Below, piece by piece: positions 1-64,000 of a stretch of 64,000 bases of DNA. The position numbers and the translations under genes are program-made. Numbering within the stretch: position 1 is the first letter of the stretch; every line of letters begins with the position of its first letter. A model generated the notes under the pieces. It was not told the origin of the DNA and did no database searches. It was given only the letters and a program-made list of their open reading frames with translations. The DNA lies in the NCBI RefSeq assembly GCF_008704495.1, contig NZ_CP023699.1, positions 1,364,001 through 1,428,000 of the forward strand, written 5' to 3'. This stretch comes from Streptomyces kanamyceticus (GTDB lineage: Bacteria; Actinomycetota; Actinomycetes; Streptomycetales; Streptomycetaceae).

Positions 1-257
1 TCACCTTCGAGGCGGCGGCCCCCGAGGTCCTCGCGCGGCTCGCGGTGCGCGGTCTCGGCGTGGCCGTGCTGCCCGGGCTCTGCGACGAGGAGGCCGCGGC
101 GTTCGGACTGCGGTCGTTGGAGATCACGGAGCCGCGCTCGCGCGGCAGGATCGCGCTGGCCCGGCGGACGGACGGGCCCGCGAGCCCCGCGGCCCGCGCC
201 CTGCTCGACAGGCTGCGCGAGAAGCTCACCCCGGTGGCGTCAACCGGTGCAGTCTGA
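1..257 (+). CDS. LysR-family transcriptional regulator, C-terminal fragment
   Basis: This is the 3' end of a gene that begins before the window; the reading frame runs from base 3. The visible 84 residues contain the GLGVAVLPG stretch that closes the second subdomain of a LysR substrate-binding domain, followed by a helix ending in a conserved Leu/Arg pattern (RALLDRLREKL). The DNA-binding domain lies outside the window, so the target cannot be read. The last 32 bases overlap the end of the convergent PucR-type gene. Confidence 0.7.
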   Translation, partial: TFEAAAPEVLARLAVRGLGVAVLPGLCDEEAAAFGLRSLEITEPRSRGRIALARRTDGPASPAARALLDRLREKLTPVASTGAV

Positions 258-2130
258 GGGCGAGTTGGATCTCCAGGGTGCGGGCGGGCGTGTTCCAGTC
301 GTCGCCGAGGAGCCGCGCGACGCGTTCCAGGCGCTGCACCACCGTGTTCACATGGACGTGCAGCGCGGTCTTGGCCTTGGTGAGGCTGCGGTCCTTGCCG
401 AAGTACGCCTCCAGGGTGCGTACGAGATCGGTGCCGCGTTCGGCGTCGTAGTCGATGAGGGGGCCGAGGGTCGCCCTGACGTAGCCGCCCAGATCGGCCT
501 GTTCGCCGATGAGCAGGCCGACGAAGCCGAGGTCGGTGAGGGCGGCGCCGCGCCCGGTGTGGCCGAGGGCACGCAGCGCGGAGAGGCAGCGCAGGGCCTC
601 GGCGTGCGCGGCGGGCAGCCCTCCGGGGCCCGTGACAGGGCCCGCGGCGCCGACGGTGACCGGGGCGCCGACGGCCTGGCCCAGTTCGGCGGCGAGCGGG
701 TGGACGGCCGCTCCCGGGCTCCGGGCGGGCGTCACGAGCACCACGTCGTCGTGGTGCGCCCCGGCGAGGCCGCTGTGCGCGCGGGCCGTGCGGTGCGCGG
801 CGGCGAGCAGCCGTCGCCGGGGCACGCTCTCGCTGTGCGCGACGAACACCGCGAGCGGCCCCTCAAGGCTTATGCCGAGGCGGCGGGCCCGGCCCGCGAA
901 GCCCGAGGGGTCGCCGGTGGTGGACAGCAGATCGCCGAGGAGCTCGCCGCGCACCCGGTCCTCGGTCTCGGCCACGGACCGGCGCAGCAGGAGCAGCAGC
1001 GCGGTGACGACGCTCGCGCGCTCGAAGAGCCGCCGGTCGGACTCGGCGAGTTCGGCCCGGCCCGTCAGGGCGATGCTGCCGAGGAGTTCGGGCCCCGCGA
1101 GGACCGCGCACACCCAGGTGCCGTCCTGCGGGACCGCGCGGCCGCTGGCCCGTGACGCGGCGACGGCCTGGGCGGGCGGGGCGAGCGGATCGGTCGCGGT
1201 GCGGGCCAGTTCCACGCCGTCCGCGTCGTGGATGAGGGCGCCGCCGTCGAGCAGGGCGGCGATGCCGTCGGCCACGTCGCCCGCGTCGCCGCCGCGCAGC
1301 ACGAGGTCGGTGAGCTGGTCGTGGGCCTGTTCGGCGCGGCGCATGGCGCTGCTGTGCGCGCGGATCGTCTCGTTGGCGGCGTTGAGGTCGACGAGCGCGG
1401 CGCGGGTCTCCTCCAGGAGCCGGGCCCCGTCGATGGCGATGGCGGCGTGGTCGGCGAGCGAGGAGAGCAGCACGATCTCCTCCGTCGCGAACTCGCGGGC
1501 CGCGCGGTCGGCGGCGTACAGGACCCCGATGACGCGCGCGCCGAGCCGCAGCGGCACGCCGAGGATCGCCCGCAGCCCCTCCTGGAGGACGGCGCCGTCG
1601 ATGGCGTCGGTGTGGTGGAAGCGGGGGTCCTGCTGGTAGTCGCCGGTGACGTAGGGCCGTGCGGTCTGCGCGACGAGTCCGCCGAGCCCCTCCCCCATGC
1701 CGAGCCGCAGCTGCTGGAATGCGGCGGCGACACTGCCGTCGGTCACCCGCATGTAGGTGTCGCCCGCGCTCTCGTCGTTGAGCGAGAGGTACGTGACGTC
1801 GGTGCCGAGCAGCAGTTTCGCACGGCGCACGATGGCGCGGAGCACGGCGTCCGGGTCGCGCAGCGCCGCCAGGTCGCTCGCGGTGTCGAAGAGCGCGGTG
1901 AGTTCGGCCTCGCGGCGGCGGTGCGCGCCCAGGGTGCGGTGGACGCGCAGCGCCACCTCGGTGGCCTCGCCGAGCGCGGCGAGCTCGGCGGCGGTGGCAC
2001 CGGCCTCGCGGGCGCGGGCCGCGGGGCGCGCGAACTCCTCGGCGGGCGCGCCCCGGTCGAGCAGGTCGAGCAGAGCGCGCGGGCCGCCCGGGGGGTCCGC
2101 GTGGTCCTTGCCTCGGGTGGTGGGGAGCAT
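226..2130 (-). CDS. GAF-domain PucR/CdaR-type transcriptional regulator
   Basis: A 634-residue cytoplasmic regulator. Residues about 70-240 form a GAF sensor domain (ALFDTASDLAAL at its start, then GEGLGGLVAQT and ILGVPLRLGARVIGVLYAADR). A coiled helix follows at about 245-275. The C-terminus, about 555-630, is the PucR winged-helix domain (LTKAKTALHVHVNTVVQRLERV). Such proteins usually control degradation or uptake genes, often neighbours. The ATG at 2130 has GGGAGA upstream. The gene lies 50 bp downstream of the MHS transporter on the same strand, so co-transcription is likely, and the transporter is the obvious candidate target. The effector is unknown. Confidence 0.85.
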   Translation of the reverse strand: MLPTTRGKDHADPPGGPRALLDLLDRGAPAEEFARPAARAREAGATAAELAALGEATEVALRVHRTLGAHRRREAELTALFDTASDLAALRDPDAVLRAIVRRAKLLLGTDVTYLSLNDESAGDTYMRVTDGSVAAAFQQLRLGMGEGLGGLVAQTARPYVTGDYQQDPRFHHTDAIDGAVLQEGLRAILGVPLRLGARVIGVLYAADRAAREFATEEIVLLSSLADHAAIAIDGARLLEETRAALVDLNAANETIRAHSSAMRRAEQAHDQLTDLVLRGGDAGDVADGIAALLDGGALIHDADGVELARTATDPLAPPAQAVAASRASGRAVPQDGTWVCAVLAGPELLGSIALTGRAELAESDRRLFERASVVTALLLLLRRSVAETEDRVRGELLGDLLSTTGDPSGFAGRARRLGISLEGPLAVFVAHSESVPRRRLLAAAHRTARAHSGLAGAHHDDVVLVTPARSPGAAVHPLAAELGQAVGAPVTVGAAGPVTGPGGLPAAHAEALRCLSALRALGHTGRGAALTDLGFVGLLIGEQADLGGYVRATLGPLIDYDAERGTDLVRTLEAYFGKDRSLTKAKTALHVHVNTVVQRLERVARLLGDDWNTPARTLEIQLALRLHRLTPPG

Positions 2131-2180
2131 GGGGCGATCGTCTCCCGACGGGGTGGCCGCGGTCGATGGGGCGGTGGCGG

Positions 2181-3560
2181 TCAGCCGCCGAGGGGCACGG
2201 AGCCCTGCGGTTGCGCCGCGGGGCGCGCGTGAGCCGCGTCCACGACCTCGTCCCTGGACAGGTCACGACCCTTGGTCTCCCTGGCGAACCGTACGGTCAC
2301 GGCGGTGACGAGGGCCGCGCAGGACATGTAGAGGGCGACGGGCAGCGCCGACTCGTAGTCCTTGAGCAGTTCCACGGCGATGATCGGCGCGAGGGCGCCG
2401 CCGATGATGGACGCGAGCTGGGAGCCCATCGAGGCGCCGGAGTAGCGCACCTTGGTGTCGAAGAGCTCGGAGATGAACGCGGCCTGCGGCCCGTACATCG
2501 CGCCGTGGAAGAGCAGTCCGACGGTGACCGCGAGCGTGATGACCGGGAAGGAACGGGAGTCGAGCAGCGCGAAGAAGGCGAAGGCCCAGCCCGCCATGCC
2601 GAGCGCGCCGATCAGCGTCACCGGACGGCGCCCGACGCGGTCGGAGAGGGCGCCCCACAGCGGGATGGTGACGAAGTGGAACGCGGAGCCGATGAGCACC
2701 GCGTTCAGGGCGTCGCTCTTGGGGAGTTCGAGGTGCACGGTGACGTAGACCAGGACGAAGGCCGTGAGGATGTAGTAGGAGATGTTCTCGCCGAAGCGGG
2801 TGCCGATCGCGATGAGCACCTCGCGCCAGCTCTTGCGGAACACCTCGACCACGGGCGGCTTCTCCCCGGCCCCCGCGGCGGCGGCCGCCTCCGCCTTCCG
2901 CTGCGCGGCGAGGAAGACCGGTGACTCGGTGACCGAGATGCGGATCCACAGGCCGATCATCACGAGCACCCCGGACAGCAGGAACGGCACGCGCCACCCC
3001 CAGGCGAGGAACGCCTCGTCCGACTGGACGGCGGCGAGCAGCGCGAGCACACCGGTGGCCAGCAGGTTCCCGCCCGGCGCGCCCGCCTGCGGCCAGGAGG
3101 CCCAGAACCCGCGGCTCTTGGCACCGCCGTGCTCGGAGACGAGCAGCACGGCGCCGCCCCACTCCCCGCCGAGCGCGAAGCCCTGCACCAGCCGCAACAC
3201 GGTGAGCAGGACGGGTGCGCCGACGCCGATGCTCGCGTGGGTGGGGAGCAGCCCCATCGCGAACGTGGCGCCGCCCATCATCAGCAGGCTGATGACGAGC
3301 AGCCGCTTGCGCCCCACCCGGTCGCCGAAGTGTCCGAAGACGACTCCGCCGAGCGGCCGGGCCGCGAAGCCCACGGCGTAGGTGAGGAAGGACAGGAGGG
3401 TGCCGACGAGGGGGTCGCTCGACGGGAAGAACAGCGTGTTGAAGACGAGCGCGGCGGCCGAGCCGTAGAGGAAGAAGTCGTACCACTCGATGGTGGTGCC
3501 GACGAGGCTCGCGGCGACGATCCTGACGAGGGCGCGCGGCGGTTCAGCGGTGGTGGGCAT
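2181..3560 (-). CDS. MFS transporter, metabolite:H+ symporter (MHS) family
   Basis: A 459-residue, 12-helix inner-membrane symporter. The opening pattern GTTIEWYDFFLYGSAAAL and the following loop FGHFGDRVGRKRLL are diagnostic of the MHS family (ShiA/ProP/KgtP relatives), which import organic acids, betaines or shikimate-like solutes with protons. The long cytoplasmic loop near residues 230-260 (RKAEAAAAAGAGEKPP) is typical. The frame is open a further 86 codons upstream, but that stretch lacks membrane-protein character; the ATG at 3560 is preceded by GGAAG and fits family length. The gene is probably in an operon with the PucR-type regulator downstream. The substrate cannot be told from sequence. 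Confidence 0.85.
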   Translation of the reverse strand: MPTTAEPPRALVRIVAASLVGTTIEWYDFFLYGSAAALVFNTLFFPSSDPLVGTLLSFLTYAVGFAARPLGGVVFGHFGDRVGRKRLLVISLLMMGGATFAMGLLPTHASIGVGAPVLLTVLRLVQGFALGGEWGGAVLLVSEHGGAKSRGFWASWPQAGAPGGNLLATGVLALLAAVQSDEAFLAWGWRVPFLLSGVLVMIGLWIRISVTESPVFLAAQRKAEAAAAAGAGEKPPVVEVFRKSWREVLIAIGTRFGENISYYILTAFVLVYVTVHLELPKSDALNAVLIGSAFHFVTIPLWGALSDRVGRRPVTLIGALGMAGWAFAFFALLDSRSFPVITLAVTVGLLFHGAMYGPQAAFISELFDTKVRYSGASMGSQLASIIGGALAPIIAVELLKDYESALPVALYMSCAALVTAVTVRFARETKGRDLSRDEVVDAAHARPAAQPQGSVPLGG

Positions 3561-3857
3561 GTGCACCACTTCCGGATGGTGGTGGGCGGGGACGTTCCGA
3601 TGTCGCCAAACGGTAGGAAGCCGCAGGTCAACGTCACATGTGCGGGTGCACCACAGTTGCCGCCCCCGGCATGGTGGCCGCGGCCATGCCGGTGGTCCCG
3701 GCGCGGGGGCGTGAGCGTTCAACTCTTTGTCCAAGTACGCGTGGTGGTGTTCCTCTGGCGCAACTTGTGACACGGCGTTATCACTTGATCCACATTCGTC
3801 TGACATCTTCATGATCAAGAGGGCCGCACGACCTGCGGCCCTGCCGTAGAGGGGAAC
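3561..3857. other. divergent promoter region of the MHS transporter and M4 protease
   Basis: 297 bp between divergent starts. Both promoters must lie here, but no convincing hexamer pair or operator can be picked out by eye beyond an AT-richer stretch near 3770-3830. Confidence 0.5.
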
Positions 3858-6680
3858 GTGAACAAGTCACCCATGAGGACAACACCCAAGAGACCCAAGG
3901 GACTTCGCAAGGCGGGCATACCCGGCGCGGCCGGTGGTGTCGCCCTGCTCGGCGTCTCCGCGCTGCTCGCCATGGCCGTGCCCGTCGCCCACGCCGCCGA
4001 CCCCGGCCCTGACCCCGTGCCCGAGCTGATACCCGGCCAGCGCACCGCGACGCCCGCCCTGGTGGACGGGATCGAGGAGCCCGCACAGGACTCGGGCAGC
4101 GCGGCCGCCGCCGCGAAGAAGCACCTCGAAGAGAAGAAGAGCCGCTACCGCATAGCCGACCCCCGGCGGGATCTGACCGCGGGGAAGACGGTGCGCGGGC
4201 GGACCGGCGAGGCCGTGCGCTTCCAGCAGAAGCACCGGGGCATACCGGTGCTCGGCGGCCAGTACCTGGTGCGCCTGGCGGAGAAGGACGGCGACCGGGT
4301 CGTCACCGGCACCTCCGGCAAGTACTTCACGGGGCTCACGGTGGGGGCCAAGGCCGACGTGTCGGAGGGGACCGCCGTCGAGCGGGCCACCGCGGCCGCC
4401 CTCTCGGGCCTCTCCCAGGGCGGGGCGGGCCAGTGGACCAAGCTGCGCGGTCCCGCGTCGAAGGACCGCGCGGAGGGCACCAAGAAGCAGCGGGGCAAGA
4501 AGAGTTCACTGCGCGGCACGTCCCACGGCCTCGTCGTCCTTCCCGAGGGCAAGGGCGTCCTGACGTACCACGTCACCGTGACCGGCGAGGACCCCGCGAC
4601 CGGGGCGCCGGTCAAGCAGGAGATCTACGTCGACGCGAACGCCGGATTCCCGGTGCTCAGTTACTCCGGCATCCAGGCCTTCGACGACGCCCCGGCCGGT
4701 CACCCCGGCGCCCAGGGCTCCGGCGTGAAGCTCGACGGGAGCAAGGTCGACCTCGACGTCACCAAGGACGCGAAGACCGGGGCGTACGGTCTGATCGACC
4801 AGCGCCGCCAGTGGGGCGGCAGCAAGAACCCCATCACCACGTACGACGCGCGTGACGTGGACGCCAACGACGCCTCGGGCAAGTGGCCTTCGGGCCTCAA
4901 GGACGTCACGTCGCCGACGCCCGAGTTCGGCAAGGACGCCACCGAGGCGGGCGCGGTCGACGCGCACTGGGCGGCCGGGCAGGTCTACGACTACTACAAG
5001 GCCAAGCACGGCAGGGACAGCCTGGACGACAAGGGCATGGCCATCAACTCCCTGGTGGGCGTGACGGATCAGGGCCTGCCCTTCGTCAACGCCTTCTGGG
5101 ACGGCCAGAAGATGGTCTACGGGGGCGGCGACGAGGAGAACAAGGTCTTCTCCGCCGACCTGGACGTGGTCGGCCACGAGATGACCCACGGCGTCGTCGA
5201 GCACACCGCGGGCCTCGTCTACACCGGCCAGTCCGGCGCCCTGAACGAGGCCGTCGCCGACTACTTCGGCAACGCCATCGACGTCGACGCCACCGGCAAC
5301 GAGGGCGCCCCCGAGGCCTCCCTGATCGGCGAGGACCTGTGCCGTACGCAGGGGCCGAAGGACTGCGCGATGCGCGACCTCAACGACGGCCGCACCACCG
5401 CCAAGGACTTCCTCGGCGTCACCTACGCCACCGACAGCGGCGGCGTGCATCTCAACTCCACCATCTTCTCGGGTGCGTTGTGGGACATCCGTGAGGACCT
5501 CGGCGGCAAGCGCGCCGACCGCATCGTCTACAAGGCGCTCACCGAGTACCTCACCCCGCTCGACGGCTTCACCGAGGCCCGCAACGCGGTGCTCGCCGCC
5601 GCCAAGGACCTCGGCGTCAAGGGCGCGGACCTGCGCTCGGTCACCCGGGCCTTCGACGCGCACGGCATCGTGAAGGGCTGGGAGAAGGCCATCGGCGCCG
5701 ACTCCGACAAGCTCCTCGGCGACCTCAACACCAAGCGGACCGGCGCGGGCGCGGGCGGCGGCTGGTGGGCCACGTCCAAGTCCGACGAGGAGGGCGGCGA
5801 GCCGTACTCCGTCTACGCGGGCCGCACCGACGGCAAGGGCGCGCCGAAGCTGCTCAGCCCCAACGACGGTCGCTTCCACGTCTATCCGGACACCGACGGC
5901 AAGACAGTGGCCTGGGCCGCGTACGGCGCGGACAGCGTGGAGGTCCTGACGCGGCCGCTCAAGGGCGGCCCGGTCAAGAAGCTCTGGTCGGCGGGGACGA
6001 CGGTCGGCAACGTCAAGGTCTCCGGTGACACCGTCGCCTGGCAGGAGTCCAGCCCCTTCGGGCAGCAGCGCGTCGCGTACATCAAGCCCGGTGAGCGCGA
6101 GCCGCACTTCGTGGACGGCGGCCGCTACGACGTGGCCACCGCGCTGCCCACGCTGAGCGGCGCCAAGCTCGGGTACGCCAAGGTCTACACCGACAAGGAC
6201 GGCATCCAGCAGGTCTCGACCGAGATCACGGACGTGCGCACCGGCAAGCAGACGCTGGTCCCCGCCAAGGAGAGCCGCCTCGGCATCTCCACGCCGACGA
6301 TCAACGGAAAGTACCTGTACTGGCTGGTCGACGACATCGCCGACGACAACCGGCAGGGCCTGCGCCGCGCGAAGCTGGACGGCACCGGCCTGACCGACGT
6401 CATCCCCGAGGACAGCGAGAACTCCTACTTCTGGGGCGTGGACGCCTCCGACAGCGCGCTGACGCTGACCCAGTGGAAGCCCGAACAGGGCTGGAGCAAT
6501 AGCAACCTCACCAAGCTCGTCCAGACCGACCTGGACGGCAAGGGCCTGGCGCGGGTGTCCTGCAACCGCGGTGAGCAGAGCTACGGCGCCGCCGACACCG
6601 GCAAGCGCGTGGTGTGGATCGACGGCACGACGGGCCACACCGACCTGGTGACCCGGGCCCGCCCGGCGGGCAACTGCTGA
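3858..6680 (+). CDS. secreted M4-family (thermolysin-like) metalloprotease with C-terminal beta-propeller
   Basis: A 940-residue secreted zinc protease. A signal peptide (basic Lys/Arg region, hydrophobic core, cleavage near AHA-AD at about residue 46) is followed by FTP/PepSY propeptide domains (about 60-270). The M4 catalytic domain carries HEMTH at 440-444, the third zinc ligand Glu464 in GALNEAVADYFG, and the GGVHLNS catalytic-His segment. About 300 C-terminal residues form repeated DTDGKTVAW-like blades resembling a TolB/WD40 propeller, an addition absent from classical thermolysin and possibly for substrate or surface binding. The GTG at 3858 follows AGAGGGG; an ATG lies five codons in. 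The role is probably extracellular protein digestion. Confidence 0.9.
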   Translation: MNKSPMRTTPKRPKGLRKAGIPGAAGGVALLGVSALLAMAVPVAHAADPGPDPVPELIPGQRTATPALVDGIEEPAQDSGSAAAAAKKHLEEKKSRYRIADPRRDLTAGKTVRGRTGEAVRFQQKHRGIPVLGGQYLVRLAEKDGDRVVTGTSGKYFTGLTVGAKADVSEGTAVERATAAALSGLSQGGAGQWTKLRGPASKDRAEGTKKQRGKKSSLRGTSHGLVVLPEGKGVLTYHVTVTGEDPATGAPVKQEIYVDANAGFPVLSYSGIQAFDDAPAGHPGAQGSGVKLDGSKVDLDVTKDAKTGAYGLIDQRRQWGGSKNPITTYDARDVDANDASGKWPSGLKDVTSPTPEFGKDATEAGAVDAHWAAGQVYDYYKAKHGRDSLDDKGMAINSLVGVTDQGLPFVNAFWDGQKMVYGGGDEENKVFSADLDVVGHEMTHGVVEHTAGLVYTGQSGALNEAVADYFGNAIDVDATGNEGAPEASLIGEDLCRTQGPKDCAMRDLNDGRTTAKDFLGVTYATDSGGVHLNSTIFSGALWDIREDLGGKRADRIVYKALTEYLTPLDGFTEARNAVLAAAKDLGVKGADLRSVTRAFDAHGIVKGWEKAIGADSDKLLGDLNTKRTGAGAGGGWWATSKSDEEGGEPYSVYAGRTDGKGAPKLLSPNDGRFHVYPDTDGKTVAWAAYGADSVEVLTRPLKGGPVKKLWSAGTTVGNVKVSGDTVAWQESSPFGQQRVAYIKPGEREPHFVDGGRYDVATALPTLSGAKLGYAKVYTDKDGIQQVSTEITDVRTGKQTLVPAKESRLGISTPTINGKYLYWLVDDIADDNRQGLRRAKLDGTGLTDVIPEDSENSYFWGVDASDSALTLTQWKPEQGWSNSNLTKLVQTDLDGKGLARVSCNRGEQSYGAADTGKRVVWIDGTTGHTDLVTRARPAGNC

Positions 6681-6695
6681 TCACACGTATGAGCG

Positions 6696-7187
6696 TCAGG
6701 GCCTGGGCAGCACGCACACGCTGTCCAGGCCCAACACGTGGTTGAGCCTGCCGAACGCCAGCCACGAGCCGACACACATGCTCAGCTCCACGATCTCGCT
6801 CTGGCTGTAGTGCGCGGTCATCCGCCGCCAGAACTCCTCGTCGAGGCCGTGGTGGTCCAGGGTGTACCGCTCCGCGTACTCCGCGGCGAGCCGGGTGCGT
6901 TCGTCGAAGGCGTCGGTGGTGCGCCACCCGGTCACCGCGTCCGCGAACTCCTCCTCGACCTTCTCGCCGTCGCGCTCGGTGCGCCAGTCCAGGCAGAAGG
7001 CGCAGCCGTTGAGCTGCGCGACCCGCAGCCGCGCCGCCTCGAACTCGCGCAGGCCGAGCGTGCTGTGCTCGTACACCGCGAGCGAGAAGTTGGACGCGGC
7101 GATGCCGATGCCCGGGACCATCTCGCCCCACACGTATCCGATGGGTTCCTTGCCGTCGGGGATGTCGATGCGCATGGCCGCGTTCAT
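6696..7187 (-). CDS. carboxymuconolactone decarboxylase / AhpD-like protein
   Basis: A 163-residue all-helical protein of the carboxymuconolactone decarboxylase family. It has the peroxidase-type CxxC (Cys62-Ala-Phe-Cys65) in NGCAFCLDWRT, followed by helices with EIVELSMCVGSWLAFGRLNHVLGL, as in AhpD-like alkylhydroperoxidases. The ATG at 7185-7187 overlaps the stop of the upstream reductase gene in an ATGA, so the two are translationally coupled and probably work on one substrate or in one detoxification step. A longer open frame upstream is a shadow of the reductase. The substrate is unknown. Confidence 0.85.
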   Translation of the reverse strand: MNAAMRIDIPDGKEPIGYVWGEMVPGIGIAASNFSLAVYEHSTLGLREFEAARLRVAQLNGCAFCLDWRTERDGEKVEEEFADAVTGWRTTDAFDERTRLAAEYAERYTLDHHGLDEEFWRRMTAHYSQSEIVELSMCVGSWLAFGRLNHVLGLDSVCVLPRP

Positions 7188-8266
7188 GGCTGCTTCCTTC
7201 CGAGTCGGCCCGCCGCGGGGCGCAGCGGGACGTCGAGCGCGTCGTAGAGGCCCGGTTCGGCGTCCACGAGCCAGTCGATGGCGTTCACGAGCCGTCCCGC
7301 CGCGGTGGCGTTGCCGCCCGCCGCGCGGTTCTCGCCCTCGTCGGTGGCCTCGACGGTGACCTCGATGCGCGGGCGGCCCTCGACGATCACGCGGTGCGCG
7401 CCGTCGCCGCCGTCGGGCGGGGCGGGCCAGTCGGGGGCGCAGGACGGGTGGATGCGGGTGATGTGCTCGATGACGATGCGGGGTTCGCCGCCGACGACGC
7501 CCTGCACCTCGAACCGCACCGCGCCCTGCGTACCCGCCGCGAACTCCCCCATGGTCCTGGTCGCCACGGTGACGTCCAGCGCACGGCGCTCCAACGTCTC
7601 GCGGATCTCGTCGAGTTCGGCGCCGAGCGCCCTGGCCATCAGCCGGATCTGTCCGCCCCACACCATGGTCGGGACGCCCTCGGCGAGCATCAGCGGCTCG
7701 TACTCCATGGGGTGGCCCATGCCGATCAGCTGGCGGACCGAGTCCTCCTGGTCGTACGTGGAGTAGTCGAAGATCTCCTGGCAGCGGACGGCGTCGACGG
7801 TGGAGCCGAGTCCGCTGACCAGGAGCGGCAGCACGTCGTTGCCCCAGCCGGGGTCCACGCCCGAGACGAACAGCGAGCCGCCGCCCGACGCGACAGCGGC
7901 GAGCACCGGATCCCTGAACTCGGCCGGGGCGCCCCGCTGTTCGTAGAGCGCGTACAGCGCGGGCGTCACCACCACCGCCCCCGCCCCGACGGCCTTGACC
8001 ACGTCGGCGAGCGCGTCGTCGGGGCGGATGTCACCGGACGCCGCGTACACCACGGCACGCGGCCCAGCCGCGAGGACCGCGTCGATGTCATCGGTCGCCA
8101 GGACACCCAACCGCCGGTCGAGGCTCGCGAGTTCACCGGCGTCACGGCCGACCTTGCCCGCGCTGTGCACAAGCACCGCCGTGAGTTCCAGCGCCGGATG
8201 CGCCTCGACGGCACGGATGGCCGCACGGCCCACATTGCCCGTTCCCCACACCACCGTGGAAATCAT
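7184..8266 (-). CDS. NAD(P)-dependent dihydrodipicolinate reductase-like oxidoreductase
   Basis: A 360-residue protein with an N-terminal Rossmann fold (VVWGTGNVGRAAIRAV, GxGxxG at residues 8-13) and a C-terminal alpha/beta domain. It resembles DapB N-terminal-domain oxidoreductases and 2,4-diaminopentanoate dehydrogenase-like proteins rather than true DapB, which is about 250 residues. The conserved block SGVDPGWGNDVLPLL is characteristic of this group. It is the first gene of a two-gene operon with the AhpD-like protein. The actual substrate, perhaps an amino- or keto-acid, is not readable. Confidence 0.8.
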   Translation of the reverse strand: MISTVVWGTGNVGRAAIRAVEAHPALELTAVLVHSAGKVGRDAGELASLDRRLGVLATDDIDAVLAAGPRAVVYAASGDIRPDDALADVVKAVGAGAVVVTPALYALYEQRGAPAEFRDPVLAAVASGGGSLFVSGVDPGWGNDVLPLLVSGLGSTVDAVRCQEIFDYSTYDQEDSVRQLIGMGHPMEYEPLMLAEGVPTMVWGGQIRLMARALGAELDEIRETLERRALDVTVATRTMGEFAAGTQGAVRFEVQGVVGGEPRIVIEHITRIHPSCAPDWPAPPDGGDGAHRVIVEGRPRIEVTVEATDEGENRAAGGNATAAGRLVNAIDWLVDAEPGLYDALDVPLRPAAGRLGRKQP

Positions 8267-8420
8267 GCGCGGAGGGTAGCGGGGGGATCTTGGGGTTGAC
8301 AGAGCCGGGACCCGAGCAGATCGACGGAGTCCGCGCGTTGCCGCGAGCGTGCCAACTCATGGCCAGATACGTACCGTTCGACCGCCCTCCGAAGTCCGGC
8401 CCCGCCGGTACGCTGAAGCC

Positions 8421-11201
8421 ATGCTCCTGGGGCGCTCCGCGGAATGCGCACGTCTTCTTGCCCTCATCGACAAGGCACGCGGGGGCGAGAGCGGCGCGCT
8501 GGTCATCCGCGGTGAGGCCGGCATCGGCAAGACGAGCCTCGTCTCGTACGTCGCGGACGCCGCCGACGACCTGCTGCGGATCGGCACCCGCGGCGTCGAG
8601 GTCGAATCGGACCTGCCCTATGTGGGCCTCGCCGATCTGCTCCGGCCCGTCCTGCACTTCCTCGACCGCATCCCGGAGCGTCAGGTCGCCGCGCTCACCG
8701 GCGCCCTCGCGCTCGGGCCCGCCGAGGCGCAGGACCGGTTCGCGGTGGCCGCGGGCACCCTCAGCCTGCTCGGCGCCCTCGCCGACGAGGGGCCCGTGCT
8801 CGTCACCGTCGACGACGCGCACTGGCTCGACCCGTACTCACTGGACGCGCTCGCCTTCGCCACCCGCAGGCTCGGCCGCGAGGGCGTCGTCGTCCTGTTC
8901 ACCACCCGCGACGCACCGGAGGAATCGGCCTCGCGGCTCGCCTCCATCGACACGCTGACGCTCGGCGGCCTCGACCCCGATTCGGCGCACCGGCTCATCG
9001 CCGAGGAGGGCACCGCCGAACTGACCGAGCGGGAGACGGCCCGGCTGCTCGCCGAGGCACGGGGCAACCCCCTGGCACTCATCGAGCTGCCCGCGCTGCT
9101 CGCGGGCAGCGACTCCGGGGGCGACGAGGAGGAATCCGGGGCGCCGCTGGCCATCGGGGAGCTCCTCGCCCACACCTTCGGCAGCGCGGTCGACCGGCTG
9201 CCGTCCGAGGCGCAGGACGCGATGCTGCTGCTCGCGGTCCTGGGCACCCGGCCGCTCGCGGGCACCGAGGCGGCGCTGCGGGCGCACGGGCTCAGCTACG
9301 AATCGCTGGAGGCGGCGGAGGCGGCGGGCCTGGTCGTCGAGGAGCGGGACGGGTACGCCTTCCGGCACCCGCTGGTCCGCTCCGCCGTCTACCACGGGGC
9401 GACGCCGGTGCGCAGGCGGCGGGCCCACCACGCGGTCGCCCGCTCCCTGCAAGGCGCGACCGCGCCCGCCCTGGAGCAGTACGCCTGGCACCTGGCCGCA
9501 TCGGGCGCCGAGCCGGACGAACACGTCGCCTCGCTCCTGGAGAACGCGGCGTCCGGCGCCCCGGAGACCCTCACGTACCCCCTCGCTTCCCGGCTGTACG
9601 AGCGGGCGGCGCGGTTCACCCCGGCAGGCCAGCGCAAGGCGGAGCGGCTCCTCGACGCCGCGCGGGCCTCGCAGGCCGCGGGGTCCCTGAACGAGGCGGC
9701 GGCGATCCTGGACCGCGCCCTGGAACACGCCGAGCAGCTCGGCACCCGGCTCGACATCCGACAGCTCCGCTGCTACCTGGACGTCCAGCGCGGTCAGCCG
9801 ACCCGTTCGCGCGAGCTGCTCAGGTCGGCGGTCGACGAGGCCGAGAAGGTCGACCCCGCGCTCGCCGCGGTGATGCTCGGCGGCATCGCCCTCACCGAAC
9901 TCGCGGTCGGCGACCTCACGGCGGCCCGGCACTCGTCGGCGGCGGCGATGCACATGGCGGGCTCCGCCCAGGAGGCGATGCTGCCGGTGCGCCTCCTGCA
10001 CACCCTGGTGCTGCTGCTCGGCGGCGACGCGGACGCGGGCAGGGAACTCCTGCGCGAGCTGGCCGAGCCGCTCGCCTCGCCCGATCCCGCGTTCCCCTAT
10101 CCGCTCTCCGGAGTGGGCGGCCTGTGCCATCTGGCGGCCGAGCAACTCGACGAGGCCTACGGCCTCCTCGACCGCGCCGCGTACACGGCGCGCGGTTCGA
10201 GCGCGGTGGGGCTGCTCTCCCACCTGCTGTGCACCCTGGCCGTGGTGGAGTTCTGGCGGGGCCGCTGGACGCCGTCGCTCGCCCACGCCGACGAGGCGGT
10301 CCGGCTCGCCGAGGCCACCGGGCGCCTCATCGAGGTGCCGCGCGGGCTCGCCGCGCTCGCCAGGACCGAGGCGGCGCTCAACCGCGAGGAGGACTGCAGG
10401 CGGCATGCCGCGCAGGCCCAGGAGTGGGCGCTCTCCACCGAGCTGCCGATGGACGCGGCCCGGGCGCGCGGCGCCCTCGGCCTGCTCGAACTGGGCCTCG
10501 GCCGCTTCGAGGAGGCGGTGCACTGCCTGGAGGACGTGCGCGCCTTCTCGCGGGAGCACGGGCGCGGCGACGGCCTGTATCTGACCTGGGCGGCCGATCT
10601 GGCCGACGCGTACGTCCATCTGCACATGACCGCCGAGGCCCGCGAGGTCCTCGACGTCCTGGAGTACGAGGCGGGCCGCGGCCACCGTCCGGTGACCGCG
10701 GGCGCCGCGGCGCGCTGTCGGGGGCTGCTCGAACCGGGAGACCCGGAAGCCGCCTCGCGGCACATGGAGCGCTCCCTCGCGCTGCTCGCCGAGCGTCCGG
10801 TGCCCTTCGAGCGGGGCAGGACCGAGTTCGCGTGGGGCGAGCAGCTGCGCAGGCAGGGCAGGCGCAGCGAGGCGCGGCGCCTGCTCGAACGGGCGCTCGT
10901 CACCTTCGAGCGGCTCGGCGCGACCGGGTGGGCGGCGCGGGTGGCCGCCGAACTGCACGCGGCGGGCGGCACCGAAGTGCGCCCGGAGCGGGCTCCGTTG
11001 GAGCGGTTGACCCCGCAGGAGCTGCAGGTGGCGCTCGTGGTCGGCCGGGGCCTCACCAATCACGAGGTCGCGGAGCGGCTCTTCCTCAGCGTGAAGACGG
11101 TCGAGTTCCACCTGAGCAACATCTACCGCAAGCTCGACGGGGTGAGCCGCAGGGCACAGCTCGTCCGGCTGCTCGCTCAGGCCGCCGAGGCGCCGGTGTA
11201 G
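8421..11201 (+). CDS. LAL-type LuxR-family transcriptional regulator (ATPase)
   Basis: A 926-residue regulator. The N-terminal AAA/STAND ATPase has a Walker A motif at residues 31-39 (GEAGIGKTS) and a Walker B motif in VLVTVDDAHWLD near 130. A helical TPR-like middle follows. The C-terminal LuxR helix-turn-helix (about 860-920) contains LTPQELQVALVVGRGLTNHEVAERL and VKTVEFHLSNIYRKL. The ATG at 8421 begins directly at the LLGRSAE motif usual for these proteins; an upstream GTG at 8349 would add 24 non-conserved residues. LAL regulators commonly activate neighbouring secondary-metabolite clusters, and cluster A starts immediately beyond on the opposite strand. The 3' end overlaps that cluster's last gene by 25 bp. 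Confidence 0.88.
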   Translation: MLLGRSAECARLLALIDKARGGESGALVIRGEAGIGKTSLVSYVADAADDLLRIGTRGVEVESDLPYVGLADLLRPVLHFLDRIPERQVAALTGALALGPAEAQDRFAVAAGTLSLLGALADEGPVLVTVDDAHWLDPYSLDALAFATRRLGREGVVVLFTTRDAPEESASRLASIDTLTLGGLDPDSAHRLIAEEGTAELTERETARLLAEARGNPLALIELPALLAGSDSGGDEEESGAPLAIGELLAHTFGSAVDRLPSEAQDAMLLLAVLGTRPLAGTEAALRAHGLSYESLEAAEAAGLVVEERDGYAFRHPLVRSAVYHGATPVRRRRAHHAVARSLQGATAPALEQYAWHLAASGAEPDEHVASLLENAASGAPETLTYPLASRLYERAARFTPAGQRKAERLLDAARASQAAGSLNEAAAILDRALEHAEQLGTRLDIRQLRCYLDVQRGQPTRSRELLRSAVDEAEKVDPALAAVMLGGIALTELAVGDLTAARHSSAAAMHMAGSAQEAMLPVRLLHTLVLLLGGDADAGRELLRELAEPLASPDPAFPYPLSGVGGLCHLAAEQLDEAYGLLDRAAYTARGSSAVGLLSHLLCTLAVVEFWRGRWTPSLAHADEAVRLAEATGRLIEVPRGLAALARTEAALNREEDCRRHAAQAQEWALSTELPMDAARARGALGLLELGLGRFEEAVHCLEDVRAFSREHGRGDGLYLTWAADLADAYVHLHMTAEAREVLDVLEYEAGRGHRPVTAGAAARCRGLLEPGDPEAASRHMERSLALLAERPVPFERGRTEFAWGEQLRRQGRRSEARRLLERALVTFERLGATGWAARVAAELHAAGGTEVRPERAPLERLTPQELQVALVVGRGLTNHEVAERLFLSVKTVEFHLSNIYRKLDGVSRRAQLVRLLAQAAEAPV

Positions 11202-12196
11202 GTTCCCGGCCGCCGCTGCGGCCCAAGTGCCCACTCCAGTACGGCCATCGCGCTGCTGAGCTTCATCGATGCCTGGGTCCAGGCCACCGAGCGCGGCCCG
11301 TCGAGCACCGCTCCGGTGACCTCGTCACCGCGGTGCGCGGGCAGGTCGTGCAGGAGGAGGGCACCGGGACGCCGTGTCATGAACTCCTCGTCGACGTGGA
11401 ACGCGCGGAACCGCTCGCGCCAGGCCGCGTCGGGCTTGCTGGTGCCGGTGGTCTGCCAGCGGGTGGTGTAGACGACGTCGACGCCGCTCGGCAGGTCGGC
11501 CGCGGAGTCCCGCCGGTCGATGACCGCTCCGTTGCGGGCCGCGCGCTTGCCCGCGGCGGACACGAGGTCGTCGGGGAGGCCGTAGCCGGGCGGGCAGGCG
11601 AAGGTGGCCTCACAGCCGGGGATCCCGGCGAGCGCGAGGGCGAGCGCGGCGGCGGTGTTGTTGCCCTCCCCCACGTAGAGGAGGCGCAGTCCGCGCAGGT
11701 CGTCGCCCAGGCAGAGCCGGAGCGTCGCCAGGTCGCACAGGCCCTGCGACGGGTGCTCCTCGGTGGCCATGGCGTTGACCACCGGGAGGTGTCCTGAGCG
11801 GGAGAGCCGCCGCAGCTCCGCCAAGGGCCCCGCCGTGCGGGCGACGAGGCCGTCGAGCATGCCGCCGAAGACCCTTCCGGTGTCCTCGATCGCCTCACCG
11901 GTGGAGAGCTGGAGGTCACCGGGGCCGTAGGTGACGGGAACCGCGCCCAGGCGCACGGCGGCCACCGTGAAGGCGGTCCTGGTGCGCGTGGACGGCTTGG
12001 TGAACAGCACGCCGACGGTGGCACCGGCCAGCGGACGGTCGTGCGCGGCGCGGTCCCTGTGCAGCTCCACGGACCGCTCCGCGAGGCGTGTGACGGTCTC
12101 CACGGAGAGGTCGGCCAGTGAGAAGAGACCGGTCTCCGGGGCCTCGGGCGGGGCGCCCCTGGGGACGGCGGCGTGCTGAGCGGCGTCAGTGTTCAT
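11177..12196 (-). CDS. ornithine carbamoyltransferase-family protein with altered substrate motifs
   Basis: A 339-residue transcarbamoylase. The carbamoyl-phosphate site is intact: STRTRTAF at 69-76 and HPSQ at 148-151. The amino-substrate site is not that of ornithine transcarbamoylase. The usual DxWxSMG becomes TTRWQTTG (244-251), and the catalytic HCLP becomes HDLP (283-286), losing the cysteine. It probably carbamoylates another amine. Next to diaminopropionate synthesis genes, beta-ureidoalanine formation is the best guess; VioL of viomycin biosynthesis is a precedent. The ATG at 12196 overlaps the upstream oxygenase gene by 11 bp. It is the last gene of cluster A. Confidence 0.82.
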   Translation of the reverse strand: MNTDAAQHAAVPRGAPPEAPETGLFSLADLSVETVTRLAERSVELHRDRAAHDRPLAGATVGVLFTKPSTRTRTAFTVAAVRLGAVPVTYGPGDLQLSTGEAIEDTGRVFGGMLDGLVARTAGPLAELRRLSRSGHLPVVNAMATEEHPSQGLCDLATLRLCLGDDLRGLRLLYVGEGNNTAAALALALAGIPGCEATFACPPGYGLPDDLVSAAGKRAARNGAVIDRRDSAADLPSGVDVVYTTRWQTTGTSKPDAAWRERFRAFHVDEEFMTRRPGALLLHDLPAHRGDEVTGAVLDGPRSVAWTQASMKLSSAMAVLEWALGPQRRPGTYTGASAA

Positions 12197-13166
12197 CGGG
12201 ATCCTCCCTGGGGATCTCTGCTGAGTCGGGCACGTCGACGAGCAGGCCCGCGGTGGCGAACGCCTCGGCGGCGCCCGGTAGTTCGAGTGCTCCGGCGTCC
12301 CGGAACAGGCGGACGGAGTGGCGTGCGGTGGTCCGTAGCGCACCCTTGCTCGCCGGGGTGCCGTAGCTGTCGGCGATGACGTCGCGCACCGCGTCGGGCC
12401 CGAGTCCCGCGACGGTCAAGGCGGCGCCCACGGGCCGCAGGTCGGGCGTGAGGCTGGAGACGATCAGCTCGGGCAGGCAGCGGGCGGCGCGCCGCTTGAG
12501 CGAGGTCGGCAGGTCGCTCCAGAGCCGCTCGAAGAACCGGGAGAAGTACACGTGGTGGTGGCCCTCGTCCCTGGCGTGGTCGCGGACGACCTCCCGCACC
12601 ACGGGCAGCACTTCCTGGTCCTTGGGCACCTCGTTGAGCACGGAGGTCACGAGCGTCTCGAAGACGACGACCTGGAGCAGCTGGGCGAGGACCGGTTCCC
12701 CGGCGAGGAGTTCGGCGCCGATGCCGTCGAGCTGGCGCAAGAACGGGTCGAAGGCGTACGGCAGCGGCGGGATGCCGGTGGCCGCGGCGATCTGCTCGAC
12801 GACGTCGAGGCTGAACAGCGCGTGATAGCCCTCGTCGCAGTAGATGCGGTAGGCGTCGAGCCGGACCCGCGCGGGCAGGTCGAGGCCGGTGCGGCCGTCG
12901 GCGATGCGCTCGGTGGCGCGGTTGACCACGCGGGTCTCGAAGTGGGCGGTGAAGTTCAGGTAGTGGTAGAGGTGGCGGGCCAGGAGCTCCTGACGGCGAC
13001 GCTCGGGCAGGGCGCGGACCAGGGGATGGTCCCAGTAGGGCACCAGGTGGTGCGGGAAGAACCGGGTCGCGGGGTCGAGGGGGCCGCTGACGGTCCGGTG
13101 CGGGCCGCTGCGCACCCCCGACCGCTCGTACCAGTCGTGGTTGTCGTCGAACTCGTGGTGGGTCAT
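12186..13166 (-). CDS. AurF-family ferritin-like diiron N-oxygenase
   Basis: A 326-residue soluble oxygenase of the p-aminobenzoate N-oxygenase family. All seven diiron ligands can be placed: Glu77, Glu112, His115 (DEGYH), Glu170, His197, Glu201 and His204 (DEGHHH). The spacings 35, 3, 55, 27, 4 and 3 almost match AurF (Glu101, Glu136, His139, Glu196, His223, Glu227, His230). The family oxidises amines to hydroxylamines, nitroso or nitro groups, or performs related oxidations. In this cluster the substrate is probably an amino acid or dipeptide amine rather than an arylamine, which is inference. It overlaps the carbamoyltransferase and follows the exporter by 57 bp. Confidence 0.88.
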   Translation of the reverse strand: MTHHEFDDNHDWYERSGVRSGPHRTVSGPLDPATRFFPHHLVPYWDHPLVRALPERRRQELLARHLYHYLNFTAHFETRVVNRATERIADGRTGLDLPARVRLDAYRIYCDEGYHALFSLDVVEQIAAATGIPPLPYAFDPFLRQLDGIGAELLAGEPVLAQLLQVVVFETLVTSVLNEVPKDQEVLPVVREVVRDHARDEGHHHVYFSRFFERLWSDLPTSLKRRAARCLPELIVSSLTPDLRPVGAALTVAGLGPDAVRDVIADSYGTPASKGALRTTARHSVRLFRDAGALELPGAAEAFATAGLLVDVPDSAEIPREDPDEH

Positions 13167-13223
13167 CTCGGTCTCTGCTCAAGTGGATCGCTGGGCAAGG
13201 GCGGTTGGCGGTGGGGGTGGCGG

Positions 13224-14483
13224 TCACCGGCTCCCGGCGTGCGGCGCGGCCTCGCGCAGCGCGTCCGGCTGGCGCACCCCGGAGCGGGCGGCCGCCGCGG
13301 CGAGCAGCCCGACGGCCGCGAACACCGGCCAGACGGCGCCGCCCACCGCCTGGAAGAGGAGCGCGCCGAGCGCGGGCCCGGCGGCGTAGCCGACGCTCTG
13401 TCCCGCGGAGAGCGCCGCGATGTAGCGGCCGCGCGCGCCGTCGGGCGCCGTGAGCGCCGGGTAGGCGAGCGTGGAGGGCGCGGCGACCATCTCGCCGAGG
13501 GTCCATACGACGGTGGCGGCCACCAGGAGCGCGGCGCCCGCGTGGATGCCGTACAGGCCGATGCCGCAGCCGATGAGCGCGATGCCGCCCGCGATGGAGA
13601 CGCGCATGGGCCAGGTCTGCACGTAGCGGGTCAGGGGCAGTTCGCCCACGATGACGAGGAGGCCGTTGAGTGCGACGAGCGCGGTGTACACGGCGGTCGG
13701 CACGCCCCGTTCGCGCAGGTCGAGCGGGAGCGCGGTCAGGTACTGCGACTCGACGAGCGCGATGAGGAACAGCGCGAGGACGACGAGCGTGAAGGCGCGG
13801 TCGCGCAGGACGTCGGCATAACGCGCCCCCGTAGATCCGCGCGCCGCCTTCGGTGCGCCCCCGCCGCCCGGCAGGACGACGAGCGCCACGAGTCCGAAGA
13901 GGACCGAGACGACCGCGTTGACCTCGAACATCAGCGTGTACGAGCCGGTCAGGAGCGCCGCACCGGCGAGCGGGCCGAGCGCCGCGCCGACGTTCAGCGC
14001 GAGCCGGAACGCGGCGGAGGCGACCACCAGGCGGTGCGCGGGCAGGAGTTCGGCCAGGAGCGCGGCGGCGGCCGGGCGGTAGACCTGGGACGCGGCGCCG
14101 ATGGCGGCGACGGTCAGCAGCAGCGCCCAGTAGCCCGGGGCGGCGGGCAGGGCCGCGGTGAGCAGCCCCGTGGCGATCACCGATCCGGCGATGGTGCGCC
14201 GGTTGCCGAGGCGTTCGGCGAGCGTCCCGCCGAGCAGCGTGCCGAGCACCGAGCCCGCCCCGTATCCGGTCAGGACGAGACCGGCCTGACCGGCCGTGTG
14301 GCCCAGGTGCGTGACGTACAGGACCACGAAGACCTGGACGTAGGAGCCCATGCGGTTCAGGGCGACCCCGGCGAGGAGCAGCCGTGCGGGGGTGGGCAGT
14401 TCGCGCAGGGCGGCGCGGATGCCGGGGTCGGGCTCCCGCGCCGCCTCGCTGGTCTCCTGGGCGGCCGGATCGGGTACGGTCAC
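13224..14483 (-). CDS. MFS transporter, probable exporter of cluster A
   Basis: A 419-residue, 12-helix major facilitator protein of drug-exporter type. Helix 1 begins LLLAGVALNRMGSYVQVFVVLYV, with the loop-2/3 motif GGTLAERLGNRRT. The GTG start at 14483 overlaps the stop of the upstream ATP-grasp gene as GTGA, so translation is coupled. It sits inside the cluster A operon between the ligases and the oxygenase, the usual place for self-resistance and product export. Substrate assignment is inference from position. Confidence 0.85.
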   Translation of the reverse strand: MTVPDPAAQETSEAAREPDPGIRAALRELPTPARLLLAGVALNRMGSYVQVFVVLYVTHLGHTAGQAGLVLTGYGAGSVLGTLLGGTLAERLGNRRTIAGSVIATGLLTAALPAAPGYWALLLTVAAIGAASQVYRPAAAALLAELLPAHRLVVASAAFRLALNVGAALGPLAGAALLTGSYTLMFEVNAVVSVLFGLVALVVLPGGGGAPKAARGSTGARYADVLRDRAFTLVVLALFLIALVESQYLTALPLDLRERGVPTAVYTALVALNGLLVIVGELPLTRYVQTWPMRVSIAGGIALIGCGIGLYGIHAGAALLVAATVVWTLGEMVAAPSTLAYPALTAPDGARGRYIAALSAGQSVGYAAGPALGALLFQAVGGAVWPVFAAVGLLAAAAARSGVRQPDALREAAPHAGSR

Positions 14484-15739
14484 GACGCCCTCCGCGCGTC
14501 GGTGACGTGTTCCAACGGCCTTGCGTGGAGAGCGACTTGGGCCTCCGCTTCGTCCAGGCGTCCGACGCACCCCTCGGGGGTGTCGGCGGCACACAGGACG
14601 TACGCGTACCGCTGGAGGTAGTCGAGCGGCGGCAGTCGGAGTTCGTCGCCGGGGGCCGCGAGTGCGGTGGCCCTCAGGAGTCCTGACGCCTCGTCGGGCG
14701 CGGGCACCGTGACGCGGTCGACGCGGCAGTGCTCGGGCGGGTAGAGGAAGCGGATGCCCGCCGCGCGCGCGTGGGTGGGGGTGAGGTCGGGCGGGGTGCG
14801 CAGGGCGACGTCGAGGGCGACCAGGCCCGGGTCGATGCCGGTGGCGAGCTTTCCCAGGTAGGGGATGAGGTCGCCGCCTAGCCTGCCGTTCACCTCGATG
14901 ACCACGAACCCCCGTGATGTCAGGCGCAGTTCGGTGTGGGTGACCGCGTGGTCGACCCGGAGCGCGCGGTGGGTCCTGGCGAGTATCCAGCGCAGGGCGG
15001 GGTCGTTCAGGAGCGGGTCCCCCGCGTCGACCAGGTGGCCGGTCTCCTCGAAGTACGGGGAGAGGCCGACCTCCTTGCGGGCGAGGAACATCGTCGCGTA
15101 CTCGCCGTCGTGGACGGCGCCGTCGACGCTGATCTCGGGACCTTCGAGGTACTCCTCGACGAGGATGCCCGCCCGGTACGTCGGGACGCCCGGGTAGTGG
15201 GCCGAGCGCGCGTCGGCGAAGAGCCCCGCGAGATCGGCCGCCGAGCGGACGAGGGCCACACCTCGGCTCGCGCCGAGACCACGGGGCTTGACCACCACCG
15301 GGTAGCCGATCCACTCTGCCGCGGCCGCCGCCTCCGCGAGATCGGCGACCAGGGCGAACTTCGGCTGCGGCAGCCCCGCGTCGCGCAGCAGCGCGCGGGT
15401 GCGGTGCTTGTCGCGGCAGTTGCGCACCGCGGTCACGGTCGGGCCCGGCAGACCGAGGGCCTCGGCGACCTGGGCGGCGGGCAGGATCAGCGCCTCGTCG
15501 TAGCAGAAGACGCCCCGCACCGCCCGGCGCTCGGCGACCGAACGAGCCGCCGCCACCAGGGCGTTGACGTCACTGGGCACCACTTGTGTGGAGCCCGCGA
15601 GATGGGGCGACTGCCAGGTGGGGGCGGTCTCGTCGAGCAGCCACAGGTCGGCCTTCAACGCGGCCGAGCGCAGCAGGTACTCGCGGTACTCCTGGGTGCC
15701 ACTGCCGACCACCAGAACCGTTTCTCCGCCAGTGTTCAC
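14480..15739 (-). CDS. ATP-grasp carboxylate-amine ligase
   Basis: A 419-residue stand-alone ATP-grasp ligase, which activates a carboxylate as acyl phosphate and joins it to an amine. Visible elements are the ATP-binding core GYPVVVKPRGLGASRGVALV (about 180-200), GILVEEYLEGPEISVDG, and the metal-binding VIEVNGRLGGDLIPYLGKL. It resembles the group that includes dapdiamide, bacilysin (BacD) and other dipeptide ligases. The GTG at 15739 overlaps the stop of the fusion gene before it (GTGA). Two such ligases in one operon suggest two successive amide bonds, that is, a tripeptide-like product, without any NRPS. Confidence 0.87.
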   Translation of the reverse strand: MNTGGETVLVVGSGTQEYREYLLRSAALKADLWLLDETAPTWQSPHLAGSTQVVPSDVNALVAAARSVAERRAVRGVFCYDEALILPAAQVAEALGLPGPTVTAVRNCRDKHRTRALLRDAGLPQPKFALVADLAEAAAAAEWIGYPVVVKPRGLGASRGVALVRSAADLAGLFADARSAHYPGVPTYRAGILVEEYLEGPEISVDGAVHDGEYATMFLARKEVGLSPYFEETGHLVDAGDPLLNDPALRWILARTHRALRVDHAVTHTELRLTSRGFVVIEVNGRLGGDLIPYLGKLATGIDPGLVALDVALRTPPDLTPTHARAAGIRFLYPPEHCRVDRVTVPAPDEASGLLRATALAAPGDELRLPPLDYLQRYAYVLCAADTPEGCVGRLDEAEAQVALHARPLEHVTDARRAS

Positions 15740-17541
15740 CGGTCCTCCTCGGGGTCGCTCTCGCGGCGGGGCAGCGCCACGCACTCCGGCGCGGGCACGA
15801 ACCCCTGCTTGCGGTAGAAGTCCCCGGAGTGGTTGCCGGGGTGCACGACGAACTTGACCCCGGGGTGCGGCTCGGTGGCCCGGCGCAGGAGTTCGCCGCC
15901 GATGCCGCGGCGCTGCAGGTCGGGGTGGACGGCCAGGTCGGCGACGAAGGCGTTGAACGACAGGTCCGTCAACACCCGGATGAGACCGACGAGGCGACCC
16001 GCCACGCGGGCGGTCATGAGGTGCTGCGAGGTCTCCAGCATCCGCCGCATGCGCGCGGGCTCGTCGATCGGCCCGTTGAGCTCGGCGGCGCGGAACAGGT
16101 CGGACACCTCGGCGGCTGCCGGGAGTTCGTCGGCGTACACGACGGGTGCGGATCCGGTGAGCTCGGCCCGCTGCCGCTCCCCCTCCCCGGCGACGAGGCT
16201 CGCCTCCAGGCCGTCCAGGATCCGGTAGGTGTCGGCCTTGAGGGTGGCGGGGTCGTCGGCGGTGAGGTAGGCGATGCCGCCGATGCTCAGCGCCGCGGCG
16301 GCCGCGTCGTAGCGCGGCATCACGGTTCCGTCGGGCACCGTGCTGCCCCGGGCGATCTCCACCGTGGTGCCGGGCGAGACCAGCGAACCCCAGTCGTGCG
16401 TACGCCAGTTGAGGCGCGGCAGCGTGGCCCAGGGCGTGCCGCGCGAGTCGGTGGCGATCAGCGCGAGCGATGCGGCGGCCCGGCCCTCGCCGGTGACCAG
16501 CATGCGGTCCGGGTACTTCTGCGGCTCGCTGAGCGCCTCGCGCGCCTGAAGGGTGATCAGGTCGACGCCGTACACCTCGGCGACCTCGCGGGTGACCATC
16601 GCCCCGCCGACCCGGGCGGCCGTCTCCAGGAGGCTCAGCCGGTTGCCCGCCATCAGCTTGAGCTCGGTGTGCGTGGCGCAGGTGTCGAGGCCGAGCGAGT
16701 CGACCGCGCGCCGCGCGTGCTCCTCGACGATGCGCTGCAGCCGCTCGGGCAGCACGCAGGGCGCCTGGTTGCTCAGTTCGGTGAAGGGCGCGACGGTGGG
16801 CAGCCTGCCGGTGACGCACACCGGGTGGTAGGTACCGGCGGCGACGATGCCCTCGACGCTCAGGTAGTCGCCGTAGCCCCGCGTGTCGTCGCGGCTCTCG
16901 TCGTACCAGGACTCGGTGGTGGACTCGATGAGTTCCTCGGCGACGAAGGACGGCACGTCCGTGCCCGCCGTGTAGTCGCCGAACCCGTCCCCGCGAGCCG
17001 CGCGGTCGACCTCCAGGGCGCGGTGCCACACCTCGGCGATGTCGGTGTCCTCGCCGATCACGACGTGCCCGATCGACCCGGCCCCGTCGGCGCGCTTGAG
17101 CAGGAACGGCAGCGCGATCCTGTCCCTGGCCCGCTGGAGGTCACCGAGGCTGGTGACGTGCCGGAAGCGCGGCACGGGCACACCGGCCCGCTGCCAGCGC
17201 AGCCGCATCAGCCACTTGTCGCGCGCCCTCGCCGCGTTGACGCCGGGTCCTGGCAGGCCGAGCCGCACACAGGCCTCGGCCACCGGACGCACCGCGTACT
17301 CGGAGAACGTGAGCAGGCCGTCGGCGCCGATCCGGCGGGCGTGTTCGGTGAGCGCGGTGACGGGGTCGGCGGCCGAGCTCCGGTCGGTGACGTCGGCACA
17401 GTGCCTGCCGAGCTCGCCGAGGGCGAAGTCGTCGACCGGGGAGAGCAGCACCGCGTGCACGGACGCGGTGGCGGCGAGCCGGGGCAGGGCGTAGTCCAGG
17501 GACGGGCCGCTGCGGCCCGCGACGAACAGGAGTCGTTTCAC
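15736..17541 (-). CDS. ATP-grasp ligase fused to GNAT N-acetyltransferase
   Basis: A 601-residue two-domain protein. Residues 1-430 form an ATP-grasp ligase (PFLLKRADGAGSIGHVVIG, FVAEELIEST, LSLLETAARVGGAMV). Residues about 450-590 form a GNAT acyltransferase with the acetyl-CoA motif AVHPDLQRRGIGGELL. Fusion means the ligation product or substrate is probably acylated by the same polypeptide, either as tailoring or as self-protection, as GNAT enzymes do in tabtoxin-type resistance. ATG start at 17541; it is coupled by GTGA to the second ligase and is 43 bp downstream of the SbnB-like gene. The domain pair is seen directly; its purpose is inference. Confidence 0.87.
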   Translation of the reverse strand: MKRLLFVAGRSGPSLDYALPRLAATASVHAVLLSPVDDFALGELGRHCADVTDRSSAADPVTALTEHARRIGADGLLTFSEYAVRPVAEACVRLGLPGPGVNAARARDKWLMRLRWQRAGVPVPRFRHVTSLGDLQRARDRIALPFLLKRADGAGSIGHVVIGEDTDIAEVWHRALEVDRAARGDGFGDYTAGTDVPSFVAEELIESTTESWYDESRDDTRGYGDYLSVEGIVAAGTYHPVCVTGRLPTVAPFTELSNQAPCVLPERLQRIVEEHARRAVDSLGLDTCATHTELKLMAGNRLSLLETAARVGGAMVTREVAEVYGVDLITLQAREALSEPQKYPDRMLVTGEGRAAASLALIATDSRGTPWATLPRLNWRTHDWGSLVSPGTTVEIARGSTVPDGTVMPRYDAAAAALSIGGIAYLTADDPATLKADTYRILDGLEASLVAGEGERQRAELTGSAPVVYADELPAAAEVSDLFRAAELNGPIDEPARMRRMLETSQHLMTARVAGRLVGLIRVLTDLSFNAFVADLAVHPDLQRRGIGGELLRRATEPHPGVKFVVHPGNHSGDFYRKQGFVPAPECVALPRRESDPEEDR

Positions 17542-17584
17542 AGGTCTTCTCCGTGACGTACGAGAGGTATGAGAGGGCCGCCGG

Positions 17585-18622
17585 TCAGCGGGGCAGCGCG
17601 GTGCCCAGGCCCCGGTGGCGCGCGACGCGGAAGACCCGGTGGGCCAGCGCGATGTCCTCGACGGCGAGGCCGAAGGGGTTGACGACGATCAGCTCGTCGT
17701 CGCCGGTGCGCCCGGGACGCGCCCCGGTGAGCACCTCGCCGAGGGTCGCGGCGTCTTCCTGCCGGACGCGGCCTTCGCGCAGCAACGTGCCGAGCAGGCG
17801 GTACGGGTCGTCGCGGATCAGGTCCCAGTCGTCCACGTACAGCCGGTCCGCGCCGGTCAGCACGGATTCGGTCAGGTCGTCGAGCGAGACGTTCACCGCG
17901 AGCGCGCCGGAGGCGAGCCAGGAGCGCTCGACGTAGCCGCGCCGGGTGTTGGTGCAGGCGATCACCACGTCGGCGCCCCGCGCGGCCGTCCGCGCGTCGA
18001 CGGCCGCGGTGACCTTGACCTCGTGCGCGCCGAGGGCGTCGCCCATGTCCCGCTCGAACTGCGCGACGCGGCCCGGCACCTCGTCGTACACCCTGATCTC
18101 CTCGATGCCGGGCAGCCTGCCGGCCAGCATCAGCGCATGCTCGCGGGCGATGACGCCCGCGCCGTAGAGGGCCGCGGTGCGGGCGCCGGGGCGGACCAGG
18201 TGGCGGGCGGCGAGCACGGAGACGGCGGCGGTGCGCAGCGCGCTGATGTGGGCGCCCTCCATGACGCACAGCGGGCGTGCGGTCCTCGGGTCGAAGAGCA
18301 CGGTCAGTCCGCTGGCGCGCGGCAGGCCCTGGGCCACGTTGGCCGGGTTGGCGTTGATGACCTTCGTGCCCACGGCCGTGAGACCGCCCTCCACCAGGCC
18401 CGGCATGTTGATGCTGCGGGCCTCGCCGCCGTCCGGCGGCGTCCAGCCGAGGTAGGCCTCGGGCGGCAGCACGGTCCGTCCCCCGGCATGCGCGACGAGT
18501 GTCTCGTGCATGCAGGCCAGCGGGTCGATCTCGGCGCAGGCCTCGCGCACTTCGGCGCCGGAGAGGTAGGTCAGGGTGTCGGATTCGGGCAGGTGAGCGG
18601 TGCGGTTGTCGTGAGCGGACAT
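17585..18622 (-). CDS. SbnB-like N-carboxyethyl-glutamate dehydrogenase (ornithine cyclodeaminase family)
   Basis: A 345-residue NAD-dependent enzyme of the ornithine cyclodeaminase/mu-crystallin family, with the dinucleotide motif LYGAGVIAREHALML and a conserved LTVLFDPRTARPLCVMEGAHISALRTAA. Paired with an SbnA-like gene, it matches SbnB of staphyloferrin B, which oxidises N-(1-amino-1-carboxy-2-ethyl)glutamate to L-2,3-diaminopropionate and 2-oxoglutarate. The ATG at 18622 has GGGGGAT upstream. The frame is open further upstream only through a tandem repeat (HTAP units), which is rejected as coding. Specificity is inferred from the pairing. Confidence 0.85.
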   Translation of the reverse strand: MSAHDNRTAHLPESDTLTYLSGAEVREACAEIDPLACMHETLVAHAGGRTVLPPEAYLGWTPPDGGEARSINMPGLVEGGLTAVGTKVINANPANVAQGLPRASGLTVLFDPRTARPLCVMEGAHISALRTAAVSVLAARHLVRPGARTAALYGAGVIAREHALMLAGRLPGIEEIRVYDEVPGRVAQFERDMGDALGAHEVKVTAAVDARTAARGADVVIACTNTRRGYVERSWLASGALAVNVSLDDLTESVLTGADRLYVDDWDLIRDDPYRLLGTLLREGRVRQEDAATLGEVLTGARPGRTGDDELIVVNPFGLAVEDIALAHRVFRVARHRGLGTALPR

Positions 18623-18707
18623 GGTGTTCGGATCCCCCGTTGTGGTGCGCGCCGCGCGAGTGCGGCGCCATGACGTGACATACGTGTGACTAGTGATGTG
18701 CACAGTG

Positions 18708-18743
18708 GTGTGAGGAGCGGTGTGAGGAGCGGTGTGAGGAGCG
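18708..18743. repeat. 12-bp tandem repeat in the sbnA-sbnB intergenic gap
   Basis: Three exact copies of GTGTGAGGAGCG plus a partial fourth, in the 169-bp gap between the sbnA-like stop and sbnB-like start. On the minus strand it would read His-Thr-Ala-Pro, but it is judged non-coding. Confidence 0.85.
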
Positions 18744-18791
18744 GTGTGCCGGGCTGCGCCGGGCGCCCCGGGCGGTCGGCGGCCTCGTCCG

Positions 18792-19868
18792 TCAGACGAT
18801 TTCCGCGGCGTCGAAGGCGAGTCCCGCCACCTCGGCCCGGGCGGCCGCCGCCGTGCCTGTCGTACCGGTGGTGAAGCCGTGTTCGCGGAGCCAGGCCCCG
18901 CTGTACAAGGTGTCCTCGTAGCGGTCGGCGCCGTCCGCACAGAGACAGACGACCCGTTCCGCTTCCGGACGCTCGGTCAGGTAGCGGGCCGCCGCGGCGA
19001 GCACGGCGCCCGACGATCCGCCGACACCCACGCCGGTCTGTGCGCGCAGCACCTGACAGGCGGCCACGGCCTCGGCGTCCGGCACGTGCCTGACCTGGTC
19101 GCAGTCGCCGGGCCGTGCGAAGTCGGAAGGGCGGCCCGCGCCGATCCCGGTCAGCCTGCGCCGCCCCGGCGGGCCGCCGAGCGCCACGGAGCCGCGGACG
19201 TCCACGGCGACGACATGACACTCGGGGGCGACCATGCGCAGGTACTGGGCGACGCCCGCCAGGGTGCCGCCGGTGGAGACGGCCACGAAGACGGCGTCGG
19301 GGCAGCCGCTGCCGCTGCCGCCTCCGCTTCCACTGCCGCTTTCGCTTCCGTGCCGCAGGATCTCGGGTCCGGTCTGTTCGCGGTGGACGCGCGGGTTGGC
19401 CGGATTGCGGTACTGGTCGGGCCAGACGCAGGTGGGATCGGACGCGAGCAGGTCACGGACCCGGCGGAGCCTGGCCCGCAGATATCCGCCGTGCGCGTCG
19501 GGCAGGTCGACCCGTTCCACGGCCGCGGCCAGGGCGGCCATCTCGTCGAGGTTGCGCCGACTCGTCTTCGGGTCGACGACGGCGACGAAAGGGTAGCCGC
19601 GGCTCCGGCACACGTAGGCGAGCGCGGCGCCGAGGTTCCCCGAGGTGGATTCGACCACCGTACGTCCCGGGCCGAGCAGTCCGCGGTCCTCCATGTCCTC
19701 CACGAGCGCGTAGGCGGTCCGGTCCTTGACCGAGCCGCCGGGGTTGAACTGTTCGAGTTTCAGGCCCACTTCACGCCATCGTCCGGCCACCTTGAGCCGT
19801 ACGGGCACCAGTGGAGTGCGCCCGATCCTGGAGACGTCCCGCGCCCGAGCGGGGGTGCCTCCGGGCAC
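18792..19868 (-). CDS. SbnA-like PLP synthase (2,3-diaminopropionate biosynthesis)
   Basis: A 358-residue fold-type II PLP enzyme of the cysteine synthase family. It starts SRIGRTPLVPV, carries the PLP lysine in NPGGSVKDR, the substrate loop TSGNLGAA, and the phosphate cup STGGTLAG. SbnA condenses O-phospho-L-serine with L-glutamate, so this should be the first step of cluster A. An unusual Ser/Gly run (SGSGSGGGSGSG, bases about 19305-19345) is inserted before PDAVFVAVSTGG; it looks like a slippage-expanded linker. The GTG at 19868 preceded by GGGACGGGG is chosen, since conserved sequence begins 10 residues later; the start is uncertain. Confidence 0.83.
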   Translation of the reverse strand: MPGGTPARARDVSRIGRTPLVPVRLKVAGRWREVGLKLEQFNPGGSVKDRTAYALVEDMEDRGLLGPGRTVVESTSGNLGAALAYVCRSRGYPFVAVVDPKTSRRNLDEMAALAAAVERVDLPDAHGGYLRARLRRVRDLLASDPTCVWPDQYRNPANPRVHREQTGPEILRHGSESGSGSGGGSGSGCPDAVFVAVSTGGTLAGVAQYLRMVAPECHVVAVDVRGSVALGGPPGRRRLTGIGAGRPSDFARPGDCDQVRHVPDAEAVAACQVLRAQTGVGVGGSSGAVLAAAARYLTERPEAERVVCLCADGADRYEDTLYSGAWLREHGFTTGTTGTAAAARAEVAGLAFDAAEIV

Positions 19869-20255
19869 CCCCGTCCCCCGCCCCAGCGACGGTCGTTCCC
19901 CCGTTACCGGGCGACCCGTCCGTGCGTACACCCCCGTAGTACGTCCGGTCACCGGTATTCTTCTCCCCCGTATCGGTGTTTCCAGGTCCGCCGCGACTCC
20001 GCGACCGTGGCTCCACCTTGGCCCCGCGCGGGGGCAGGGGCGACCGTGAAAACCCTGGGGTATCGGTCCGGGGCCCCGCAGGGGCGCCGGGGTGGCGACG
20101 CCTCGTGTGGCGTGCGGGACGCGGCGGCACGCACGGGGGCTCGCAGAGCCGGTAGTTCCGCCCTTCAACCACCGGGCCCCGGTGATCAACCCAGGGTTTT
20201 CCTCAGGCGGTCGGCCCGCCCGGGCCGGGGGATCAGCCCGCCTCCTCCGGGAGGA
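19869..20255. other. gene-free stretch upstream of the sbnA-like gene
   Basis: 387 bp with no credible gene. It must hold the cluster A promoter, but no clear -35/-10 pair can be chosen. GGATCAGCCCGCC is repeated at 20230-20242 and 20253-20265, and CGGCCCG-CC-CGGGCCG (20211-20226) could be a hairpin ending the SDR transcript. Confidence 0.5.
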
Positions 20256-21053
20256 TCAGCCCGCCGTCCAGCCGCCGTCGACCGGCAGTGACGCTCCGGT
20301 GAGGTAGCCGGTGTGCGGACCGCAGAGCCAGACGGCGACGGCGGCGACCTCGTCGGGTTCGATGAGCCGCTTGACCGCCGAACGGTCGAGGAGCACATCG
20401 GCGACGACGTCGGCCGGGTCGATGCCGTGCACGGCGGCCTGGGCGGCGATCTGGCCCTCGACCAACGGCGTACGCACATAACCGGGGTTGACGCAGTTGC
20501 AGGTCACACCGTGCGGGGCGGCTTCGAGTGCGGCGACCTTGCTGAGCCCTTCCAGACCGTGCTTGGCGGCGACGTACGCGGACTTGAAGGGGCTGGCCCG
20601 CAGTCCGTGGACGCTGGAGATGTTCACCACCCGGCCCCAGCCCTGCCGGTACATGTGCGGCAGACAGTGCCGCAGCAGCAGGAAGGGTGCGGTCACCATC
20701 AGGCGCTGCAGCTGCTCGAAGCGGGCGGCGGGGAAGTCCTCGATGGGCGCGACGTGCTGGGTGCCCGCGCTGTTGACCAGGATGTCGACGTCGGCGGGGA
20801 GTCCGGGGACCGCGTCGGTGTCGGTGAGGTCCACGACGTGCGGCACGCCGCCGACGGAGGCGGCCACCGCCTTCGCCGACTCGGCGTCGACGTCGGCCAC
20901 ATGGACCAGCGCGCCCGCGGCGGCGAACGCCTCGGCGCAGGCCCGCCCGATGCCACTGCCGCCGCCGGTCACCAGCGCGGTGCGTCCGCCGAGGTCCACG
21001 CCGTCGGCACGTGCTCCGGGGGGTTCGCCCGGTCCGGGGGATTCGCTCGTCAT
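20256..21053 (-). CDS. short-chain dehydrogenase, 3-hydroxybutyrate dehydrogenase type
   Basis: A 265-residue classical SDR. It has TGGGSGIG for NAD binding, NSAGTQH, the catalytic Ser in VNISSVHGLRASPFKSAY with YVAAKHG (Tyr-x3-Lys), and the ending LPVDGGWTAG. The segments SSVHGLRASP and NPGYVRTPLVE are strongly typical of D-3-hydroxybutyrate dehydrogenase, which interconverts 3-hydroxybutyrate and acetoacetate. The ATG at 21053 begins the only plausible N-terminus; the open frame above it is Arg/Ser repeat DNA. It lies upstream of cluster A on the same strand but 387 bp away, so it may be independent housekeeping. Confidence 0.85.
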   Translation of the reverse strand: MTSESPGPGEPPGARADGVDLGGRTALVTGGGSGIGRACAEAFAAAGALVHVADVDAESAKAVAASVGGVPHVVDLTDTDAVPGLPADVDILVNSAGTQHVAPIEDFPAARFEQLQRLMVTAPFLLLRHCLPHMYRQGWGRVVNISSVHGLRASPFKSAYVAAKHGLEGLSKVAALEAAPHGVTCNCVNPGYVRTPLVEGQIAAQAAVHGIDPADVVADVLLDRSAVKRLIEPDEVAAVAVWLCGPHTGYLTGASLPVDGGWTAG

Positions 21054-21157
21054 GGGCGAAACGCTAGAGAGGCGGCGCCGGGTCCTCCCATGGTCGCGGG
21101 CACCACAGTGCGGGGCGTACATGTGTGGGCGGAACCCGGGGGGTCGACTCCGGGCCC

Positions 21158-21232
21158 GGCTCCGGGGTTCGACTGCGGGCTCGGCTCCGGGGTTCGACTG
21201 CGGGCTCGGCTCCGGGGTTCGACTGCGGGCTC
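21158..21232. repeat. three perfect 25-bp tandem repeats
   Basis: Units at 21158-21182, 21183-21207 and 21208-21232, each containing GGCTCCGGGGTTCGACTGC followed by GGGCTC, with degenerate copies on both sides. It lies in the 544-bp gene-free stretch between the SDR and HTH/Clp_N genes. Confidence 0.9.
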
Positions 21233-21370
21233 GGCTCCGGGCTCGGCTCTGGGCCCGGCTCATCTCCGGGCTCGGCACGGTGGCCCGGCTCGGCTCAGCT
21301 CAGCTCAGCTCGGCCCAGCCCGACTCAGCCCAGCCCGGCTTGGCCCAGCCCGGCTTGGCCCAGCCCAGCC

Positions 21371-21475
21371 TGGCTTGGCCCGGCTCAGCCCGGCCCGGCC
21401 CGGCCTGGCTTGGCCCGGCTCAGCCCGGCCCGGCCCGGCCTGGCTTGGCCCGGCTCAGCCCGGCCCGGCCCGGCT
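21371..21475. repeat. 35-bp tandem minisatellite of CGGCC/TTGGC units
   Basis: Three tandem 35-bp units (21371-21405, 21406-21440, 21441-21475; the last with one mismatch), each starting TGGCTTGGCCCGGCTCAGCC. Degenerate CAGCTCGGCCC-type units fill 21285-21370. No gene is supported here. Confidence 0.88.
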
Positions 21476-21548
21476 TGGCCCGGCTTGGCCCGGCCCGGCT
21501 ACGTGCTCAACTCCGAGGCCCCGCCGCGGAATTCGCCCCCACCTTCAC

Positions 21549-21567
21549 TGTCAACCCAAGGTTGACA
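21549..21567. promoter_or_regulatory. palindromic operator 1 of the HTH/Clp_N gene
   Basis: A perfect palindrome TGTCAACC-CAA-GGTTGACA. Its right arm contains the TTGACA -35 hexamer (21562-21567), so a bound protein would block the promoter. Confidence 0.75.
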
Positions 21568-21598
21568 CCCTCCCAACTGTCAACCTACGGTTGTCACA
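21562..21598 (+). promoter_or_regulatory. leaderless promoter of the HTH/Clp_N gene
   Basis: TTGACA at 21562-21567, an 18-bp spacer, TACGGT at 21586-21591, then six bases to the A of the ATG at 21598, which would be the transcription start. No ribosome-binding site is present. Confidence 0.65.
21578..21596. promoter_or_regulatory. palindromic operator 2 of the HTH/Clp_N gene
   Basis: A near-perfect copy of operator 1, TGTCAACC-TAC-GGTTGTCA, with one arm mismatch. It lies 29 bp centre to centre from operator 1, covers the -10 TACGGT and ends one base before the ATG. Confidence 0.72.
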
Positions 21599-22344
21599 TG
21601 ACGGACTCCGAACGCACGACTCCGCAGCCTCCGATGCGCCTCGACGACCTCATCGACGCCATCAAGAAGGTCCACACCGACGCCCTCGACCAGCTCTCCG
21701 ACGCGGTCATCGCCGCCGACCACCTCGGCGACGTGGCCGACCACCTCATCGGCCACTTCGTCGACCAGGCGCGCCGCTCCGGCGCCTCCTGGACCGACAT
21801 CGGCAAGAGCATGGGCGTCACCCGGCAGGCCGCCCAGAAGCGCTTCGTCCCCAAGAACCCGGGCGAGGCCGCCGACCTCGACCCCAGCCAGGGCTTCGGC
21901 CGCTTCACCCCGCGGGCCAAGAACGTCGTGATGGCCGCGCACAACGAGGCCAAGGCCGCTCACCACGACGAGATCCACACCGCGCACCTGATCCTGGGGC
22001 TCCTCGGCGACCCGGAGAGCCTCGCCGCCAAGGCGATCGTCACGCAGGGCGTCTCCCTCGACGACGTCCGCGACGCGGCCCTCGACGCGCTGCCCGCCAC
22101 GGCCGACGGCGAGGTGCCCGAGCTCGTTCCGTACGACGCGGGGGCGCGCAAGGTCCTGGAGCTGACGTTCCGCGAAGCCCTGCGCCTGGGCCACAACTAC
22201 ATCGGCACCGAGCATCTCCTGCTCGCCCTCGTCGAGTTCGAGGACGGCTCGGGCCCGCTCACCGGCCTCGGCCTCACGAAGGACGGCCTCACGGCCTGGG
22301 TCGCCGAGACCCTCAGCGTGCTGACATCGGGCGGCAACCCGTAA
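21598..22344 (+). CDS. HTH plus Clp_N-domain protein, probable autoregulator
   Basis: A 248-residue protein. An N-terminal helix-turn-helix (residues about 55-85, GASWTDIGKSMGVTRQAAQKRF) is followed by two Clp N-terminal repeats (about 100-170 and 175-245: FTPRAKNVVMAAHNEAKAAHHDEI.. and GARKVLELTFREALRLGHNYIGTEHLLLAL). It has no AAA ATPase domain, so it is not a ClpC chaperone. It could sense unfolded protein or a Clp client through Clp_N and bind DNA through the HTH. The ATG is preceded by no ribosome-binding site and coincides with the predicted transcription start, so the mRNA is probably leaderless. Two palindromes overlap the promoter. Confidence 0.88.
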   Translation: MTDSERTTPQPPMRLDDLIDAIKKVHTDALDQLSDAVIAADHLGDVADHLIGHFVDQARRSGASWTDIGKSMGVTRQAAQKRFVPKNPGEAADLDPSQGFGRFTPRAKNVVMAAHNEAKAAHHDEIHTAHLILGLLGDPESLAAKAIVTQGVSLDDVRDAALDALPATADGEVPELVPYDAGARKVLELTFREALRLGHNYIGTEHLLLALVEFEDGSGPLTGLGLTKDGLTAWVAETLSVLTSGGNP

Positions 22345-22365
22345 CCCCCAACCCGCACTCAATCC

Positions 22366-22391
22366 GCCACCCGGCCCCAAGGCCGGGTGGC
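22366..22391 (+). terminator. hairpin terminator after the HTH/Clp_N gene
   Basis: Perfect 11-bp arms GCCACCCGGCC / GGCCGGGTGGC with loop CCAA, 22 bp after the stop codon. No T-run follows, as is common in streptomycetes. Confidence 0.65.
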
Positions 22392-22697
22392 ACCGACATG
22401 AGCCGTACTCGGCGGATTTCCGCCTCTTGACGGGCACCGGTATGGCGGCGCTCCGGGCGTTCACCTCTTACCGCCCACACCGTCCCACCGGCCCGGCGCC
22501 CGCCGCGCCCGACCGCCACGACGAGCGGCCGCCGGGGCCGACTACCACGTCGGATGCCCATTCGGGCAGAGCGGCGGTTCTCATTCCGCCATCAACCATC
22601 GTATTGTCTAGACCCATTGACAGCCCTCTTGGGCCTCCCTAATGTCGCCAACAAGCTCGAACAACATATACGCACATCGATCTTGTGTGGGGGGTTC
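22392..22697 (+). other. intergenic region before cluster B
   Basis: 306 bp without a supported gene; small open frames lack ribosome-binding sites. It contains the cluster B promoter and an AT-richer leader (22640-22690). Confidence 0.55.
22617..22645 (+). promoter_or_regulatory. sigma70-type promoter of cluster B
   Basis: TTGACA at 22617-22622 and TAATGT at 22640-22645 with an exact 17-bp spacer, in a locally AT-rich stretch. Transcription should begin near 22652, giving a leader of about 46 nt before the radical SAM gene. Confidence 0.75.
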
Positions 22698-23903
22698 GTG
22701 AACAGCACACCCAGTTCCGGCGACATCCAAATGGCCTTCCCTCAAAATCGCGACGGCCTCCCCATCGTGAGTCTCGATCAGGCTCACTCGCCACAGAAGG
22801 TTCTCGCCCACGGCGATTTGCTGCGGCGCTTCGTGGCAGGGGAAGAGATCAAGCCCGTCCATATGCGGATCGGCATCATGGGCGCCTGCAATATGCGCTG
22901 CAATTTCTGCAACTTCCACTCCCCCAACGAAGAGCAGTTCTACGACCTGTTCTCGTTCAAGGACTCGATCGCCACCGACAAGGCGGTCACGCTGCTGCGA
23001 GAGTTCGCCGAGAACGACGGGCGGGCCGTGACCTTCTGCGGCAGCGGCGAGTGCACCATCCACCCCGGCTACACCGACATCTGCCGCGCCGGGCACGCCG
23101 CCGGGCTGCGGATCGGCCTGATCACCAACGGCTCCCGGCTCGGCCGCCCCAAGGTCGCCTCCTGCGTCGCCGAGACCCACACCTGGGTCCGCATCGGCCT
23201 CAACGCGGGCACCGAGGCCACCTTCGACGACATCACCCGGGACCGCGAACAGACGTTCTCGAAGTTCATCGGCTCGGTCGGCAAGCTCCGCGAGAGCGCC
23301 GTCGACCCGGACTTCCGCATCGGCTTCAACTACGTGATCACCCTGCAGAATTACCGGGAGATCATGGACGCGGCCCGTATCGCCCACGAATCCGGGGCGC
23401 ATTATGTGCGCTTCGAACCGGAGTTCTACAGCGCGATGGGCCACGAGACCATCGAATCCGTGATGTCGGAGATCTCGGAATCCCTCACGCAGGCCGCCGA
23501 ACTCTCCACGGAAGCCTTCGAAGTATCGGTGCCGAAGCTGGACCGAGGACCGATGGACCAGGTCGAAGAGGTCGAGGGCGACTTCGAACACTGCCACTAC
23601 AGCCGCTTCGTGACCGCGGTCGGCGCCGACGGCAATCTCTATCCGTGCCCGCAGGTGCATCTCAACAGCCGCTATCTGATCGGCAATGTCGTCGAGCAGA
23701 GTTACTCCGAGGTACTCGACGGCGGCCCGCGAGCCGAGTGGGAAGCCTCCAACCCGCGCAGGACCGACCTGTGCAAATCATGTTTCTACCGGCCGCAGAA
23801 CGAACTGCTCGAACTCCTCAAGCGCGGCCAGATCAAACTGGACGAGGCGCTGGACGCCTACGCGCTGGAAGTGCCGAGCACCCTGCACGGCGACTTCGTC
23901 TGA
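22698..23903 (+). CDS. radical SAM enzyme with C-terminal SPASM/twitch-like Cys region
   Basis: A 401-residue radical SAM protein, first gene of cluster B. The [4Fe-4S] triad CxxxCxxC is Cys64, Cys68, Cys71 (GACNMRCNFCNF). A GGE-like variant appears as GSGEC (115-119). C-terminal Cys299, Cys317, Cys359 and Cys362 (LCKSCFY) look like ligands for an auxiliary cluster. It probably generates a 5'-deoxyadenosyl radical for dehydrogenation, epimerisation or C-C chemistry on a small molecule; no precursor peptide gene is visible. The GTG at 22698 follows a GGGGGG run; an ATG at 22731 is the alternative. A strong promoter lies 53 bp upstream of the GTG. Confidence 0.88.
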   Translation: MNSTPSSGDIQMAFPQNRDGLPIVSLDQAHSPQKVLAHGDLLRRFVAGEEIKPVHMRIGIMGACNMRCNFCNFHSPNEEQFYDLFSFKDSIATDKAVTLLREFAENDGRAVTFCGSGECTIHPGYTDICRAGHAAGLRIGLITNGSRLGRPKVASCVAETHTWVRIGLNAGTEATFDDITRDREQTFSKFIGSVGKLRESAVDPDFRIGFNYVITLQNYREIMDAARIAHESGAHYVRFEPEFYSAMGHETIESVMSEISESLTQAAELSTEAFEVSVPKLDRGPMDQVEEVEGDFEHCHYSRFVTAVGADGNLYPCPQVHLNSRYLIGNVVEQSYSEVLDGGPRAEWEASNPRRTDLCKSCFYRPQNELLELLKRGQIKLDEALDAYALEVPSTLHGDFV

Positions 23904-23910
23904 GCCGCGG

Positions 23911-26052
23911 ATGCAGCTACGTCACGTCCGTCGGCTGCTCGCCGCCGAGCCCGCCCTGCGGTTCGCCGCAGGGCCCTCGGCGGCACCGCCGGCCCACCGC
24001 GCCTGGTCCCGTCAACTCCGTTCAGTCATCACCCGGTTGGCCCGCGTCGAGCACGCCACGCTGACCGTCGCGCAGCGCACCGTCTCGGACGAGGGAGAGC
24101 TGCACCGCGAGCACCTCGTCCTCGACTCCCCGCTGCGCGGCACCTTCCACGGCACGCTGCTCGCGCCGCGGGACATCGCGCAGGGGCCCGCCGTCCTCGT
24201 ACTCGGCGGCAAGAACGCCCGGCTCGACCAGCTCACCGGCGACGTACCCCCTGACCACCCCGACCGCAACGTCGCCGAGCAGCTGGCGCGGGCGGGCTTC
24301 GTGACCCTCTCCCTCGACCACGGCATCGGCGGTGGCCTCGACGCGGAGCGCAGGGCGGGAAGGGACGAAGGCACCCTGCTCGCCCACGCGTTCGCGCTGA
24401 CCGGCAGATCGCTGCTCGGCGCGCTCGTCGGCGACGCCCTGGGCGCGCTCGACGTCCTGAGCGCCCATCCGCTCGTCGACCCCGACCGTGTCGGCCTGTT
24501 CGGCCACAGCCTCGGCGCCGCGGTCGCCCTGCACACCTCGCTGCTGACCGACGACCGTCGGCTGCCGCTCTGCGCGGCCAGCCACCTCGGCAGCTACCCG
24601 GCGCTCTACGAAAGGCTGTTGACCGGCCACGAGGGCGCGGTCCTGCCCGGCATCCTGGAGTACGCCGACCTGCCCGACCTCTACGCCGCGCACGCCCCCG
24701 CCGCGCTGCAACTCCAGTACGGCACGGCCGACTCCTTCCTGGAACCCGCCGACGCGCGCGCCGCCGCACGGCGGGTCGAAGAGGCGTACGCGGTCGCCGA
24801 CGCGGACGTGGAAGTGCACGAGATCGCCATGGGCCACGGCACCCACGTCGGCCACGCCGCGGACTTCTTCACCCGCACCCTGGCCAAGCCGCATGACGCG
24901 GGACCGCCCGCCCACCAGGCCGAAGTCCCCGCCCAGCGCATCCACTTCGAGGTGTCGCAGCGGCGCGCCGTGCTCGACCGCGTGGACGCCGCGCTCGCCT
25001 CCGGCATGCTCACCCAGGGCCCACAGGTGGCCCGCTTCGAGGAGCTCTCGCGTGCCTGGACCGGCACGGACACCGCCGCCGTGGCGTCCGGCTCGGCCGC
25101 CCTGGAGATCGCCCTGCGCATCATCGGCGTGAGCGGCCGCACCGTGCTCGTGCCGGTCAACACGTTCTTCGCGACGGCGGCCGCGGCGGTGCGCGCGGGC
25201 GCGGCAGTGCGCTTCGTCGACATCGAGCCGGACGGGCTCGGCCTTGACCCCGACGCGCTGCGCACGGCCCTTGACCTGCACCCCGACACCGCGGCCGTCC
25301 TCCCGGTGCACATCGGCGGCATCGTCTCACCCGCCATCGACGCGGTCCTGCCGCTCTGCGCGGAACGCGGCATCCCGGTGGTCGAGGACGCCGCGCACGC
25401 CTTCGGCTCCACCCTGCGAGGACGCCCGGCCGGGAGTCTCGGCAGGTTCGGCGCCTTCTCCTTCTACCCGACGAAGGTCGCGATCAGCGGCGAGGGCGGA
25501 CTACTCAGCGCGGCCAGCGCCGAGGACCTGGAGCAGGTGCGACGCTGGCGCGACCACGGCAAGTGCGCCCAGGGCTCCACGCTGCACGACCGTCCCGGCA
25601 GCAACTGGCGGCTGAGCGAACTGCACGCCGCCGTCGGCACGGTCGACCTGGAGCGCTTCGCCGTCACGCTGACGGCACGGCGTGAACTCGCCGCGCGCTA
25701 CGACGCGTTGCTCGCCGACGTGCCCGGCATCCGCCCGCACCCCGTGCCCGACGCCGCGGGCAGCAACTACTACAAGTACCTCGCCTATCCCGACCCCGAA
25801 GGCCCCCTGGACCGCGCGCTCCTGAAGAAGCGCCTGCGGGAGCGGCACGGTGTGGCGCTTGCCGGGGAGGTCTACGACCATCTGCTGTGCGACCACCCCT
25901 ACTTCGTGACCGAGGGGCGGTCCTCCGAGCCGGGTCCTTTCACACGGGCCCGCTGGTTCGCCCGCCACCACGTAGCGCTTCCGCTGTACCCGTCGCTCAC
26001 GGAGGCCGAGCAGATCCGGGTGGTCGCCGCGCTCCGCAGCGAGCTGTCGTGA
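23911..26052 (+). CDS. alpha/beta-hydrolase fused to DegT/DnrJ/EryC1 aminotransferase
   Basis: A 713-residue bifunctional protein. Residues about 60-325 are a dienelactone hydrolase-like alpha/beta-hydrolase with nucleophile Ser200 in GHSLG and a late His in MGHGTHVGH. Residues about 340-710 are a DegT/DnrJ/StrS PLP aminotransferase with Lys522 in FSFYPTK, preceded by VVEDAAHAFGS. DegT enzymes aminate keto-sugars, cyclitols or aldehydes. The fusion suggests hydrolysis and transamination act on one pathway intermediate. It starts 7 bp after the radical SAM gene and is coupled by GTGA to the next gene. I know of no well-studied protein with this domain pair. Confidence 0.87.
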   Translation: MQLRHVRRLLAAEPALRFAAGPSAAPPAHRAWSRQLRSVITRLARVEHATLTVAQRTVSDEGELHREHLVLDSPLRGTFHGTLLAPRDIAQGPAVLVLGGKNARLDQLTGDVPPDHPDRNVAEQLARAGFVTLSLDHGIGGGLDAERRAGRDEGTLLAHAFALTGRSLLGALVGDALGALDVLSAHPLVDPDRVGLFGHSLGAAVALHTSLLTDDRRLPLCAASHLGSYPALYERLLTGHEGAVLPGILEYADLPDLYAAHAPAALQLQYGTADSFLEPADARAAARRVEEAYAVADADVEVHEIAMGHGTHVGHAADFFTRTLAKPHDAGPPAHQAEVPAQRIHFEVSQRRAVLDRVDAALASGMLTQGPQVARFEELSRAWTGTDTAAVASGSAALEIALRIIGVSGRTVLVPVNTFFATAAAAVRAGAAVRFVDIEPDGLGLDPDALRTALDLHPDTAAVLPVHIGGIVSPAIDAVLPLCAERGIPVVEDAAHAFGSTLRGRPAGSLGRFGAFSFYPTKVAISGEGGLLSAASAEDLEQVRRWRDHGKCAQGSTLHDRPGSNWRLSELHAAVGTVDLERFAVTLTARRELAARYDALLADVPGIRPHPVPDAAGSNYYKYLAYPDPEGPLDRALLKKRLRERHGVALAGEVYDHLLCDHPYFVTEGRSSEPGPFTRARWFARHHVALPLYPSLTEAEQIRVVAALRSELS

Positions 26053-27215
26053 CGGGCGATCAGGTCCTGGCGTTCCGCAGGGGCGAGTGGCGGACGTCGC
26101 TGGACACCGTGGAACTGCCCGGCTCGACCGGCACCCGGCTCGCGCTGGTCCCGGAGATCGTCGCCCACGCGGACCGACGGTGGTGGGACAGCGCACGCCC
26201 CACCCTGCCCACGCTCACCGGACGCCGCGAACTCCTGCTCACCGCACTGGAGTTGTTCGACCGGGCGACCCTCACCGTGGGCGGCGTCGGCGAGCAGAGC
26301 GCCCAGGACTTCCGCGCGGCGCTCCAGGACAGTGCGGGGCTGCCGGGCCCACTGGTCGACCGGTGGTGCGAGATGCTCCACACGGACGTCCTGAAGAGGG
26401 GGCAAGCCCCCGTGCCCGACGAGCGGTTGACCCTGGTCGCGCTGCCGGGCAACACGTTCACCTGCCTGGTGTCCGTGTGCGACCAGGCCGAGCGCTCGGC
26501 CGGGGTGTGGGTGCGCCCGAGCCGACGTGAGCCGCTGTCCGCCGCCCGGCTCGTCGCCGCCCTGCTCGCGGCGGGCTGGCCCGCGTCCCGCATCGGCCTG
26601 TACCCGGCCGAACAACGCGCCCTGCACGGGCTGTTGCGGCTCACCGACCGGCACGTCGTCTACGGCGGCGCCGGGCTCGCCGCCGCGCTCCGCGACTCCC
26701 CCTCGCTCACCCTGCACGGACCGGGCAGGGGCTGCGCCCTCGTACCGTCCGACCTGTCGACCGCCGACGCCGTGGAGTGGCTGCTGCCGCTGGTCGCGGC
26801 GGACTCGGGGCGGTTCTGCAGCAACGTACGCACTGTCGTCTGCGCACACCCCGAAGCGGCACGGTCCCTGGCGATCGCGCTGGCCGCCGCCCTCGACGCG
26901 CTCCGCCCGGACGGGACATGGCCGCTGGCCGCCTTCCGGGAGCCGGGCGCCGCCCGGAGCGCCGCACGTTCCGTGAGCGACCGGCTGCGCCCCGCGGACC
27001 GCCTCCTCACCCGGCGCGCCGCGACCGATTCCCTGGCACCGCCCCAACTCGTCCTGCTCGACGGCCACTTCGCCACGCCCGATCCGCACCCGCTGATCGG
27101 CCACGAGGTGCCCTTCCCCTTCGCCGCCGTCCTCAGCGCGGAACCCGCCGCGACAGCGGCCATCACCGCCGATTCCCTTTTCGTGTACCGACCCGCGAAG
27201 CGAGGTCCCGCATGA
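26049..27215 (+). CDS. LuxC-like acyl-CoA reductase / aldehyde dehydrogenase-superfamily protein
   Basis: A 388-residue ALDH-superfamily protein. The probable catalytic cysteine is Cys257 in SGRFCSNVRTVVC, which fits the family pattern G-x-x-C-x4-R-x2-V. Upstream, LVALPGNTFTCLVSV corresponds to the cofactor-binding region. It is shorter than LuxC (about 480) and quite divergent. The next gene is LuxE-like, and LuxC/LuxE pairs reduce an activated acyl group to an aldehyde with NADPH, so the same role is proposed here. The GTG at 26049 overlaps the previous stop (GTGA). Family placement is moderately sure, the substrate unknown. Confidence 0.7.
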   Translation: MTGDQVLAFRRGEWRTSLDTVELPGSTGTRLALVPEIVAHADRRWWDSARPTLPTLTGRRELLLTALELFDRATLTVGGVGEQSAQDFRAALQDSAGLPGPLVDRWCEMLHTDVLKRGQAPVPDERLTLVALPGNTFTCLVSVCDQAERSAGVWVRPSRREPLSAARLVAALLAAGWPASRIGLYPAEQRALHGLLRLTDRHVVYGGAGLAAALRDSPSLTLHGPGRGCALVPSDLSTADAVEWLLPLVAADSGRFCSNVRTVVCAHPEAARSLAIALAAALDALRPDGTWPLAAFREPGAARSAARSVSDRLRPADRLLTRRAATDSLAPPQLVLLDGHFATPDPHPLIGHEVPFPFAAVLSAEPAATAAITADSLFVYRPAKRGPA

Positions 27216-28330
27216 CGACGACGTTCGGCACTCTGCACGACACACTGCGCCAACGGGTGCCCGAGCTCGCCGTGGACCTCGACGCGTGGACGCGCCGCAT
27301 GATGCGCTGGCACTTCGACCCGGCCACCGGCAGCCCCTTCTGGGTGGCGCGCAGGGCGAAGCTCCGCTTCGACCCCGTCGAGGACGTCAACGGCTTCGCC
27401 GCGCTCGACCTGTTCGGCCTCTTCGACAAGGCGGAGCTGCGCACGGCGAGCGCCCGCGACCTGCGCCCGCGCGGCTACCAGGACCGCCCCTTCCGGGTCT
27501 TCGAGACCGGCGGCACCACCGGGACGCCCTGCCGGATCGTCAACGTCACCCGCCTCGCGTACGACGTGGAGATCTACCGCACGGTCCTGGAGGCGCGCGG
27601 CGTGGCGGGCGGCGACGTGCTCGCGATGACGCCGAGCGGCCCGCACGCGTACGGGCACTTCGTGGAGGGGCTCGCCGACAGCTGGCGCGGCGCCGTGCAC
27701 GCCATCGACTTCGACCCGCGCTGGGTGAAGGCCGCGCTGCGCGCGGGCGGCGAGGCCGACGCGTACACCGCGCACCTGATCGACCAGACCCTCGCGCTGC
27801 TCGCCGCCGAGCGGCCCTCGCTGCTCTTCACGACCTCGCGCCTGCTCCTGGAACTCGCCATGCGACTGCCACGCCCCCTGCACACGTACGGCATCCGTGC
27901 CGTGTGCACCGGCGGCACCTCGTGCTCCGCCGCGGAGGCGGAGTTCCTGCGCGAGGAGCACCTGGTGGGCGTGGAGTGGATCGACACGTACGGCAACACG
28001 CTGGTCGGCCATGCCCTGCAGGCCGACGCGGTGCCCGGCGCGCCCGAACTGCCGGGCGGCACCGGACACTCCTATCACTTGCCGCCGCCCTTCGCGGTCC
28101 TCAAGGTGGTCGACCCCGTGGACCCGTGGCGCGAAGTGGCCGTCGGGGAGCGGGGCCGTGTACGGGCCACCACGCTGCTCGAAGACCTCTTCCTGCCCAA
28201 TCTCCTCGAGCGGGACAGCGCGATCAGGACGGGCCCGCATCCGTGGTTCCCCTGGGACGGAGTGGCCGCGGTGCGGCCCTTCCAGGAGGACGCGGCGGGC
28301 GCGCAGGAGGCGGTGGAAGGCGTCTATTGA
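27212..28330 (+). CDS. LuxE/phenylacetate-CoA ligase-like acyl-activating enzyme
   Basis: A 372-residue adenylate-forming protein. The phosphate-binding loop ETGGTTGTPCRIV lies at residues 98-110, and later the ANL-type segments VCTGGTSCSAAEAEFL and WIDTYGNTLVG correspond to the nucleotide- and acyl-binding core. Length is close to LuxE acyl-protein synthetase (about 370) and shorter than phenylacetate-CoA ligase (about 430). It probably forms an acyl-adenylate and hands the acyl group to its neighbour. The ATG at 27212 overlaps the stop of the LuxC-like gene as ATGA, so the two proteins are made together. Confidence 0.75.
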   Translation: MTTTFGTLHDTLRQRVPELAVDLDAWTRRMMRWHFDPATGSPFWVARRAKLRFDPVEDVNGFAALDLFGLFDKAELRTASARDLRPRGYQDRPFRVFETGGTTGTPCRIVNVTRLAYDVEIYRTVLEARGVAGGDVLAMTPSGPHAYGHFVEGLADSWRGAVHAIDFDPRWVKAALRAGGEADAYTAHLIDQTLALLAAERPSLLFTTSRLLLELAMRLPRPLHTYGIRAVCTGGTSCSAAEAEFLREEHLVGVEWIDTYGNTLVGHALQADAVPGAPELPGGTGHSYHLPPPFAVLKVVDPVDPWREVAVGERGRVRATTLLEDLFLPNLLERDSAIRTGPHPWFPWDGVAAVRPFQEDAAGAQEAVEGVY

Positions 28331-28363
28331 CGCGCCGGGTTCCCCAGCTTCGAAGGATTCATC

Positions 28364-29224
28364 GTGGACTTGTCGTCGAACGGCGTACCCATACCCTTCA
28401 CTCCGGAGCTCTTCGGGCCGCTGCGTTCCAGTGCGGACCTGCTGCCCCCGAGGGACCCGCTCGCGCTGCGCGAGCGGCTGCACGCCGACGGGTATCTGTT
28501 TCTGCCCGGGCTCTTGGACCGCGCGGAGGTGCTCGCGCTGCGCGGCCGGTACTTCTCCCTCTTCCCACCGGGCTTCCTGGCGCCGGGCACGGCCCCCGAG
28601 GAAGGGGTGTATTCCGGCCGTACCCCGAAGGACGTCCCGGAGTACGGGGTGGCGGGCCATCCCGCGTACGAATTCGTGCGCTCGGCGCCCTTCGACCGGT
28701 TCGTCGGCAACCCCGTGCTCGGCGAACTCGCCGCCCACCTGCTGGACTTCAAGGCCGAGATGCTGCCGCGGCGCATCCTGCGCCACTTCCACCGCGGCAC
28801 CCGGCGCGCATCGCGCGCCCATGTCGACCTCGACTACATGGACGAGGGCTCGCCCAGGGTCGTCACGATGTGGACCCCGGTCGGCGACTGCCCGCCGCCC
28901 ACCGGGGGCCTCGTCTACCTGGAGGGCTCCCACCGGCTCCCGCCCGAGGAGTACGAGCCGCTGCGCGACACCACGGACCGCCCGGCCGACCGCCGCCAGA
29001 TCTGTCACGACCTGGAGCTGACCGCGCGCACGCTCGGCCGCCGCTGGCTGTACGCCGACTTCGCGGCGGGCGATGTGATGGTGCACCTGCCGCGCGTCAT
29101 CCACGCGTCCCTGGACACCACGACGGACGCGATGCGGCTCTCCGTCGACACCCGGTTCGTACGCTCCGACGACACTCCCGACCCGCGCTGGCTCAAGCCG
29201 TGGTCGGCGGACGACGGAGCCTGA
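28364..29224 (+). CDS. phytanoyl-CoA dioxygenase (PhyH)-family Fe(II)/2-oxoglutarate oxygenase
   Basis: A 286-residue non-haem iron oxygenase. The iron facial triad is visible as His153-x-Asp155 (AHVDLD) and His247 (RVIHASLD), with the 2-oxoglutarate arginine Arg258 in MRLSVDTRF. Such enzymes hydroxylate, desaturate or halogenate unactivated carbons; the Asp ligand argues against a halogenase, which would have Gly or Ala there. The GTG at 28364 has GAAGGA six bases upstream. It is the last plus-strand gene of cluster B, 33 bp after the activating enzyme, and only 23 bp separate it from the convergent Gfo/Idh gene. Confidence 0.85.
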   Translation: MDLSSNGVPIPFTPELFGPLRSSADLLPPRDPLALRERLHADGYLFLPGLLDRAEVLALRGRYFSLFPPGFLAPGTAPEEGVYSGRTPKDVPEYGVAGHPAYEFVRSAPFDRFVGNPVLGELAAHLLDFKAEMLPRRILRHFHRGTRRASRAHVDLDYMDEGSPRVVTMWTPVGDCPPPTGGLVYLEGSHRLPPEEYEPLRDTTDRPADRRQICHDLELTARTLGRRWLYADFAAGDVMVHLPRVIHASLDTTTDAMRLSVDTRFVRSDDTPDPRWLKPWSADDGA

Positions 29225-29247
29225 ACACGGCTTATTTCGCAGGCAGT

Positions 29248-30201
29248 TCAGTCATTCCATGGCCGTACGGGACGCCCGTCGGCGGCGGCCGAGCGCCCGG
29301 CGGCCACGATCACGTCGTCGACCAGGCGCGCCTCGGCCACCGGGCACACCGGCGCCCCGCCCGACGCGGCGGCCCGCACGAAGTCGGCGAGCAGCGGCTG
29401 GTGCGGGTTGGCCGCGGGCGGCAGCACCAGGGACGCCGCGCCAAGCCCTTCGACACGCCCCGAGTCGAGCGGGTCGAGCGTCACGGTGCGGCCCGCGCCG
29501 CTGAGTTGGAAGCGGTCCACCGGTGGTTCGTCGGACCACTCCGCCAGGAGGTGCGCGACCAGGCCCGAGCGCCAGCGGAGGCCGAGCTCGGCCCGCCGCT
29601 CCGCGCCGTCGGGGAAGCGGCGCCCGAGTGCCGCCGCCACCTCGCAGGGCCGCCCGAAGAGGTGGAGCAGCAGATCGATCCGGTGGCTTCCCGCGTCCGC
29701 GAGGACTCCACCGCCTGAGACGGCCGGGTCGGTGCGCCAGCGCATCGGGTCGTCGGGCCCCGGCGCGAACGCGCACCGGAAGCGGACCTCCACCCGCTCG
29801 GGCGTCCAGTCGCGCAGTTCCTCGCGCAGCCGTCGCACGGCGGGCGCGAGCCTGCGGTAGTACGCGACTCCGGCGCAGCGCCCTGCCGCGTCCAGCGCGG
29901 CACCCGCGTCGAGCGCCCCGGCGAGCGGCTTCTCCACGAGGACGGGGAGACAGGCGGCCAACGCGGCGCGGGCGAGCGGGACATGGCGTACGACGGGGGT
30001 GGCCACGTACACGGCGTCCACGCCGCGCAGCAGGACCTCCTGGCCGCTGCCGGAGGCCCCGACGGCGTACCGCTCGGCGACCTGTGCCGCGCGCCGCGCG
30101 TCGCGGCCCCACAGCGCCACGGGTTCCTCGCCCAGAGCGCGCAACGCGGGCAGGACGCGGCGGGTCACGATGTCGCCGTATCCGGCGATGCCCCATCTCA
30201 C
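29248..30201 (-). CDS. Gfo/Idh/MocA-family oxidoreductase
   Basis: A 317-residue NAD(P)-dependent dehydrogenase. It has an N-terminal Rossmann motif (GIAGYGDIVTRRVLPAL), the catalytic-lysine EKP motif (Glu90-Lys91-Pro92), and the C-terminal barrel signature GGGVLADAGSHRIDLLLHLFG. Family members oxidise or reduce hydroxyls of sugars, inositols and related cyclitols. The GTG at 30201 begins RWGIAGYG directly. It is 13 bp downstream of the zinc-type dehydrogenase and forms a two-gene operon convergent with the rest of cluster B. With the DegT aminotransferase it hints at an amino-cyclitol or amino-sugar step, which is inference. Confidence 0.85.
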   Translation of the reverse strand: MRWGIAGYGDIVTRRVLPALRALGEEPVALWGRDARRAAQVAERYAVGASGSGQEVLLRGVDAVYVATPVVRHVPLARAALAACLPVLVEKPLAGALDAGAALDAAGRCAGVAYYRRLAPAVRRLREELRDWTPERVEVRFRCAFAPGPDDPMRWRTDPAVSGGGVLADAGSHRIDLLLHLFGRPCEVAAALGRRFPDGAERRAELGLRWRSGLVAHLLAEWSDEPPVDRFQLSGAGRTVTLDPLDSGRVEGLGAASLVLPPAANPHQPLLADFVRAAASGGAPVCPVAEARLVDDVIVAAGRSAAADGRPVRPWND

Positions 30202-30214
30202 GCGGGCGGCGTGC

Positions 30215-31216
30215 TCACGGGACGATCGCCACCTTCAGCGTCTCGGGCGGCGGTCCCTGGTACGGCGCCGGCTCGGCGTCGGGGTACAGCGCGCGGCTCG
30301 CGGAGAGCTGTTCCATGGCCTTCGGCAGGTCGTCCAGGGGGTAGGTGTGGGTGAGCAGGTCGGGCAGGCGCAGGATCCCGGGGCGGCGGTGGGCGATCCG
30401 CTCGGCGACCGCGAGCGCCTCGGCGCGCGCGGCGTCCAGGGGCTCCGCGGAGCTGTGCACCCGCAGCCCCTTGCGCTCCCAGGTGACCAGATCGAGGGTG
30501 ACGTGGGTGTCGACGTGGTGCGTGCCGAGGAGGACGACGAGGCCGTTCTGGCGGACCAGGCCGACGCAGGCGTTGAGCGTGGTCGGGGTGCCCACGGCGT
30601 CCACGGCGACGTCGAACCTGCCGCCCACTTCGGCGAGTTGCCCGGCGCTGCCGTCCACGCGGTGCACGGCGTCGGCGCCCGCCTCCGTGGAGCGCGCCAG
30701 GCGCCAGTCGTCGAGGTCGACGGCGACGACCTCGGCGGCGCCGCGCAGCACCGCGATCCGCAGGGCCATCTGCCCGACGGGCCCCTGCCCGACGATCACG
30801 ACGCGGTCGCCGAGCCGGATGCCGCGCGTGGCGTGCACGGCCAGCGGCAGGAGCTGCAGGATGGCGCCCTGCTCGAAGGGCACGGAGTCGGGCAGGGCGC
30901 CCACGGATATCTCGCGGGCCAGGGCGTATTCGGCGTATCCGGTGGTGAGCGGTGTGCGCACGAAGACACGCTGCCCGGGGGCCACCCGGCGGACGCCTTC
31001 GCCGATCGCCTCGACCTCTCCGGCGATCTCGTGGCCGAAACACCCCGTGGCGGCGTGCTCGCGCAGTCCGTAGTAGTGGAAGTAGGCCAGATCGCTGCGG
31101 TTGCAGACGGTGCAGGCCCGCACCCTGACGAGCACTTCGAGCGGTCCCGGTGTCGGCACGGGGGCGTCGGCGACCGGTCTGATGTCACGCCGCCCGACCA
31201 GTTCGTACCTGCGCAT
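30215..31216 (-). CDS. zinc-type alcohol dehydrogenase (MDR family)
   Basis: A 333-residue medium-chain dehydrogenase/reductase. It retains catalytic-zinc features (CTVCNRSDL and GCFGHEIAGEV) and the Rossmann motif VVIVGQGPVGQMALRIAV. The structural-zinc loop with four cysteines is missing (GQRVFVRTPLTTGYAEY instead), a known subgroup feature. It oxidises or reduces a secondary alcohol. The ATG at 31216 has GGGGAGAGG upstream; a longer frame above it crosses a direct repeat and is rejected. It is first of the minus-strand pair with the Gfo/Idh gene. Confidence 0.85.
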   Translation of the reverse strand: MRRYELVGRRDIRPVADAPVPTPGPLEVLVRVRACTVCNRSDLAYFHYYGLREHAATGCFGHEIAGEVEAIGEGVRRVAPGQRVFVRTPLTTGYAEYALAREISVGALPDSVPFEQGAILQLLPLAVHATRGIRLGDRVVIVGQGPVGQMALRIAVLRGAAEVVAVDLDDWRLARSTEAGADAVHRVDGSAGQLAEVGGRFDVAVDAVGTPTTLNACVGLVRQNGLVVLLGTHHVDTHVTLDLVTWERKGLRVHSSAEPLDAARAEALAVAERIAHRRPGILRLPDLLTHTYPLDDLPKAMEQLSASRALYPDAEPAPYQGPPPETLKVAIVP

Positions 31217-31231
31217 GACCCTCTCCCCTCG

Positions 31232-31272
31232 GTGGCGGTGGATCCGTATGTCAGTGGCGGTGGATCCGTATG
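31232..31272. repeat. direct repeat in the MDR gene leader
   Basis: Two exact 19-bp copies of GTGGCGGTGGATCCGTATG at 31232-31250 and 31254-31272, one 22-bp period (two helical turns) apart, upstream of the dehydrogenase ATG at 31216. It may be a duplicated operator or a simple tandem duplication. Confidence 0.6.
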
Positions 31273-31340
31273 CGTCCCAAGGATTCCCCAAGTCTCCCCA
31301 GATGATGTTGAATTCGCCCGTCTCGACCGGTTCGGGCTTC

Positions 31341-31370
31341 TTGACAGCCGTGTTTGGCGCGAGTCAATAT
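31341..31370 (+). promoter_or_regulatory. promoter of the GH3 hexosaminidase gene
   Basis: TTGACA at 31341-31346, an 18-bp spacer and CAATAT at 31365-31370. The predicted start near 31377 lies at the left edge of the DasR-like palindrome. Confidence 0.5.
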
Positions 31371-31377
31371 CCACTAT

Positions 31378-31399
31378 CTGATTGGCCTGGACCAATCAG
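31378..31399. promoter_or_regulatory. DasR-like operator (dre) upstream of the GH3 hexosaminidase gene
   Basis: A perfect inverted repeat CTGATTGG-CCTGGA-CCAATCAG. Its core TGGCCTGGACCA matches the DasR consensus TGGTCTAGACCA at 10 of 12 positions. It lies over the predicted start of a gene for N-acetylglucosamine release, the expected type of target. Confidence 0.65.
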
Positions 31400-31481
31400 C
31401 AGGCGTCACAGGAACCACGCGGCAACACGCAACAAGAAGACGAAACCACGCACCACCACCCGCATCCTCGGAGGTCGCGCC

Positions 31482-33002
31482 ATGGCATCGAGCAGTGACC
31501 CGACTCTGGAGCGGCTCGCCAACTCCGTGCTGCAGCCCGGGTTCGAGGGCACCACGGCCCCCGACTGGCTGCGCCGCAAGATCGCCGAGGGCCTCGGCTC
31601 CGTTGTCCTGTTCGCGCGCAACATCGAAACGCCCGAGCAGGTCGCGGCGCTCACCGCGTCGCTGCGCGCCGAGAACCCCGACCTGATCGTCGGCATCGAC
31701 GAGGAGGCGGGCGACGTGACCCGCCTGGAGGCGTGGACAGGATCGTCGCGGCCCGGCAACCTCGCCCTCGGCGCCGTCGACGACATCGACCTCACCGAGC
31801 GGGTCGCCCACGACATCGGCCGCGATCTGCACGCCGCGGGCGTCTCCCTCAACTTCGCGCCCAGCGCCGACGTCAACTCCAACCCGCTCAACCCCGTGAT
31901 CGGCGTGCGGTCCTTCGGCGCCCGCACCGACCTCGTATCGCGCCACACCGCCGCCTGGATCCGCGGACTGCAGGAGGCGGGCGTCGCCGCCTGCGCCAAG
32001 CACTTCCCCGGCCACGGCGACACGGTCGTCGACTCGCACTACGGGCTGCCCCAGGTCACCGGATCCGCCGAGGAGATCGCACTCACCGCCCTGCCGCCGT
32101 TCATCGCGGCGATGGAGGCGGGCGTCCGCGCGGTGATGACCGCGCACCTGGTCGCCCCCGCCTACGACCCCGACCTGCCCGCGACGCTCAGCCACCGCAT
32201 CCTGGTGGAACTCCTGCGCGGCGAGCTGGACTTCGACGGCCTCCTGGTCACGGACGGCATCGAGATGGGCGCCGTCACCGACCGCTACGGCATCGACGGG
32301 GCGACGGTCAAGGCGGTGGCCGGTGGCGTGGACGCGGTGTGCGTGGGCGGCGAGAGCGCCGAGGAAGCCACGGTCGACCTGCTCACCACCGCCCTGGTCA
32401 AGGCCGTCCTGGACGGCACGCTCCCCGAGGAGCGCCTGGTCGAGGCCAGCAGGCGCGTCACGGAGTTCGCGCGCTGGTCCGGCGAGCGCTCACGGGCGGT
32501 GGCGCGCGCCCTGGAGCGCTCCGACATCGGCCTGGTCGCGGCCCGCCGCGCGGTCCTCGTCCGGCACCGCCCGGGCACGACCCCGGTCACCCTGCCCCTC
32601 ACCGGCGCCCCGCACGTCGTGGAGCTCTCCCCCACGATGAACCTCGCCGTGGACGGCCACACCCCGTGGGGCGTCGCCGACCCGCTGCGCGACCTGCGCC
32701 CCGGCACCACGTCCGTACGCCTGACGGAGCCCGAACTCACCCACACCACCGATGTCCTGACCGAAGCGGCCCTGACCCCCGCGACCGGCCGCGACCTGGT
32801 GGTCGTGGTCAGGGACGCGGCCCGCCACCGCTGGATGACCGACACCCTCACCCGCCTCCTGCGCAGCCGCCCCGACGCCCTCGTCGTCGAGATGGGCGTC
32901 CCCGCGGGCGACGCGCTCGGCGCCGCCCACCTGATCACGCACGGCGCGACACGGGTGTCGGGGATCGCGGCGGCGGAACTGCTGGCGGGCGCGGGCGCCT
33001 GA
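31482..33002 (+). CDS. glycoside hydrolase family 3 beta-N-acetylhexosaminidase
   Basis: A 506-residue GH3 enzyme of the NagZ type. The N-terminal barrel has the acetylglucosaminidase signature KHFPGHGDTVVDSHYGLP, whose Asp/His pair is the catalytic acid/base of bacterial GH3 hexosaminidases, and the nucleophile-type segment FDGLLVTDGIEMGAV. A C-terminal GH3 alpha/beta domain (about 370-506) follows. No signal peptide is evident, suggesting cytoplasmic cleavage of imported chito-oligosaccharides or muropeptides. GGAGG precedes the ATG at 31482. A DasR-like palindrome over the predicted transcription start agrees with control by N-acetylglucosamine supply. Confidence 0.88.
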   Translation: MASSSDPTLERLANSVLQPGFEGTTAPDWLRRKIAEGLGSVVLFARNIETPEQVAALTASLRAENPDLIVGIDEEAGDVTRLEAWTGSSRPGNLALGAVDDIDLTERVAHDIGRDLHAAGVSLNFAPSADVNSNPLNPVIGVRSFGARTDLVSRHTAAWIRGLQEAGVAACAKHFPGHGDTVVDSHYGLPQVTGSAEEIALTALPPFIAAMEAGVRAVMTAHLVAPAYDPDLPATLSHRILVELLRGELDFDGLLVTDGIEMGAVTDRYGIDGATVKAVAGGVDAVCVGGESAEEATVDLLTTALVKAVLDGTLPEERLVEASRRVTEFARWSGERSRAVARALERSDIGLVAARRAVLVRHRPGTTPVTLPLTGAPHVVELSPTMNLAVDGHTPWGVADPLRDLRPGTTSVRLTEPELTHTTDVLTEAALTPATGRDLVVVVRDAARHRWMTDTLTRLLRSRPDALVVEMGVPAGDALGAAHLITHGATRVSGIAAAELLAGAGA

Positions 33003-33046
33003 CCCATGCCGCTGCCACTGCCGCCCCGCTGCCGCTGAACCGTCCC

Positions 33047-33715
33047 TCAGCCCGGCGGCAGCAGCAGCTCCCGCAGCATCTCCTCGAACTCCCCCGCCGT
33101 GGGCGGCTCGTCCGCGAGCAGCCCCTGCAGCAGTAGACCGTCGTACGCCCGCGCGAAGAGCTTGACGCGCACGGGGTCGTCGGTGAGTTGCCGGGCGAAC
33201 GCGGCCAGGGCCTCCTGCCAGCGGCGCGTCGCCGCGCGCTGCTCCGGGCGGCGCGCGGCGAGCAGGTACATCTCGAACTCGGCGAGCAGGTGCCCGGGTG
33301 CGGTGAGCAGCTCCGCCATCAGCCCGGCCAGGGTGCGCAGCCGTTCCGCCGCGTCGCCGGGCTCCTCGGCGAGCCGCTCGATGCGCGCGGAGTCCTCCTC
33401 CATGCAGCTGGTCAGCGCCGCGGTCAGCAGGGCGTCGATGCTGTCGAAGTAGTACGTCGTGGCGGTGGTGGGGAGCCCCGCCTCCTTGGCGACGGTGCGG
33501 TGCGTGACGCCGCCCGCCCCGTCGCGCGCGATCACGCGCACGGTGGCCTCGATCAGCGCGCGGCGGCGGAGCTCTCCCTTGGCCCTGCGCCCGTCGGTGC
33601 TCGGGGCGGTTCCGTCGGCGCTCGCGGCGCTCGCGGCGGTGCTCTTCAGTGTCCTTCTCCCGGTCAGTGTCCTACTCCCGGCCTGCGTGATTCCGCGTTC
33701 CTTTGACCTGCCCAC
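33047..33715 (-). CDS. TetR-family transcriptional regulator
   Basis: A TetR-type repressor of about 222 residues. The HTH is RALIEATVRVIARDGAGGVTHRTVAKEAGLPTTATTYYFDSIDALLTAAL, followed by an all-helical ligand domain. No ATG exists near the domain start; the GTG at 33713-33715 is chosen because it lies just inside the divergent promoter, though a start up to 30 codons later is possible. A near-duplicate 17-base segment (CAGTGTCCTWCTCCCGG) occurs in its N-terminal coding region. It is divergent from the MFS gene at 33807 and most likely represses it through the palindrome between them. Confidence 0.82.
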   Translation of the reverse strand: MGRSKERGITQAGSRTLTGRRTLKSTAASAASADGTAPSTDGRRAKGELRRRALIEATVRVIARDGAGGVTHRTVAKEAGLPTTATTYYFDSIDALLTAALTSCMEEDSARIERLAEEPGDAAERLRTLAGLMAELLTAPGHLLAEFEMYLLAARRPEQRAATRRWQEALAAFARQLTDDPVRVKLFARAYDGLLLQGLLADEPPTAGEFEEMLRELLLPPG

Positions 33716-33754
33716 CGACCGTACCCCGGCGGCCGCGCCCACCCGCGTGATAGA

Positions 33755-33776
33755 AAGTGGAACTTCCGTCCCACTT
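33755..33776. promoter_or_regulatory. TetR-type operator between divergent TetR and MFS genes
   Basis: An inverted repeat with arms AAGTGGAA and TCCCACTT (7 of 8 pairs) around CTTCCG, 31 bp before the MFS ATG and 40 bp before the proposed TetR GTG. Length and position fit a TetR dimer site. Confidence 0.6.
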
Positions 33777-33806
33777 GTTTTCCACGCCAGCGCGAAAGGC
33801 CCCGCC

Positions 33807-35081
33807 ATGCCCAGCCCCTACCGCGAGATCTTCTCCGCCCCCGGCGCCAAGGCGTTCAGCGGCGCCGGTCTCCTGGCCCGCCTCCCGCTGCCCCTCACGC
33901 ACATGGGCATCCTCACGATGCTCTCCGAGACGACCGGCGAGTACGCCCTGTCCGGCCTGGTCGCGGGCACCTTCACCTTCTCCATGGCGCTCCTGGGACC
34001 GCAGGTCTCGCGCGCCGTCGACCGGCACGGGCAGAGCCGCGTCCTGCCGATCGCCACCGGCCTGAGCGCGCTCGGGCTCGCCGCGCTGCTGCTCTGCGCC
34101 ACGACCGACGCACCGACCTGGACGCTGTTCCTCTGCGCCCTGCTCGCGGGCCTGATGCCCAGCATGGGCGCCATGGTCAGGGCCCGCTGGACCGAGCTCT
34201 ACCGAGGCACGCCCCGGCTGAACACCGCGTACTCCATGGAGTCCGTGGTCGACGAGCTCACCTATGTCATCAGCCCGGCGCTCGCCGTGATCCTGTCCAC
34301 CGCGCTGTTCCCGCAGGCCGCGCCGCTCGCCGCGGGCATCCTGCTCGTCGTCGGCGTCGCGCTGTTCGTCCCGCAGAAGCGCACCGAACCGCGGGTCGTG
34401 CCCCGCGCCGAGCAGCCCTCCGGCGGCTCCTCCTCGGTCATCTGGTCCCCGCCCGTGCTGCTGCTCGCGCTGACCCTGCTCTTCGGCGGGGCGATCCCGG
34501 GGATGGTCGACACGATGGGCCTCGCCTTCGCCGAACGGCAGGGCGACAAGGCGCTGTCGGGTCTCGTCTTCGCGGCGTACGCGCTCGGCTCGGGGATCTC
34601 GGGGCTGCTCTTCGGCGCCCGCTCGCTGACCGTGCCGCTGCCCCGCCTCCTGCTCATCGGCGTCACCGGCACCGCCCTGACGACGCTGCCCTTCCTGTGG
34701 GTGGACAGCGTCGCGGGGATGGCGGCCGTGGTGTTCGCGGCCGGTGTCTTCTTCGCCCCGACCATGGTGGTGACCATGGGGATCGTGGAGCGTACGACTC
34801 CGGAGCACCGCCTCACCGAGGCGATGACCTGGATGATCGCGGGCCTGCAGAGCGGCGTCGCGATCGGCGCGGCGGTCTCGGGTGTCGTGTACGACGCGTT
34901 CGGCTCGACGGCCGGGTTCTCCATGGGCATCGGCGCCGGGGCGCTCGCGCTCCTGCTCGCGCTCTGCGCGCTGCCGATGCTGCGCCGCCGGATGGACACG
35001 GCCTCGGTCTCCGTAGACATGACACCCCCGGAGACCGAGGCTGAGCGGGCTCAGCCCCTCAGCGGGCCCTCGCAGCTGTAG
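33807..35081 (+). CDS. MFS transporter, probable drug exporter controlled by TetR
   Basis: A 424-residue, 12-helix major facilitator protein. The N-terminus MPSPYREIFSAPGAKAFS is the usual opening of actinobacterial MFS exporters, and helix 5 contains GLMPSMGAMVRARWTELYRGTP, typical of the group. The ATG at 33807 follows GAAAGG. It is divergent from a TetR gene, the classic efflux-regulation arrangement. The stop overlaps the end of the convergent collagenase gene by 31 bp. The substrate is unknown. Confidence 0.85.
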   Translation: MPSPYREIFSAPGAKAFSGAGLLARLPLPLTHMGILTMLSETTGEYALSGLVAGTFTFSMALLGPQVSRAVDRHGQSRVLPIATGLSALGLAALLLCATTDAPTWTLFLCALLAGLMPSMGAMVRARWTELYRGTPRLNTAYSMESVVDELTYVISPALAVILSTALFPQAAPLAAGILLVVGVALFVPQKRTEPRVVPRAEQPSGGSSSVIWSPPVLLLALTLLFGGAIPGMVDTMGLAFAERQGDKALSGLVFAAYALGSGISGLLFGARSLTVPLPRLLLIGVTGTALTTLPFLWVDSVAGMAAVVFAAGVFFAPTMVVTMGIVERTTPEHRLTEAMTWMIAGLQSGVAIGAAVSGVVYDAFGSTAGFSMGIGAGALALLLALCALPMLRRRMDTASVSVDMTPPETEAERAQPLSGPSQL

Positions 35082-37363
35082 TTCGCGGTGCCAGCGCGTC
35101 CGTTGGACCAGATGTCCACCTTGCCGAACGAGCAGTTCATGTCGGCCAGATTGTTGTCACCGGTCGCGGCCCGCTCCAGCAGGAAGTAGTCCACCGTCTC
35201 GGACATGTCCTTGAAGACGGCGTCGGGGTCGCCCGCGGATCCGAGGTTCGCGGTGATCCGTCCGGTGCAGGTGTAACGCGGCCGCTCCGGCGCCCCGTTG
35301 GACGCGCAGTCGGGTGTGCTGCTGGTCGTCGCGGTGAAGGAGGCGCGCACCTGGTCGGCCGTGGTGTCGCGCAGCTCGGTCACCGGCACGTACCTCGTGT
35401 CGGGTACGAAGAGGTCGTCGACCCGCGCGATCTGCCGGTCGAGGAAGGCGTCGTACGCGCGCTGCAGCCCCGCGTCCCTGCCGAGCCGGTCGCGCCAGGC
35501 GTCGAATCCTGACGGGTTGTCGGCGCGCAGGTACCCGTACATCTCCTTGAGCAGCGTGGGGTGTTCGCTCCACAGGAACTCGAAGAACGTGCCCGCGTAG
35601 TTGTAGAAGCGGAAGCCGTCCCCCGCGTAGGTGGCGTGCAGGAGCTGGTTCACGGTCATCCGGGGCCCGCCGTTCGCGGTGTCGGCGATGATGCCCTTGA
35701 CCAGCGACTTGCGGACCTTGATGCCGTCGTCACGGGTGGCGCCGTCGAAGAACTCGGCGGTGCCCTCGTCCATCGCGGTGGTCCTGTCACCCTGGTACCA
35801 GGGCCCCTCGCCGAAGGACCCCGGCACCGCCCAGCGGCCGTTGAGGTAATGCGTGTACTCGTGCCGGAAGAGCTCTTCGAGGGTGAGCGAGGAGTCCTGC
35901 GGCACGCGGCGCTGGTAGGTGTAGAAGGTCGCGCCGCGCTCGATGTAGACGCCGCCGTTGTTGGTGTCCATCCCGGTCAGGAGCGGGTGGTAGTTCTCGT
36001 AGTCGGCGCGCGAGGCGTAGAGCACGGTGGTCAGGGTGGTGTTGGGGTCCCCCGCGAGCGGCTCTTCGGTACCGACCACGCGGTGGAACTGCGCCTTGAC
36101 CTGCTTGCTCGCGTAGTAGAGCTGGTCGACCGTCGCGCGGTCGAGCGCCGTGCGGACCTTCATCCCGCCCTTGTCGTACGTATAGGTCTGCGGGAAGAGG
36201 AGCCGCTCGATGTCGGCCCTGCACACCTTGTACGGCGCGCAGGCGTCGTACTCGTTCAGCCAGGTGACGACCTTCGCCCAAGGAGCGCTGCCCGTACCGA
36301 AGTTGCGGACGGTGACGTCCACGAGGCCGCCGAGTCCCGCGGTGATCTCCGCGGTGAGCCCGTCGATCTGGCCGAACCTGCCGTACTCCAGGAGCGCGTC
36401 GCGCACCACCCAGGCATTGGCGGTGTCCTTGAGGTGGGTGTACTGGGCGAACCCCTTGAAGGCGGCGCGGTAGGCGGGGTCGGCCTTCACGGCGGCGTGG
36501 AACGCGGCGTCCCTGTTGCCCGGGTACACGCCGAGGTAGCTCAGGGAGAGCCCGGCGAGCGCGGCACCGGCCCAAGAGGCGTCCTTCGCCGTGCCGGGGT
36601 GGGCGGCGTCCATGGTCGCGAGCACCCGCTTGATCAGCGGGAGTTGGTGCTGCCGGAGGCCGGGCGCGCTGGCCGCGTACAGCGCCTCGCGCAGCGATTC
36701 GGCGTTGGTCCTGGTCGCGTCGAAGGTGCGCGGCGCCGAGCCGAAGGCGTCGACGGCGCGGCGCATCGCGTCCACGGTCGGCGCGTCGGTGACGTCGATC
36801 TCGTCGTGCGAGAAGTCCTGGTAGGCGACGGCGTGGAGATAGGTGAACATCTCCAGGAGGTGGCTGCCGTTCTTGCCGTCGTGAGCGGCGGCGAGGCGGG
36901 TGATGCGCCCGGACACTGCCTGGACGTGGGCGTCCGACATGACGGGGGCGAGGCGAGGGTCCCAGTTCCACACCAGGGTGCGCAGACAGCCGTCGGCGGT
37001 GACGGCCGGATCGGCGAGGAAGTCGGCGAAGCGCTCGGGGGCGAGACCGGTCACGGCGTCGAGGGTGCAGGGGACGGCGGCGGCCTGCGTCTTCGCGGCG
37101 GGCTTCGTCGCCTTGGGCGTGCGCGCGCTGGGTATGCGTGCGTCCTTGAGCCCGCCGGGTGCCAGGAGCGCCTGGTTGGCGGGCTTGGGGGCCTTGGCCC
37201 GGTGCTCGACGACGTCGAGGGGGTTCGGCTCGGCGGGCGCGGCGGCACGGGCGCGGGCCGGGGCGGGCTCGGCCGCGTGGCCGAACTGGGCGGCCGAGAC
37301 GCAGAGGGTCGCCGCGAGCGCGCCGGCGAGCACGGATCTTCGCAGGGTACGTAACTGGGACAC
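35051..37363 (-). CDS. secreted M9-family microbial collagenase
   Basis: A 770-residue zinc collagenase. A signal peptide (SVLAGALAATLCVSAAQFGHA, cleaved near residue 30) and a Pro/Ala-rich pro-region precede the collagenase activator domain (about 95-400) and the gluzincin peptidase domain with HEYTH at 501-505 and Glu in DEGTAEFF (533-537). The C-terminal 80 residues, with paired cysteines and FGKVDIWSNGRAGTANYSC, form a small accessory domain. The GTG at 37363 has GAGGAG eight bases upstream. The enzyme degrades native collagen outside the cell; a hydroxyproline operon lies 3 kb away. Confidence 0.9.
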   Translation of the reverse strand: MSQLRTLRRSVLAGALAATLCVSAAQFGHAAEPAPARARAAAPAEPNPLDVVEHRAKAPKPANQALLAPGGLKDARIPSARTPKATKPAAKTQAAAVPCTLDAVTGLAPERFADFLADPAVTADGCLRTLVWNWDPRLAPVMSDAHVQAVSGRITRLAAAHDGKNGSHLLEMFTYLHAVAYQDFSHDEIDVTDAPTVDAMRRAVDAFGSAPRTFDATRTNAESLREALYAASAPGLRQHQLPLIKRVLATMDAAHPGTAKDASWAGAALAGLSLSYLGVYPGNRDAAFHAAVKADPAYRAAFKGFAQYTHLKDTANAWVVRDALLEYGRFGQIDGLTAEITAGLGGLVDVTVRNFGTGSAPWAKVVTWLNEYDACAPYKVCRADIERLLFPQTYTYDKGGMKVRTALDRATVDQLYYASKQVKAQFHRVVGTEEPLAGDPNTTLTTVLYASRADYENYHPLLTGMDTNNGGVYIERGATFYTYQRRVPQDSSLTLEELFRHEYTHYLNGRWAVPGSFGEGPWYQGDRTTAMDEGTAEFFDGATRDDGIKVRKSLVKGIIADTANGGPRMTVNQLLHATYAGDGFRFYNYAGTFFEFLWSEHPTLLKEMYGYLRADNPSGFDAWRDRLGRDAGLQRAYDAFLDRQIARVDDLFVPDTRYVPVTELRDTTADQVRASFTATTSSTPDCASNGAPERPRYTCTGRITANLGSAGDPDAVFKDMSETVDYFLLERAATGDNNLADMNCSFGKVDIWSNGRAGTANYSCEGPLRG

Positions 37364-37514
37364 AGGTGGCTCCTCAAAGGGAGGTGGGGGTGACACGTCG
37401 GTCAACTCACTTGCGCACGACAGCAGTTGCGGAGACGCCGCCGCGCCATGTGATGCGTAACGTAGTAATGTGAAATTGCACTGACAACCCCCGTGCACCC
37501 ACCGGACTCCCCCG

Positions 37515-39296
37515 CTACACCTCCGGCTCGCGCAGTGTGCGCAGGAGCAGCCAGCCCAGCGCGGGCAGAGCGATCAGCGGCGCGAGGGCCGTCCGCAGGT
37601 CCGTCGCGTCGGCGAGGGTGCCGATCAGCGGGCTGGCGAGCCCGCCGACACTGACGGTGAGGCCGAGGGTGACGCCGCTCGCTGTGCCCATCCGGCGCGG
37701 CAAGTAGTCCTGGCCCAGGGTGATGTGCAGGGAGAAGGGCACGTACAGACCGGCCGACGCGAGCGCCACACATACGTAGAGCAGTGGGCCGGGGACGAAC
37801 ACGACTCCGGCGACGGCCAGGACGGTCAGGGCGTACGACCACTGGACGACGAGCACCCTGCCGAACCGCGTGGCGAGCCTGCCGCCCGCGACGGTGCCGA
37901 CGGCGCCGCCGAGGTAGAGCACGAACAGCGCGGCCGTGCCCGCCACGTCGCCGCCGCCGGTGCGTTCGCGCACGTACAGCGAGATGAACGTACTGAGCCC
38001 GATGAAGACGATCGAGCGGCAGACGATGGCGCCGGACAACTTGGCGAAGGAGGCCCAGTCGTCACGCCCTTCAGGTTGCGTACGGAGGGAACTGCCTGCT
38101 GTCGTCGGGCTCTTGAGCCCTTGCAGCGCGGCCACGCAGAGGGCCGCACCGGCGAGGGCGGGCACCACCAGGAGCGGCGATGCGCGCAGGCCGCCCGTGG
38201 CGATGACGGCGGAGACGAGCAGGGGCGCGGCCGCGAAGCCGAGGTTGCCGCCGAGGGAGAACCAGCTCATGCCGGTGTGACTCCCGCCGCTCGCACCGCG
38301 TGCCACGCGGGCGGCCTCCGGGTGGTAGGCGGCGACACCGACCCCGGAGAGCGCGACGACCACGAGGGTGACGACGTAGTCGTCACTCACCCCGGCGAAC
38401 GCGACGCCCACCCCACCGATCAACGTGCTGACCGGCAGCAGCCAGGGCATCCGCCACTTGTCGGTGAGCGCACCGAACAGCGGCTGCACCACGGAGGACA
38501 GCAGCGACGCGGCGAGCACGATGCCGGATGCGGCGGCATAGGTATAGGCACGCTCGGCCACAAAGAAGGGCACGAGCGCGGCGACGGCTCCTTGGTAGAT
38601 GTCTACGCAGGCGTGGCCCAGGGAGAGGAGGGTGAGGGGACGCGGGCGCGGGCGTGCGGGGTGCGGAGGGGCGGGTGAGGGGGTGGTCGGGGCGGGGGGC
38701 GCGGCGCTGCCCGGGGGCACGTCGATGCCCGGCGACCCGACCCGGTCCGGTGGCGCGGCGCTGCCCGGCGGCACGGCACTGCCCGGCGGCGCAGCTCCGC
38801 CCGGCAGCGCGACCCAGTCCGATGGCGAGGCGTTGCCCGATGACACGCCGCTGCCCGGCGGCCCGACCCAGTCCGACGCCGCGGCACTGACCGAGGGCAC
38901 GACCCAGTCTGGCGGCCCGCCGCCGCCCGACAGCACATCGCCGCCCGACAGCACGCCCCCGTCCGGCGACGCGGCACCGCCCGAGGGCACGACCCGGTCC
39001 GAGGGCACGACCCGGCCTGGCGGCACGCCACCGCCCGACAGCCCGCCCCCGTCCGACGACGCGGCACCATCCGAGGACGCGACCCGGCCCGAGGGCACGA
39101 CCCGGTCTAACGGCACGCCACCGCCCGACAGCACGTCGCCGCCCGACAGCACGCCCCCGTCCGGCGACGCGACCCGGCCCGAGGGCACGCCACCGCCCGA
39201 CAGCCCGCCCCCGTCCGGCGACGCGGCACCGCCCGATGGCGCAGCGCCGCCCGACGGCCCGACCCAGCCCGCTGATGAAGTCCGATTCTCTGGCAC
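37515..39296 (-). CDS. fosmidomycin-resistance (Fsr)-type MFS transporter with repetitive N-terminal extension
   Basis: The transporter core (residues about 215-593) has Fsr hallmarks: SLGHACVDIYQGAVAALVPFF, a GVAAYHPEAARVARGASGG loop and GMSWFSLGGNLGFAAAPL. In front of it is a Gly/Ser/Pro/Asp-rich repeat of about 190 residues (units like SGGDVLSGGG). The GTG at 39296, with GAGG upstream and 54 bp from the divergent AraC gene, would translate the repeat; a GTG at 38720 gives a standard 401-residue transporter but has no ribosome-binding site and would leave a 570-bp leader. The start is therefore unresolved. Role: efflux of a small toxic compound. Confidence 0.75.
   Translation of the reverse strand: MPENRTSSAGWVGPSGGAAPSGGAASPDGGGLSGGGVPSGRVASPDGGVLSGGDVLSGGGVPLDRVVPSGRVASSDGAASSDGGGLSGGGVPPGRVVPSDRVVPSGGAASPDGGVLSGGDVLSGGGGPPDWVVPSVSAAASDWVGPPGSGVSSGNASPSDWVALPGGAAPPGSAVPPGSAAPPDRVGSPGIDVPPGSAAPPAPTTPSPAPPHPARPRPRPLTLLSLGHACVDIYQGAVAALVPFFVAERAYTYAAASGIVLAASLLSSVVQPLFGALTDKWRMPWLLPVSTLIGGVGVAFAGVSDDYVVTLVVVALSGVGVAAYHPEAARVARGASGGSHTGMSWFSLGGNLGFAAAPLLVSAVIATGGLRASPLLVVPALAGAALCVAALQGLKSPTTAGSSLRTQPEGRDDWASFAKLSGAIVCRSIVFIGLSTFISLYVRERTGGGDVAGTAALFVLYLGGAVGTVAGGRLATRFGRVLVVQWSYALTVLAVAGVVFVPGPLLYVCVALASAGLYVPFSLHITLGQDYLPRRMGTASGVTLGLTVSVGGLASPLIGTLADATDLRTALAPLIALPALGWLLLRTLREPEV
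38690..39290. repeat. degenerate repeat in the Fsr-type transporter N-terminal region
   Basis: Short units such as CCGCCCGACAGCACG recur throughout. A higher-order copy starting at 38923 recurs at 39121, a 198-bp period divisible by three, so the transporter reading frame is preserved. Confidence 0.75.
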
Positions 39297-39350
39297 CGCC
39301 TCATCGTCGCCACGCCGCCCCCTGGCGCGCTTCCGATAAAGTGCCAACCC

Positions 39351-40097
39351 ATGCCGGATATCCGCCACACCCCCGAAGCACCCACCCGTACCCAGGCGCT
39401 GGCGCCCGGGGAGCGGATCGATGCGCATCGGCACGACGATCACCAGATCGTCTACGCGGGCTCCGGTGTCCTTGCCGTCACCACCGACGCGGGCACCTGG
39501 TTCGCGCCGGGCAACCGGGCCATCTGGGTTCCCGCGGGCTGCGTCCACGCGCACCGTGCCCACGGTCACCTCGCCCTGCACCTGCTCGGGCTGCCCGCCG
39601 ACACCAACCCGCTCGGGCTCGACGCCCCCACCGTCCTCGCCGTCGGTCCGCTCCTGCGCGAGCTGATCCTCGCCTGCACCCGAGGCCCGCACGACGACAC
39701 CCCGGAGGGCCTGCGCCTGCGCGCGGTCCTCCTCGACCAGCTGCGCGCCTCGCCGCAGCAGCCGATCCAGCTGCCCACCCCGACCGACCCCCGCCTCGCG
39801 GCCGTCTGCGAACGGCTGCACCGCGACCCCGCCGAACCACGCGGCCTCGCCGCCCTCGCCGCCGAGGCGGGGGCTGGCGAGCGCACCCTCAGCCGACTCT
39901 TCCGCCGCGAACTGGGTATGACCTTCCCGCAGTGGCGCACCCAACTGCGCCTGTACCACGCCCTGCGCATGCTGGCCGACGGCATGCCGGTCACCACGGT
40001 CGCGCACCGCTGCGGCTGGTCGTCCACCAGCGCGTTCATCGACGTCTTCCGGCGCTCCCTCGGCTACACCCCGGGCACGCATCAGCGCCGCGACTGA
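39351..40097 (+). CDS. AraC-family regulator with cupin sensor domain
   Basis: A 248-residue regulator. The N-terminal cupin (residues 1-90, IDAHRHDDHQIVYAGSGVLAV and FAPGNRAIWVPAGCVHAH) is followed by the AraC double HTH (about 145-245, ending MPVTTVAHRCGWSSTSAFIDVFRRSLGYTPG). AraC proteins of this architecture are commonly encoded divergently from MFS exporters, as here with the Fsr-type gene, and control them. A TAAAGT -10-like hexamer ends eight bases before the ATG, so the transcript may be leaderless. Confidence 0.87.
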   Translation: MPDIRHTPEAPTRTQALAPGERIDAHRHDDHQIVYAGSGVLAVTTDAGTWFAPGNRAIWVPAGCVHAHRAHGHLALHLLGLPADTNPLGLDAPTVLAVGPLLRELILACTRGPHDDTPEGLRLRAVLLDQLRASPQQPIQLPTPTDPRLAAVCERLHRDPAEPRGLAALAAEAGAGERTLSRLFRRELGMTFPQWRTQLRLYHALRMLADGMPVTTVAHRCGWSSTSAFIDVFRRSLGYTPGTHQRRD

Positions 40098-40167
40098 TCG
40101 ACCCGCGCGAACTTCCTTCTCTGCACAGGTACTTGGCAGCCCCTGTGCCATGTGAAATATTACTGCC

Positions 40168-41343
40168 GTGCTCACGAGAACCCCCTCGGAACGCCCAGAT
40201 CTGATCGTTGTCGGCGCGGGCGTGGTCGGCGCCGCTTGCGCCTACTACGCCACCCGCTCCGGCCTGAACGTCACCGTGATCGACCGCGGCCCCGTCGCGG
40301 GCGGCACCACCGGTGCGGGCGAGGGCAACCTCCTCGTATCCGACAAGGAACCGGGACCGGAACTCGAACTCGCCCTGATTTCCTCCCAGTTGTGGTGCGA
40401 TCTGGCGAAGGAACTACCGCCCGCCATCGAGTACGAGACGAAGGGCGGCGTCGTCGTCGCGTCGACCGAGGCGGACCTGTCGGCACTGCGCGACTTCGCC
40501 GCGGGCCAGACACGGGCAGGTGTCGAGACGTACGAGGTGCCGCACGACCGCCTCGCCGACCTCGAACCGCACCTCGCCCCCGACCTCGCGGGCGGCTTCC
40601 ACTACCCGCAGGACGCCCAGGTACAGCCCGCCCTCGCCGCCGCGCACCTCCTGCGGGCAGCGGCAACGCACAAGTTGACGCTGCGGCTCGGTGAAGAGGT
40701 CACCGGCTTCCTCAAGGGCCCCCGCGGCCAGATACGCGGCGTGCGCACACCCACGGGCGACCTCCTCGCGCCCCACGTGGTGAACGCGGCGGGCACCTGG
40801 GGCGGACACGTCGCCCGCCTGGCGGGAGTCGACCTACCGGTCCTGCCCCGGCGCGGATTCGTCCTGGTCACCGAGCCACTGCCCCGCGTCGTACGGCACA
40901 AGGTGTACTCCGCCGACTACGTCGCCGACGTGGCGAGCGGCTCCGCGGCCCTGCAGACCTCCGCCGTGGTGGAGGGCACCCCCGCCGGTCCCGTACTCAT
41001 CGGGGCGAGCCGTGAACGCGTGGGCTTCGACCGGGCGTTGTCGGTGGAGGTGCTGCGGCGCCTCGCGGCCCAGGCGACCCGGCTGTTCCCGGTCCTCGCG
41101 GAGGTGCGGGCGATCAGGACGTACGCGGGGTTCCGCCCCTACCTCCCCGATCACCTCCCGGCGATCGGCCCCGACCCGCGCGTCCCCGGCCTCTTCCACG
41201 CCTGCGGACACGAAGGCGCGGGCATCGGCCTCGCCCCGGCGACGGGTCTGCTCATCGCGGCGCAATTGATGGGTCATCAACTTCCGCTGGATCCAGCACC
41301 ATTCGCGCCCGAACGCTTCACCGAGGAGTCGGCCACGGCATGA
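40168..41343 (+). CDS. D-hydroxyproline dehydrogenase, FAD (DadA/DAO-like) subunit
   Basis: A 391-residue flavoprotein of the D-amino-acid dehydrogenase/oxidase family. It has the N-terminal DLIVVGAGVVGAACAYYA FAD motif, GGTTGAGEGN, and a C-terminal GFRPYLPDHLPAIGP substrate/FAD region ending in HEGAGIGLAPATG. With the two genes that follow it matches the three-part D-4-hydroxyproline dehydrogenase of proteobacterial hydroxyproline operons, which oxidises cis-4-hydroxy-D-proline to pyrroline-4-hydroxy-2-carboxylate. GTG start; its stop overlaps the next ATG (ATGA). Function is assigned from the operon. Confidence 0.85.
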   Translation: MLTRTPSERPDLIVVGAGVVGAACAYYATRSGLNVTVIDRGPVAGGTTGAGEGNLLVSDKEPGPELELALISSQLWCDLAKELPPAIEYETKGGVVVASTEADLSALRDFAAGQTRAGVETYEVPHDRLADLEPHLAPDLAGGFHYPQDAQVQPALAAAHLLRAAATHKLTLRLGEEVTGFLKGPRGQIRGVRTPTGDLLAPHVVNAAGTWGGHVARLAGVDLPVLPRRGFVLVTEPLPRVVRHKVYSADYVADVASGSAALQTSAVVEGTPAGPVLIGASRERVGFDRALSVEVLRRLAAQATRLFPVLAEVRAIRTYAGFRPYLPDHLPAIGPDPRVPGLFHACGHEGAGIGLAPATGLLIAAQLMGHQLPLDPAPFAPERFTEESATA

Positions 41344-41666
41344 GCATCCAACCCGAGCGGACCCCCGCCGACCTCGTGGGCGCCGCGACCGGCACCGCCT
41401 TCGAGTTCACCTTCGACGGACGCACGCTCACCGCCCTGCCGGGCCAGTCCATCGCCGCCGCGCTCTGGTCCGCCGGGATCCTCGCGTGGCGCACCACCCG
41501 CGTCGGCGGCCGCCCGCGTGGCGCGTTCTGCGGCATCGGGCAGTGCTACGACTGCCTGGCCACCGTCAACGGCCGCCCCAACAGGAGGGCCTGCCTGGTC
41601 ACCGCACGCCCCGGCGACGCGGTCACCACCCAGGAAGGACACGGCCATGCCGGGCTCGACACCTGA
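41340..41666 (+). CDS. D-hydroxyproline dehydrogenase, small [2Fe-2S] subunit
   Basis: A 108-residue plant-type ferredoxin-like subunit. Cys64, Cys69, Cys72 and Cys85 in CGIGQCYDC...RRAC form the [2Fe-2S] motif. Such small subunits pass electrons in multi-subunit amine dehydrogenases (HcnA-like, sarcosine and hydroxyproline dehydrogenase). It is coupled by ATGA to the FAD subunit before it, and its end overlaps the next gene by 20 bp. Confidence 0.87.
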   Translation: MSIQPERTPADLVGAATGTAFEFTFDGRTLTALPGQSIAAALWSAGILAWRTTRVGGRPRGAFCGIGQCYDCLATVNGRPNRRACLVTARPGDAVTTQEGHGHAGLDT

Positions 41667-43215
41667 TACCCCTACGACCTCTGAGATACGTGAACCGTAC
41701 GACCTGGTGGTCATCGGCGCGGGACCCGCAGGCCTCGCGGGCGCCGTCACCGCCGCCGAACTGGGCCTGCGCGTAGCACTGTTGGACGCGGCGCCCGGAC
41801 CGGGCGGCCAGTTCTACCGACAGCCGCATCCCGCCACGGGCGCGGCCCGCCCCGAGGCCCTGCACCACGACTGGCCCGCCTTCGCGGCACTGCGCGACCG
41901 CCTCACATCCTGCGGGGTGGACCGCTTCTTCCACCACCACGTCTGGACAGTGACGCGCGAGTCCGAGACCGACTGGACGGCACACGCCCTCACCGGAGAG
42001 GACGGCGCGGACGGCGACGACCGGCTCCCGGTGACCGTACGCGGCCGCGCCGTCCTCCTCGCGACCGGCGCGTACGAACGTCAACTCCCCTTTCCCGGCT
42101 GGACCTTGCCGGGCGTGGTCGGCGCGGGCGGCGCCCAGGCGATGCTCAAGTCCGGCCTCGCGCTGCCCGGTCGGCGCATCGTCGTCGCGGGCAGCGGTCC
42201 GCTCCTGCTCGCCGCGGCCTCCTCGCTCACCGCCGCGGGCGCGCGCGTCCCCGAGGTGATCGAGGCGTCGGGCTATCTCGGATACGCCAGGAACCCCGGC
42301 GTACTCGCCGCGAATCCAGGGAAGTTGGCGGAGGCGGCGCTCCACGGGACGGCCCTGCTACGCCACCGGGTCCGGTTCCGCACCCGCAGTGCGGTGATCG
42401 AGGCGCACGGCACGGACCGGGTGGAGGCGGTGACGGTCGCGCGGCTCGACCGCGACTGGCGTCCGGTACCGGGCACGGCCCGCCGCGTCCCTTGTGACGC
42501 CCTGGCCGTAGGGCACGGCCTGATCCCGCGGATCGAAACGGCGACCGCCCTGGGCTGCGCCACGCGCCGCACCGCCGACGGCACGCACGCCCTCGCCCTG
42601 AGCCCTCTGCAGGAGACCTCGTTGCGGGGCATGTGGGCCGCGGGCGAGACAGGCGGCGTCGGCGGCGTCCAACTGGCTTTCACAGAAGGGGCCTTGGCGG
42701 CTCTCGCGATCTCCGCGCGCCTGACCGGCCGCCGTCCCGCGTCGCGCGGCGGCGACCACACCGCCCGCCCCCTGCCCGGCATCGGCGCCCTCCGCGCCCT
42801 GCGCCGCCGCCGCGACCGCATGCGCGCCTTCGCCGAGGCGATGGCGCTCGCGCACGCGCCGGGCCCGGGCTGGACGCAGTGGCTCAGGGACGACACGGAC
42901 GTGTGCCGCTGCGAGGAGGTGCCCGCGGGCCGCGTACGCGAGGCGGTCACCGAGTACGGCGCGCGCGACGCCCGCACCGTCAAGCTCCTCACCAGGGCGG
43001 GCATGGGCTGGTGCCAGGGCCGCATGTGCGACCCGGCCGTGACCTGCCTGGCCGCCACCGCCACCACTCCCCCGCCACCACCGCCCCGACTCCCCCTGTC
43101 CACCCCGATCCCGCTCGGCACACTCGCTTCCCTCCCCGCACCGGACGTCACAGCTCCGGACGTCACCGCTCCGGGCACCACCGCTCCGGACGCCACAGAA
43201 GGGCACGCCTCATGA
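41647..43215 (+). CDS. D-hydroxyproline dehydrogenase, pyridine nucleotide-disulfide/BFD-like subunit
   Basis: A 522-residue flavoprotein. The N-terminal DLVVIGAGPAGLAGAVTAAELG binds FAD, and IVVAGSGPLLLAAASSL is a second dinucleotide motif. A BFD-type [2Fe-2S] domain sits near residues 415-465 (CRCEEVPAGRVREAV ... GMGWCQGRMC). It resembles HcnB/SoxA-like subunits and completes the three-part dehydrogenase. The last 55 residues are a Pro/Thr tail with an approximate VTAPD repeat, unusual for the family. The ATG at 41647 has GGAAGGA upstream and its stop overlaps the next gene (ATGA). Confidence 0.85.
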   Translation: MPGSTPDTPTTSEIREPYDLVVIGAGPAGLAGAVTAAELGLRVALLDAAPGPGGQFYRQPHPATGAARPEALHHDWPAFAALRDRLTSCGVDRFFHHHVWTVTRESETDWTAHALTGEDGADGDDRLPVTVRGRAVLLATGAYERQLPFPGWTLPGVVGAGGAQAMLKSGLALPGRRIVVAGSGPLLLAAASSLTAAGARVPEVIEASGYLGYARNPGVLAANPGKLAEAALHGTALLRHRVRFRTRSAVIEAHGTDRVEAVTVARLDRDWRPVPGTARRVPCDALAVGHGLIPRIETATALGCATRRTADGTHALALSPLQETSLRGMWAAGETGGVGGVQLAFTEGALAALAISARLTGRRPASRGGDHTARPLPGIGALRALRRRRDRMRAFAEAMALAHAPGPGWTQWLRDDTDVCRCEEVPAGRVREAVTEYGARDARTVKLLTRAGMGWCQGRMCDPAVTCLAATATTPPPPPPRLPLSTPIPLGTLASLPAPDVTAPDVTAPGTTAPDATEGHAS

Positions 43216-44120
43216 CCTCTGCCACCTGGACCACGGACCGACCCTGGCGCGGCATCATGGTCGCCACCGCGCTGCCCCTGCGCGACGACCTCTCCGTCGA
43301 CCACGACGCGTACGCCGAGCACGTCCGCCACCTCATCGCGAACGGCTGCGACGGGGTCGTCCCCAACGGCTCCCTCGGCGAGTACCAGACCCTCACCCCC
43401 GACGAGCGCGCCCACGTGGTCCGTACCGCCGTCGAGGCGGCAGGCGACGGCGCCCGCGTGATGCCGGGCGTCTCCGCCTACGGCAGCGCGGAGTCCCGCC
43501 GCTGGGCCGAACAGGCCGCGGAGGCGGGCTGCGGCTCCGTGCTCCTGCTGCCGCCGAACGCCTACCGCGCCGATGACGACGCCGTGCGTGCCCACTACGC
43601 CGAGGTCTCCCGCGCCGGGCTGCCCGTGGTCGCGTACAACAACCCGCTCGACACGAAGGTCGACCTGGTCCCCTCCCTGCTCGCCCAGCTCCACGCCGAA
43701 GGATCCGTGGTCGCGGTGAAGGAGTTCAGCGGCGATGTGCGCAGGGCGTACGAGATCGCCGAACTCGCCCCCGATCTCGACCTGTTGATCGGCGCGGACG
43801 ACGTCCTGCTGGAACTGGCCGTCGCGGGCGCGGTCGGCTGGATCGCGGGCTACCCGAACGCCTTCCCCGCCACCTGCGCCGAGCTCTACCACGCGGCCTG
43901 CGCCGGGGACCTGACCACGGCACTCCCCCTGTACCGCGCACTGCACCCGCTCCTGCGCCAGGACTCCAAGACGGAGTTCGTGCAGGCCATCAAGTTGTCG
44001 ATGGACATCGTGGGCCTGCGCGGCGGCCCGACGCGCCCGCCGCGCACCCCGCTGACGGGCCAGGTGGAGGCCGCGGTCCGCGCGGCCACCGAGAAGGCGC
44101 GGGCGGCGGGCCACCACTGA
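43212..44120 (+). CDS. dihydrodipicolinate synthase-family 1-pyrroline-4-hydroxy-2-carboxylate deaminase
   Basis: A 302-residue TIM-barrel class I aldolase-family protein. The Schiff-base lysine is Lys170 (VVAVKEFSG) and the conserved tyrosine is Tyr142 (VVAYNNP); GSLGEYQTLTPDER is the family substrate loop. In hydroxyproline operons this member deaminates pyrroline-4-hydroxy-2-carboxylate to 2-oxoglutarate semialdehyde. It lies between the dehydrogenase subunits and the epimerase, which fixes the assignment better than sequence alone. Confidence 0.85.
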   Translation: MTSATWTTDRPWRGIMVATALPLRDDLSVDHDAYAEHVRHLIANGCDGVVPNGSLGEYQTLTPDERAHVVRTAVEAAGDGARVMPGVSAYGSAESRRWAEQAAEAGCGSVLLLPPNAYRADDDAVRAHYAEVSRAGLPVVAYNNPLDTKVDLVPSLLAQLHAEGSVVAVKEFSGDVRRAYEIAELAPDLDLLIGADDVLLELAVAGAVGWIAGYPNAFPATCAELYHAACAGDLTTALPLYRALHPLLRQDSKTEFVQAIKLSMDIVGLRGGPTRPPRTPLTGQVEAAVRAATEKARAAGHH

Positions 44121-44161
44121 CCGACGCCCGTGCCAACCACCCACCCTCCGAAGGGAGTTCC

Positions 44162-45166
44162 ATGCGCACCCGGCACGTCTTCCACGCCGTCGACTCACAC
44201 ACCGAGGGCATGCCCACGCGGGTGATCACCGGCGGCGTCGGGGTCATCCCCGGCGCCACGATGGCCGAACGCAGGCTGCACTTCATCGAGCACCTGGACC
44301 ACCTGCGGACGCTCCTGATGTACGAGCCCCGCGGCCACTCCGCGATGAGCGGCGCGATCCTCCAGCCCCCGACCCGCCCCGACGCCGACTACGGCGTCCT
44401 CTACATCGAGGTGTCGGGCCTGCTGCCGATGTGCGGCCACGGCACGATCGGCGTGGCCACCGTCCTGGTCGAGACCGGCATGGTCCAGGTCACCGAGCCG
44501 GTCACCACGGTCCGCCTGGACACGCCCGCGGGTCTGGTCTCCGTCGACGTGGACGTACGGGACGGCGCGGCGAAGTCCGTCACCCTCACCAACGTCCCCG
44601 CCTTCAGCGTCGCCCTGGACCGCAAGGTCGAGGTGCCGGGACACGGCACGGTGACGTACGACCTGGCGTTCGGCGGGAACTTCTACGCGTTCGTGCACCT
44701 CGAAGCGCTGGGGCTGCCGTTCGACCGCGAGCGGGGGGACGACCTGCTCGCTGCGGGCCTCGCCGTCATGGCGGCGATCAACGACTCGCCGGAGCGCCCC
44801 GTCCACCCCGAACAACCGGAGATAGCGGGGGTGAAACACGTGTACCTGGCCGCCCCCGGATCGGACGCGCACCGCTCCCGCCACGCCATGGCCATCCACC
44901 CGGGCTGGTTCGACCGCTCCCCGTGCGGCACGGGCACCTCGGCTCGGATGGCACAGCTGCACGCCCGTGGCGAACTCCCCCTGGACCGCGACTTCGTCAA
45001 CGAGTCCTTCATCGGGACGGAGTTCACGGGCCGACTGACCGAGGAGACGACGGTGGCCGGACTCCCCGCGGTCGTCCCGCAGATCACCGGCAGGGCGTGG
45101 ATCACCGGCACGGCCCAGTACTTCTTGGACCCGGACGACCCGTTCCCCGCGGGCTTCCGCCTCTGA
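44162..45166 (+). CDS. 4-hydroxyproline 2-epimerase (proline racemase family)
   Basis: A 334-residue enzyme with both catalytic cysteines, Cys91 (MCGHGTIGVAT) and Cys255 (SPCGTGTSARMA). The Cys/Cys pair means racemase or epimerase; trans-3-hydroxyproline dehydratases have Thr in the second place. It converts trans-4-hydroxy-L-proline to cis-4-hydroxy-D-proline, the first step of the pathway, feeding the dehydrogenase encoded upstream. AAGGGAG precedes the ATG. It is the last enzyme gene of the operon, before the GntR regulator. Confidence 0.9.
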   Translation: MRTRHVFHAVDSHTEGMPTRVITGGVGVIPGATMAERRLHFIEHLDHLRTLLMYEPRGHSAMSGAILQPPTRPDADYGVLYIEVSGLLPMCGHGTIGVATVLVETGMVQVTEPVTTVRLDTPAGLVSVDVDVRDGAAKSVTLTNVPAFSVALDRKVEVPGHGTVTYDLAFGGNFYAFVHLEALGLPFDRERGDDLLAAGLAVMAAINDSPERPVHPEQPEIAGVKHVYLAAPGSDAHRSRHAMAIHPGWFDRSPCGTGTSARMAQLHARGELPLDRDFVNESFIGTEFTGRLTEETTVAGLPAVVPQITGRAWITGTAQYFLDPDDPFPAGFRL

Positions 45167-45203
45167 CCGGCGCTTACCACTTCCTGCCCGAGGGGCCCAA
45201 CTG

Positions 45204-45218
45204 ACAACGTGACATTGT
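45204..45218. promoter_or_regulatory. GntR-type near-palindrome upstream of the hydroxyproline regulator
   Basis: ACAACGT-G-ACATTGT, 6 of 7 arm pairs, between the epimerase stop and the regulator start. It is a plausible autoregulatory site for the FCD-type protein. Confidence 0.5.
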
Positions 45219-45296
45219 ACTTTGGTGATCCGCAACGACTCCGCGACGAGCCCGGGGCCGGTGGGCGAGCACGGCGGGAACACCGGAGGGGACACC

Positions 45297-45968
45297 ATGG
45301 GGCACCTGAAGCAGAAGAACCTCATCACCACCAGGGAGCGGCTGCGCGACCAGGTCGCCCACGCCCTGCGCGCCGCCCTGATCTCCGGAGAGCTGCGTCC
45401 CGGCGAGATCTACTCGGCGCCCGGCCTCGCCGAGGACTTCGGCATCTCGGCGACCCCGGTGCGCGAGGCGATGCTCGACCTGGCCCGCGAGGGCCTGGTC
45501 GAGCCCGTCCGCAACAAGGGCTTCCGGGTCACGGAGGTCAATGAACGCGACCTCGACCAGTTCACCGAGATCCGCGGCCTGATCGAGGTCCCCATGATCG
45601 GCCGGATCACCCGCACCGCGGCCCGCGAGGACCTGGAGGTGCTGCGCCCGGTCGCCGAGGAGATCGTCCGCGCCGCCCGCGACCACGACCTCATCGGCTA
45701 CCTGGAGGCCGACCGCCGCTTCCACCTCTCACTCCTGGCCCTCTCCGGCAACGACCGCCTGGTCGAAACGGTCGGCGACCTCCGCAAGCGCTCCCGCCTC
45801 TACGGCCTCACGGCCCTGGACGAACGCGACCAGCTGACCCCGTCGGCCGAGGAGCACATCGAGCTCCTCGACCTGATGCTGGCGGGCGACGCGGCGGGCG
45901 CGGAGCGGTGCATGGCCCGGCATCTGGGGCACGTGCGGTCACTGTGGGCGCGGGACGGCACCGCCTGA
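45297..45968 (+). CDS. GntR-family (FCD) transcriptional regulator of the hydroxyproline operon
   Basis: A 223-residue regulator. The winged HTH (residues 10-75, LRDQVAHALRAALISGELRPGE ... ISATPVREAMLDLAREGLV) is followed by an FCD effector domain with metal-site histidines (DRRFHLSLLALSGN, EEHIELLDLMLAGD, RHLGHV). The ATG at 45297 is chosen for its GGAGGGG; a GTG at 45222 would add 25 unconserved residues. It probably senses hydroxyproline or a breakdown product and represses the operon. A near-palindrome 80 bp upstream is a likely autoregulatory site. Confidence 0.87.
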   Translation: MGHLKQKNLITTRERLRDQVAHALRAALISGELRPGEIYSAPGLAEDFGISATPVREAMLDLAREGLVEPVRNKGFRVTEVNERDLDQFTEIRGLIEVPMIGRITRTAAREDLEVLRPVAEEIVRAARDHDLIGYLEADRRFHLSLLALSGNDRLVETVGDLRKRSRLYGLTALDERDQLTPSAEEHIELLDLMLAGDAAGAERCMARHLGHVRSLWARDGTA

Positions 45969-46061
45969 GACGTCGGTGTCCGGTGTGGTTGCAGGGCCTC
46001 CCTGCCCCCTGATTTACTGACCGCGTCGCGCACATACCCCCCCGGAGTACCGAGGAGCATC

Positions 46062-46448
46062 ATGGACGCCACCATCACGGCCGACCCGCGGGCCTTTCTC
46101 GAGAAGCTCTACAACAACTTCCAGCACGAGCTCTTCAGCGAAGAGGACGCGGGCGAGGTCATCGACCGCTACTACGCGCCCGGCTTCCTTCAGGTGAGCG
46201 ACGGAATCAAGATCGACCGGGACCGCCTCATCAAGCACATCCGCCCGGTGAAGAAGAGCGTCGTGAGCGGCAGTTACGAAGTACTCCAAGCCGTCATGGA
46301 CGGCAACCGCCTCGCGGCCCGCTTCGTGATCCGCGCCGTCACCAAGCGGGGCGAGGAGACGGAGAACGACGTCCACATGTTCTGCGAGATGACGGACGAC
46401 GGCAGGTTCGTCCACATCGACCAGATCACGCGCAGCGTCAAGGGCTGA
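46062..46448 (+). CDS. NTF2-like (SnoaL/ketosteroid isomerase fold) protein
   Basis: A 128-residue single-domain protein with the NTF2-like pattern DRYYAPGFLQVSDGIKIDRDRLIKHI in the first half and HIDQITRSVKG at the end. GAGGAG lies upstream of the ATG. Catalytic residues cannot be assigned. It is a paralogue of the protein at 46920-47327 (DRFYTPDFVQVTDGTETDR, RVSQITRTLKN). The two flank copZ, which suggests a local duplication and perhaps a shared stress role. No precise function is proposed. Confidence 0.78.
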   Translation: MDATITADPRAFLEKLYNNFQHELFSEEDAGEVIDRYYAPGFLQVSDGIKIDRDRLIKHIRPVKKSVVSGSYEVLQAVMDGNRLAARFVIRAVTKRGEETENDVHMFCEMTDDGRFVHIDQITRSVKG

Positions 46449-46532
46449 CCCCGAGAGGCTGTCGCACCCCTCGACGAACTCGCACCGGGAGCCGTCCGGG
46501 CCGGCAACCGACCCGGATCAAAACGCGGCCCC

Positions 46533-46790
46533 TCAGGCGCGGCCCGCCAATTCATACCCGATGTCGTCGAGGGCCTGGTTGACCGCCCCCTCCTCGAGCT
46601 CACGCTCGGAGCCGACGGACACACGACCGCCCTGGACATCGATGTTCACGTCGCGCACCCCATCAAGGCCGGTGAGCACCTCGGTCACGGCAGCGGCACA
46701 GTGCCCGCAGACCATGCCCTCGACCAGGTAGGTCACAGTGACGCCCCCTGTCGCGGAAGCTTCACCATGGGGAGTTGCAGGGGAGGCCAT
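46533..46790 (-). CDS. copZ: copper chaperone CopZ-like heavy-metal-associated domain protein
   Basis: An 85-residue HMA-domain protein. The copper-binding motif GMVCGHC (CxxC) is followed by AAAVTEVLTGLDGVRDVNIDVQGGRVSV and ends with DDIGYEL, the standard ferredoxin-like metallochaperone fold. It should bind Cu(I) in the cytoplasm and pass it to an exporter ATPase or a sensor; no copA is in the window. The ATG at 46790 is preceded by AGGAG. A CsoR-like palindrome lies about 85 bp upstream, in the shared region with the NTF2-like gene. Confidence 0.88.
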   Translation of the reverse strand: MASPATPHGEASATGGVTVTYLVEGMVCGHCAAAVTEVLTGLDGVRDVNIDVQGGRVSVGSERELEEGAVNQALDDIGYELAGRA

Positions 46791-46875
46791 GAGCTACTCC
46801 TGTCGTCGATACCTCGGTGCACTACACGGACCTGGATACCCTCAACACCACTGGTTCACAAGGAAGTTCGGGTAT

Positions 46876-46892
46876 ATACCTAGGGAGGGTAT
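46876..46892. promoter_or_regulatory. CsoR-like operator in the copZ / NTF2 divergent region
   Basis: ATACC-TAGGGAG-GGTAT, perfect 5-bp arms with a G-rich centre, resembling copper-responsive CsoR sites of actinobacteria. It lies 27 bp before the NTF2-like ATG and 85 bp before copZ. Confidence 0.5.
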
Positions 46893-46919
46893 CCGGCCGA
46901 CAGGAACGAAAGGAACGGC

Positions 46920-47327
46920 ATGCCCGTCGATCTCGGCACCACCCCCGAGGAATTCGCCAGCAACTTCTTCACCTCGTACGCGAAGGAGGTCATCTTCGGG
47001 GGCGGGGATCCCGCGCGGAACATCGACCGCTTCTACACCCCGGACTTCGTCCAGGTCACCGACGGCACGGAGACGGACCGAGCGGCACTGGCCGCGCACG
47101 CCCCCGCCGCGAGCCAGACCTTCGAGAGCGTCCAGTACACGGTCCACGAGGCCCTGCGGAGCGGCGACACCCTGGCCGTCCGCCTCACCTTCGAGGGATC
47201 GCTCAAGGCCGGCGGCACGATCCAGATGGAGTACTACACGTTCGCCGAGCTCGCCGCCGACCGCCGCTTCCAACGGGTCAGCCAAATCACGCGGACACTG
47301 AAGAACGACATGACGCCCGCCACCTGA
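46920..47327 (+). CDS. NTF2-like (SnoaL fold) protein, second paralogue
   Basis: A 135-residue protein of the same family as 46062-46448, with the shared signatures FYTPDFVQVTDGTETDR and RVSQITRTLKN. AAAGGAA precedes the ATG. It is divergent from copZ and shares its upstream region, including the CsoR-like palindrome 27 bp before the start, so copper-linked expression is possible. The function is not recognised beyond the fold. Confidence 0.77.
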   Translation: MPVDLGTTPEEFASNFFTSYAKEVIFGGGDPARNIDRFYTPDFVQVTDGTETDRAALAAHAPAASQTFESVQYTVHEALRSGDTLAVRLTFEGSLKAGGTIQMEYYTFAELAADRRFQRVSQITRTLKNDMTPAT

Positions 47328-47372
47328 GGCCCACAACCCCGGTCGACGGTCGACGGCGGCCGCGAAACGCAA

Positions 47373-47405
47373 ACGAGTGCTGGCCGAAGATCGGCCAGCA
47401 CTCGT
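47373..47405. terminator. bidirectional hairpin between the NTF2-like gene and tRNA-Leu
   Basis: A perfect 15-bp stem (ACGAGTGCTGGCCGA and its complement) with loop AGA. It lies 12 bp past the 3' end of tRNA-Leu and 46 bp past the convergent NTF2-like stop, so it can end both transcripts. Confidence 0.8.
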
Positions 47406-47416
47406 GCTGTACTGCA

Positions 47417-47504
47417 TGGTGTCCGAGGGGGGACTTGAACCCCCACGCCCGATAAAGGGCACTAGCACCTCAAGCTAGCGCGTCTGCCATTCCGCCACCC
47501 GGAC
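47417..47504 (-). tRNA. tRNA-Leu (anticodon GAG)
   Basis: An 88-nt class II tRNA on the minus strand with encoded CCA. The acceptor arms GTCCGGG/CTCGGAC pair over seven bases. The anticodon stem CTAGC/GCTAG encloses the loop TTGAGGT, with anticodon GAG (positions 47469-47471 on the plus strand). A long variable arm (GCCC-TTTAT-GGGC) and a GGTTCAAGTCC T-loop are present. It decodes CUC/CUU leucine codons; CUC is common in this genome. Confidence 0.95.
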
Positions 47505-47642
47505 CAGGTGTCTGCCGCCCTGGGGTGTTCCCCGTGGCGACATGGACAACAATACCAAGGTTTCGGAGTGCCTTTCACCTGCGTATCCGCCCTTGACCGT
47601 GGGCTACGCGGTGGGCCGCGTCACCCCGCCTAGAGTCTCACC

Positions 47643-48986
47643 ATGAGTGACGGGTTGATTACCGGAATGGCCGGGGCGCTGGACGGTGTGAAGGTGCGGC
47701 GGCCCCGCGTCCTGTCCCCGCTGCGCGAGCATCTGCGGGACACCATGTGGTTCGCGCCGACGGCGGGGCTCGTGGGGATCATGATCCTCTGGCTGCTCGC
47801 GGCGCAGCTGGACACGCAGCTCGTGGACGCGCTGCGGACCGACGAGGACTACGACACGATCAAGGACCTGATCGGCATCGCGGACGACGCGAAGGCTGTG
47901 ATCAGCACCATCGGCAGCGCGATGATGACCTTCATCGGTGTCGTCTTCAGCATCTCGCTGGTGGCCGTGCAGATGGCCAGCGGCCAGTTCAGCCCCCGGG
48001 TGGTGCGGCTCTACGTCCGGTCGCGGATCACCAAGGCCACCCTGACGGTCTTCATGGCGACGTTCCTGTTCTCCCTGCTGACGCTGACGTCGTTCGACAG
48101 CGAGCAGGATCCACGGCTCGTGACGACCGTGCCGCTGATCGAGTCGGTCCTCGCGATGGTCATGGTGCTCCTGAGCCTGCTGCTGTTCGTGGCCTATGTG
48201 AACGGGACGGTCCGGATGATGCGGATCGGCTTCGTCATCGACCGGATCGCCCGGGAGTCGTTCCGGGTGGCGGTGAAACAGCCGACCGACCTCCCCGTGG
48301 ACACCGAACAGCTGGGTCCCGAGACGGCGCGGATCACCCACCACGGCAGGGCGGGCGTGCTGCGCGACGTGAACATCGCGCGGACCGTGCGCGCCGCCCG
48401 GCGCCAGGGCGTCGTCCTGCGGCTGATCCCCCGGATCGGCGACTTCGTGGTGCCGGGGACGCCGGTCTTCACGGTGCACGGCGGGGCGGCACCAACGCGG
48501 CGCGCCCTGAGCTACACGGTCTCCGTCGGGGTGGAGCGGACCTTCCACCAGGACCTCGCCTTCGGTCTGCGGCAGCTGTCCGACATCGCGCTGCGTGCCC
48601 TGTCACCCGCGGTGAACGATCCGACCACCGCCGTACAGGCCCTGGACCGCATCGTGCAGTTCCTCGCGTCGATCGCCCCCTATCCGCTGGGCGCACTCGG
48701 CCACCGCGACCGGCGCGGGGAGATGCGCCTCGTGCAGTCGGTGCCGGACTGGACCGCCCTCGTCGATCTCGGGTTCGCCGAGATCCGAGGGTGCGCGGTC
48801 GGCAATCCGCAGGTGACGCGGCGCATGGTGGCGGGGCTCGACGACCTGCTGCTGCTCGCCCCCGCCGAGCGCCGCGAGCCACTGCTACGCCACCGGGAGC
48901 TCCTCGCGCAGGCCGTGGAACGCTCGGTCCCGGAAGCCGCGGACCGCACGTTCGCGCTCCTGCCGGACCGCCAGGGCATCGGCTGA
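47643..48986 (+). CDS. DUF2254 integral membrane protein
   Basis: A 447-residue protein. Four hydrophobic segments occupy residues about 35-215 (MWFAPTAGLVGIMILWLLAA, MMTFIGVVFSISLVAVQMASGQFSPRVV, FMATFLFSLLTLTSF, VLAMVMVLLSLLLFVAYVNGTVR). A soluble C-terminus follows, containing FHQDLAFGLRQLSDIALRALSPAVNDPTTAVQALD, the hallmark of DUF2254. The family has no established function. A TAGAGT -10-like hexamer ends six bases before the ATG, so the transcript is probably leaderless. Confidence 0.87.
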   Translation: MSDGLITGMAGALDGVKVRRPRVLSPLREHLRDTMWFAPTAGLVGIMILWLLAAQLDTQLVDALRTDEDYDTIKDLIGIADDAKAVISTIGSAMMTFIGVVFSISLVAVQMASGQFSPRVVRLYVRSRITKATLTVFMATFLFSLLTLTSFDSEQDPRLVTTVPLIESVLAMVMVLLSLLLFVAYVNGTVRMMRIGFVIDRIARESFRVAVKQPTDLPVDTEQLGPETARITHHGRAGVLRDVNIARTVRAARRQGVVLRLIPRIGDFVVPGTPVFTVHGGAAPTRRALSYTVSVGVERTFHQDLAFGLRQLSDIALRALSPAVNDPTTAVQALDRIVQFLASIAPYPLGALGHRDRRGEMRLVQSVPDWTALVDLGFAEIRGCAVGNPQVTRRMVAGLDDLLLLAPAERREPLLRHRELLAQAVERSVPEAADRTFALLPDRQGIG

Positions 48987-49034
48987 GCCCTGACGGACCA
49001 GGCAGGAGGGACCGGGGCCCCTTACGTCACGACG

Positions 49035-50606
49035 TCACGCCATGAGGTGGTAGCTCGGGAAGTTCCCGGGCGCCCGCTCCCCCGCCGAGCCCTGCGTGAC
49101 GGCGCGCACCAGGAGCTCGCCGCCGACGAAGGCACCGCGCCAGGACGCGCCGAAGCCGCCGAAGAGCTCATCGCGGTCACCGCGCGAGCGCGGCTTTCCC
49201 CTGCCCGTCTTGAACGCCCGGATCTGGGGCGCGAGGCGTTCGTACGTCGCCGGGTCGTCGGTGGAGAGCGTGGCGACGAGCGCGCCGTTCGACGCGTTCA
49301 TGGCGGCGAGCAGCTCGGCCTCCGTGTCGACCAGGACGATCGTGTCGACCGGGCCGAACGGCTCCGCGTGGTGCAGCGGGGAGGACGGTGGCGGGTTGAG
49401 GAGAGTGACGGGATGGACGTACGCGCCGGTGTCCTGGCCGGGCAGGAAGCGGCCCTTCGCCGTTTCGCCCCGGTGGAGCGGGACGGCGCCCCGGTCGACG
49501 GCCTGGGTGACCTGGTCGGTGAGCTCCTTGGCCTTGGCCGCGTTGATGAGCGGGCCGAAGTCGAGTTCGGGGAAGGTGTCGTCGGGCTGGGCGACGGCGA
49601 GCGGATGCCCCACGCGTACGGTACGGACCGCCGGGAGGTACGCCCCGAGGAACTCGTCGAACAGCGCGCGCTGCACGACGAAGCGCGGGTACGCGGTGCA
49701 GCGCTGCTTGCCGTAGTCGAAGAGCTTGGGGACGACGGCGCCGAGCGCGTCCCAGTCGCTGTAGTTCCAGATGCCCCAGGTGTTGAGTCCTTCCTGTTCG
49801 AGGATGTGCCGCTTGCCGAGGTCGGCGACGGCCGTGGCCACCGCCGCGCCCGTGTCACGGCCGCCGACGAAGGAGACGCAGCCGATCTCGGGCGCGCGCA
49901 CGAGTGCTTCGGACAGCTCGCCGCCGCTGCCGCTGACGAGGGTGAGGGGCACTCCTTCGCGGGCGGCGAGGGCGCACGCGAGGGTGAGGCAGGCGACGCC
50001 GCCGTCGGTCGGGGTCTTGGCGATGACCGCGTTTCCTGCCAATGCCTGTACCAGCATGGTGTGAACGAGCACGCTCATCGGATAGTTCCAGCTCGCGATG
50101 TTCGAGACGGGACCTTCGAGCGGTGCCCTGCCCTCGACCATGGCATCGATGCCGTCGACGTACCAGCGCACGCCGTCGATGGCCCGGTCGACGTCGGCCT
50201 GCGCGAGGCGCCACGTCTTGCCGATCTCCCAGACGAGGAGGAGTGCGAGCAACTCCCGGTGCTGGGTGAGGGAGTCGAGGGTCGCCGCGACGCGGGCACG
50301 CCGTTCGGGCAGGGCGAGGTGGCGCCAGGCGCGGTGCTGGTCCAGTGCGGCGCGTACGGCTTGGCGGGCGGTGCCCGCGTCGAGCCGCGGCGGGCCCGCG
50401 ATGGGGGTGCCGTCGACGGGGTTGGTGGCGGGCAAGGGCCTGCCGTCGGCCTGCCAGGTGCCGTTCCAGAGGTTCAGGACGCGGTCGTCGCGGAAGGCCT
50501 CGGGCGCCGTCGTGAGACAGCGCTGCCAGGCGTCGGTCCAGGCGGTGCCTGCCTTGAGGACGAGTGCGTCGCCCGCGGCTTCGCGGGAGGTGCTGAGGGA
50601 TGTCAT
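49035..50606 (-). CDS. NAD(P)-dependent aldehyde dehydrogenase
   Basis: A 523-residue ALDH. The cofactor/oxyanion Asn174 (ASWNYP), Lys197 (IAKTP), general base Glu270 (LEQEG in place of LELGG) and catalytic Cys303 (GKQRCTAYPRFVV) are present. The LEQEGLNTWGIWNY segment is unlike common ALDHs, so the substrate may be unusual. It is last in an operon with sucCD-like genes and opposite the oxalate genes, which suggests a C2 acid or aldehyde such as glyoxylate or glycolaldehyde; that is only inference. The ATG at 50606 is 43 bp after the sucD-like stop. It could alternatively serve hydroxyproline breakdown (2-oxoglutarate semialdehyde), whose operon lacks a dedicated dehydrogenase. Confidence 0.85.
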   Translation of the reverse strand: MTSLSTSREAAGDALVLKAGTAWTDAWQRCLTTAPEAFRDDRVLNLWNGTWQADGRPLPATNPVDGTPIAGPPRLDAGTARQAVRAALDQHRAWRHLALPERRARVAATLDSLTQHRELLALLLVWEIGKTWRLAQADVDRAIDGVRWYVDGIDAMVEGRAPLEGPVSNIASWNYPMSVLVHTMLVQALAGNAVIAKTPTDGGVACLTLACALAAREGVPLTLVSGSGGELSEALVRAPEIGCVSFVGGRDTGAAVATAVADLGKRHILEQEGLNTWGIWNYSDWDALGAVVPKLFDYGKQRCTAYPRFVVQRALFDEFLGAYLPAVRTVRVGHPLAVAQPDDTFPELDFGPLINAAKAKELTDQVTQAVDRGAVPLHRGETAKGRFLPGQDTGAYVHPVTLLNPPPSSPLHHAEPFGPVDTIVLVDTEAELLAAMNASNGALVATLSTDDPATYERLAPQIRAFKTGRGKPRSRGDRDELFGGFGASWRGAFVGGELLVRAVTQGSAGERAPGNFPSYHLMA

Positions 50607-50649
50607 CTGGTGGTCTCCGCTCACGGTGCACGGTCGGGGCGGGAAGGAA

Positions 50650-51522
50650 TCACAGGAGGCCGAGCACCAACCGCGCCGTCTCGGTCGGGGTGTTGCCCAC
50701 GCGTACGCCGACGGCCTCCAGAGCGGCCTTCTTGGCCTGCGCGGTGCCGGAGGAGCCGGAGACGATCGCGCCCGCGTGGCCCATCGTCTTGCCCTCGGGC
50801 GCGGTGAACCCGGCGATGTAGGCGACGACGGGCTTGGTGACGGATTCCTTGATGTACGCGGCGGCGCGTTCCTCGGCGTCGCCGCCGATCTCACCGATGA
50901 GGACGATCAGTTCGGTGTCGGGGTCGTCCTCGAAGGCGGCGAGGCAGTCGATGTGCGTGGTGCCGATGACGGGGTCGCCGCCGATGCCGACGCAGGTGGA
51001 GAAGCCGATGTCGCGCAGCTCGTACATGAGTTGGTAGGTGAGCGTGCCGGACTTGGAGACGAGGCCGACGCGGCCCGGCTTGGTGATGTCGGCAGGGATG
51101 ATGCCCGCGTTGGACTGGCCGGGCGTGATCAAACCGGGACAGTTGGGCCCGATGACGCGGGTGCCGCGCTCCTTCGCGTACGAGAGGAAGGCGACGGAGT
51201 CGTGGACGGGGACGCCCTCGGTGATGACGACGGCGAGCCCGATGCCCGCGTCGGCGGCCTCGACGACGGCCGCCTTGGTGAAGGCGGGCGGCACGAAGAC
51301 GACCGTGACGTCTGCTCCCGTGGCGTCGATGCCCTCGCGCACGGAGCCGAAGACGGGGACGGCACGGTCGTCGAAGTCGACGCTGCGGCCCGCCTTGCGG
51401 GGGTTGACGCCGCCGACGACGTCGGTGCCCGCGGCGAGCATGCGGCGGGTGTGCTTCATGCCCTCGGCGCCGGTCATGCCCTGGACGAGGACCTTGCTCT
51501 CCTTGGTGAGGTGGATCGCCAT
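50650..51522 (-). CDS. sucD: succinate-CoA ligase (ADP/GDP-forming) alpha-subunit-like protein
   Basis: A 290-residue alpha subunit. It has an N-terminal CoA-binding Rossmann domain ([20 protein letters not shown]), [12 protein letters not shown], and the phosphohistidine in [17 protein letters not shown]. With the beta subunit 12 bp upstream it forms an acyl-CoA synthetase using ATP or GTP. Location next to oxalate genes makes this pair probably an accessory set rather than the citric-acid-cycle copy; malate or another dicarboxylate is possible. It is followed by the aldehyde dehydrogenase in the same operon. Confidence 0.88.
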
Positions 51523-51534
51523 GACGGTCCTTCC

Positions 51535-52659
51535 CTAGTGGGCGAGTTCGGCGGCGCGCCGTGCGGCGCCGTCCATGGTGGTGGCCTGCTGGACGAGGGG
51601 GTGGGCGCGGGCGTCGAGGATGGCGCGGCCGCGCACCGCGTTGTTGCCGTCGAGGCGGACGACAAGGGGTTTGGTCAGCCGTACCGATTCCAGGGCCTGG
51701 ACGATGCCGTCGGCGACGGCGTCGCAGGCGGTGATGCCACCGAAGACGTTCACGAAGACGGCGGTGACCGAGGGGTCGGAGAGGATCACGGAGAGGCCGT
51801 CGGCCATGATCTGGGCCGAGGCGCCTCCTCCTATGTCGAGGAAGTTGGCGGGGCGGGCGCCGCAGCCCGCGACGACGTCGAGGGTCGACATGACGAGCCC
51901 CGCGCCGTTGCCGATGATGCCGACGTCGCCGTCGAGCTTCACGTAGTTGAGTCCCTTGGCCGCGGCCGTGGCTTCCAGCTCCTCGTCGTACGTCTCGCGC
52001 TCCGCGCCCCAGCGTTCCTGTCGGAAGCGCGCGTTGTCGTCGAGCGTGATCTTGCCGTCGAGGGCGAGGATCTCCCCCTGGGTGGTCCGCACGAGCGGGT
52101 TGACCTCCACCAGGAGGGCGTCTTCACGGATCAGAACGCGCCAGAGTTTGACCAGAGTGTCCGCTGCGTCGGCAGGGAGTCCGGCGGCGGCCGCGATCTC
52201 GGCGGCCCTCGTCGGCGTCACTCCTTCCACCGGGTCGATCGCCAGGCGCGCCACGGCCTCGGGGCGCTCGGCCGCCACCTCCTCTATCTCCATGCCTCCC
52301 TCGGCCGAGGCGATCGCGAGGAAACACCCCGCGGCGCGGTCCAGCACGTAGGAGACGTAGAACTCGGCTTCGATGTCGACGGGTTGGGCCACCATCACCG
52401 AGCGCACGGTGTGGCCCTTGATGTCCATGCCGAGGATCTGCCGTGCCGTGATGTGGGCGGCCGCGGGATCCGCGGCGAGCTTCACGCCGCCTGCCTTGCC
52501 GCGTCCACCGGTCTTGACCTGGGCCTTTACGACGACTCGGCCTCCGAGGCGAGCCGCGGCCACGCGGGCCTCCTCGGCCGTGTCGACGACCTCGGCGCGC
52601 GGCACCAAGATGCCGTGCTCTTCGAAGAGTTGCCTTGCCTGGTGTTCGAACAGGTCCAT
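51535..52659 (-). CDS. sucC: succinate-CoA ligase beta-subunit-like protein
   Basis: A 374-residue beta subunit. It starts [17 protein letters not shown], typical of SucC, with an ATP-grasp domain ([31 protein letters not shown]) and the C-terminal ligase domain ([22 protein letters not shown]). It is first gene of the minus-strand operon and shares a 165-bp upstream region, with a palindromic operator, with the divergent oxalyl-CoA decarboxylase-like gene, so the two operons are probably co-regulated. Substrate as for the alpha subunit. Confidence 0.88.
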
Positions 52660-52727
52660 TTCGGCTCCTGACTAAAAGTGCCGCACGCCCCCTGGACACC
52701 ACTCAACGGATGCGGGATAACAAGCTT

Positions 52728-52751
52728 CATACAGTATTCGTCGACTGTATG
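52728..52751. promoter_or_regulatory. operator between divergent sucC-like and oxalyl-CoA decarboxylase-like genes
   Basis: Perfect arms CATACAG and CTGTATG around a 10-bp centre; flanking bases extend the symmetry to 8 of 10. It sits mid-way in the 165-bp shared region, so one regulator may control both operons. No regulator gene is adjacent. Confidence 0.6.
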
Positions 52752-52824
52752 CAATCTACCGCGAGAGCACTCCGCGAACGTGCGAGCGCACTCCAACTCC
52801 CCTACGAAGGGACAGGACTTCGCC

Positions 52825-54510
52825 ATGCCCGACGACAACAGCCAGAACCACATCTCCGGTGGGCACCTGGTCGCCAAAGCACTCAAAGCGGAGGGCGTGG
52901 AGGTCATCTACACCCTCTGCGGCGGCCACATCATCGACATCTACGACGGCTGCGTCGACGAGGGCATCGACGTCGTCGACGTACGCCATGAACAGGTCGC
53001 GGCCCACGCGGCCGACGGCTACGCGCGCATCACGGGCAAGCCGGGCTGTGCGGTGGTGACGGCGGGACCCGGCACGACCGACGCCGTCACCGGTGTCGCC
53101 AACGCCTTCCGCGCCGAGTCCCCCATGCTGCTGATCGGCGGCCAAGGGGCCCACACCCAGCACAAGATGGGCTCCCTCCAGGACCTGCCGCACGTCGACA
53201 TGATGACGCCGATCACCAAGTTCGCGGCGACCGTGCCGGACACGGCCCGCGCGGCGGACATGGTGTCGATGGCGTTCCGCGAGTGCTACCACGGCGCTCC
53301 GGGCCCTTCCTTCCTGGAGATACCCCGCGACGTCCTCGACGCCAAGGTGCCGGTCGACAAGGCCCGTGTCCCCCAGGCCGGGCAGTACCGCGCGTCGACC
53401 CGCTCGGCGGGCGACCCCGAGGCCGTCGAGAAGCTCGCCGACCTCCTCGTGCACGCGGAGAAGCCGGCGATCCTGCTCGGCAGCCAGGTGTGGACGACCC
53501 GCGGCACCGAAGCCGCCGTCGACCTCGTACGCACCCTCAACGTGCCCGCCTACATGAACGGCGCCGGGCGCGGCACCCTGCCGCCAGGGGACCCGCACCA
53601 CTTCCAGCTCTCGCGGCGCTACGCCTTCTCCAACGCCGACCTCATCGTCATCGTGGGCACCCCCTTCGACTTCCGCATGGGATACGGAAAACGGCTCTCT
53701 CCGGACGCCACCGTCGTCCAGATCGACCTCGACTACCGCACCGTCGGCAAGAACAGGGACATCGATCTGGGCATCGTCGGAGACGCCGGGCTCATCCTCA
53801 AGTCGGTGACCGAGGCCGCGTCCGGACGTCTCAACGGAGGGGCGTCCCAGCGCAAGGAGTGGCTCGACGAGCTGCGCGCCGCCGAACAGATCGCCATCGA
53901 GAAGCGGCTCCCGAGCCTGCGCTCCGACGCCTCACCCATCCACCCGTACCGCCTGGTCAGCGAAATCAACGACTTCCTTACCGAAGACTCCATCTACATC
54001 GGCGACGGCGGCGACATCGTCACCTTCTCCGGACAGGTCGTCCAGCCCAAGTCGCCGGGACACTGGATGGACCCGGGACCGCTCGGCACGCTCGGCGTCG
54101 GCATCCCCTTCGTGCTCGCCGCGAAGCAGGCACGGCCCGACAAGGAAGTGGTGGCCCTCTTCGGAGACGGCGCCTTCAGCCTCACCGGCTGGGACTTCGA
54201 GACCCTGGTGCGCTACGACCTGCCCTTCGTCGGGATCGTCGGCAACAACTCCTCGATGAACCAGATCCGTTACGGCCAGAAGGCCAAGTACGGCGAGCAA
54301 CGCGAGCGGGTCGGCAACACCCTCGGCGACGTCCACTACGACAAGTTCGCCCAGATGCTCGGCGGCCACGGCGAAGAGGTCCGCGACCCCGCCGACATCG
54401 GCCCCGCGCTGCGCCGCGCACGCGAGTCCGGCAAGCCCTCGCTCATCAACGTCTGGGTCGACCCGGACGCGTACGCCCCCGGAACCATGAACCAGACCAT
54501 GTACAAGTGA
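52825..54510 (+). CDS. ThDP-dependent oxalyl-CoA decarboxylase-like enzyme
   Basis: A 561-residue thiamine diphosphate enzyme of the acetolactate synthase/oxalyl-CoA decarboxylase family. The catalytic Glu is in DVRHEQVAAHAADGYAR, and the ThDP motif is GDGAFSLTGWDFETLVRYDLPFVGIVGNN. The next gene is formyl-CoA transferase, so oxalyl-CoA to formyl-CoA and CO2 is the expected reaction. The protein is clearly diverged from the Oxalobacter enzyme and could instead be a 2-hydroxyacyl-CoA lyase. The ATG at 52825 has GGGACAGGA upstream; 147 bp of open frame before it belongs to the operator region. Confidence 0.82.
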   Translation: MPDDNSQNHISGGHLVAKALKAEGVEVIYTLCGGHIIDIYDGCVDEGIDVVDVRHEQVAAHAADGYARITGKPGCAVVTAGPGTTDAVTGVANAFRAESPMLLIGGQGAHTQHKMGSLQDLPHVDMMTPITKFAATVPDTARAADMVSMAFRECYHGAPGPSFLEIPRDVLDAKVPVDKARVPQAGQYRASTRSAGDPEAVEKLADLLVHAEKPAILLGSQVWTTRGTEAAVDLVRTLNVPAYMNGAGRGTLPPGDPHHFQLSRRYAFSNADLIVIVGTPFDFRMGYGKRLSPDATVVQIDLDYRTVGKNRDIDLGIVGDAGLILKSVTEAASGRLNGGASQRKEWLDELRAAEQIAIEKRLPSLRSDASPIHPYRLVSEINDFLTEDSIYIGDGGDIVTFSGQVVQPKSPGHWMDPGPLGTLGVGIPFVLAAKQARPDKEVVALFGDGAFSLTGWDFETLVRYDLPFVGIVGNNSSMNQIRYGQKAKYGEQRERVGNTLGDVHYDKFAQMLGGHGEEVRDPADIGPALRRARESGKPSLINVWVDPDAYAPGTMNQTMYK

Positions 54511-54525
54511 GGAGCCCTGACGGCC

Positions 54526-55755
54526 ATGACCAAGGCTCTTGAAGGCATCCGCGTCCTCGACATGACGCACGTCCAGTCCGGCCCCTCGGCCACCCAGCTG
54601 CTCGCCTGGCTCGGCGCGGATGTGGTGAAGCTGGAGGCGCCGTCCGGGGACATCACGCGCAAACAGCTGCGCGACCTCCCCGACGTCGACTCGCTGTACT
54701 TCACGATGCTCAACTGCAACAAGCGGAGCATCACCCTCAACACCAAGACCGAGCGCGGCAAGGAGCTCCTCACCGAGCTGATCCGGCGCTCCGACGTGAT
54801 GGTCGAGAACTTCGGCCCGGGCGCCGTGGACCGGATGGGCTTCACCTGGGACCGCATCCAGGAGATCAACCCGCGCATCGTCTACGCCTCGATCAAGGGC
54901 TTCGGAGACGGCCCCTACACGAATTTCAAGGCCTACGAAGTGGTCGCCCAGGCCATGGGCGGCTCCATGTCGACCACGGGCTTCGAGGACGGTCCACCGC
55001 TCGCCACCGGTGCCCAGATCGGTGACTCCGGAACGGGCATCCACGCCGTGGCCGGCATCCTCGCCGCCCTCTTCCAGCGCGAGAACACCGGCCGCGGACA
55101 GCGCGTGAACGTGGCCATGCAGCACGCCGTGCTCAACCTGTGCCGGGTCAAGCTGCGCGACCAGCAGCGGCTCGCGCACGGACCGCTCGCCGAGTACCCG
55201 AACGAGGACTTCGGTGACGAGGTCCCCCGCTCCGGCAACGCCTCCGGCGGCGGGCAGCCCGGATGGGCCGTCAAGTGCGCTCCCGGCGGCCCCAACGACT
55301 ACGTGTACGTCATCGTGCAGCCCGTGGGCTGGCAGCCGATCACCGAGCTCATCGGGCGCCCGGAACTGTCGGACGACCCCGACTGGGCGACTCCGGAGGC
55401 GCGCCTTCCCAAGCTCGGCAAGATGTTCCAGCTGATCGAGGAGTGGTCCTCGACGCTGCCCAAGTGGGACGTCCTGGAGCGGCTCAACGCCCACAACATC
55501 CCGTGCGGTCCGATCCTCTCCACCAAGGAGATCATCGAGGACGCCTCGCTGGTCGCCAACGAGATGGTTGTCGAGGTCCCCCACCCCGAACGCGGCACGT
55601 TCACCACCGTCGGCTCCCCGCTGAAGCTCTCCGACTCCCCCGTGGACGTGATCAGTTCGCCGCTGCTCGGCGAGCACAACGCGGAGGTGTTCATCGGGGA
55701 GCTCGGCCTCGGCGACGAGGAACTGCGCCTGCTCAAGTCGAACGGAGTGATCTGA
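54526..55755 (+). CDS. frc: formyl-CoA:oxalate CoA-transferase (class III)
   Basis: A 409-residue class III CoA-transferase. It is very close to Oxalobacter Frc in remembered sequence: [48 protein letters not shown], catalytic Asp167 in GDSGTGIH (Asp169 in Frc), [21 protein letters not shown], and the glycine loop GGGQPGW. It moves CoA from formyl-CoA to oxalate, giving oxalyl-CoA for the decarboxylase encoded 15 bp upstream. It is cytoplasmic, with the next gene starting 3 bp after its stop. Confidence 0.92.
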
Positions 55756-55758
55756 TTG

Positions 55759-57912
55759 ATGGCCGAAGACCGCGTGCTGCGGGTGCGTACGCTCCTCGAC
55801 TCGGTGCGCGCCGAGGGACGCACGTCCCTGACGGCCCCCGAGGGCAAGGTGATCGCGGACGCCTACGGAATCGCCGTACCGGGCGAGGAGCTGGCGGCCG
55901 ATGTCGAGGAGGCCGTGGCGCACGCCGCCCGCTTCGACGGTCCTGTCGTCATGAAGATCGTCTCCCCCGACATCCTGCACAAGACCGACGCGGGCGGCGT
56001 GGTGGTCGGCGTGGAGGGCCCGGCCGACGTGCGGGCGGCCTTCTGTCGGATCGTCGAGAACGCCCGCGCATACGCCCCACAGGCCCGCATCGAGGGCGTA
56101 CAGGTGCAGGAGCTCCTGCCGAGCGGTCCCTCGACTCAGGAGGTCATCGTCGGGGCGGTGACGGACCCCACCTTCGGGAAGGTCGTCGCCTTCGGACTCG
56201 GCGGCGTCCTCGTGGAGGTCCTCAAGGACGTCACGTTCCGTCTCGCGCCCGTCGACGCCGACGAGGCCCTCTCGATGCTCGACTCGATCCGGGCCGCGGA
56301 GATCCTTCGGGGGGTGCGCGGTGCGGCGCCGGTGGACCGGTGGGCGATCGCCGAACAGATCCGCCGGGTCTCCCAACTGGTCACCGATTTCCCCGAGATC
56401 GCCGAGGTGGACCTCAACCCGGTGATCGCCACTCCGCAGAGCGCGATCGCGGCGGACATCCGGATCATCCTCTCCGAAAGCGCCCCGAAACCCCGGCGCA
56501 CCTACACGCGCGCGCAGATGCTCGCCTCGATGCGCCGCCTGATGCAGCCCCGCTCCGTCGCCGTCATCGGCGCCTCCAACGAGCAGGGCAAGATCGGCAA
56601 TTCGGTGATGCGCAACCTCATCGACGGCGGCTTCTCCGGAGAGATCCATCCGGTGAACCCCAGGGCCGATGACATCTTGGGCCGCAAGGCGTACAAGAGT
56701 GTCACGGACGTTCCCGGTGAGGTGGATGTGGCGGTCTTCGCGATCCCCGCCAAGTTCGTGGCCTCAGCCCTGGAAGAAGTGGGCCGCAAGGGCATACCCA
56801 ACGCGGTACTGATCCCCTCGGGCTTCGCGGAGACGGGCGAACACGCCCTCCAGGAAGAGATCGTGGCGATCGGCGAGCGGCACGGAGTGCGGCTGCTCGG
56901 CCCGAACATCTACGGCTACTACTCGACGTGGCATGACCTGTGCGCCACGTTCTGCACGCCCTACGACGTGAAGGGCGGGGTCGCCCTCACCAGCCAGTCG
57001 GGCGGCATCGGGATGGCCATCCTCGGTTTCGCGCGCACTACGAAGACGGGTGTTTCCGCGATCGTCGGGCTCGGCAACAAGTCGGACCTGGACGAGGACG
57101 ACCTGCTCACCTGGTTCGGCGAGGACCCCAACACCCAGTGCATCGCCATGCACCTGGAGGACCTCAAGGACGGCCGCGCCTTCGTGGAGGCCGCCCGGGC
57201 GACCGTTCCGAAGAAGCCGGTCGTGGTCCTCAAGGCGGGGCGCACGGCGGCGGGCGCGAAGGCCGCGGGATCACACACGGGCGCCCTGGCGGGCGACGAC
57301 GCCGTGTACGACGACATCCTGAAGCAGGCAGGTGTGATCCGCGCGCCCGGGCTCAACGAAATGCTGGAGTACGCGCGCGCGTTGCCGGTCCTGCCCACTC
57401 CCCAGGGCGACGACATCGTCATCATCACGGGCGCGGGCGGCTCGGGCGTGCTGCTCTCCGACGCGGTGACCGACAACGGTCTGCGGCTGATGGACATCCC
57501 CGAGGACCTGGACGCGGCCTTCAAGGCGTTCATCCCTCCGTTCGGGGCCGCGGGCAATCCCGTGGACATCACCGGGGGCGAGCCTCCCTCGACGTACGAG
57601 GCGACGATCAGGCTCGGCCTGGAGGATCCGCGCATCCACGCCCTGGTCCTCGGCTACTGGCACACGATCGTCACCCCTCCCATGGTCTTCGCCGAGCTCA
57701 CGGCCCGCGTGATCGCGGAGTTCCGCGAGCGCGGCATCGAGAAGCCCGTGGTGGCGTCCCTCGCGGGCGACGTCGAGGTGGAGGAGGCCTGCCAGTACCT
57801 CTTCGAGCGGGGCGTCGTGGCGTACCCGTACACGACGGAGAAGCCGGTCGCCGCGCTCGGCGCGAAGTACCGGTGGGCCAGGGCCGCGGGGCTGTTGGGG
57901 GGCGATCGATGA
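55759..57912 (+). CDS. ADP-forming acyl-CoA synthetase (acetate-CoA ligase family), beta-alpha fusion
   Basis: A 717-residue fused NDP-forming acyl-CoA synthetase with domains in reversed order. An ATP-grasp domain (residues 1-235, PVVMKIVSPDILHKTDAGGV, EVDLNPVIA) comes first. It is followed by a CoA-binding domain (SVAVIGASNEQGKIGNSVM), a ligase domain (SQSGGIGMAI) and the phosphohistidine in GSHTGALAGDD. In this operon it may make formyl-CoA or oxalyl-CoA directly, priming the transferase cycle; the family also uses acetate and other acids. ATG at 55759, 3 bp after frc. Confidence 0.85.
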   Translation: MAEDRVLRVRTLLDSVRAEGRTSLTAPEGKVIADAYGIAVPGEELAADVEEAVAHAARFDGPVVMKIVSPDILHKTDAGGVVVGVEGPADVRAAFCRIVENARAYAPQARIEGVQVQELLPSGPSTQEVIVGAVTDPTFGKVVAFGLGGVLVEVLKDVTFRLAPVDADEALSMLDSIRAAEILRGVRGAAPVDRWAIAEQIRRVSQLVTDFPEIAEVDLNPVIATPQSAIAADIRIILSESAPKPRRTYTRAQMLASMRRLMQPRSVAVIGASNEQGKIGNSVMRNLIDGGFSGEIHPVNPRADDILGRKAYKSVTDVPGEVDVAVFAIPAKFVASALEEVGRKGIPNAVLIPSGFAETGEHALQEEIVAIGERHGVRLLGPNIYGYYSTWHDLCATFCTPYDVKGGVALTSQSGGIGMAILGFARTTKTGVSAIVGLGNKSDLDEDDLLTWFGEDPNTQCIAMHLEDLKDGRAFVEAARATVPKKPVVVLKAGRTAAGAKAAGSHTGALAGDDAVYDDILKQAGVIRAPGLNEMLEYARALPVLPTPQGDDIVIITGAGGSGVLLSDAVTDNGLRLMDIPEDLDAAFKAFIPPFGAAGNPVDITGGEPPSTYEATIRLGLEDPRIHALVLGYWHTIVTPPMVFAELTARVIAEFRERGIEKPVVASLAGDVEVEEACQYLFERGVVAYPYTTEKPVAALGAKYRWARAAGLLGGDR

Positions 57913-57925
57913 GGTGACCGATGCG

Positions 57926-57956
57926 GGGTCGGCCGACGGTGCGCGTCGGCCGACCC
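57926..57956 (+). terminator. hairpin between the acyl-CoA synthetase and OFA transporter genes
   Basis: Perfect 12-bp arms GGGTCGGCCGAC / GTCGGCCGACCC around GGTGCGC, 14 bp after the synthetase stop. It may attenuate or end transcription before the transporter genes. Confidence 0.6.
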
Positions 57957-58030
57957 GGAACCCGCGCGCGCATGAAGGAACGGACAGGGGGCGCTGGCCG
58001 GCTCATTCGACGCAAGGGGTGCGACAACAC

Positions 58031-59419
58031 ATGACAACCACCGACCTCACGGCTCCCGTCCACTTCAGAGAGGTGACGGACCGCAACGGCCGTCTGTACC
58101 GGATCGGCGAGACCGACCGGGACATCATGGGGCGACCACGATGGACCATGGTGCTCTTCCCATGGATGGGCATGATGGGCATCAGCTCGTCGGAGTACGC
58201 GTTCACCTCCGCCGAGGACACCCTGCACGACGCGCACCTTTGGAACAGCGGGCACATCTTCTGGCTGATGGGCGTCTGGATCTTCTTCCAGGCCGCTGTC
58301 GCCTTCCCCGCGGGGCAGCTGCGGGAGAGCGGGCGGCTGCCCGCACGGTACGCGATGCTCCTCGGAGCGCTCGGCACGGTCCTCGGCTATGTCTCGCTCG
58401 CTTATGCGCCGCATGTGACGTTCGCCTATATCGGATTCGGCATGTTCAGCGGCATCGGCGCCGGTCTCGTCTACGCGACCTGCGTGAACATGGTCGGCAA
58501 GTGGTACCCCGAGCGCAAGGGCGGCAAGACCGGCATGGTCAACGGCGGCTTCGCCTATGGCTCCGTGCCCTTCGTCTTCCTCTTCACCTCGTACATGGAT
58601 CTGAGCAACTACCAAGGCGTGCTGGTCTCCGTCGGCGTCCTGTGCGCGCTGGTCGTGGCCGTCGCGGGCTGGTTCTTCAAGGACCCGCCCAAGGGATGGT
58701 GGCCCTCACACGTCGACCCGCTGAAGGTGTCGCAGGACCCTCGCATCCGGCGGGCCCTCGAGAAGAACCCACCCGCCGTCAAGCAGTACACCCCCAAGGA
58801 GGCCGCCCACACCCCTGTGCTCTGGATGATGTGGTTCTGTCTGCTCTGCACGGCGGGGATCAATATCTTCGGGATCGCCTTTCAAGTGCCCTTCGGCAAG
58901 GACATGGGGTTCGCGGGCGGAATCGTGGCCACGGCGATGTCCCTGAAGGCGATCGTCAATGGCACGGGGCGCGGCGTGATCGGCTGGATCTCCGACCGCT
59001 ACGGCCGCCGCAACACCCTCGTCATCGTCTGCGTCGTCCTGGGCTCCGCCCAGTTCGGCGTGCTGATCTCCGGGTCCATGGGGAGCATGCCGTTCTTCCT
59101 CTTCTGCTCCATGGTCTCCGGCTTCGGCGGCGGCGCGATCTTCCCCCTGTTCGCGGCCATGACGGCCGACTACTTCGGTGAGAACAACAACGCCACCAAC
59201 TACGGAATGGTCTACAGCTCGAAGTTGATCTCGGGCCTGGTCGGCTCCGGCGTAGGAGGCGTGGTGGTCAACGCCTGGGACTACGAAGGCGCGTTCGTGA
59301 TCGCCGGTTCCATCGGTCTCGCCTCGGCCGTACTCGCACTCTTCCTGAAGTCTCCGGGCAGGCCACGGGCCCGGCACATCGCACCCAACCCGCACCCGAT
59401 CGGTGAGGAGATGGCTTGA
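58031..59419 (+). CDS. OFA-family MFS transporter (oxalate/formate antiporter type)
   Basis: A 462-residue, 12-helix transporter of the oxalate:formate antiporter family. Family marks are WIFFQAAVAFPAGQL, GAGLVYATCVNMVGKWYPERKGGKTGMVNGGF, GRGVIGWISDRYGRRN and DYFGENNNATNYGMVY. It should import oxalate in exchange for formate at the membrane. It is separated from the synthetase gene by 118 bp holding a perfect hairpin, and is 1 bp from its tandem paralogue. The pair shares a distinctive 40-residue N-terminal extension (REVTDRNGRLYRIGETDR). Confidence 0.88.
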   Translation: MTTTDLTAPVHFREVTDRNGRLYRIGETDRDIMGRPRWTMVLFPWMGMMGISSSEYAFTSAEDTLHDAHLWNSGHIFWLMGVWIFFQAAVAFPAGQLRESGRLPARYAMLLGALGTVLGYVSLAYAPHVTFAYIGFGMFSGIGAGLVYATCVNMVGKWYPERKGGKTGMVNGGFAYGSVPFVFLFTSYMDLSNYQGVLVSVGVLCALVVAVAGWFFKDPPKGWWPSHVDPLKVSQDPRIRRALEKNPPAVKQYTPKEAAHTPVLWMMWFCLLCTAGINIFGIAFQVPFGKDMGFAGGIVATAMSLKAIVNGTGRGVIGWISDRYGRRNTLVIVCVVLGSAQFGVLISGSMGSMPFFLFCSMVSGFGGGAIFPLFAAMTADYFGENNNATNYGMVYSSKLISGLVGSGVGGVVVNAWDYEGAFVIAGSIGLASAVLALFLKSPGRPRARHIAPNPHPIGEEMA

Positions 59420-59420
59420 C

Positions 59421-60800
59421 ATGACGGCGGAGCCCATCGCCGCACGACACGCGTCGGCAGACCCCGACGCGACGTACCGAGAAGTCACGGACGCGCGCGG
59501 TCGCGTCTACCGCATCGGCGAGAGCGACCGGGAGATCCTCGGCCGCCCACGCTGGACCATGGTGGCGCTGCCCTGGGCCGCCATGCTCGCCATCAGCGTC
59601 TTCGAGTACGCCTTCGGAGCGGCCGAGAACACCCTGTCGGCGGCCCACCACTGGACGTCGTCGAACACCTTCTGGGTGCTCAGCGTCTGGATCTTCTTCC
59701 AGGCCGCGGTCTCCTTCCCCGCGGGAAAGCTGCGCGAGAAGGGCATCCTGACCAGCAGAGCGGCGATGCTGACGGGCTCGGTCCTCTCGCTGCTCGGCTT
59801 CGTCAGCCTCAGCCACGCGCCGAACGTGGCGGCGGCGATGGCGGGCTTCGGCCTGCTGGGCGGCGTCGGATCCGGACTGATCTATTCGACCTGCGTGAAC
59901 ATGGTCGGCAAGTGGTATCCGGAGCGGCGCGGCGGCAAGACGGGCTTCGTCAACGGAGCCTTCGCCTACGGAGCGGTGCCCTTCATCTTCCTGTTCTCGT
60001 ACGGCTTCGACACGTCCAACTACCGGACCGTGCTCGATCTCGTCGGCTTCTACGTGCTCGCCGTGACCCTGGTGGCGGGCCTCTTCTTCAAGGATCCGCC
60101 GAAGAACTGGTGGCCCTCCGAAGTCGACCCGTTGCGGCTCGACGGTGACCCGCGCACAGCCGTGGCACTGGCCAAGAACCCGCCCGCCGCACGGCAGTTC
60201 ACTCCGGGAGAGGCTCTGCGCACCGGAGTGGTCCCTTTGATGTGGGTGTGCATGCTGTGCTGCGCGGGCGTCTCGATCTTCGGGATCTCCTTCCAGGTGC
60301 CGTTCGCGAAGGAGATGGGCTTCGGCCCGCTCATCGCGGCGTCGTCGATGGGCGTGATGTCGGTGATCAACGGCACGGGGCGCGGTGTGGTCGGCTGGCT
60401 CTCGGACCGGCTCGGCAGACAGCGGACCCTGACCTACGTCTGCCTGGTGCTCGCGGTGGCACAGTTCGGCGTGCTGTGGGCGGGCGAGATCGGCAACCAG
60501 CCGCTGTTCCTGTTCTTCGCCTTCCTCTCCGGCTTCTCGGGGGGCGCGTTCTACCCGCTGTTCACGGCGCTCGTACCGGACTACTTCGGAGAGAACAACA
60601 ACGCCTCCAACTACGGCATGGTCTACAGCGCGAAGCTGGTCTCCGGCCTGTTCGGCGGCGGCATGGGCGCCATGGTCGTGGACTCCTGGGGGTACATCGG
60701 CGCCTATACGACGGCCGGTGTGGTGTCGCTGGTCGCGGCGGGCCTCTCCTTGCTGCTGCGGCAACCGGGCGCGCCACGCGCGCGTGGCGCGCTGGCCTAG
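59421..60800 (+). CDS. OFA-family MFS transporter, tandem paralogue
   Basis: A 459-residue paralogue of the gene before it, with the same N-terminal REVTDARGRVYRIGESDREI, STCVNMVGKWYPERRGGKTGFVNGAF, and DYFGENNNASNYGMVY. Identity is high by eye, so the pair arose by duplication; differences lie mostly in helices and may separate oxalate import from formate export. The ATG at 59421 uses GGTGAGGAG inside the previous gene. A 20-bp-arm hairpin follows the stop. Confidence 0.88.
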   Translation: MTAEPIAARHASADPDATYREVTDARGRVYRIGESDREILGRPRWTMVALPWAAMLAISVFEYAFGAAENTLSAAHHWTSSNTFWVLSVWIFFQAAVSFPAGKLREKGILTSRAAMLTGSVLSLLGFVSLSHAPNVAAAMAGFGLLGGVGSGLIYSTCVNMVGKWYPERRGGKTGFVNGAFAYGAVPFIFLFSYGFDTSNYRTVLDLVGFYVLAVTLVAGLFFKDPPKNWWPSEVDPLRLDGDPRTAVALAKNPPAARQFTPGEALRTGVVPLMWVCMLCCAGVSIFGISFQVPFAKEMGFGPLIAASSMGVMSVINGTGRGVVGWLSDRLGRQRTLTYVCLVLAVAQFGVLWAGEIGNQPLFLFFAFLSGFSGGAFYPLFTALVPDYFGENNNASNYGMVYSAKLVSGLFGGGMGAMVVDSWGYIGAYTTAGVVSLVAAGLSLLLRQPGAPRARGALA

Positions 60801-60829
60801 CGTCCGCGCTCCCCGGTACTCCCCGATAC

Positions 60830-60871
60830 GGGATGGGGCCCTTCCACCGAGCGGTGGAAGGGCCCCATCCC
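60830..60871. terminator. bidirectional terminator hairpin between convergent genes
   Basis: Arms of 20 bp, GGGATGGGGCCCTTCCACCG and its exact complement, with only AG between. It lies between the second OFA gene and the convergent TIM-barrel gene. Confidence 0.8.
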
Positions 60872-60878
60872 TGTGCGG

Positions 60879-61916
60879 TCAGTCGCCGCAGCGACCGGTG
60901 CGCAGCGAGTGCAGGTGCTCGCTCGACTTGCGGGCGAAGGCGTAGGACTCGACCGGGTTGTCGTGCTCGGTCTGCCAGTGGTGGTAGCGCCTGCCGTGGT
61001 GGGTGCGGGCGGTCACCTTCGACAGGAACTTCTTGTAGTCGATGTCGCCGTCCCCGACGTCCGACATGCGGTAGCCGTCGCGAGTGCTTTCGTCGCGGAC
61101 ACCGTCCTTGACGTGGAACAGCGGATAGCGGTGCGGCTGCTTGAGCACGTAGTCGAGCGGTTCGAAGGGGGCCGGGGTGCCGTCGGGCCGCTTGCCGAAG
61201 CGGAACTGGGCGCAGAAGGCCCAGTAGATGTCCATCTCCAGGTACACGGCATCGGGGTCGGTCTCGGCGAGCAGCACGTCGTAGAGGCGGACGTTCGGCT
61301 TGTCGGTGGCGAAGGAGAACTCCTCGGCGTGGTTGTGCTGGTAGAACTTCATGCCCCGCTTGCGTGCCGCTTCGCCATAGGTGTTGAAGTCCTCGGCCGC
61401 GCGCTTCCATCCGTCGACGGTCGAGCCGTAGCGGAAGGGGCCCGACGCGGTGCCGATGTGCTTGAGGCCGAGGGCTTCGGCGTCGTCGAGGACCTTGGTC
61501 AGGTTCTGCGCGAAGGTGTACGCGTTGGGGTTGTTGTCGTCGTAATAGCCGACGTGCGAGCCGATGGGGTGCAGTCCGTGGTCGCGGGCCAGCCTCTTGA
61601 GCTGGGCGAGGGTGATGGCGCCCGCGGAGCCCTGGGTGTATCCGGCGAACTCGATCTCGTCGTATCCGTACGCCTCCAACTCGGCGAAGACCGGGCCGAA
61701 TCCGGCGGTGGAGACCTTGTCGCGGAGGCTGTAGAGCTGGATGCCGAGGCGGCCGGGCGGCAGGACGGGGCCACCGCGGCCCTTGCCCGCGGCGGCGGCC
61801 GGTGTGGTCGCGCCGATGAGCGCCGCGGCGGTGGCTCCCGCGGCCACGCCGAGCATGCCGCGTCGGCTGAGTCTGGACGCGAGTTCGGGGTCGGCGGGGG
61901 TGTGCTTGCGGCTCAT
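60879..61916 (-). CDS. Tat-exported sugar phosphate isomerase/epimerase-like TIM-barrel protein
   Basis: A 345-residue protein. A twin-arginine signal (SRRGMLGVAAGATAAALIGATTPAAAA, residues about 13-43) precedes an AP-endonuclease-2/xylose isomerase-like barrel with LGIQLYSLRDK, YDEIEFAGYT, FYQHNHAEEF and LEMDIYWAF, carrying the usual metal-ligand Glu, His and Asp positions. Exported members of this family are poorly characterised. The ATG at 61916 has GGGAGAA upstream; the open frame above it is rejected. It is separated from the ebo genes by a terminator-like hairpin, so it is a separate unit. Confidence 0.85.
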   Translation of the reverse strand: MSRKHTPADPELASRLSRRGMLGVAAGATAAALIGATTPAAAAGKGRGGPVLPPGRLGIQLYSLRDKVSTAGFGPVFAELEAYGYDEIEFAGYTQGSAGAITLAQLKRLARDHGLHPIGSHVGYYDDNNPNAYTFAQNLTKVLDDAEALGLKHIGTASGPFRYGSTVDGWKRAAEDFNTYGEAARKRGMKFYQHNHAEEFSFATDKPNVRLYDVLLAETDPDAVYLEMDIYWAFCAQFRFGKRPDGTPAPFEPLDYVLKQPHRYPLFHVKDGVRDESTRDGYRMSDVGDGDIDYKKFLSKVTARTHHGRRYHHWQTEHDNPVESYAFARKSSEHLHSLRTGRCGD

Positions 61917-61976
61917 GCGTTCTCCCAGGGTCACATCAGGGATGGGTTCGAGTAACGGATCAGGGATCACTCGGGG

Positions 61977-62000
61977 TCGGGCCCTGATGTCAGGGCCCGA
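61977..62000 (-). terminator. hairpin after the ebo genes
   Basis: Perfect 11-bp arms TCGGGCCCTGA / TCAGGGCCCGA with two bases between, 53 bp downstream of the EboF-like stop. Just beyond, ATCAGGGAT occurs twice (61935-61943, 61959-61967), in the leader of the Tat-exported gene. Confidence 0.65.
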
Positions 62001-62052
62001 GCGGGATGGTTCAGTGGAGATCAAGCAGATTCAGCGGCGCGGGCCATCGAGA

Positions 62053-63429
62053 TCAGTGCAGACCCGCGAGCTGGAGCAACAGCGATTTCACTTCGGTGGC
62101 CGCGACACGGCCGCTTACGGCGCGGGGGGTGGAGCACAAGATGAGCGGACTGTCGTCCTCGCTCGTGGGGAGGCGGCCATGGCTGCCGCGAATAGGTGAC
62201 GGATCCAGCGGCACGACCGCCATGCGGTAGCGCATGCCGAGCTTCTTGCGGGCCAGCGCGCTCGCGGCCTTCACCCGGACGTAGGGGTCCTGGGGGTCCA
62301 TGAAGAGCTCGACGGGGTCGTAGCCGGGTTTGCGGTGGATCTCGACGAGCTGTGCGAAGTCGGGCGCGCGGGCGTCGTCGAGCCAGTAGTAGTACGTGAA
62401 CCAGGCGTCCGGCTCCGCGATCGCGACGAGTTCACCGGCGCGCGGATGGTCCAGGTGGTGTGCCTTCTTGCCTTCGTCGTCGAGGAGTTGCTCGATGCCG
62501 GGGATGCCTTCGAGGGCGGCGCGGGTGGCGTCGAGGTCCTCGGGGCGCCGCACATAGACATGGGCGATCTGGTGGTCGGCGACGGCGAAGGCACGGGACG
62601 CCATCGGGTCGAGGTACTCCATGCCGTCTTGGGTGTGCACCTCGAGCAGGCCCGCGCGACGCAGTGCGCGGTTGATGTCGACGGGCTTGTTCACCCGGGT
62701 GATGCCGTACTCGGACAGGGCGACGACGGTGCGGCCCTCGGCCTCGGCGTCATCGAGCAGCGGGGCGAGGGCCGCGTCCAGGTCGGCCGCGGCCTGCGAG
62801 GAGCGCGGGTCGTCCGGGCCGAAACGCTGCAGGTCGTAGTCGAGATGAGGGAGGTAGCACAGGGCCAGGTCGGGGTGGCGCGTGGCGAGGATGTGGCGGG
62901 TGGCATCGATGATCCAGCGGCTGGACACGAGGTCGGCGCCGGGTCCCCAGAAGTGGAAGAGGGGAAAGGTGCCGAGCTTGTCGGTGAGTTCGTCGTGCAG
63001 GGCCGGGGGCCGGGTGTAGCAGTCGGGTTCCTTGCGGCCGTCGGCGTAGTAGACGGGGCGGGGGGTGACGGTGAAGTCGGTGTCGGCGCCCATGGCGTAC
63101 CACCAGCAGATGTTGGCGACGGTGTAGCCGGGGTGCGCGCGGCGGGCGGCGTCCCACAGCTTGTCGCCGGCGACCAGGCCGTTGTGCTGACGCCACAGGA
63201 GGACGTCGCCGAGCTCGCGGAAGTACCAGCCGTTGCCGACGATGCCGTGTTCGGCGGGGGTGGTGCCGGTGAGGAACGTGGACTGGGCGGCGCAGGTGAC
63301 GGCGGGCAGGACGGTGTCGAGCCGTGCTCTGGCGCCGGACCGGCCAAGGGCCTTGAGGTGCGGCATGTGGTCGAGGAGGCGCGGGGTGAGGCCGACGACG
63401 TCCAGGACCAGCAAGGGAGTCGGGGTCAT
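62053..63429 (-). CDS. alkaline phosphatase/nucleotide pyrophosphatase-family protein, EboF-like
   Basis: A 458-residue metal-dependent phosphodiesterase-superfamily protein. The nucleophile threonine is in PAVTCAAQSTFLTGTTPAEHG, with metal-site patterns LPHLDYDLQRFG and ALSEYGIT plus VADHQIAHVYV. Directly coupled (ATGA) to an EboE-type gene, it corresponds to the last protein of ebo (eustigmatophyte bacterial operon) clusters, whose products are linked to metabolite or precursor traffic across membranes. The substrate is unknown. Confidence 0.85.
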   Translation of the reverse strand: MTPTPLLVLDVVGLTPRLLDHMPHLKALGRSGARARLDTVLPAVTCAAQSTFLTGTTPAEHGIVGNGWYFRELGDVLLWRQHNGLVAGDKLWDAARRAHPGYTVANICWWYAMGADTDFTVTPRPVYYADGRKEPDCYTRPPALHDELTDKLGTFPLFHFWGPGADLVSSRWIIDATRHILATRHPDLALCYLPHLDYDLQRFGPDDPRSSQAAADLDAALAPLLDDAEAEGRTVVALSEYGITRVNKPVDINRALRRAGLLEVHTQDGMEYLDPMASRAFAVADHQIAHVYVRRPEDLDATRAALEGIPGIEQLLDDEGKKAHHLDHPRAGELVAIAEPDAWFTYYYWLDDARAPDFAQLVEIHRKPGYDPVELFMDPQDPYVRVKAASALARKKLGMRYRMAVVPLDPSPIRGSHGRLPTSEDDSPLILCSTPRAVSGRVAATEVKSLLLQLAGLH

Positions 63430-64000
63430 GGCAGTTCCTTCAGGCCGAGGTCCGTGAGCAGGTCACGGGCGAGGGTCAGTTCCGCGGCGATGCCCTCGGC
63501 GAGCTGCGGGCGGCCACGCGGGCGCAGTGCGGGCGGCAGCGCCTGCCAGGTGTAGGTCTCGACCTCGAGATGACGGGTCAGCGGACGCGGGCCGCCGACG
63601 AGGCGGTTCAGGGTGTCCTGGAGCACGGGGAGCGTGGAGGTGAGCGGTGCGGCGGGGGCCGCGTGCAGGGGGACGTGGAAGTGTGCGCGCCACGGACCGG
63701 TGTCGGGCAGTGCGTGGTCGGTGAGTGCTTCTCCGAGGTCGTCGGTGCCGCGCAGCCCGGTGCCGTTGACGGTGCGGGTCTGGTGCAGGAAGCGGGGTTC
63801 GTCGAAGGCGGCGAGGGCCTCGCGCACGGCGGGGAGATGGGGGTGTTCGGCGTGCAGGGCGGCGGAGAGCTGCGATTTGACGACGGGGATGCCCGCGGCG
63901 GTCAGGGCGTCGAGAGCGGTTCGCGGGTCCTCGAAGGAGGTGGCGAGGTGGCAGGTGTCCACACAGATGCCGATGCGGTCGTGGCCGACCGCGGTGAGGG
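63426..64000 (-). CDS. EboE-like metabolite traffic protein, C-terminal part (runs off window)
   Basis: The last 191 residues of a TIM-barrel protein whose start lies beyond base 64000; the frame is open to the window end (GHDRIGICVDTCHLATSFEDP). The CVDTCHLA motif with its acidic/His pair and the downstream RFLHQTRTVNGTGLRG fit the EboE family of xylose isomerase-like proteins. The ATG at 63962 seen in the same frame is internal. Its stop overlaps the EboF-like start (ATGA), indicating one operon. Confidence 0.82.
   Translation of the reverse strand, partial: LTAVGHDRIGICVDTCHLATSFEDPRTALDALTAAGIPVVKSQLSAALHAEHPHLPAVREALAAFDEPRFLHQTRTVNGTGLRGTDDLGEALTDHALPDTGPWRAHFHVPLHAAPAAPLTSTLPVLQDTLNRLVGGPRPLTRHLEVETYTWQALPPALRPRGRPQLAEGIAAELTLARDLLTDLGLKELP

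Follow-up and report, generated by a model that had tools for sequence, protein, structure and literature searches.

The window, a 64,000-nucleotide stretch of the Streptomyces kanamyceticus genome (contig NZ_CP023699.1), contains on its minus strand a seven-gene operon in which predicted enzymes for L-2,3-diaminopropionate (DAP) supply stand beside an AurF-type diiron oxygenase, a transcarbamylase, two ATP-grasp ligases, and a transporter. We give an even chance to the reading that this operon makes a small peptide independently of nonribosomal peptide synthetases (NRPSs), with an N-oxidized beta-ureidoalanine as its key residue, by the steps proposed below. The product would most likely be a di- or tripeptide containing this residue, which is perhaps beta-(N-hydroxyureido)alanine.

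From the gene families, we infer the following substrates, order of hydroxylation and carbamoylation, site and extent of oxidation, peptide partners, and GNAT role. SbnA would convert O-phospho-L-serine and L-glutamate to ACEGA, from which SbnB would release DAP oxidatively. One of the two DAP nitrogens, most probably that at the beta position, would be hydroxylated by the AurF-type enzyme. With carbamoyl phosphate as the donor, the transcarbamylase would then carbamoylate the beta-nitrogen to yield beta-(N-hydroxyureido)-L-alanine, a glutamine/citrulline look-alike. The two ATP-grasp ligases would join the N-hydroxyureido residue to one or two further amino acids, the fused GNAT domain might protect or cap either the warhead or a pathway intermediate by acetylation, and the MFS protein would export the product.

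Gene content and organization of the operon

The operon proteins were assigned with Pfam and NCBIfam profiles, and the seven genes named in a first-pass annotation of this DNA were all recovered in place on the minus strand. Their family assignments are well supported by these matches, and the pathway that the annotation had outlined (i.e., a DAP peptide joined by ATP-grasp enzymes, carbamoylated, and N-oxidized by an AurF-type enzyme) holds at the protein-family level. The SbnA-like gene (18792-19868, with a start at 19868 or 19808; TIGR03945, E 9.5e-97, 323.7 bits) is followed by genes for an SbnB/CmnK-like dehydrogenase predicted to release DAP (17585-18622; TIGR03944, E 2.8e-73), a BacD-like ATP-grasp L-amino acid ligase fused to a C-terminal GNAT acetyltransferase (15736-17541; BacD 3wo1, PF13508), a second ATP-grasp L-amino acid ligase with LAL_C2 (14480-15739; PF13535, PF18603, BL00235 3vot), an MFS transporter that is probably an exporter (13224-14483; PF07690, E 2.8e-36), the AurF-type oxygenase, a proposed N-hydroxylase of a DAP nitrogen (12186-13166; PF11583, E 9.4e-29), and the transcarbamylase, which bears the signature of DAP-type enzymes (DPTCases) (11177-12196; PF02729 and PF00185). 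The start of the last gene is at 12196, correcting an earlier reading of 12343.

The genes had been described as one coupled operon. Four tight junctions and a spacing of 43 bp between the SbnB-like and first ligase genes support this description, and the 169-bp gap between the SbnA- and SbnB-like genes departs from it. GTGA overlaps of 4 bp each occur at 15739/15736 and 14483/14480, the AurF and transcarbamylase genes overlap by 11 bp (12196/12186), and the MFS-to-AurF gap is 57 bp. The second ligase gene has a GTG start within its 4-bp overlap, with a GAGGAGGA stretch directly upstream. The same seven genes occur in identical order in Streptomyces silaceus (73-88% identity; the contig stops within SbnA), indicating that the set is not a chance feature. 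As had been claimed, neither the operon nor any of the thirteen flanking proteins scanned with Pfam yielded an NRPS or a polyketide synthase; one flanking protein (27212-28330) gave a sub-threshold AMP-binding match.

Pfam and PDB matches also bore out the two ATP-grasp ligases, one with GNAT, and the exporter. Among solved structures, the two ATP-grasp proteins come nearest to BacD (bacilysin) and BL00235: the first ligase matches BacD 3wo1 across residues 61-331 (E 5.3e-45), and the second, in which LAL_C2 is present, matches BL00235 3vot (E 1.6e-22). The first ligase differs from these related sequences in its GNAT fusion (PF13508, residues 507-582). The transporter bears on whether the product could be a metallophore, in which N-hydroxyurea or hydroxamate groups of a DAP peptide chelate metal. 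Staphyloferrin B is reported to incorporate DAP, and N-hydroxy groups are iron-binding; nevertheless, the seven genes include no siderophore uptake gene and their sole transporter is of the MFS type, and we regard a metallophore as highly improbable.

Predicted DAP supply

The SbnA-like protein scored below the TIGR03945 equivalog cutoff (323.7 versus 349.95 bits) and the SbnB-like protein below that of TIGR03944 (246.8 versus 326.9 bits). TIGR03945 was still by far the best family for the former and TIGR03944 the best for the latter; given these scores, which count against the proposed pathway, we retain the suffix "-like" for both. The top PDB match of the SbnA-like protein was CmnB (8if7; E 3.7e-71), followed by SbnA (5d84; E 7.6e-59), and that of the SbnB-like protein was CmnK (7cxs; E 1.6e-62), followed by the 4m54 group (E 3.9e-53), which is annotated as putative ornithine cyclodeaminase. 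Such proximity to CmnB and CmnK is as expected for a pair whose predicted partner resembles VioL/CmnL. Residues R132, Y152, and S185 of SbnA are reported to bind O-phosphoserine, and they align with R133, Y153, and S198 of the window protein, in which the phosphoserine-site residues are thus kept.

A DAP-type transcarbamylase

According to the available text of PMC4581275, DPTCases carry (T/S)RWQTTG in the 240s loop in place of the DxxxSMG of ornithine enzymes, and HDLP where others have HCLP. Applying the published residue numbers with an ungapped offset fails past the first motif owing to indels, and the motifs themselves were used instead. The window transcarbamylase carries YTTRWQTTG and HDLPAH, and its carbamoyl-phosphate site is complete (STRTR at residue 69; EEHPSQ, corresponding to HPxQ). 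The (T/S)RWQTTG motif is present in 17 of 18 AurF-associated transcarbamylases and in that of locus L129, the Streptomyces atriruber protein (L017) being the one without it; HDLP is found in all 18 and in L129. What had been noted as a non-canonical transcarbamylase therefore gains sharper support from a published signature, and its prediction as a DAP-type enzyme is well supported at the family level.

Ornithine or putrescine carbamoyltransferase was ruled out, the recognition loop being different and the curated cutoffs being missed. Diaminobutyrate transcarbamylases have TRWQSMG, and the window protein has TTG rather than SMG, a distinction that the available text of PMC4581275 calls unclear.

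The transcarbamylase tree requires five changes of AurF association, at least three of which are forced by well-supported branches, implying that the DAP-type transcarbamylase also works without AurF. This result counts against the proposed pathway, as does one clade locus (L126) whose 20 kb include SbnA and AurF but lack a transcarbamylase. The order of steps is also affected, since carbamoylation might come first, with the AurF-type enzyme hydroxylating the terminal urea NH2 of beta-ureidoalanine to an N'-hydroxyurea. DAP-type transcarbamylases are common without AurF, and DAP is thus probably their usual substrate, so that AurF could act afterwards. However, a carbamoylated substrate seems dispensable in L126, although a distant transcarbamylase match elsewhere in that genome could still serve. 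A urea NH2 is moreover a poor nucleophile for amine-using N-oxygenases, and we consider this order decidedly unlikely.

The AurF-type oxygenase and its linkage to DAP genes

The predicted seven-ligand diiron oxygenase matched the AurF/CmlI fold at 18-22% identity in structural alignments, as the first-pass annotation had anticipated. Its candidate ligands (E77, E112, H115, E170, H197, E201, and H204) align with Glu/His residues of AurF 3chh that we take to be iron ligands, and all seven are conserved without exception across the 18 clade members compared. The fold and the seven-ligand site are shared with AurF and CmlI, the substrates of which are arylamines, unlike DAP; these substrates count against the proposed DAP hydroxylation. 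The oxygenase is nonetheless proposed to be a putative N-hydroxylase of a DAP nitrogen, on the grounds of its genomic linkage.

The main survey covered 392 genus-mate genomes, with five AurF candidates scored per genome. A DAP-type transcarbamylase lies <2 kb from 14 of the 15 AurF matches at E<=1e-99, compared with 0 of the 18 weaker ones, the cut having been chosen after the table was seen, at the break from 3.4e-99 to 1.4e-93. In 394 genomes sampled at class level, one further close AurF occurs, its neighbors being SbnA, SbnB, and a transcarbamylase that carries the two motifs; four weaker matches belong to a different operon. Among the fetched stretches of 20 clade loci, SbnA was found in 19 and SbnB in 13; the transcarbamylase was found in 19, a count biased upward since some loci were fetched through this gene. 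The recurrent proximity of the oxygenase gene to genes for SbnA and a DAP-type transcarbamylase supports placing it in an AurF clade tied to DAP genes.

The difference between the SbnA and SbnB counts could reflect oxidation of ACEGA itself by AurF, which would free N-hydroxy-DAP directly and make SbnB partly redundant. One genome (G413) fits this, with SbnA, AurF, and transcarbamylase but no SbnB match at E<=1e-10. SbnB is retained, however, in 13 loci, the window operon among them, and five of the seven SbnB-less loci (L018, L019, L041, L044, and L126) have a clear SbnB match elsewhere in the genome. The match in S. atriruber (G432) is weak (2e-28), which leaves G413, a 93% complete genome, as the only one without any. 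A simple reading of SbnB as dispensable is weakened by these matches elsewhere in most such genomes, and we judge ACEGA quite improbable as the AurF substrate.

Five loci (L080, L083, L084, L086, and L129) combine SbnA, AurF, and transcarbamylase with a methyltransferase, and neither window ligase has a match in their fetched stretches. Of the 20 clade loci, only 2 contain a match to the first ligase, which speaks against the proposed peptide pathway, and the neighborhoods of other ATP-grasp relatives (L119-L124) contained no AurF or transcarbamylase match. A synthetase-like protein of the related loci had no Pfam match (L080 copy) and no PDB match (L126 copy). SbnA, AurF, and DAP-type transcarbamylase are a recurring module with at least three layouts.

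These layouts also bear on whether beta-ureidoalanine and a differently N-oxidized amine (hydroxylamine, nitroso, or nitro) could be separate residues, the latter possibly formed after ligation. Two ligases permit three residues, and AurF and CmlI carry out a six-electron oxidation with a nitro group as the end product. In the five loci without window-type ligases, by contrast, the AurF substrate is probably an amino acid derived from DAP, and separate residues appear unlikely to us. Oxidation to the hydroxylamine stage fits better, because a beta-nitro group would leave no beta-nitrogen to carbamoylate, yet both enzymes are conserved together. A bolder reading, which we hold to be somewhat less likely than not, is that SbnA, AurF, and the DAP transcarbamylase act as a portable unit making beta-(N-hydroxyureido)alanine: the aliphatic beta-amine of DAP or ACEGA would be hydroxylated and the hydroxylamine nitrogen carbamoylated. 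The resulting amino acid would serve by itself, after methylation, or as a peptide constituent attached by ATP-grasp ligases. On this reading, the AurF family would have a branch acting on aliphatic amines, and antimetabolites of the hydroxyurea type could arise through diiron chemistry.

Comparison with known pathways and significance

The capreomycin and viomycin pathways (CmnB, CmnK, CmnL/VioB, VioK, VioL) share with the window an SbnA-like protein, an SbnB-like protein, and a DAP-type transcarbamylase, the likeness resting on structure matches for CmnB and CmnK and on the enzyme-type signature, compared by description, for CmnL and VioL. Those pathways rely on NRPSs and are not known to include an AurF enzyme, whereas the window operon has ATP-grasp ligases and AurF and lacks an NRPS assembly line. 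We know of neither carbamoylation nor AurF in the dapdiamide pathway. This pathway (DdaF, DdaG) likewise uses an ATP-grasp ligase to form amide bonds on DAP independently of NRPSs, and its products carry a fumaramoyl group oxidized by an Fe/2-oxoglutarate enzyme, as described in the available text of PMC12568646. Pfam and NCBIfam found no gene for fumaramoyl transfer (DdaG) or Fe/2-oxoglutarate oxidation among the seven. For L-alanosine (ala/aln), DAP N-hydroxylation is likewise proposed, there assigned to a flavin-dependent enzyme and accompanied by an N-N bond, in contrast to the AurF-type enzyme here; the available text of this review (PMC11705231) does not mention AurF, and an L-alanosine-type pathway was rejected as the enzymes named there differ from those of the window. 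Searches of the open-access literature, some of them directed at single enzymes or compounds, turned up no product or description of the gene set (MIBiG and subscription papers being outside this scope), in agreement with the earlier statement that no such cluster had been described.

The analysis links a hitherto unassigned AurF clade with a single amino acid precursor and a single partner enzyme, and its reaction thereby becomes testable. If the proposed pathway is correct, N-hydroxyurea amino acids and peptides containing them could be made in this way. Glutamine/citrulline mimics such as N-hydroxyureidoalanine could plausibly act as antimetabolites, and N-hydroxyurea synthesis would be a use for the N-oxygenase and the transcarbamylase.

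Operon organization and diaminopropionate supply

The genome of S. kanamyceticus (10.13 Mb, one contig) carries the operon on the minus strand. From approximately 19868 down to 11177, the genes encode an SbnA-like protein (18792-19868), an SbnB-like protein (17585-18622), an ATP-grasp ligase with a GNAT domain (15736-17541), a second ATP-grasp ligase (14480-15739), an MFS protein (13224-14483), an AurF-type diiron oxygenase (12186-13166), and a transcarbamylase (11177-12196); all seven genes noted in the first-pass annotation were present. Four junctions consisted of an overlap or a short gap, and the SbnA-SbnB spacing was 169 bp. The identical seven-gene order was found in S. silaceus (L016; 73 to 88% identity), on a contig that stops inside SbnA. 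In S. atriruber, AurF and the transcarbamylase adjoin the same downstream neighbours as in the window, and an SbnA fragment lies immediately before AurF, at the contig edge. Elsewhere in the window, a radical SAM/SPASM protein, a DegT-type aminotransferase, a weak AMP-binding match, and a PhyH dioxygenase are encoded consecutively (22731-29224), possibly a second small-molecule cluster adjoining the operon.

The PDB entries closest to the SbnA-like protein were the capreomycin enzyme CmnB (E = 3.7e-71) and then Staphylococcus aureus SbnA (E = 7.6e-59); those closest to the SbnB-like protein were CmnK (E = 1.6e-62) and then the 4m54 entry group. Both proteins scored below the NCBIfam equivalog cutoffs. 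Window residues R133, Y153, and S198 aligned to SbnA R132, Y152, and S185, which are described as selecting O-phosphoserine (PMC12414870). SbnA is reported to convert glutamate and O-phosphoserine to ACEGA, which SbnB hydrolyzes to L-2,3-diaminopropionate (DAP) and 2-oxoglutarate (PMC9485241).

ATP-grasp ligases

The first ligase was BacD-like (E = 5.3e-45), with GNAT at its C terminus, and the second was BL00235-like (E = 1.6e-22). With three candidates scored in each of 392 genus-mate genomes, the GNAT part of the first ligase was covered by no match but that of the window itself; the matches in all 47 other genomes that had one stopped by residue 484. Among the best 120 protein-database matches for each protein, contig sizes were shared between GNAT-fused ligase homologues and AurF homologues for four Streptomyces besides this one (594936, 23468 [S. 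silaceus], 733105, and 469100 bases), for a Kineosporia (652885 bases), and for two further contigs (36019 and 96464 bases); an unfused ligase was similarly paired with AurF in a Leifsonia (1593872 bases). These matches, in which same-contig placement is read from equal contig sizes alone, suggest that the pairing extends outside the genus.

Linkage of AurF to a DAP-type transcarbamylase

The window transcarbamylase belongs to the ornithine branch. It lacks both DxxxSMG and HCLP and carries YTTRWQTTG and HDLPAH. (T/S)RWQTTG and HDLP are described as features of DAP transcarbamylases, the key changes from ornithine enzymes being loop Asp to Thr/Ser and Cys to Asp (PMC4581275). Counting the window's own, RWQTTG was present in 17 of 18 AurF-associated transcarbamylases and HDLP in all 18; the L129 protein has both.

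The 392 sampled genomes yielded 33 AurF matches at E ≤ 1e-60 (five candidates scored per genome). With transcarbamylases limited to E ≤ 1e-75, 14 of the 15 AurF matches at E ≤ 1e-99, a cutoff placed post hoc where the E values jump from 3.4e-99 to 1.4e-93, lay within 2 kb of a DAP-type transcarbamylase. The sole exception (G339) has the order SbnA-AurF-methyltransferase, and the surrounding 20 kb contains no transcarbamylase. None of the 18 weaker matches lay within 2 kb of a transcarbamylase; four, each a second AurF gene close to a first, were separated from one by 6.7 to 14.9 kb. In the 394 class-level genomes (window's included), one more close match (G745) was likewise accompanied by SbnA, SbnB, and a transcarbamylase. 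Four weaker matches (G689, G650, G480, and G465) were located in another operon, together with genes for an SDR, an aminotransferase, and a dioxygenase-like product. A different AurF subfamily (L020, L028, L032, L033, L048, L127, L128, and L130-L133) occupies a conserved operon in several actinobacterial genera, with an SDR and, identified by eye, a class I aminotransferase and a tryptophan 2,3-dioxygenase-like protein.

A tree of 36 transcarbamylases required five changes of AurF association (at least three forced), so this transcarbamylase type is used both with and without AurF; one of the latter (L090) is near an NRPS gene. Two transcarbamylases grouping with those of methyltransferase-type loci (L094:10046-11056 and L098:9864-10823) have lost the RWQTTG signature and have HGLP and HDLPAQ, respectively; no AurF match was found in either stretch.

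Architectures of the clade loci

We compared 20 loci encoding close AurF homologues (the window, L016-L019, L041, L042, L044, L045, L080, L082-L084, L086-L089, L095, L126, and L129), counting S. atriruber once despite its two handles (L017 and L079). Within the fetched stretches, some of which were shortened by contig ends, SbnA was present in 19 loci, SbnB in 13, a methyltransferase in 10, and a LysE-type exporter in 7; the first of the window's ligases was present in 2. The transcarbamylase was present in 19, a count biased by L080-L095 having been fetched through this gene. Three layouts recurred, i.e., the window type with ligases; SbnA-AurF-(SbnB)-transcarbamylase-methyltransferase; and LysE-AurF-transcarbamylase-SbnA-SbnB within larger clusters. 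SbnA and AurF were approximately 5.6 kb apart in the window; in L019, the distance was 9 kb.

Individual loci showed further features. At L082:7302-9901, the AurF frame continues into an SbnB fragment, and a methyltransferase gene sits between two SbnB fragments. The larger clusters L042, L045, and L087 each encode two AurF enzymes; in L042, a haem-oxygenase-like iron enzyme and a 2OG-Fe dioxygenase are also encoded close to SbnA/SbnB, giving a cluster with many possible N-oxidation steps. A protein of 350 to 395 aa (L080:11901-13052, L126:7285-8406, and L129:13852-14910) has, by eye, class I aminoacyl-tRNA synthetase-like motifs; a Pfam scan of the L080 copy and a PDB search with the L126 copy gave no match. 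Encoded next to an N-oxygenase, this protein may contribute to N-N bond chemistry or serve as a resistance copy.

Proposed pathway and novelty

In the simplest reading, DAP formation would be followed by N-hydroxylation, carbamoylation, ligation, acetylation, and export. AurF occurs without a neighbouring transcarbamylase in L126, and the transcarbamylase is found at many loci that lack AurF; this independent occurrence suggests that neither enzyme strictly requires the other's product. Carbamoylation would be impossible at a beta-nitrogen fully oxidised to nitro, so the joint conservation of the two enzymes fits a hydroxylamine-stage product, which we infer to be beta-(N-hydroxyureido)alanine.

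The first-pass annotation knew of no described cluster with this gene set, in agreement with our full-text searches in an open-access library, which gave no description of such DAP features combined with an AurF enzyme. DAP transcarbamylases are known from viomycin and zwittermicin. DAP peptides made via an ATP-grasp enzyme are known from the dapdiamides (PMC12568646), and N-hydroxylation of DAP has been proposed for alanosine (PMC11705231). Each feature is thus known singly, and their combination with an AurF enzyme appears to be the new element.
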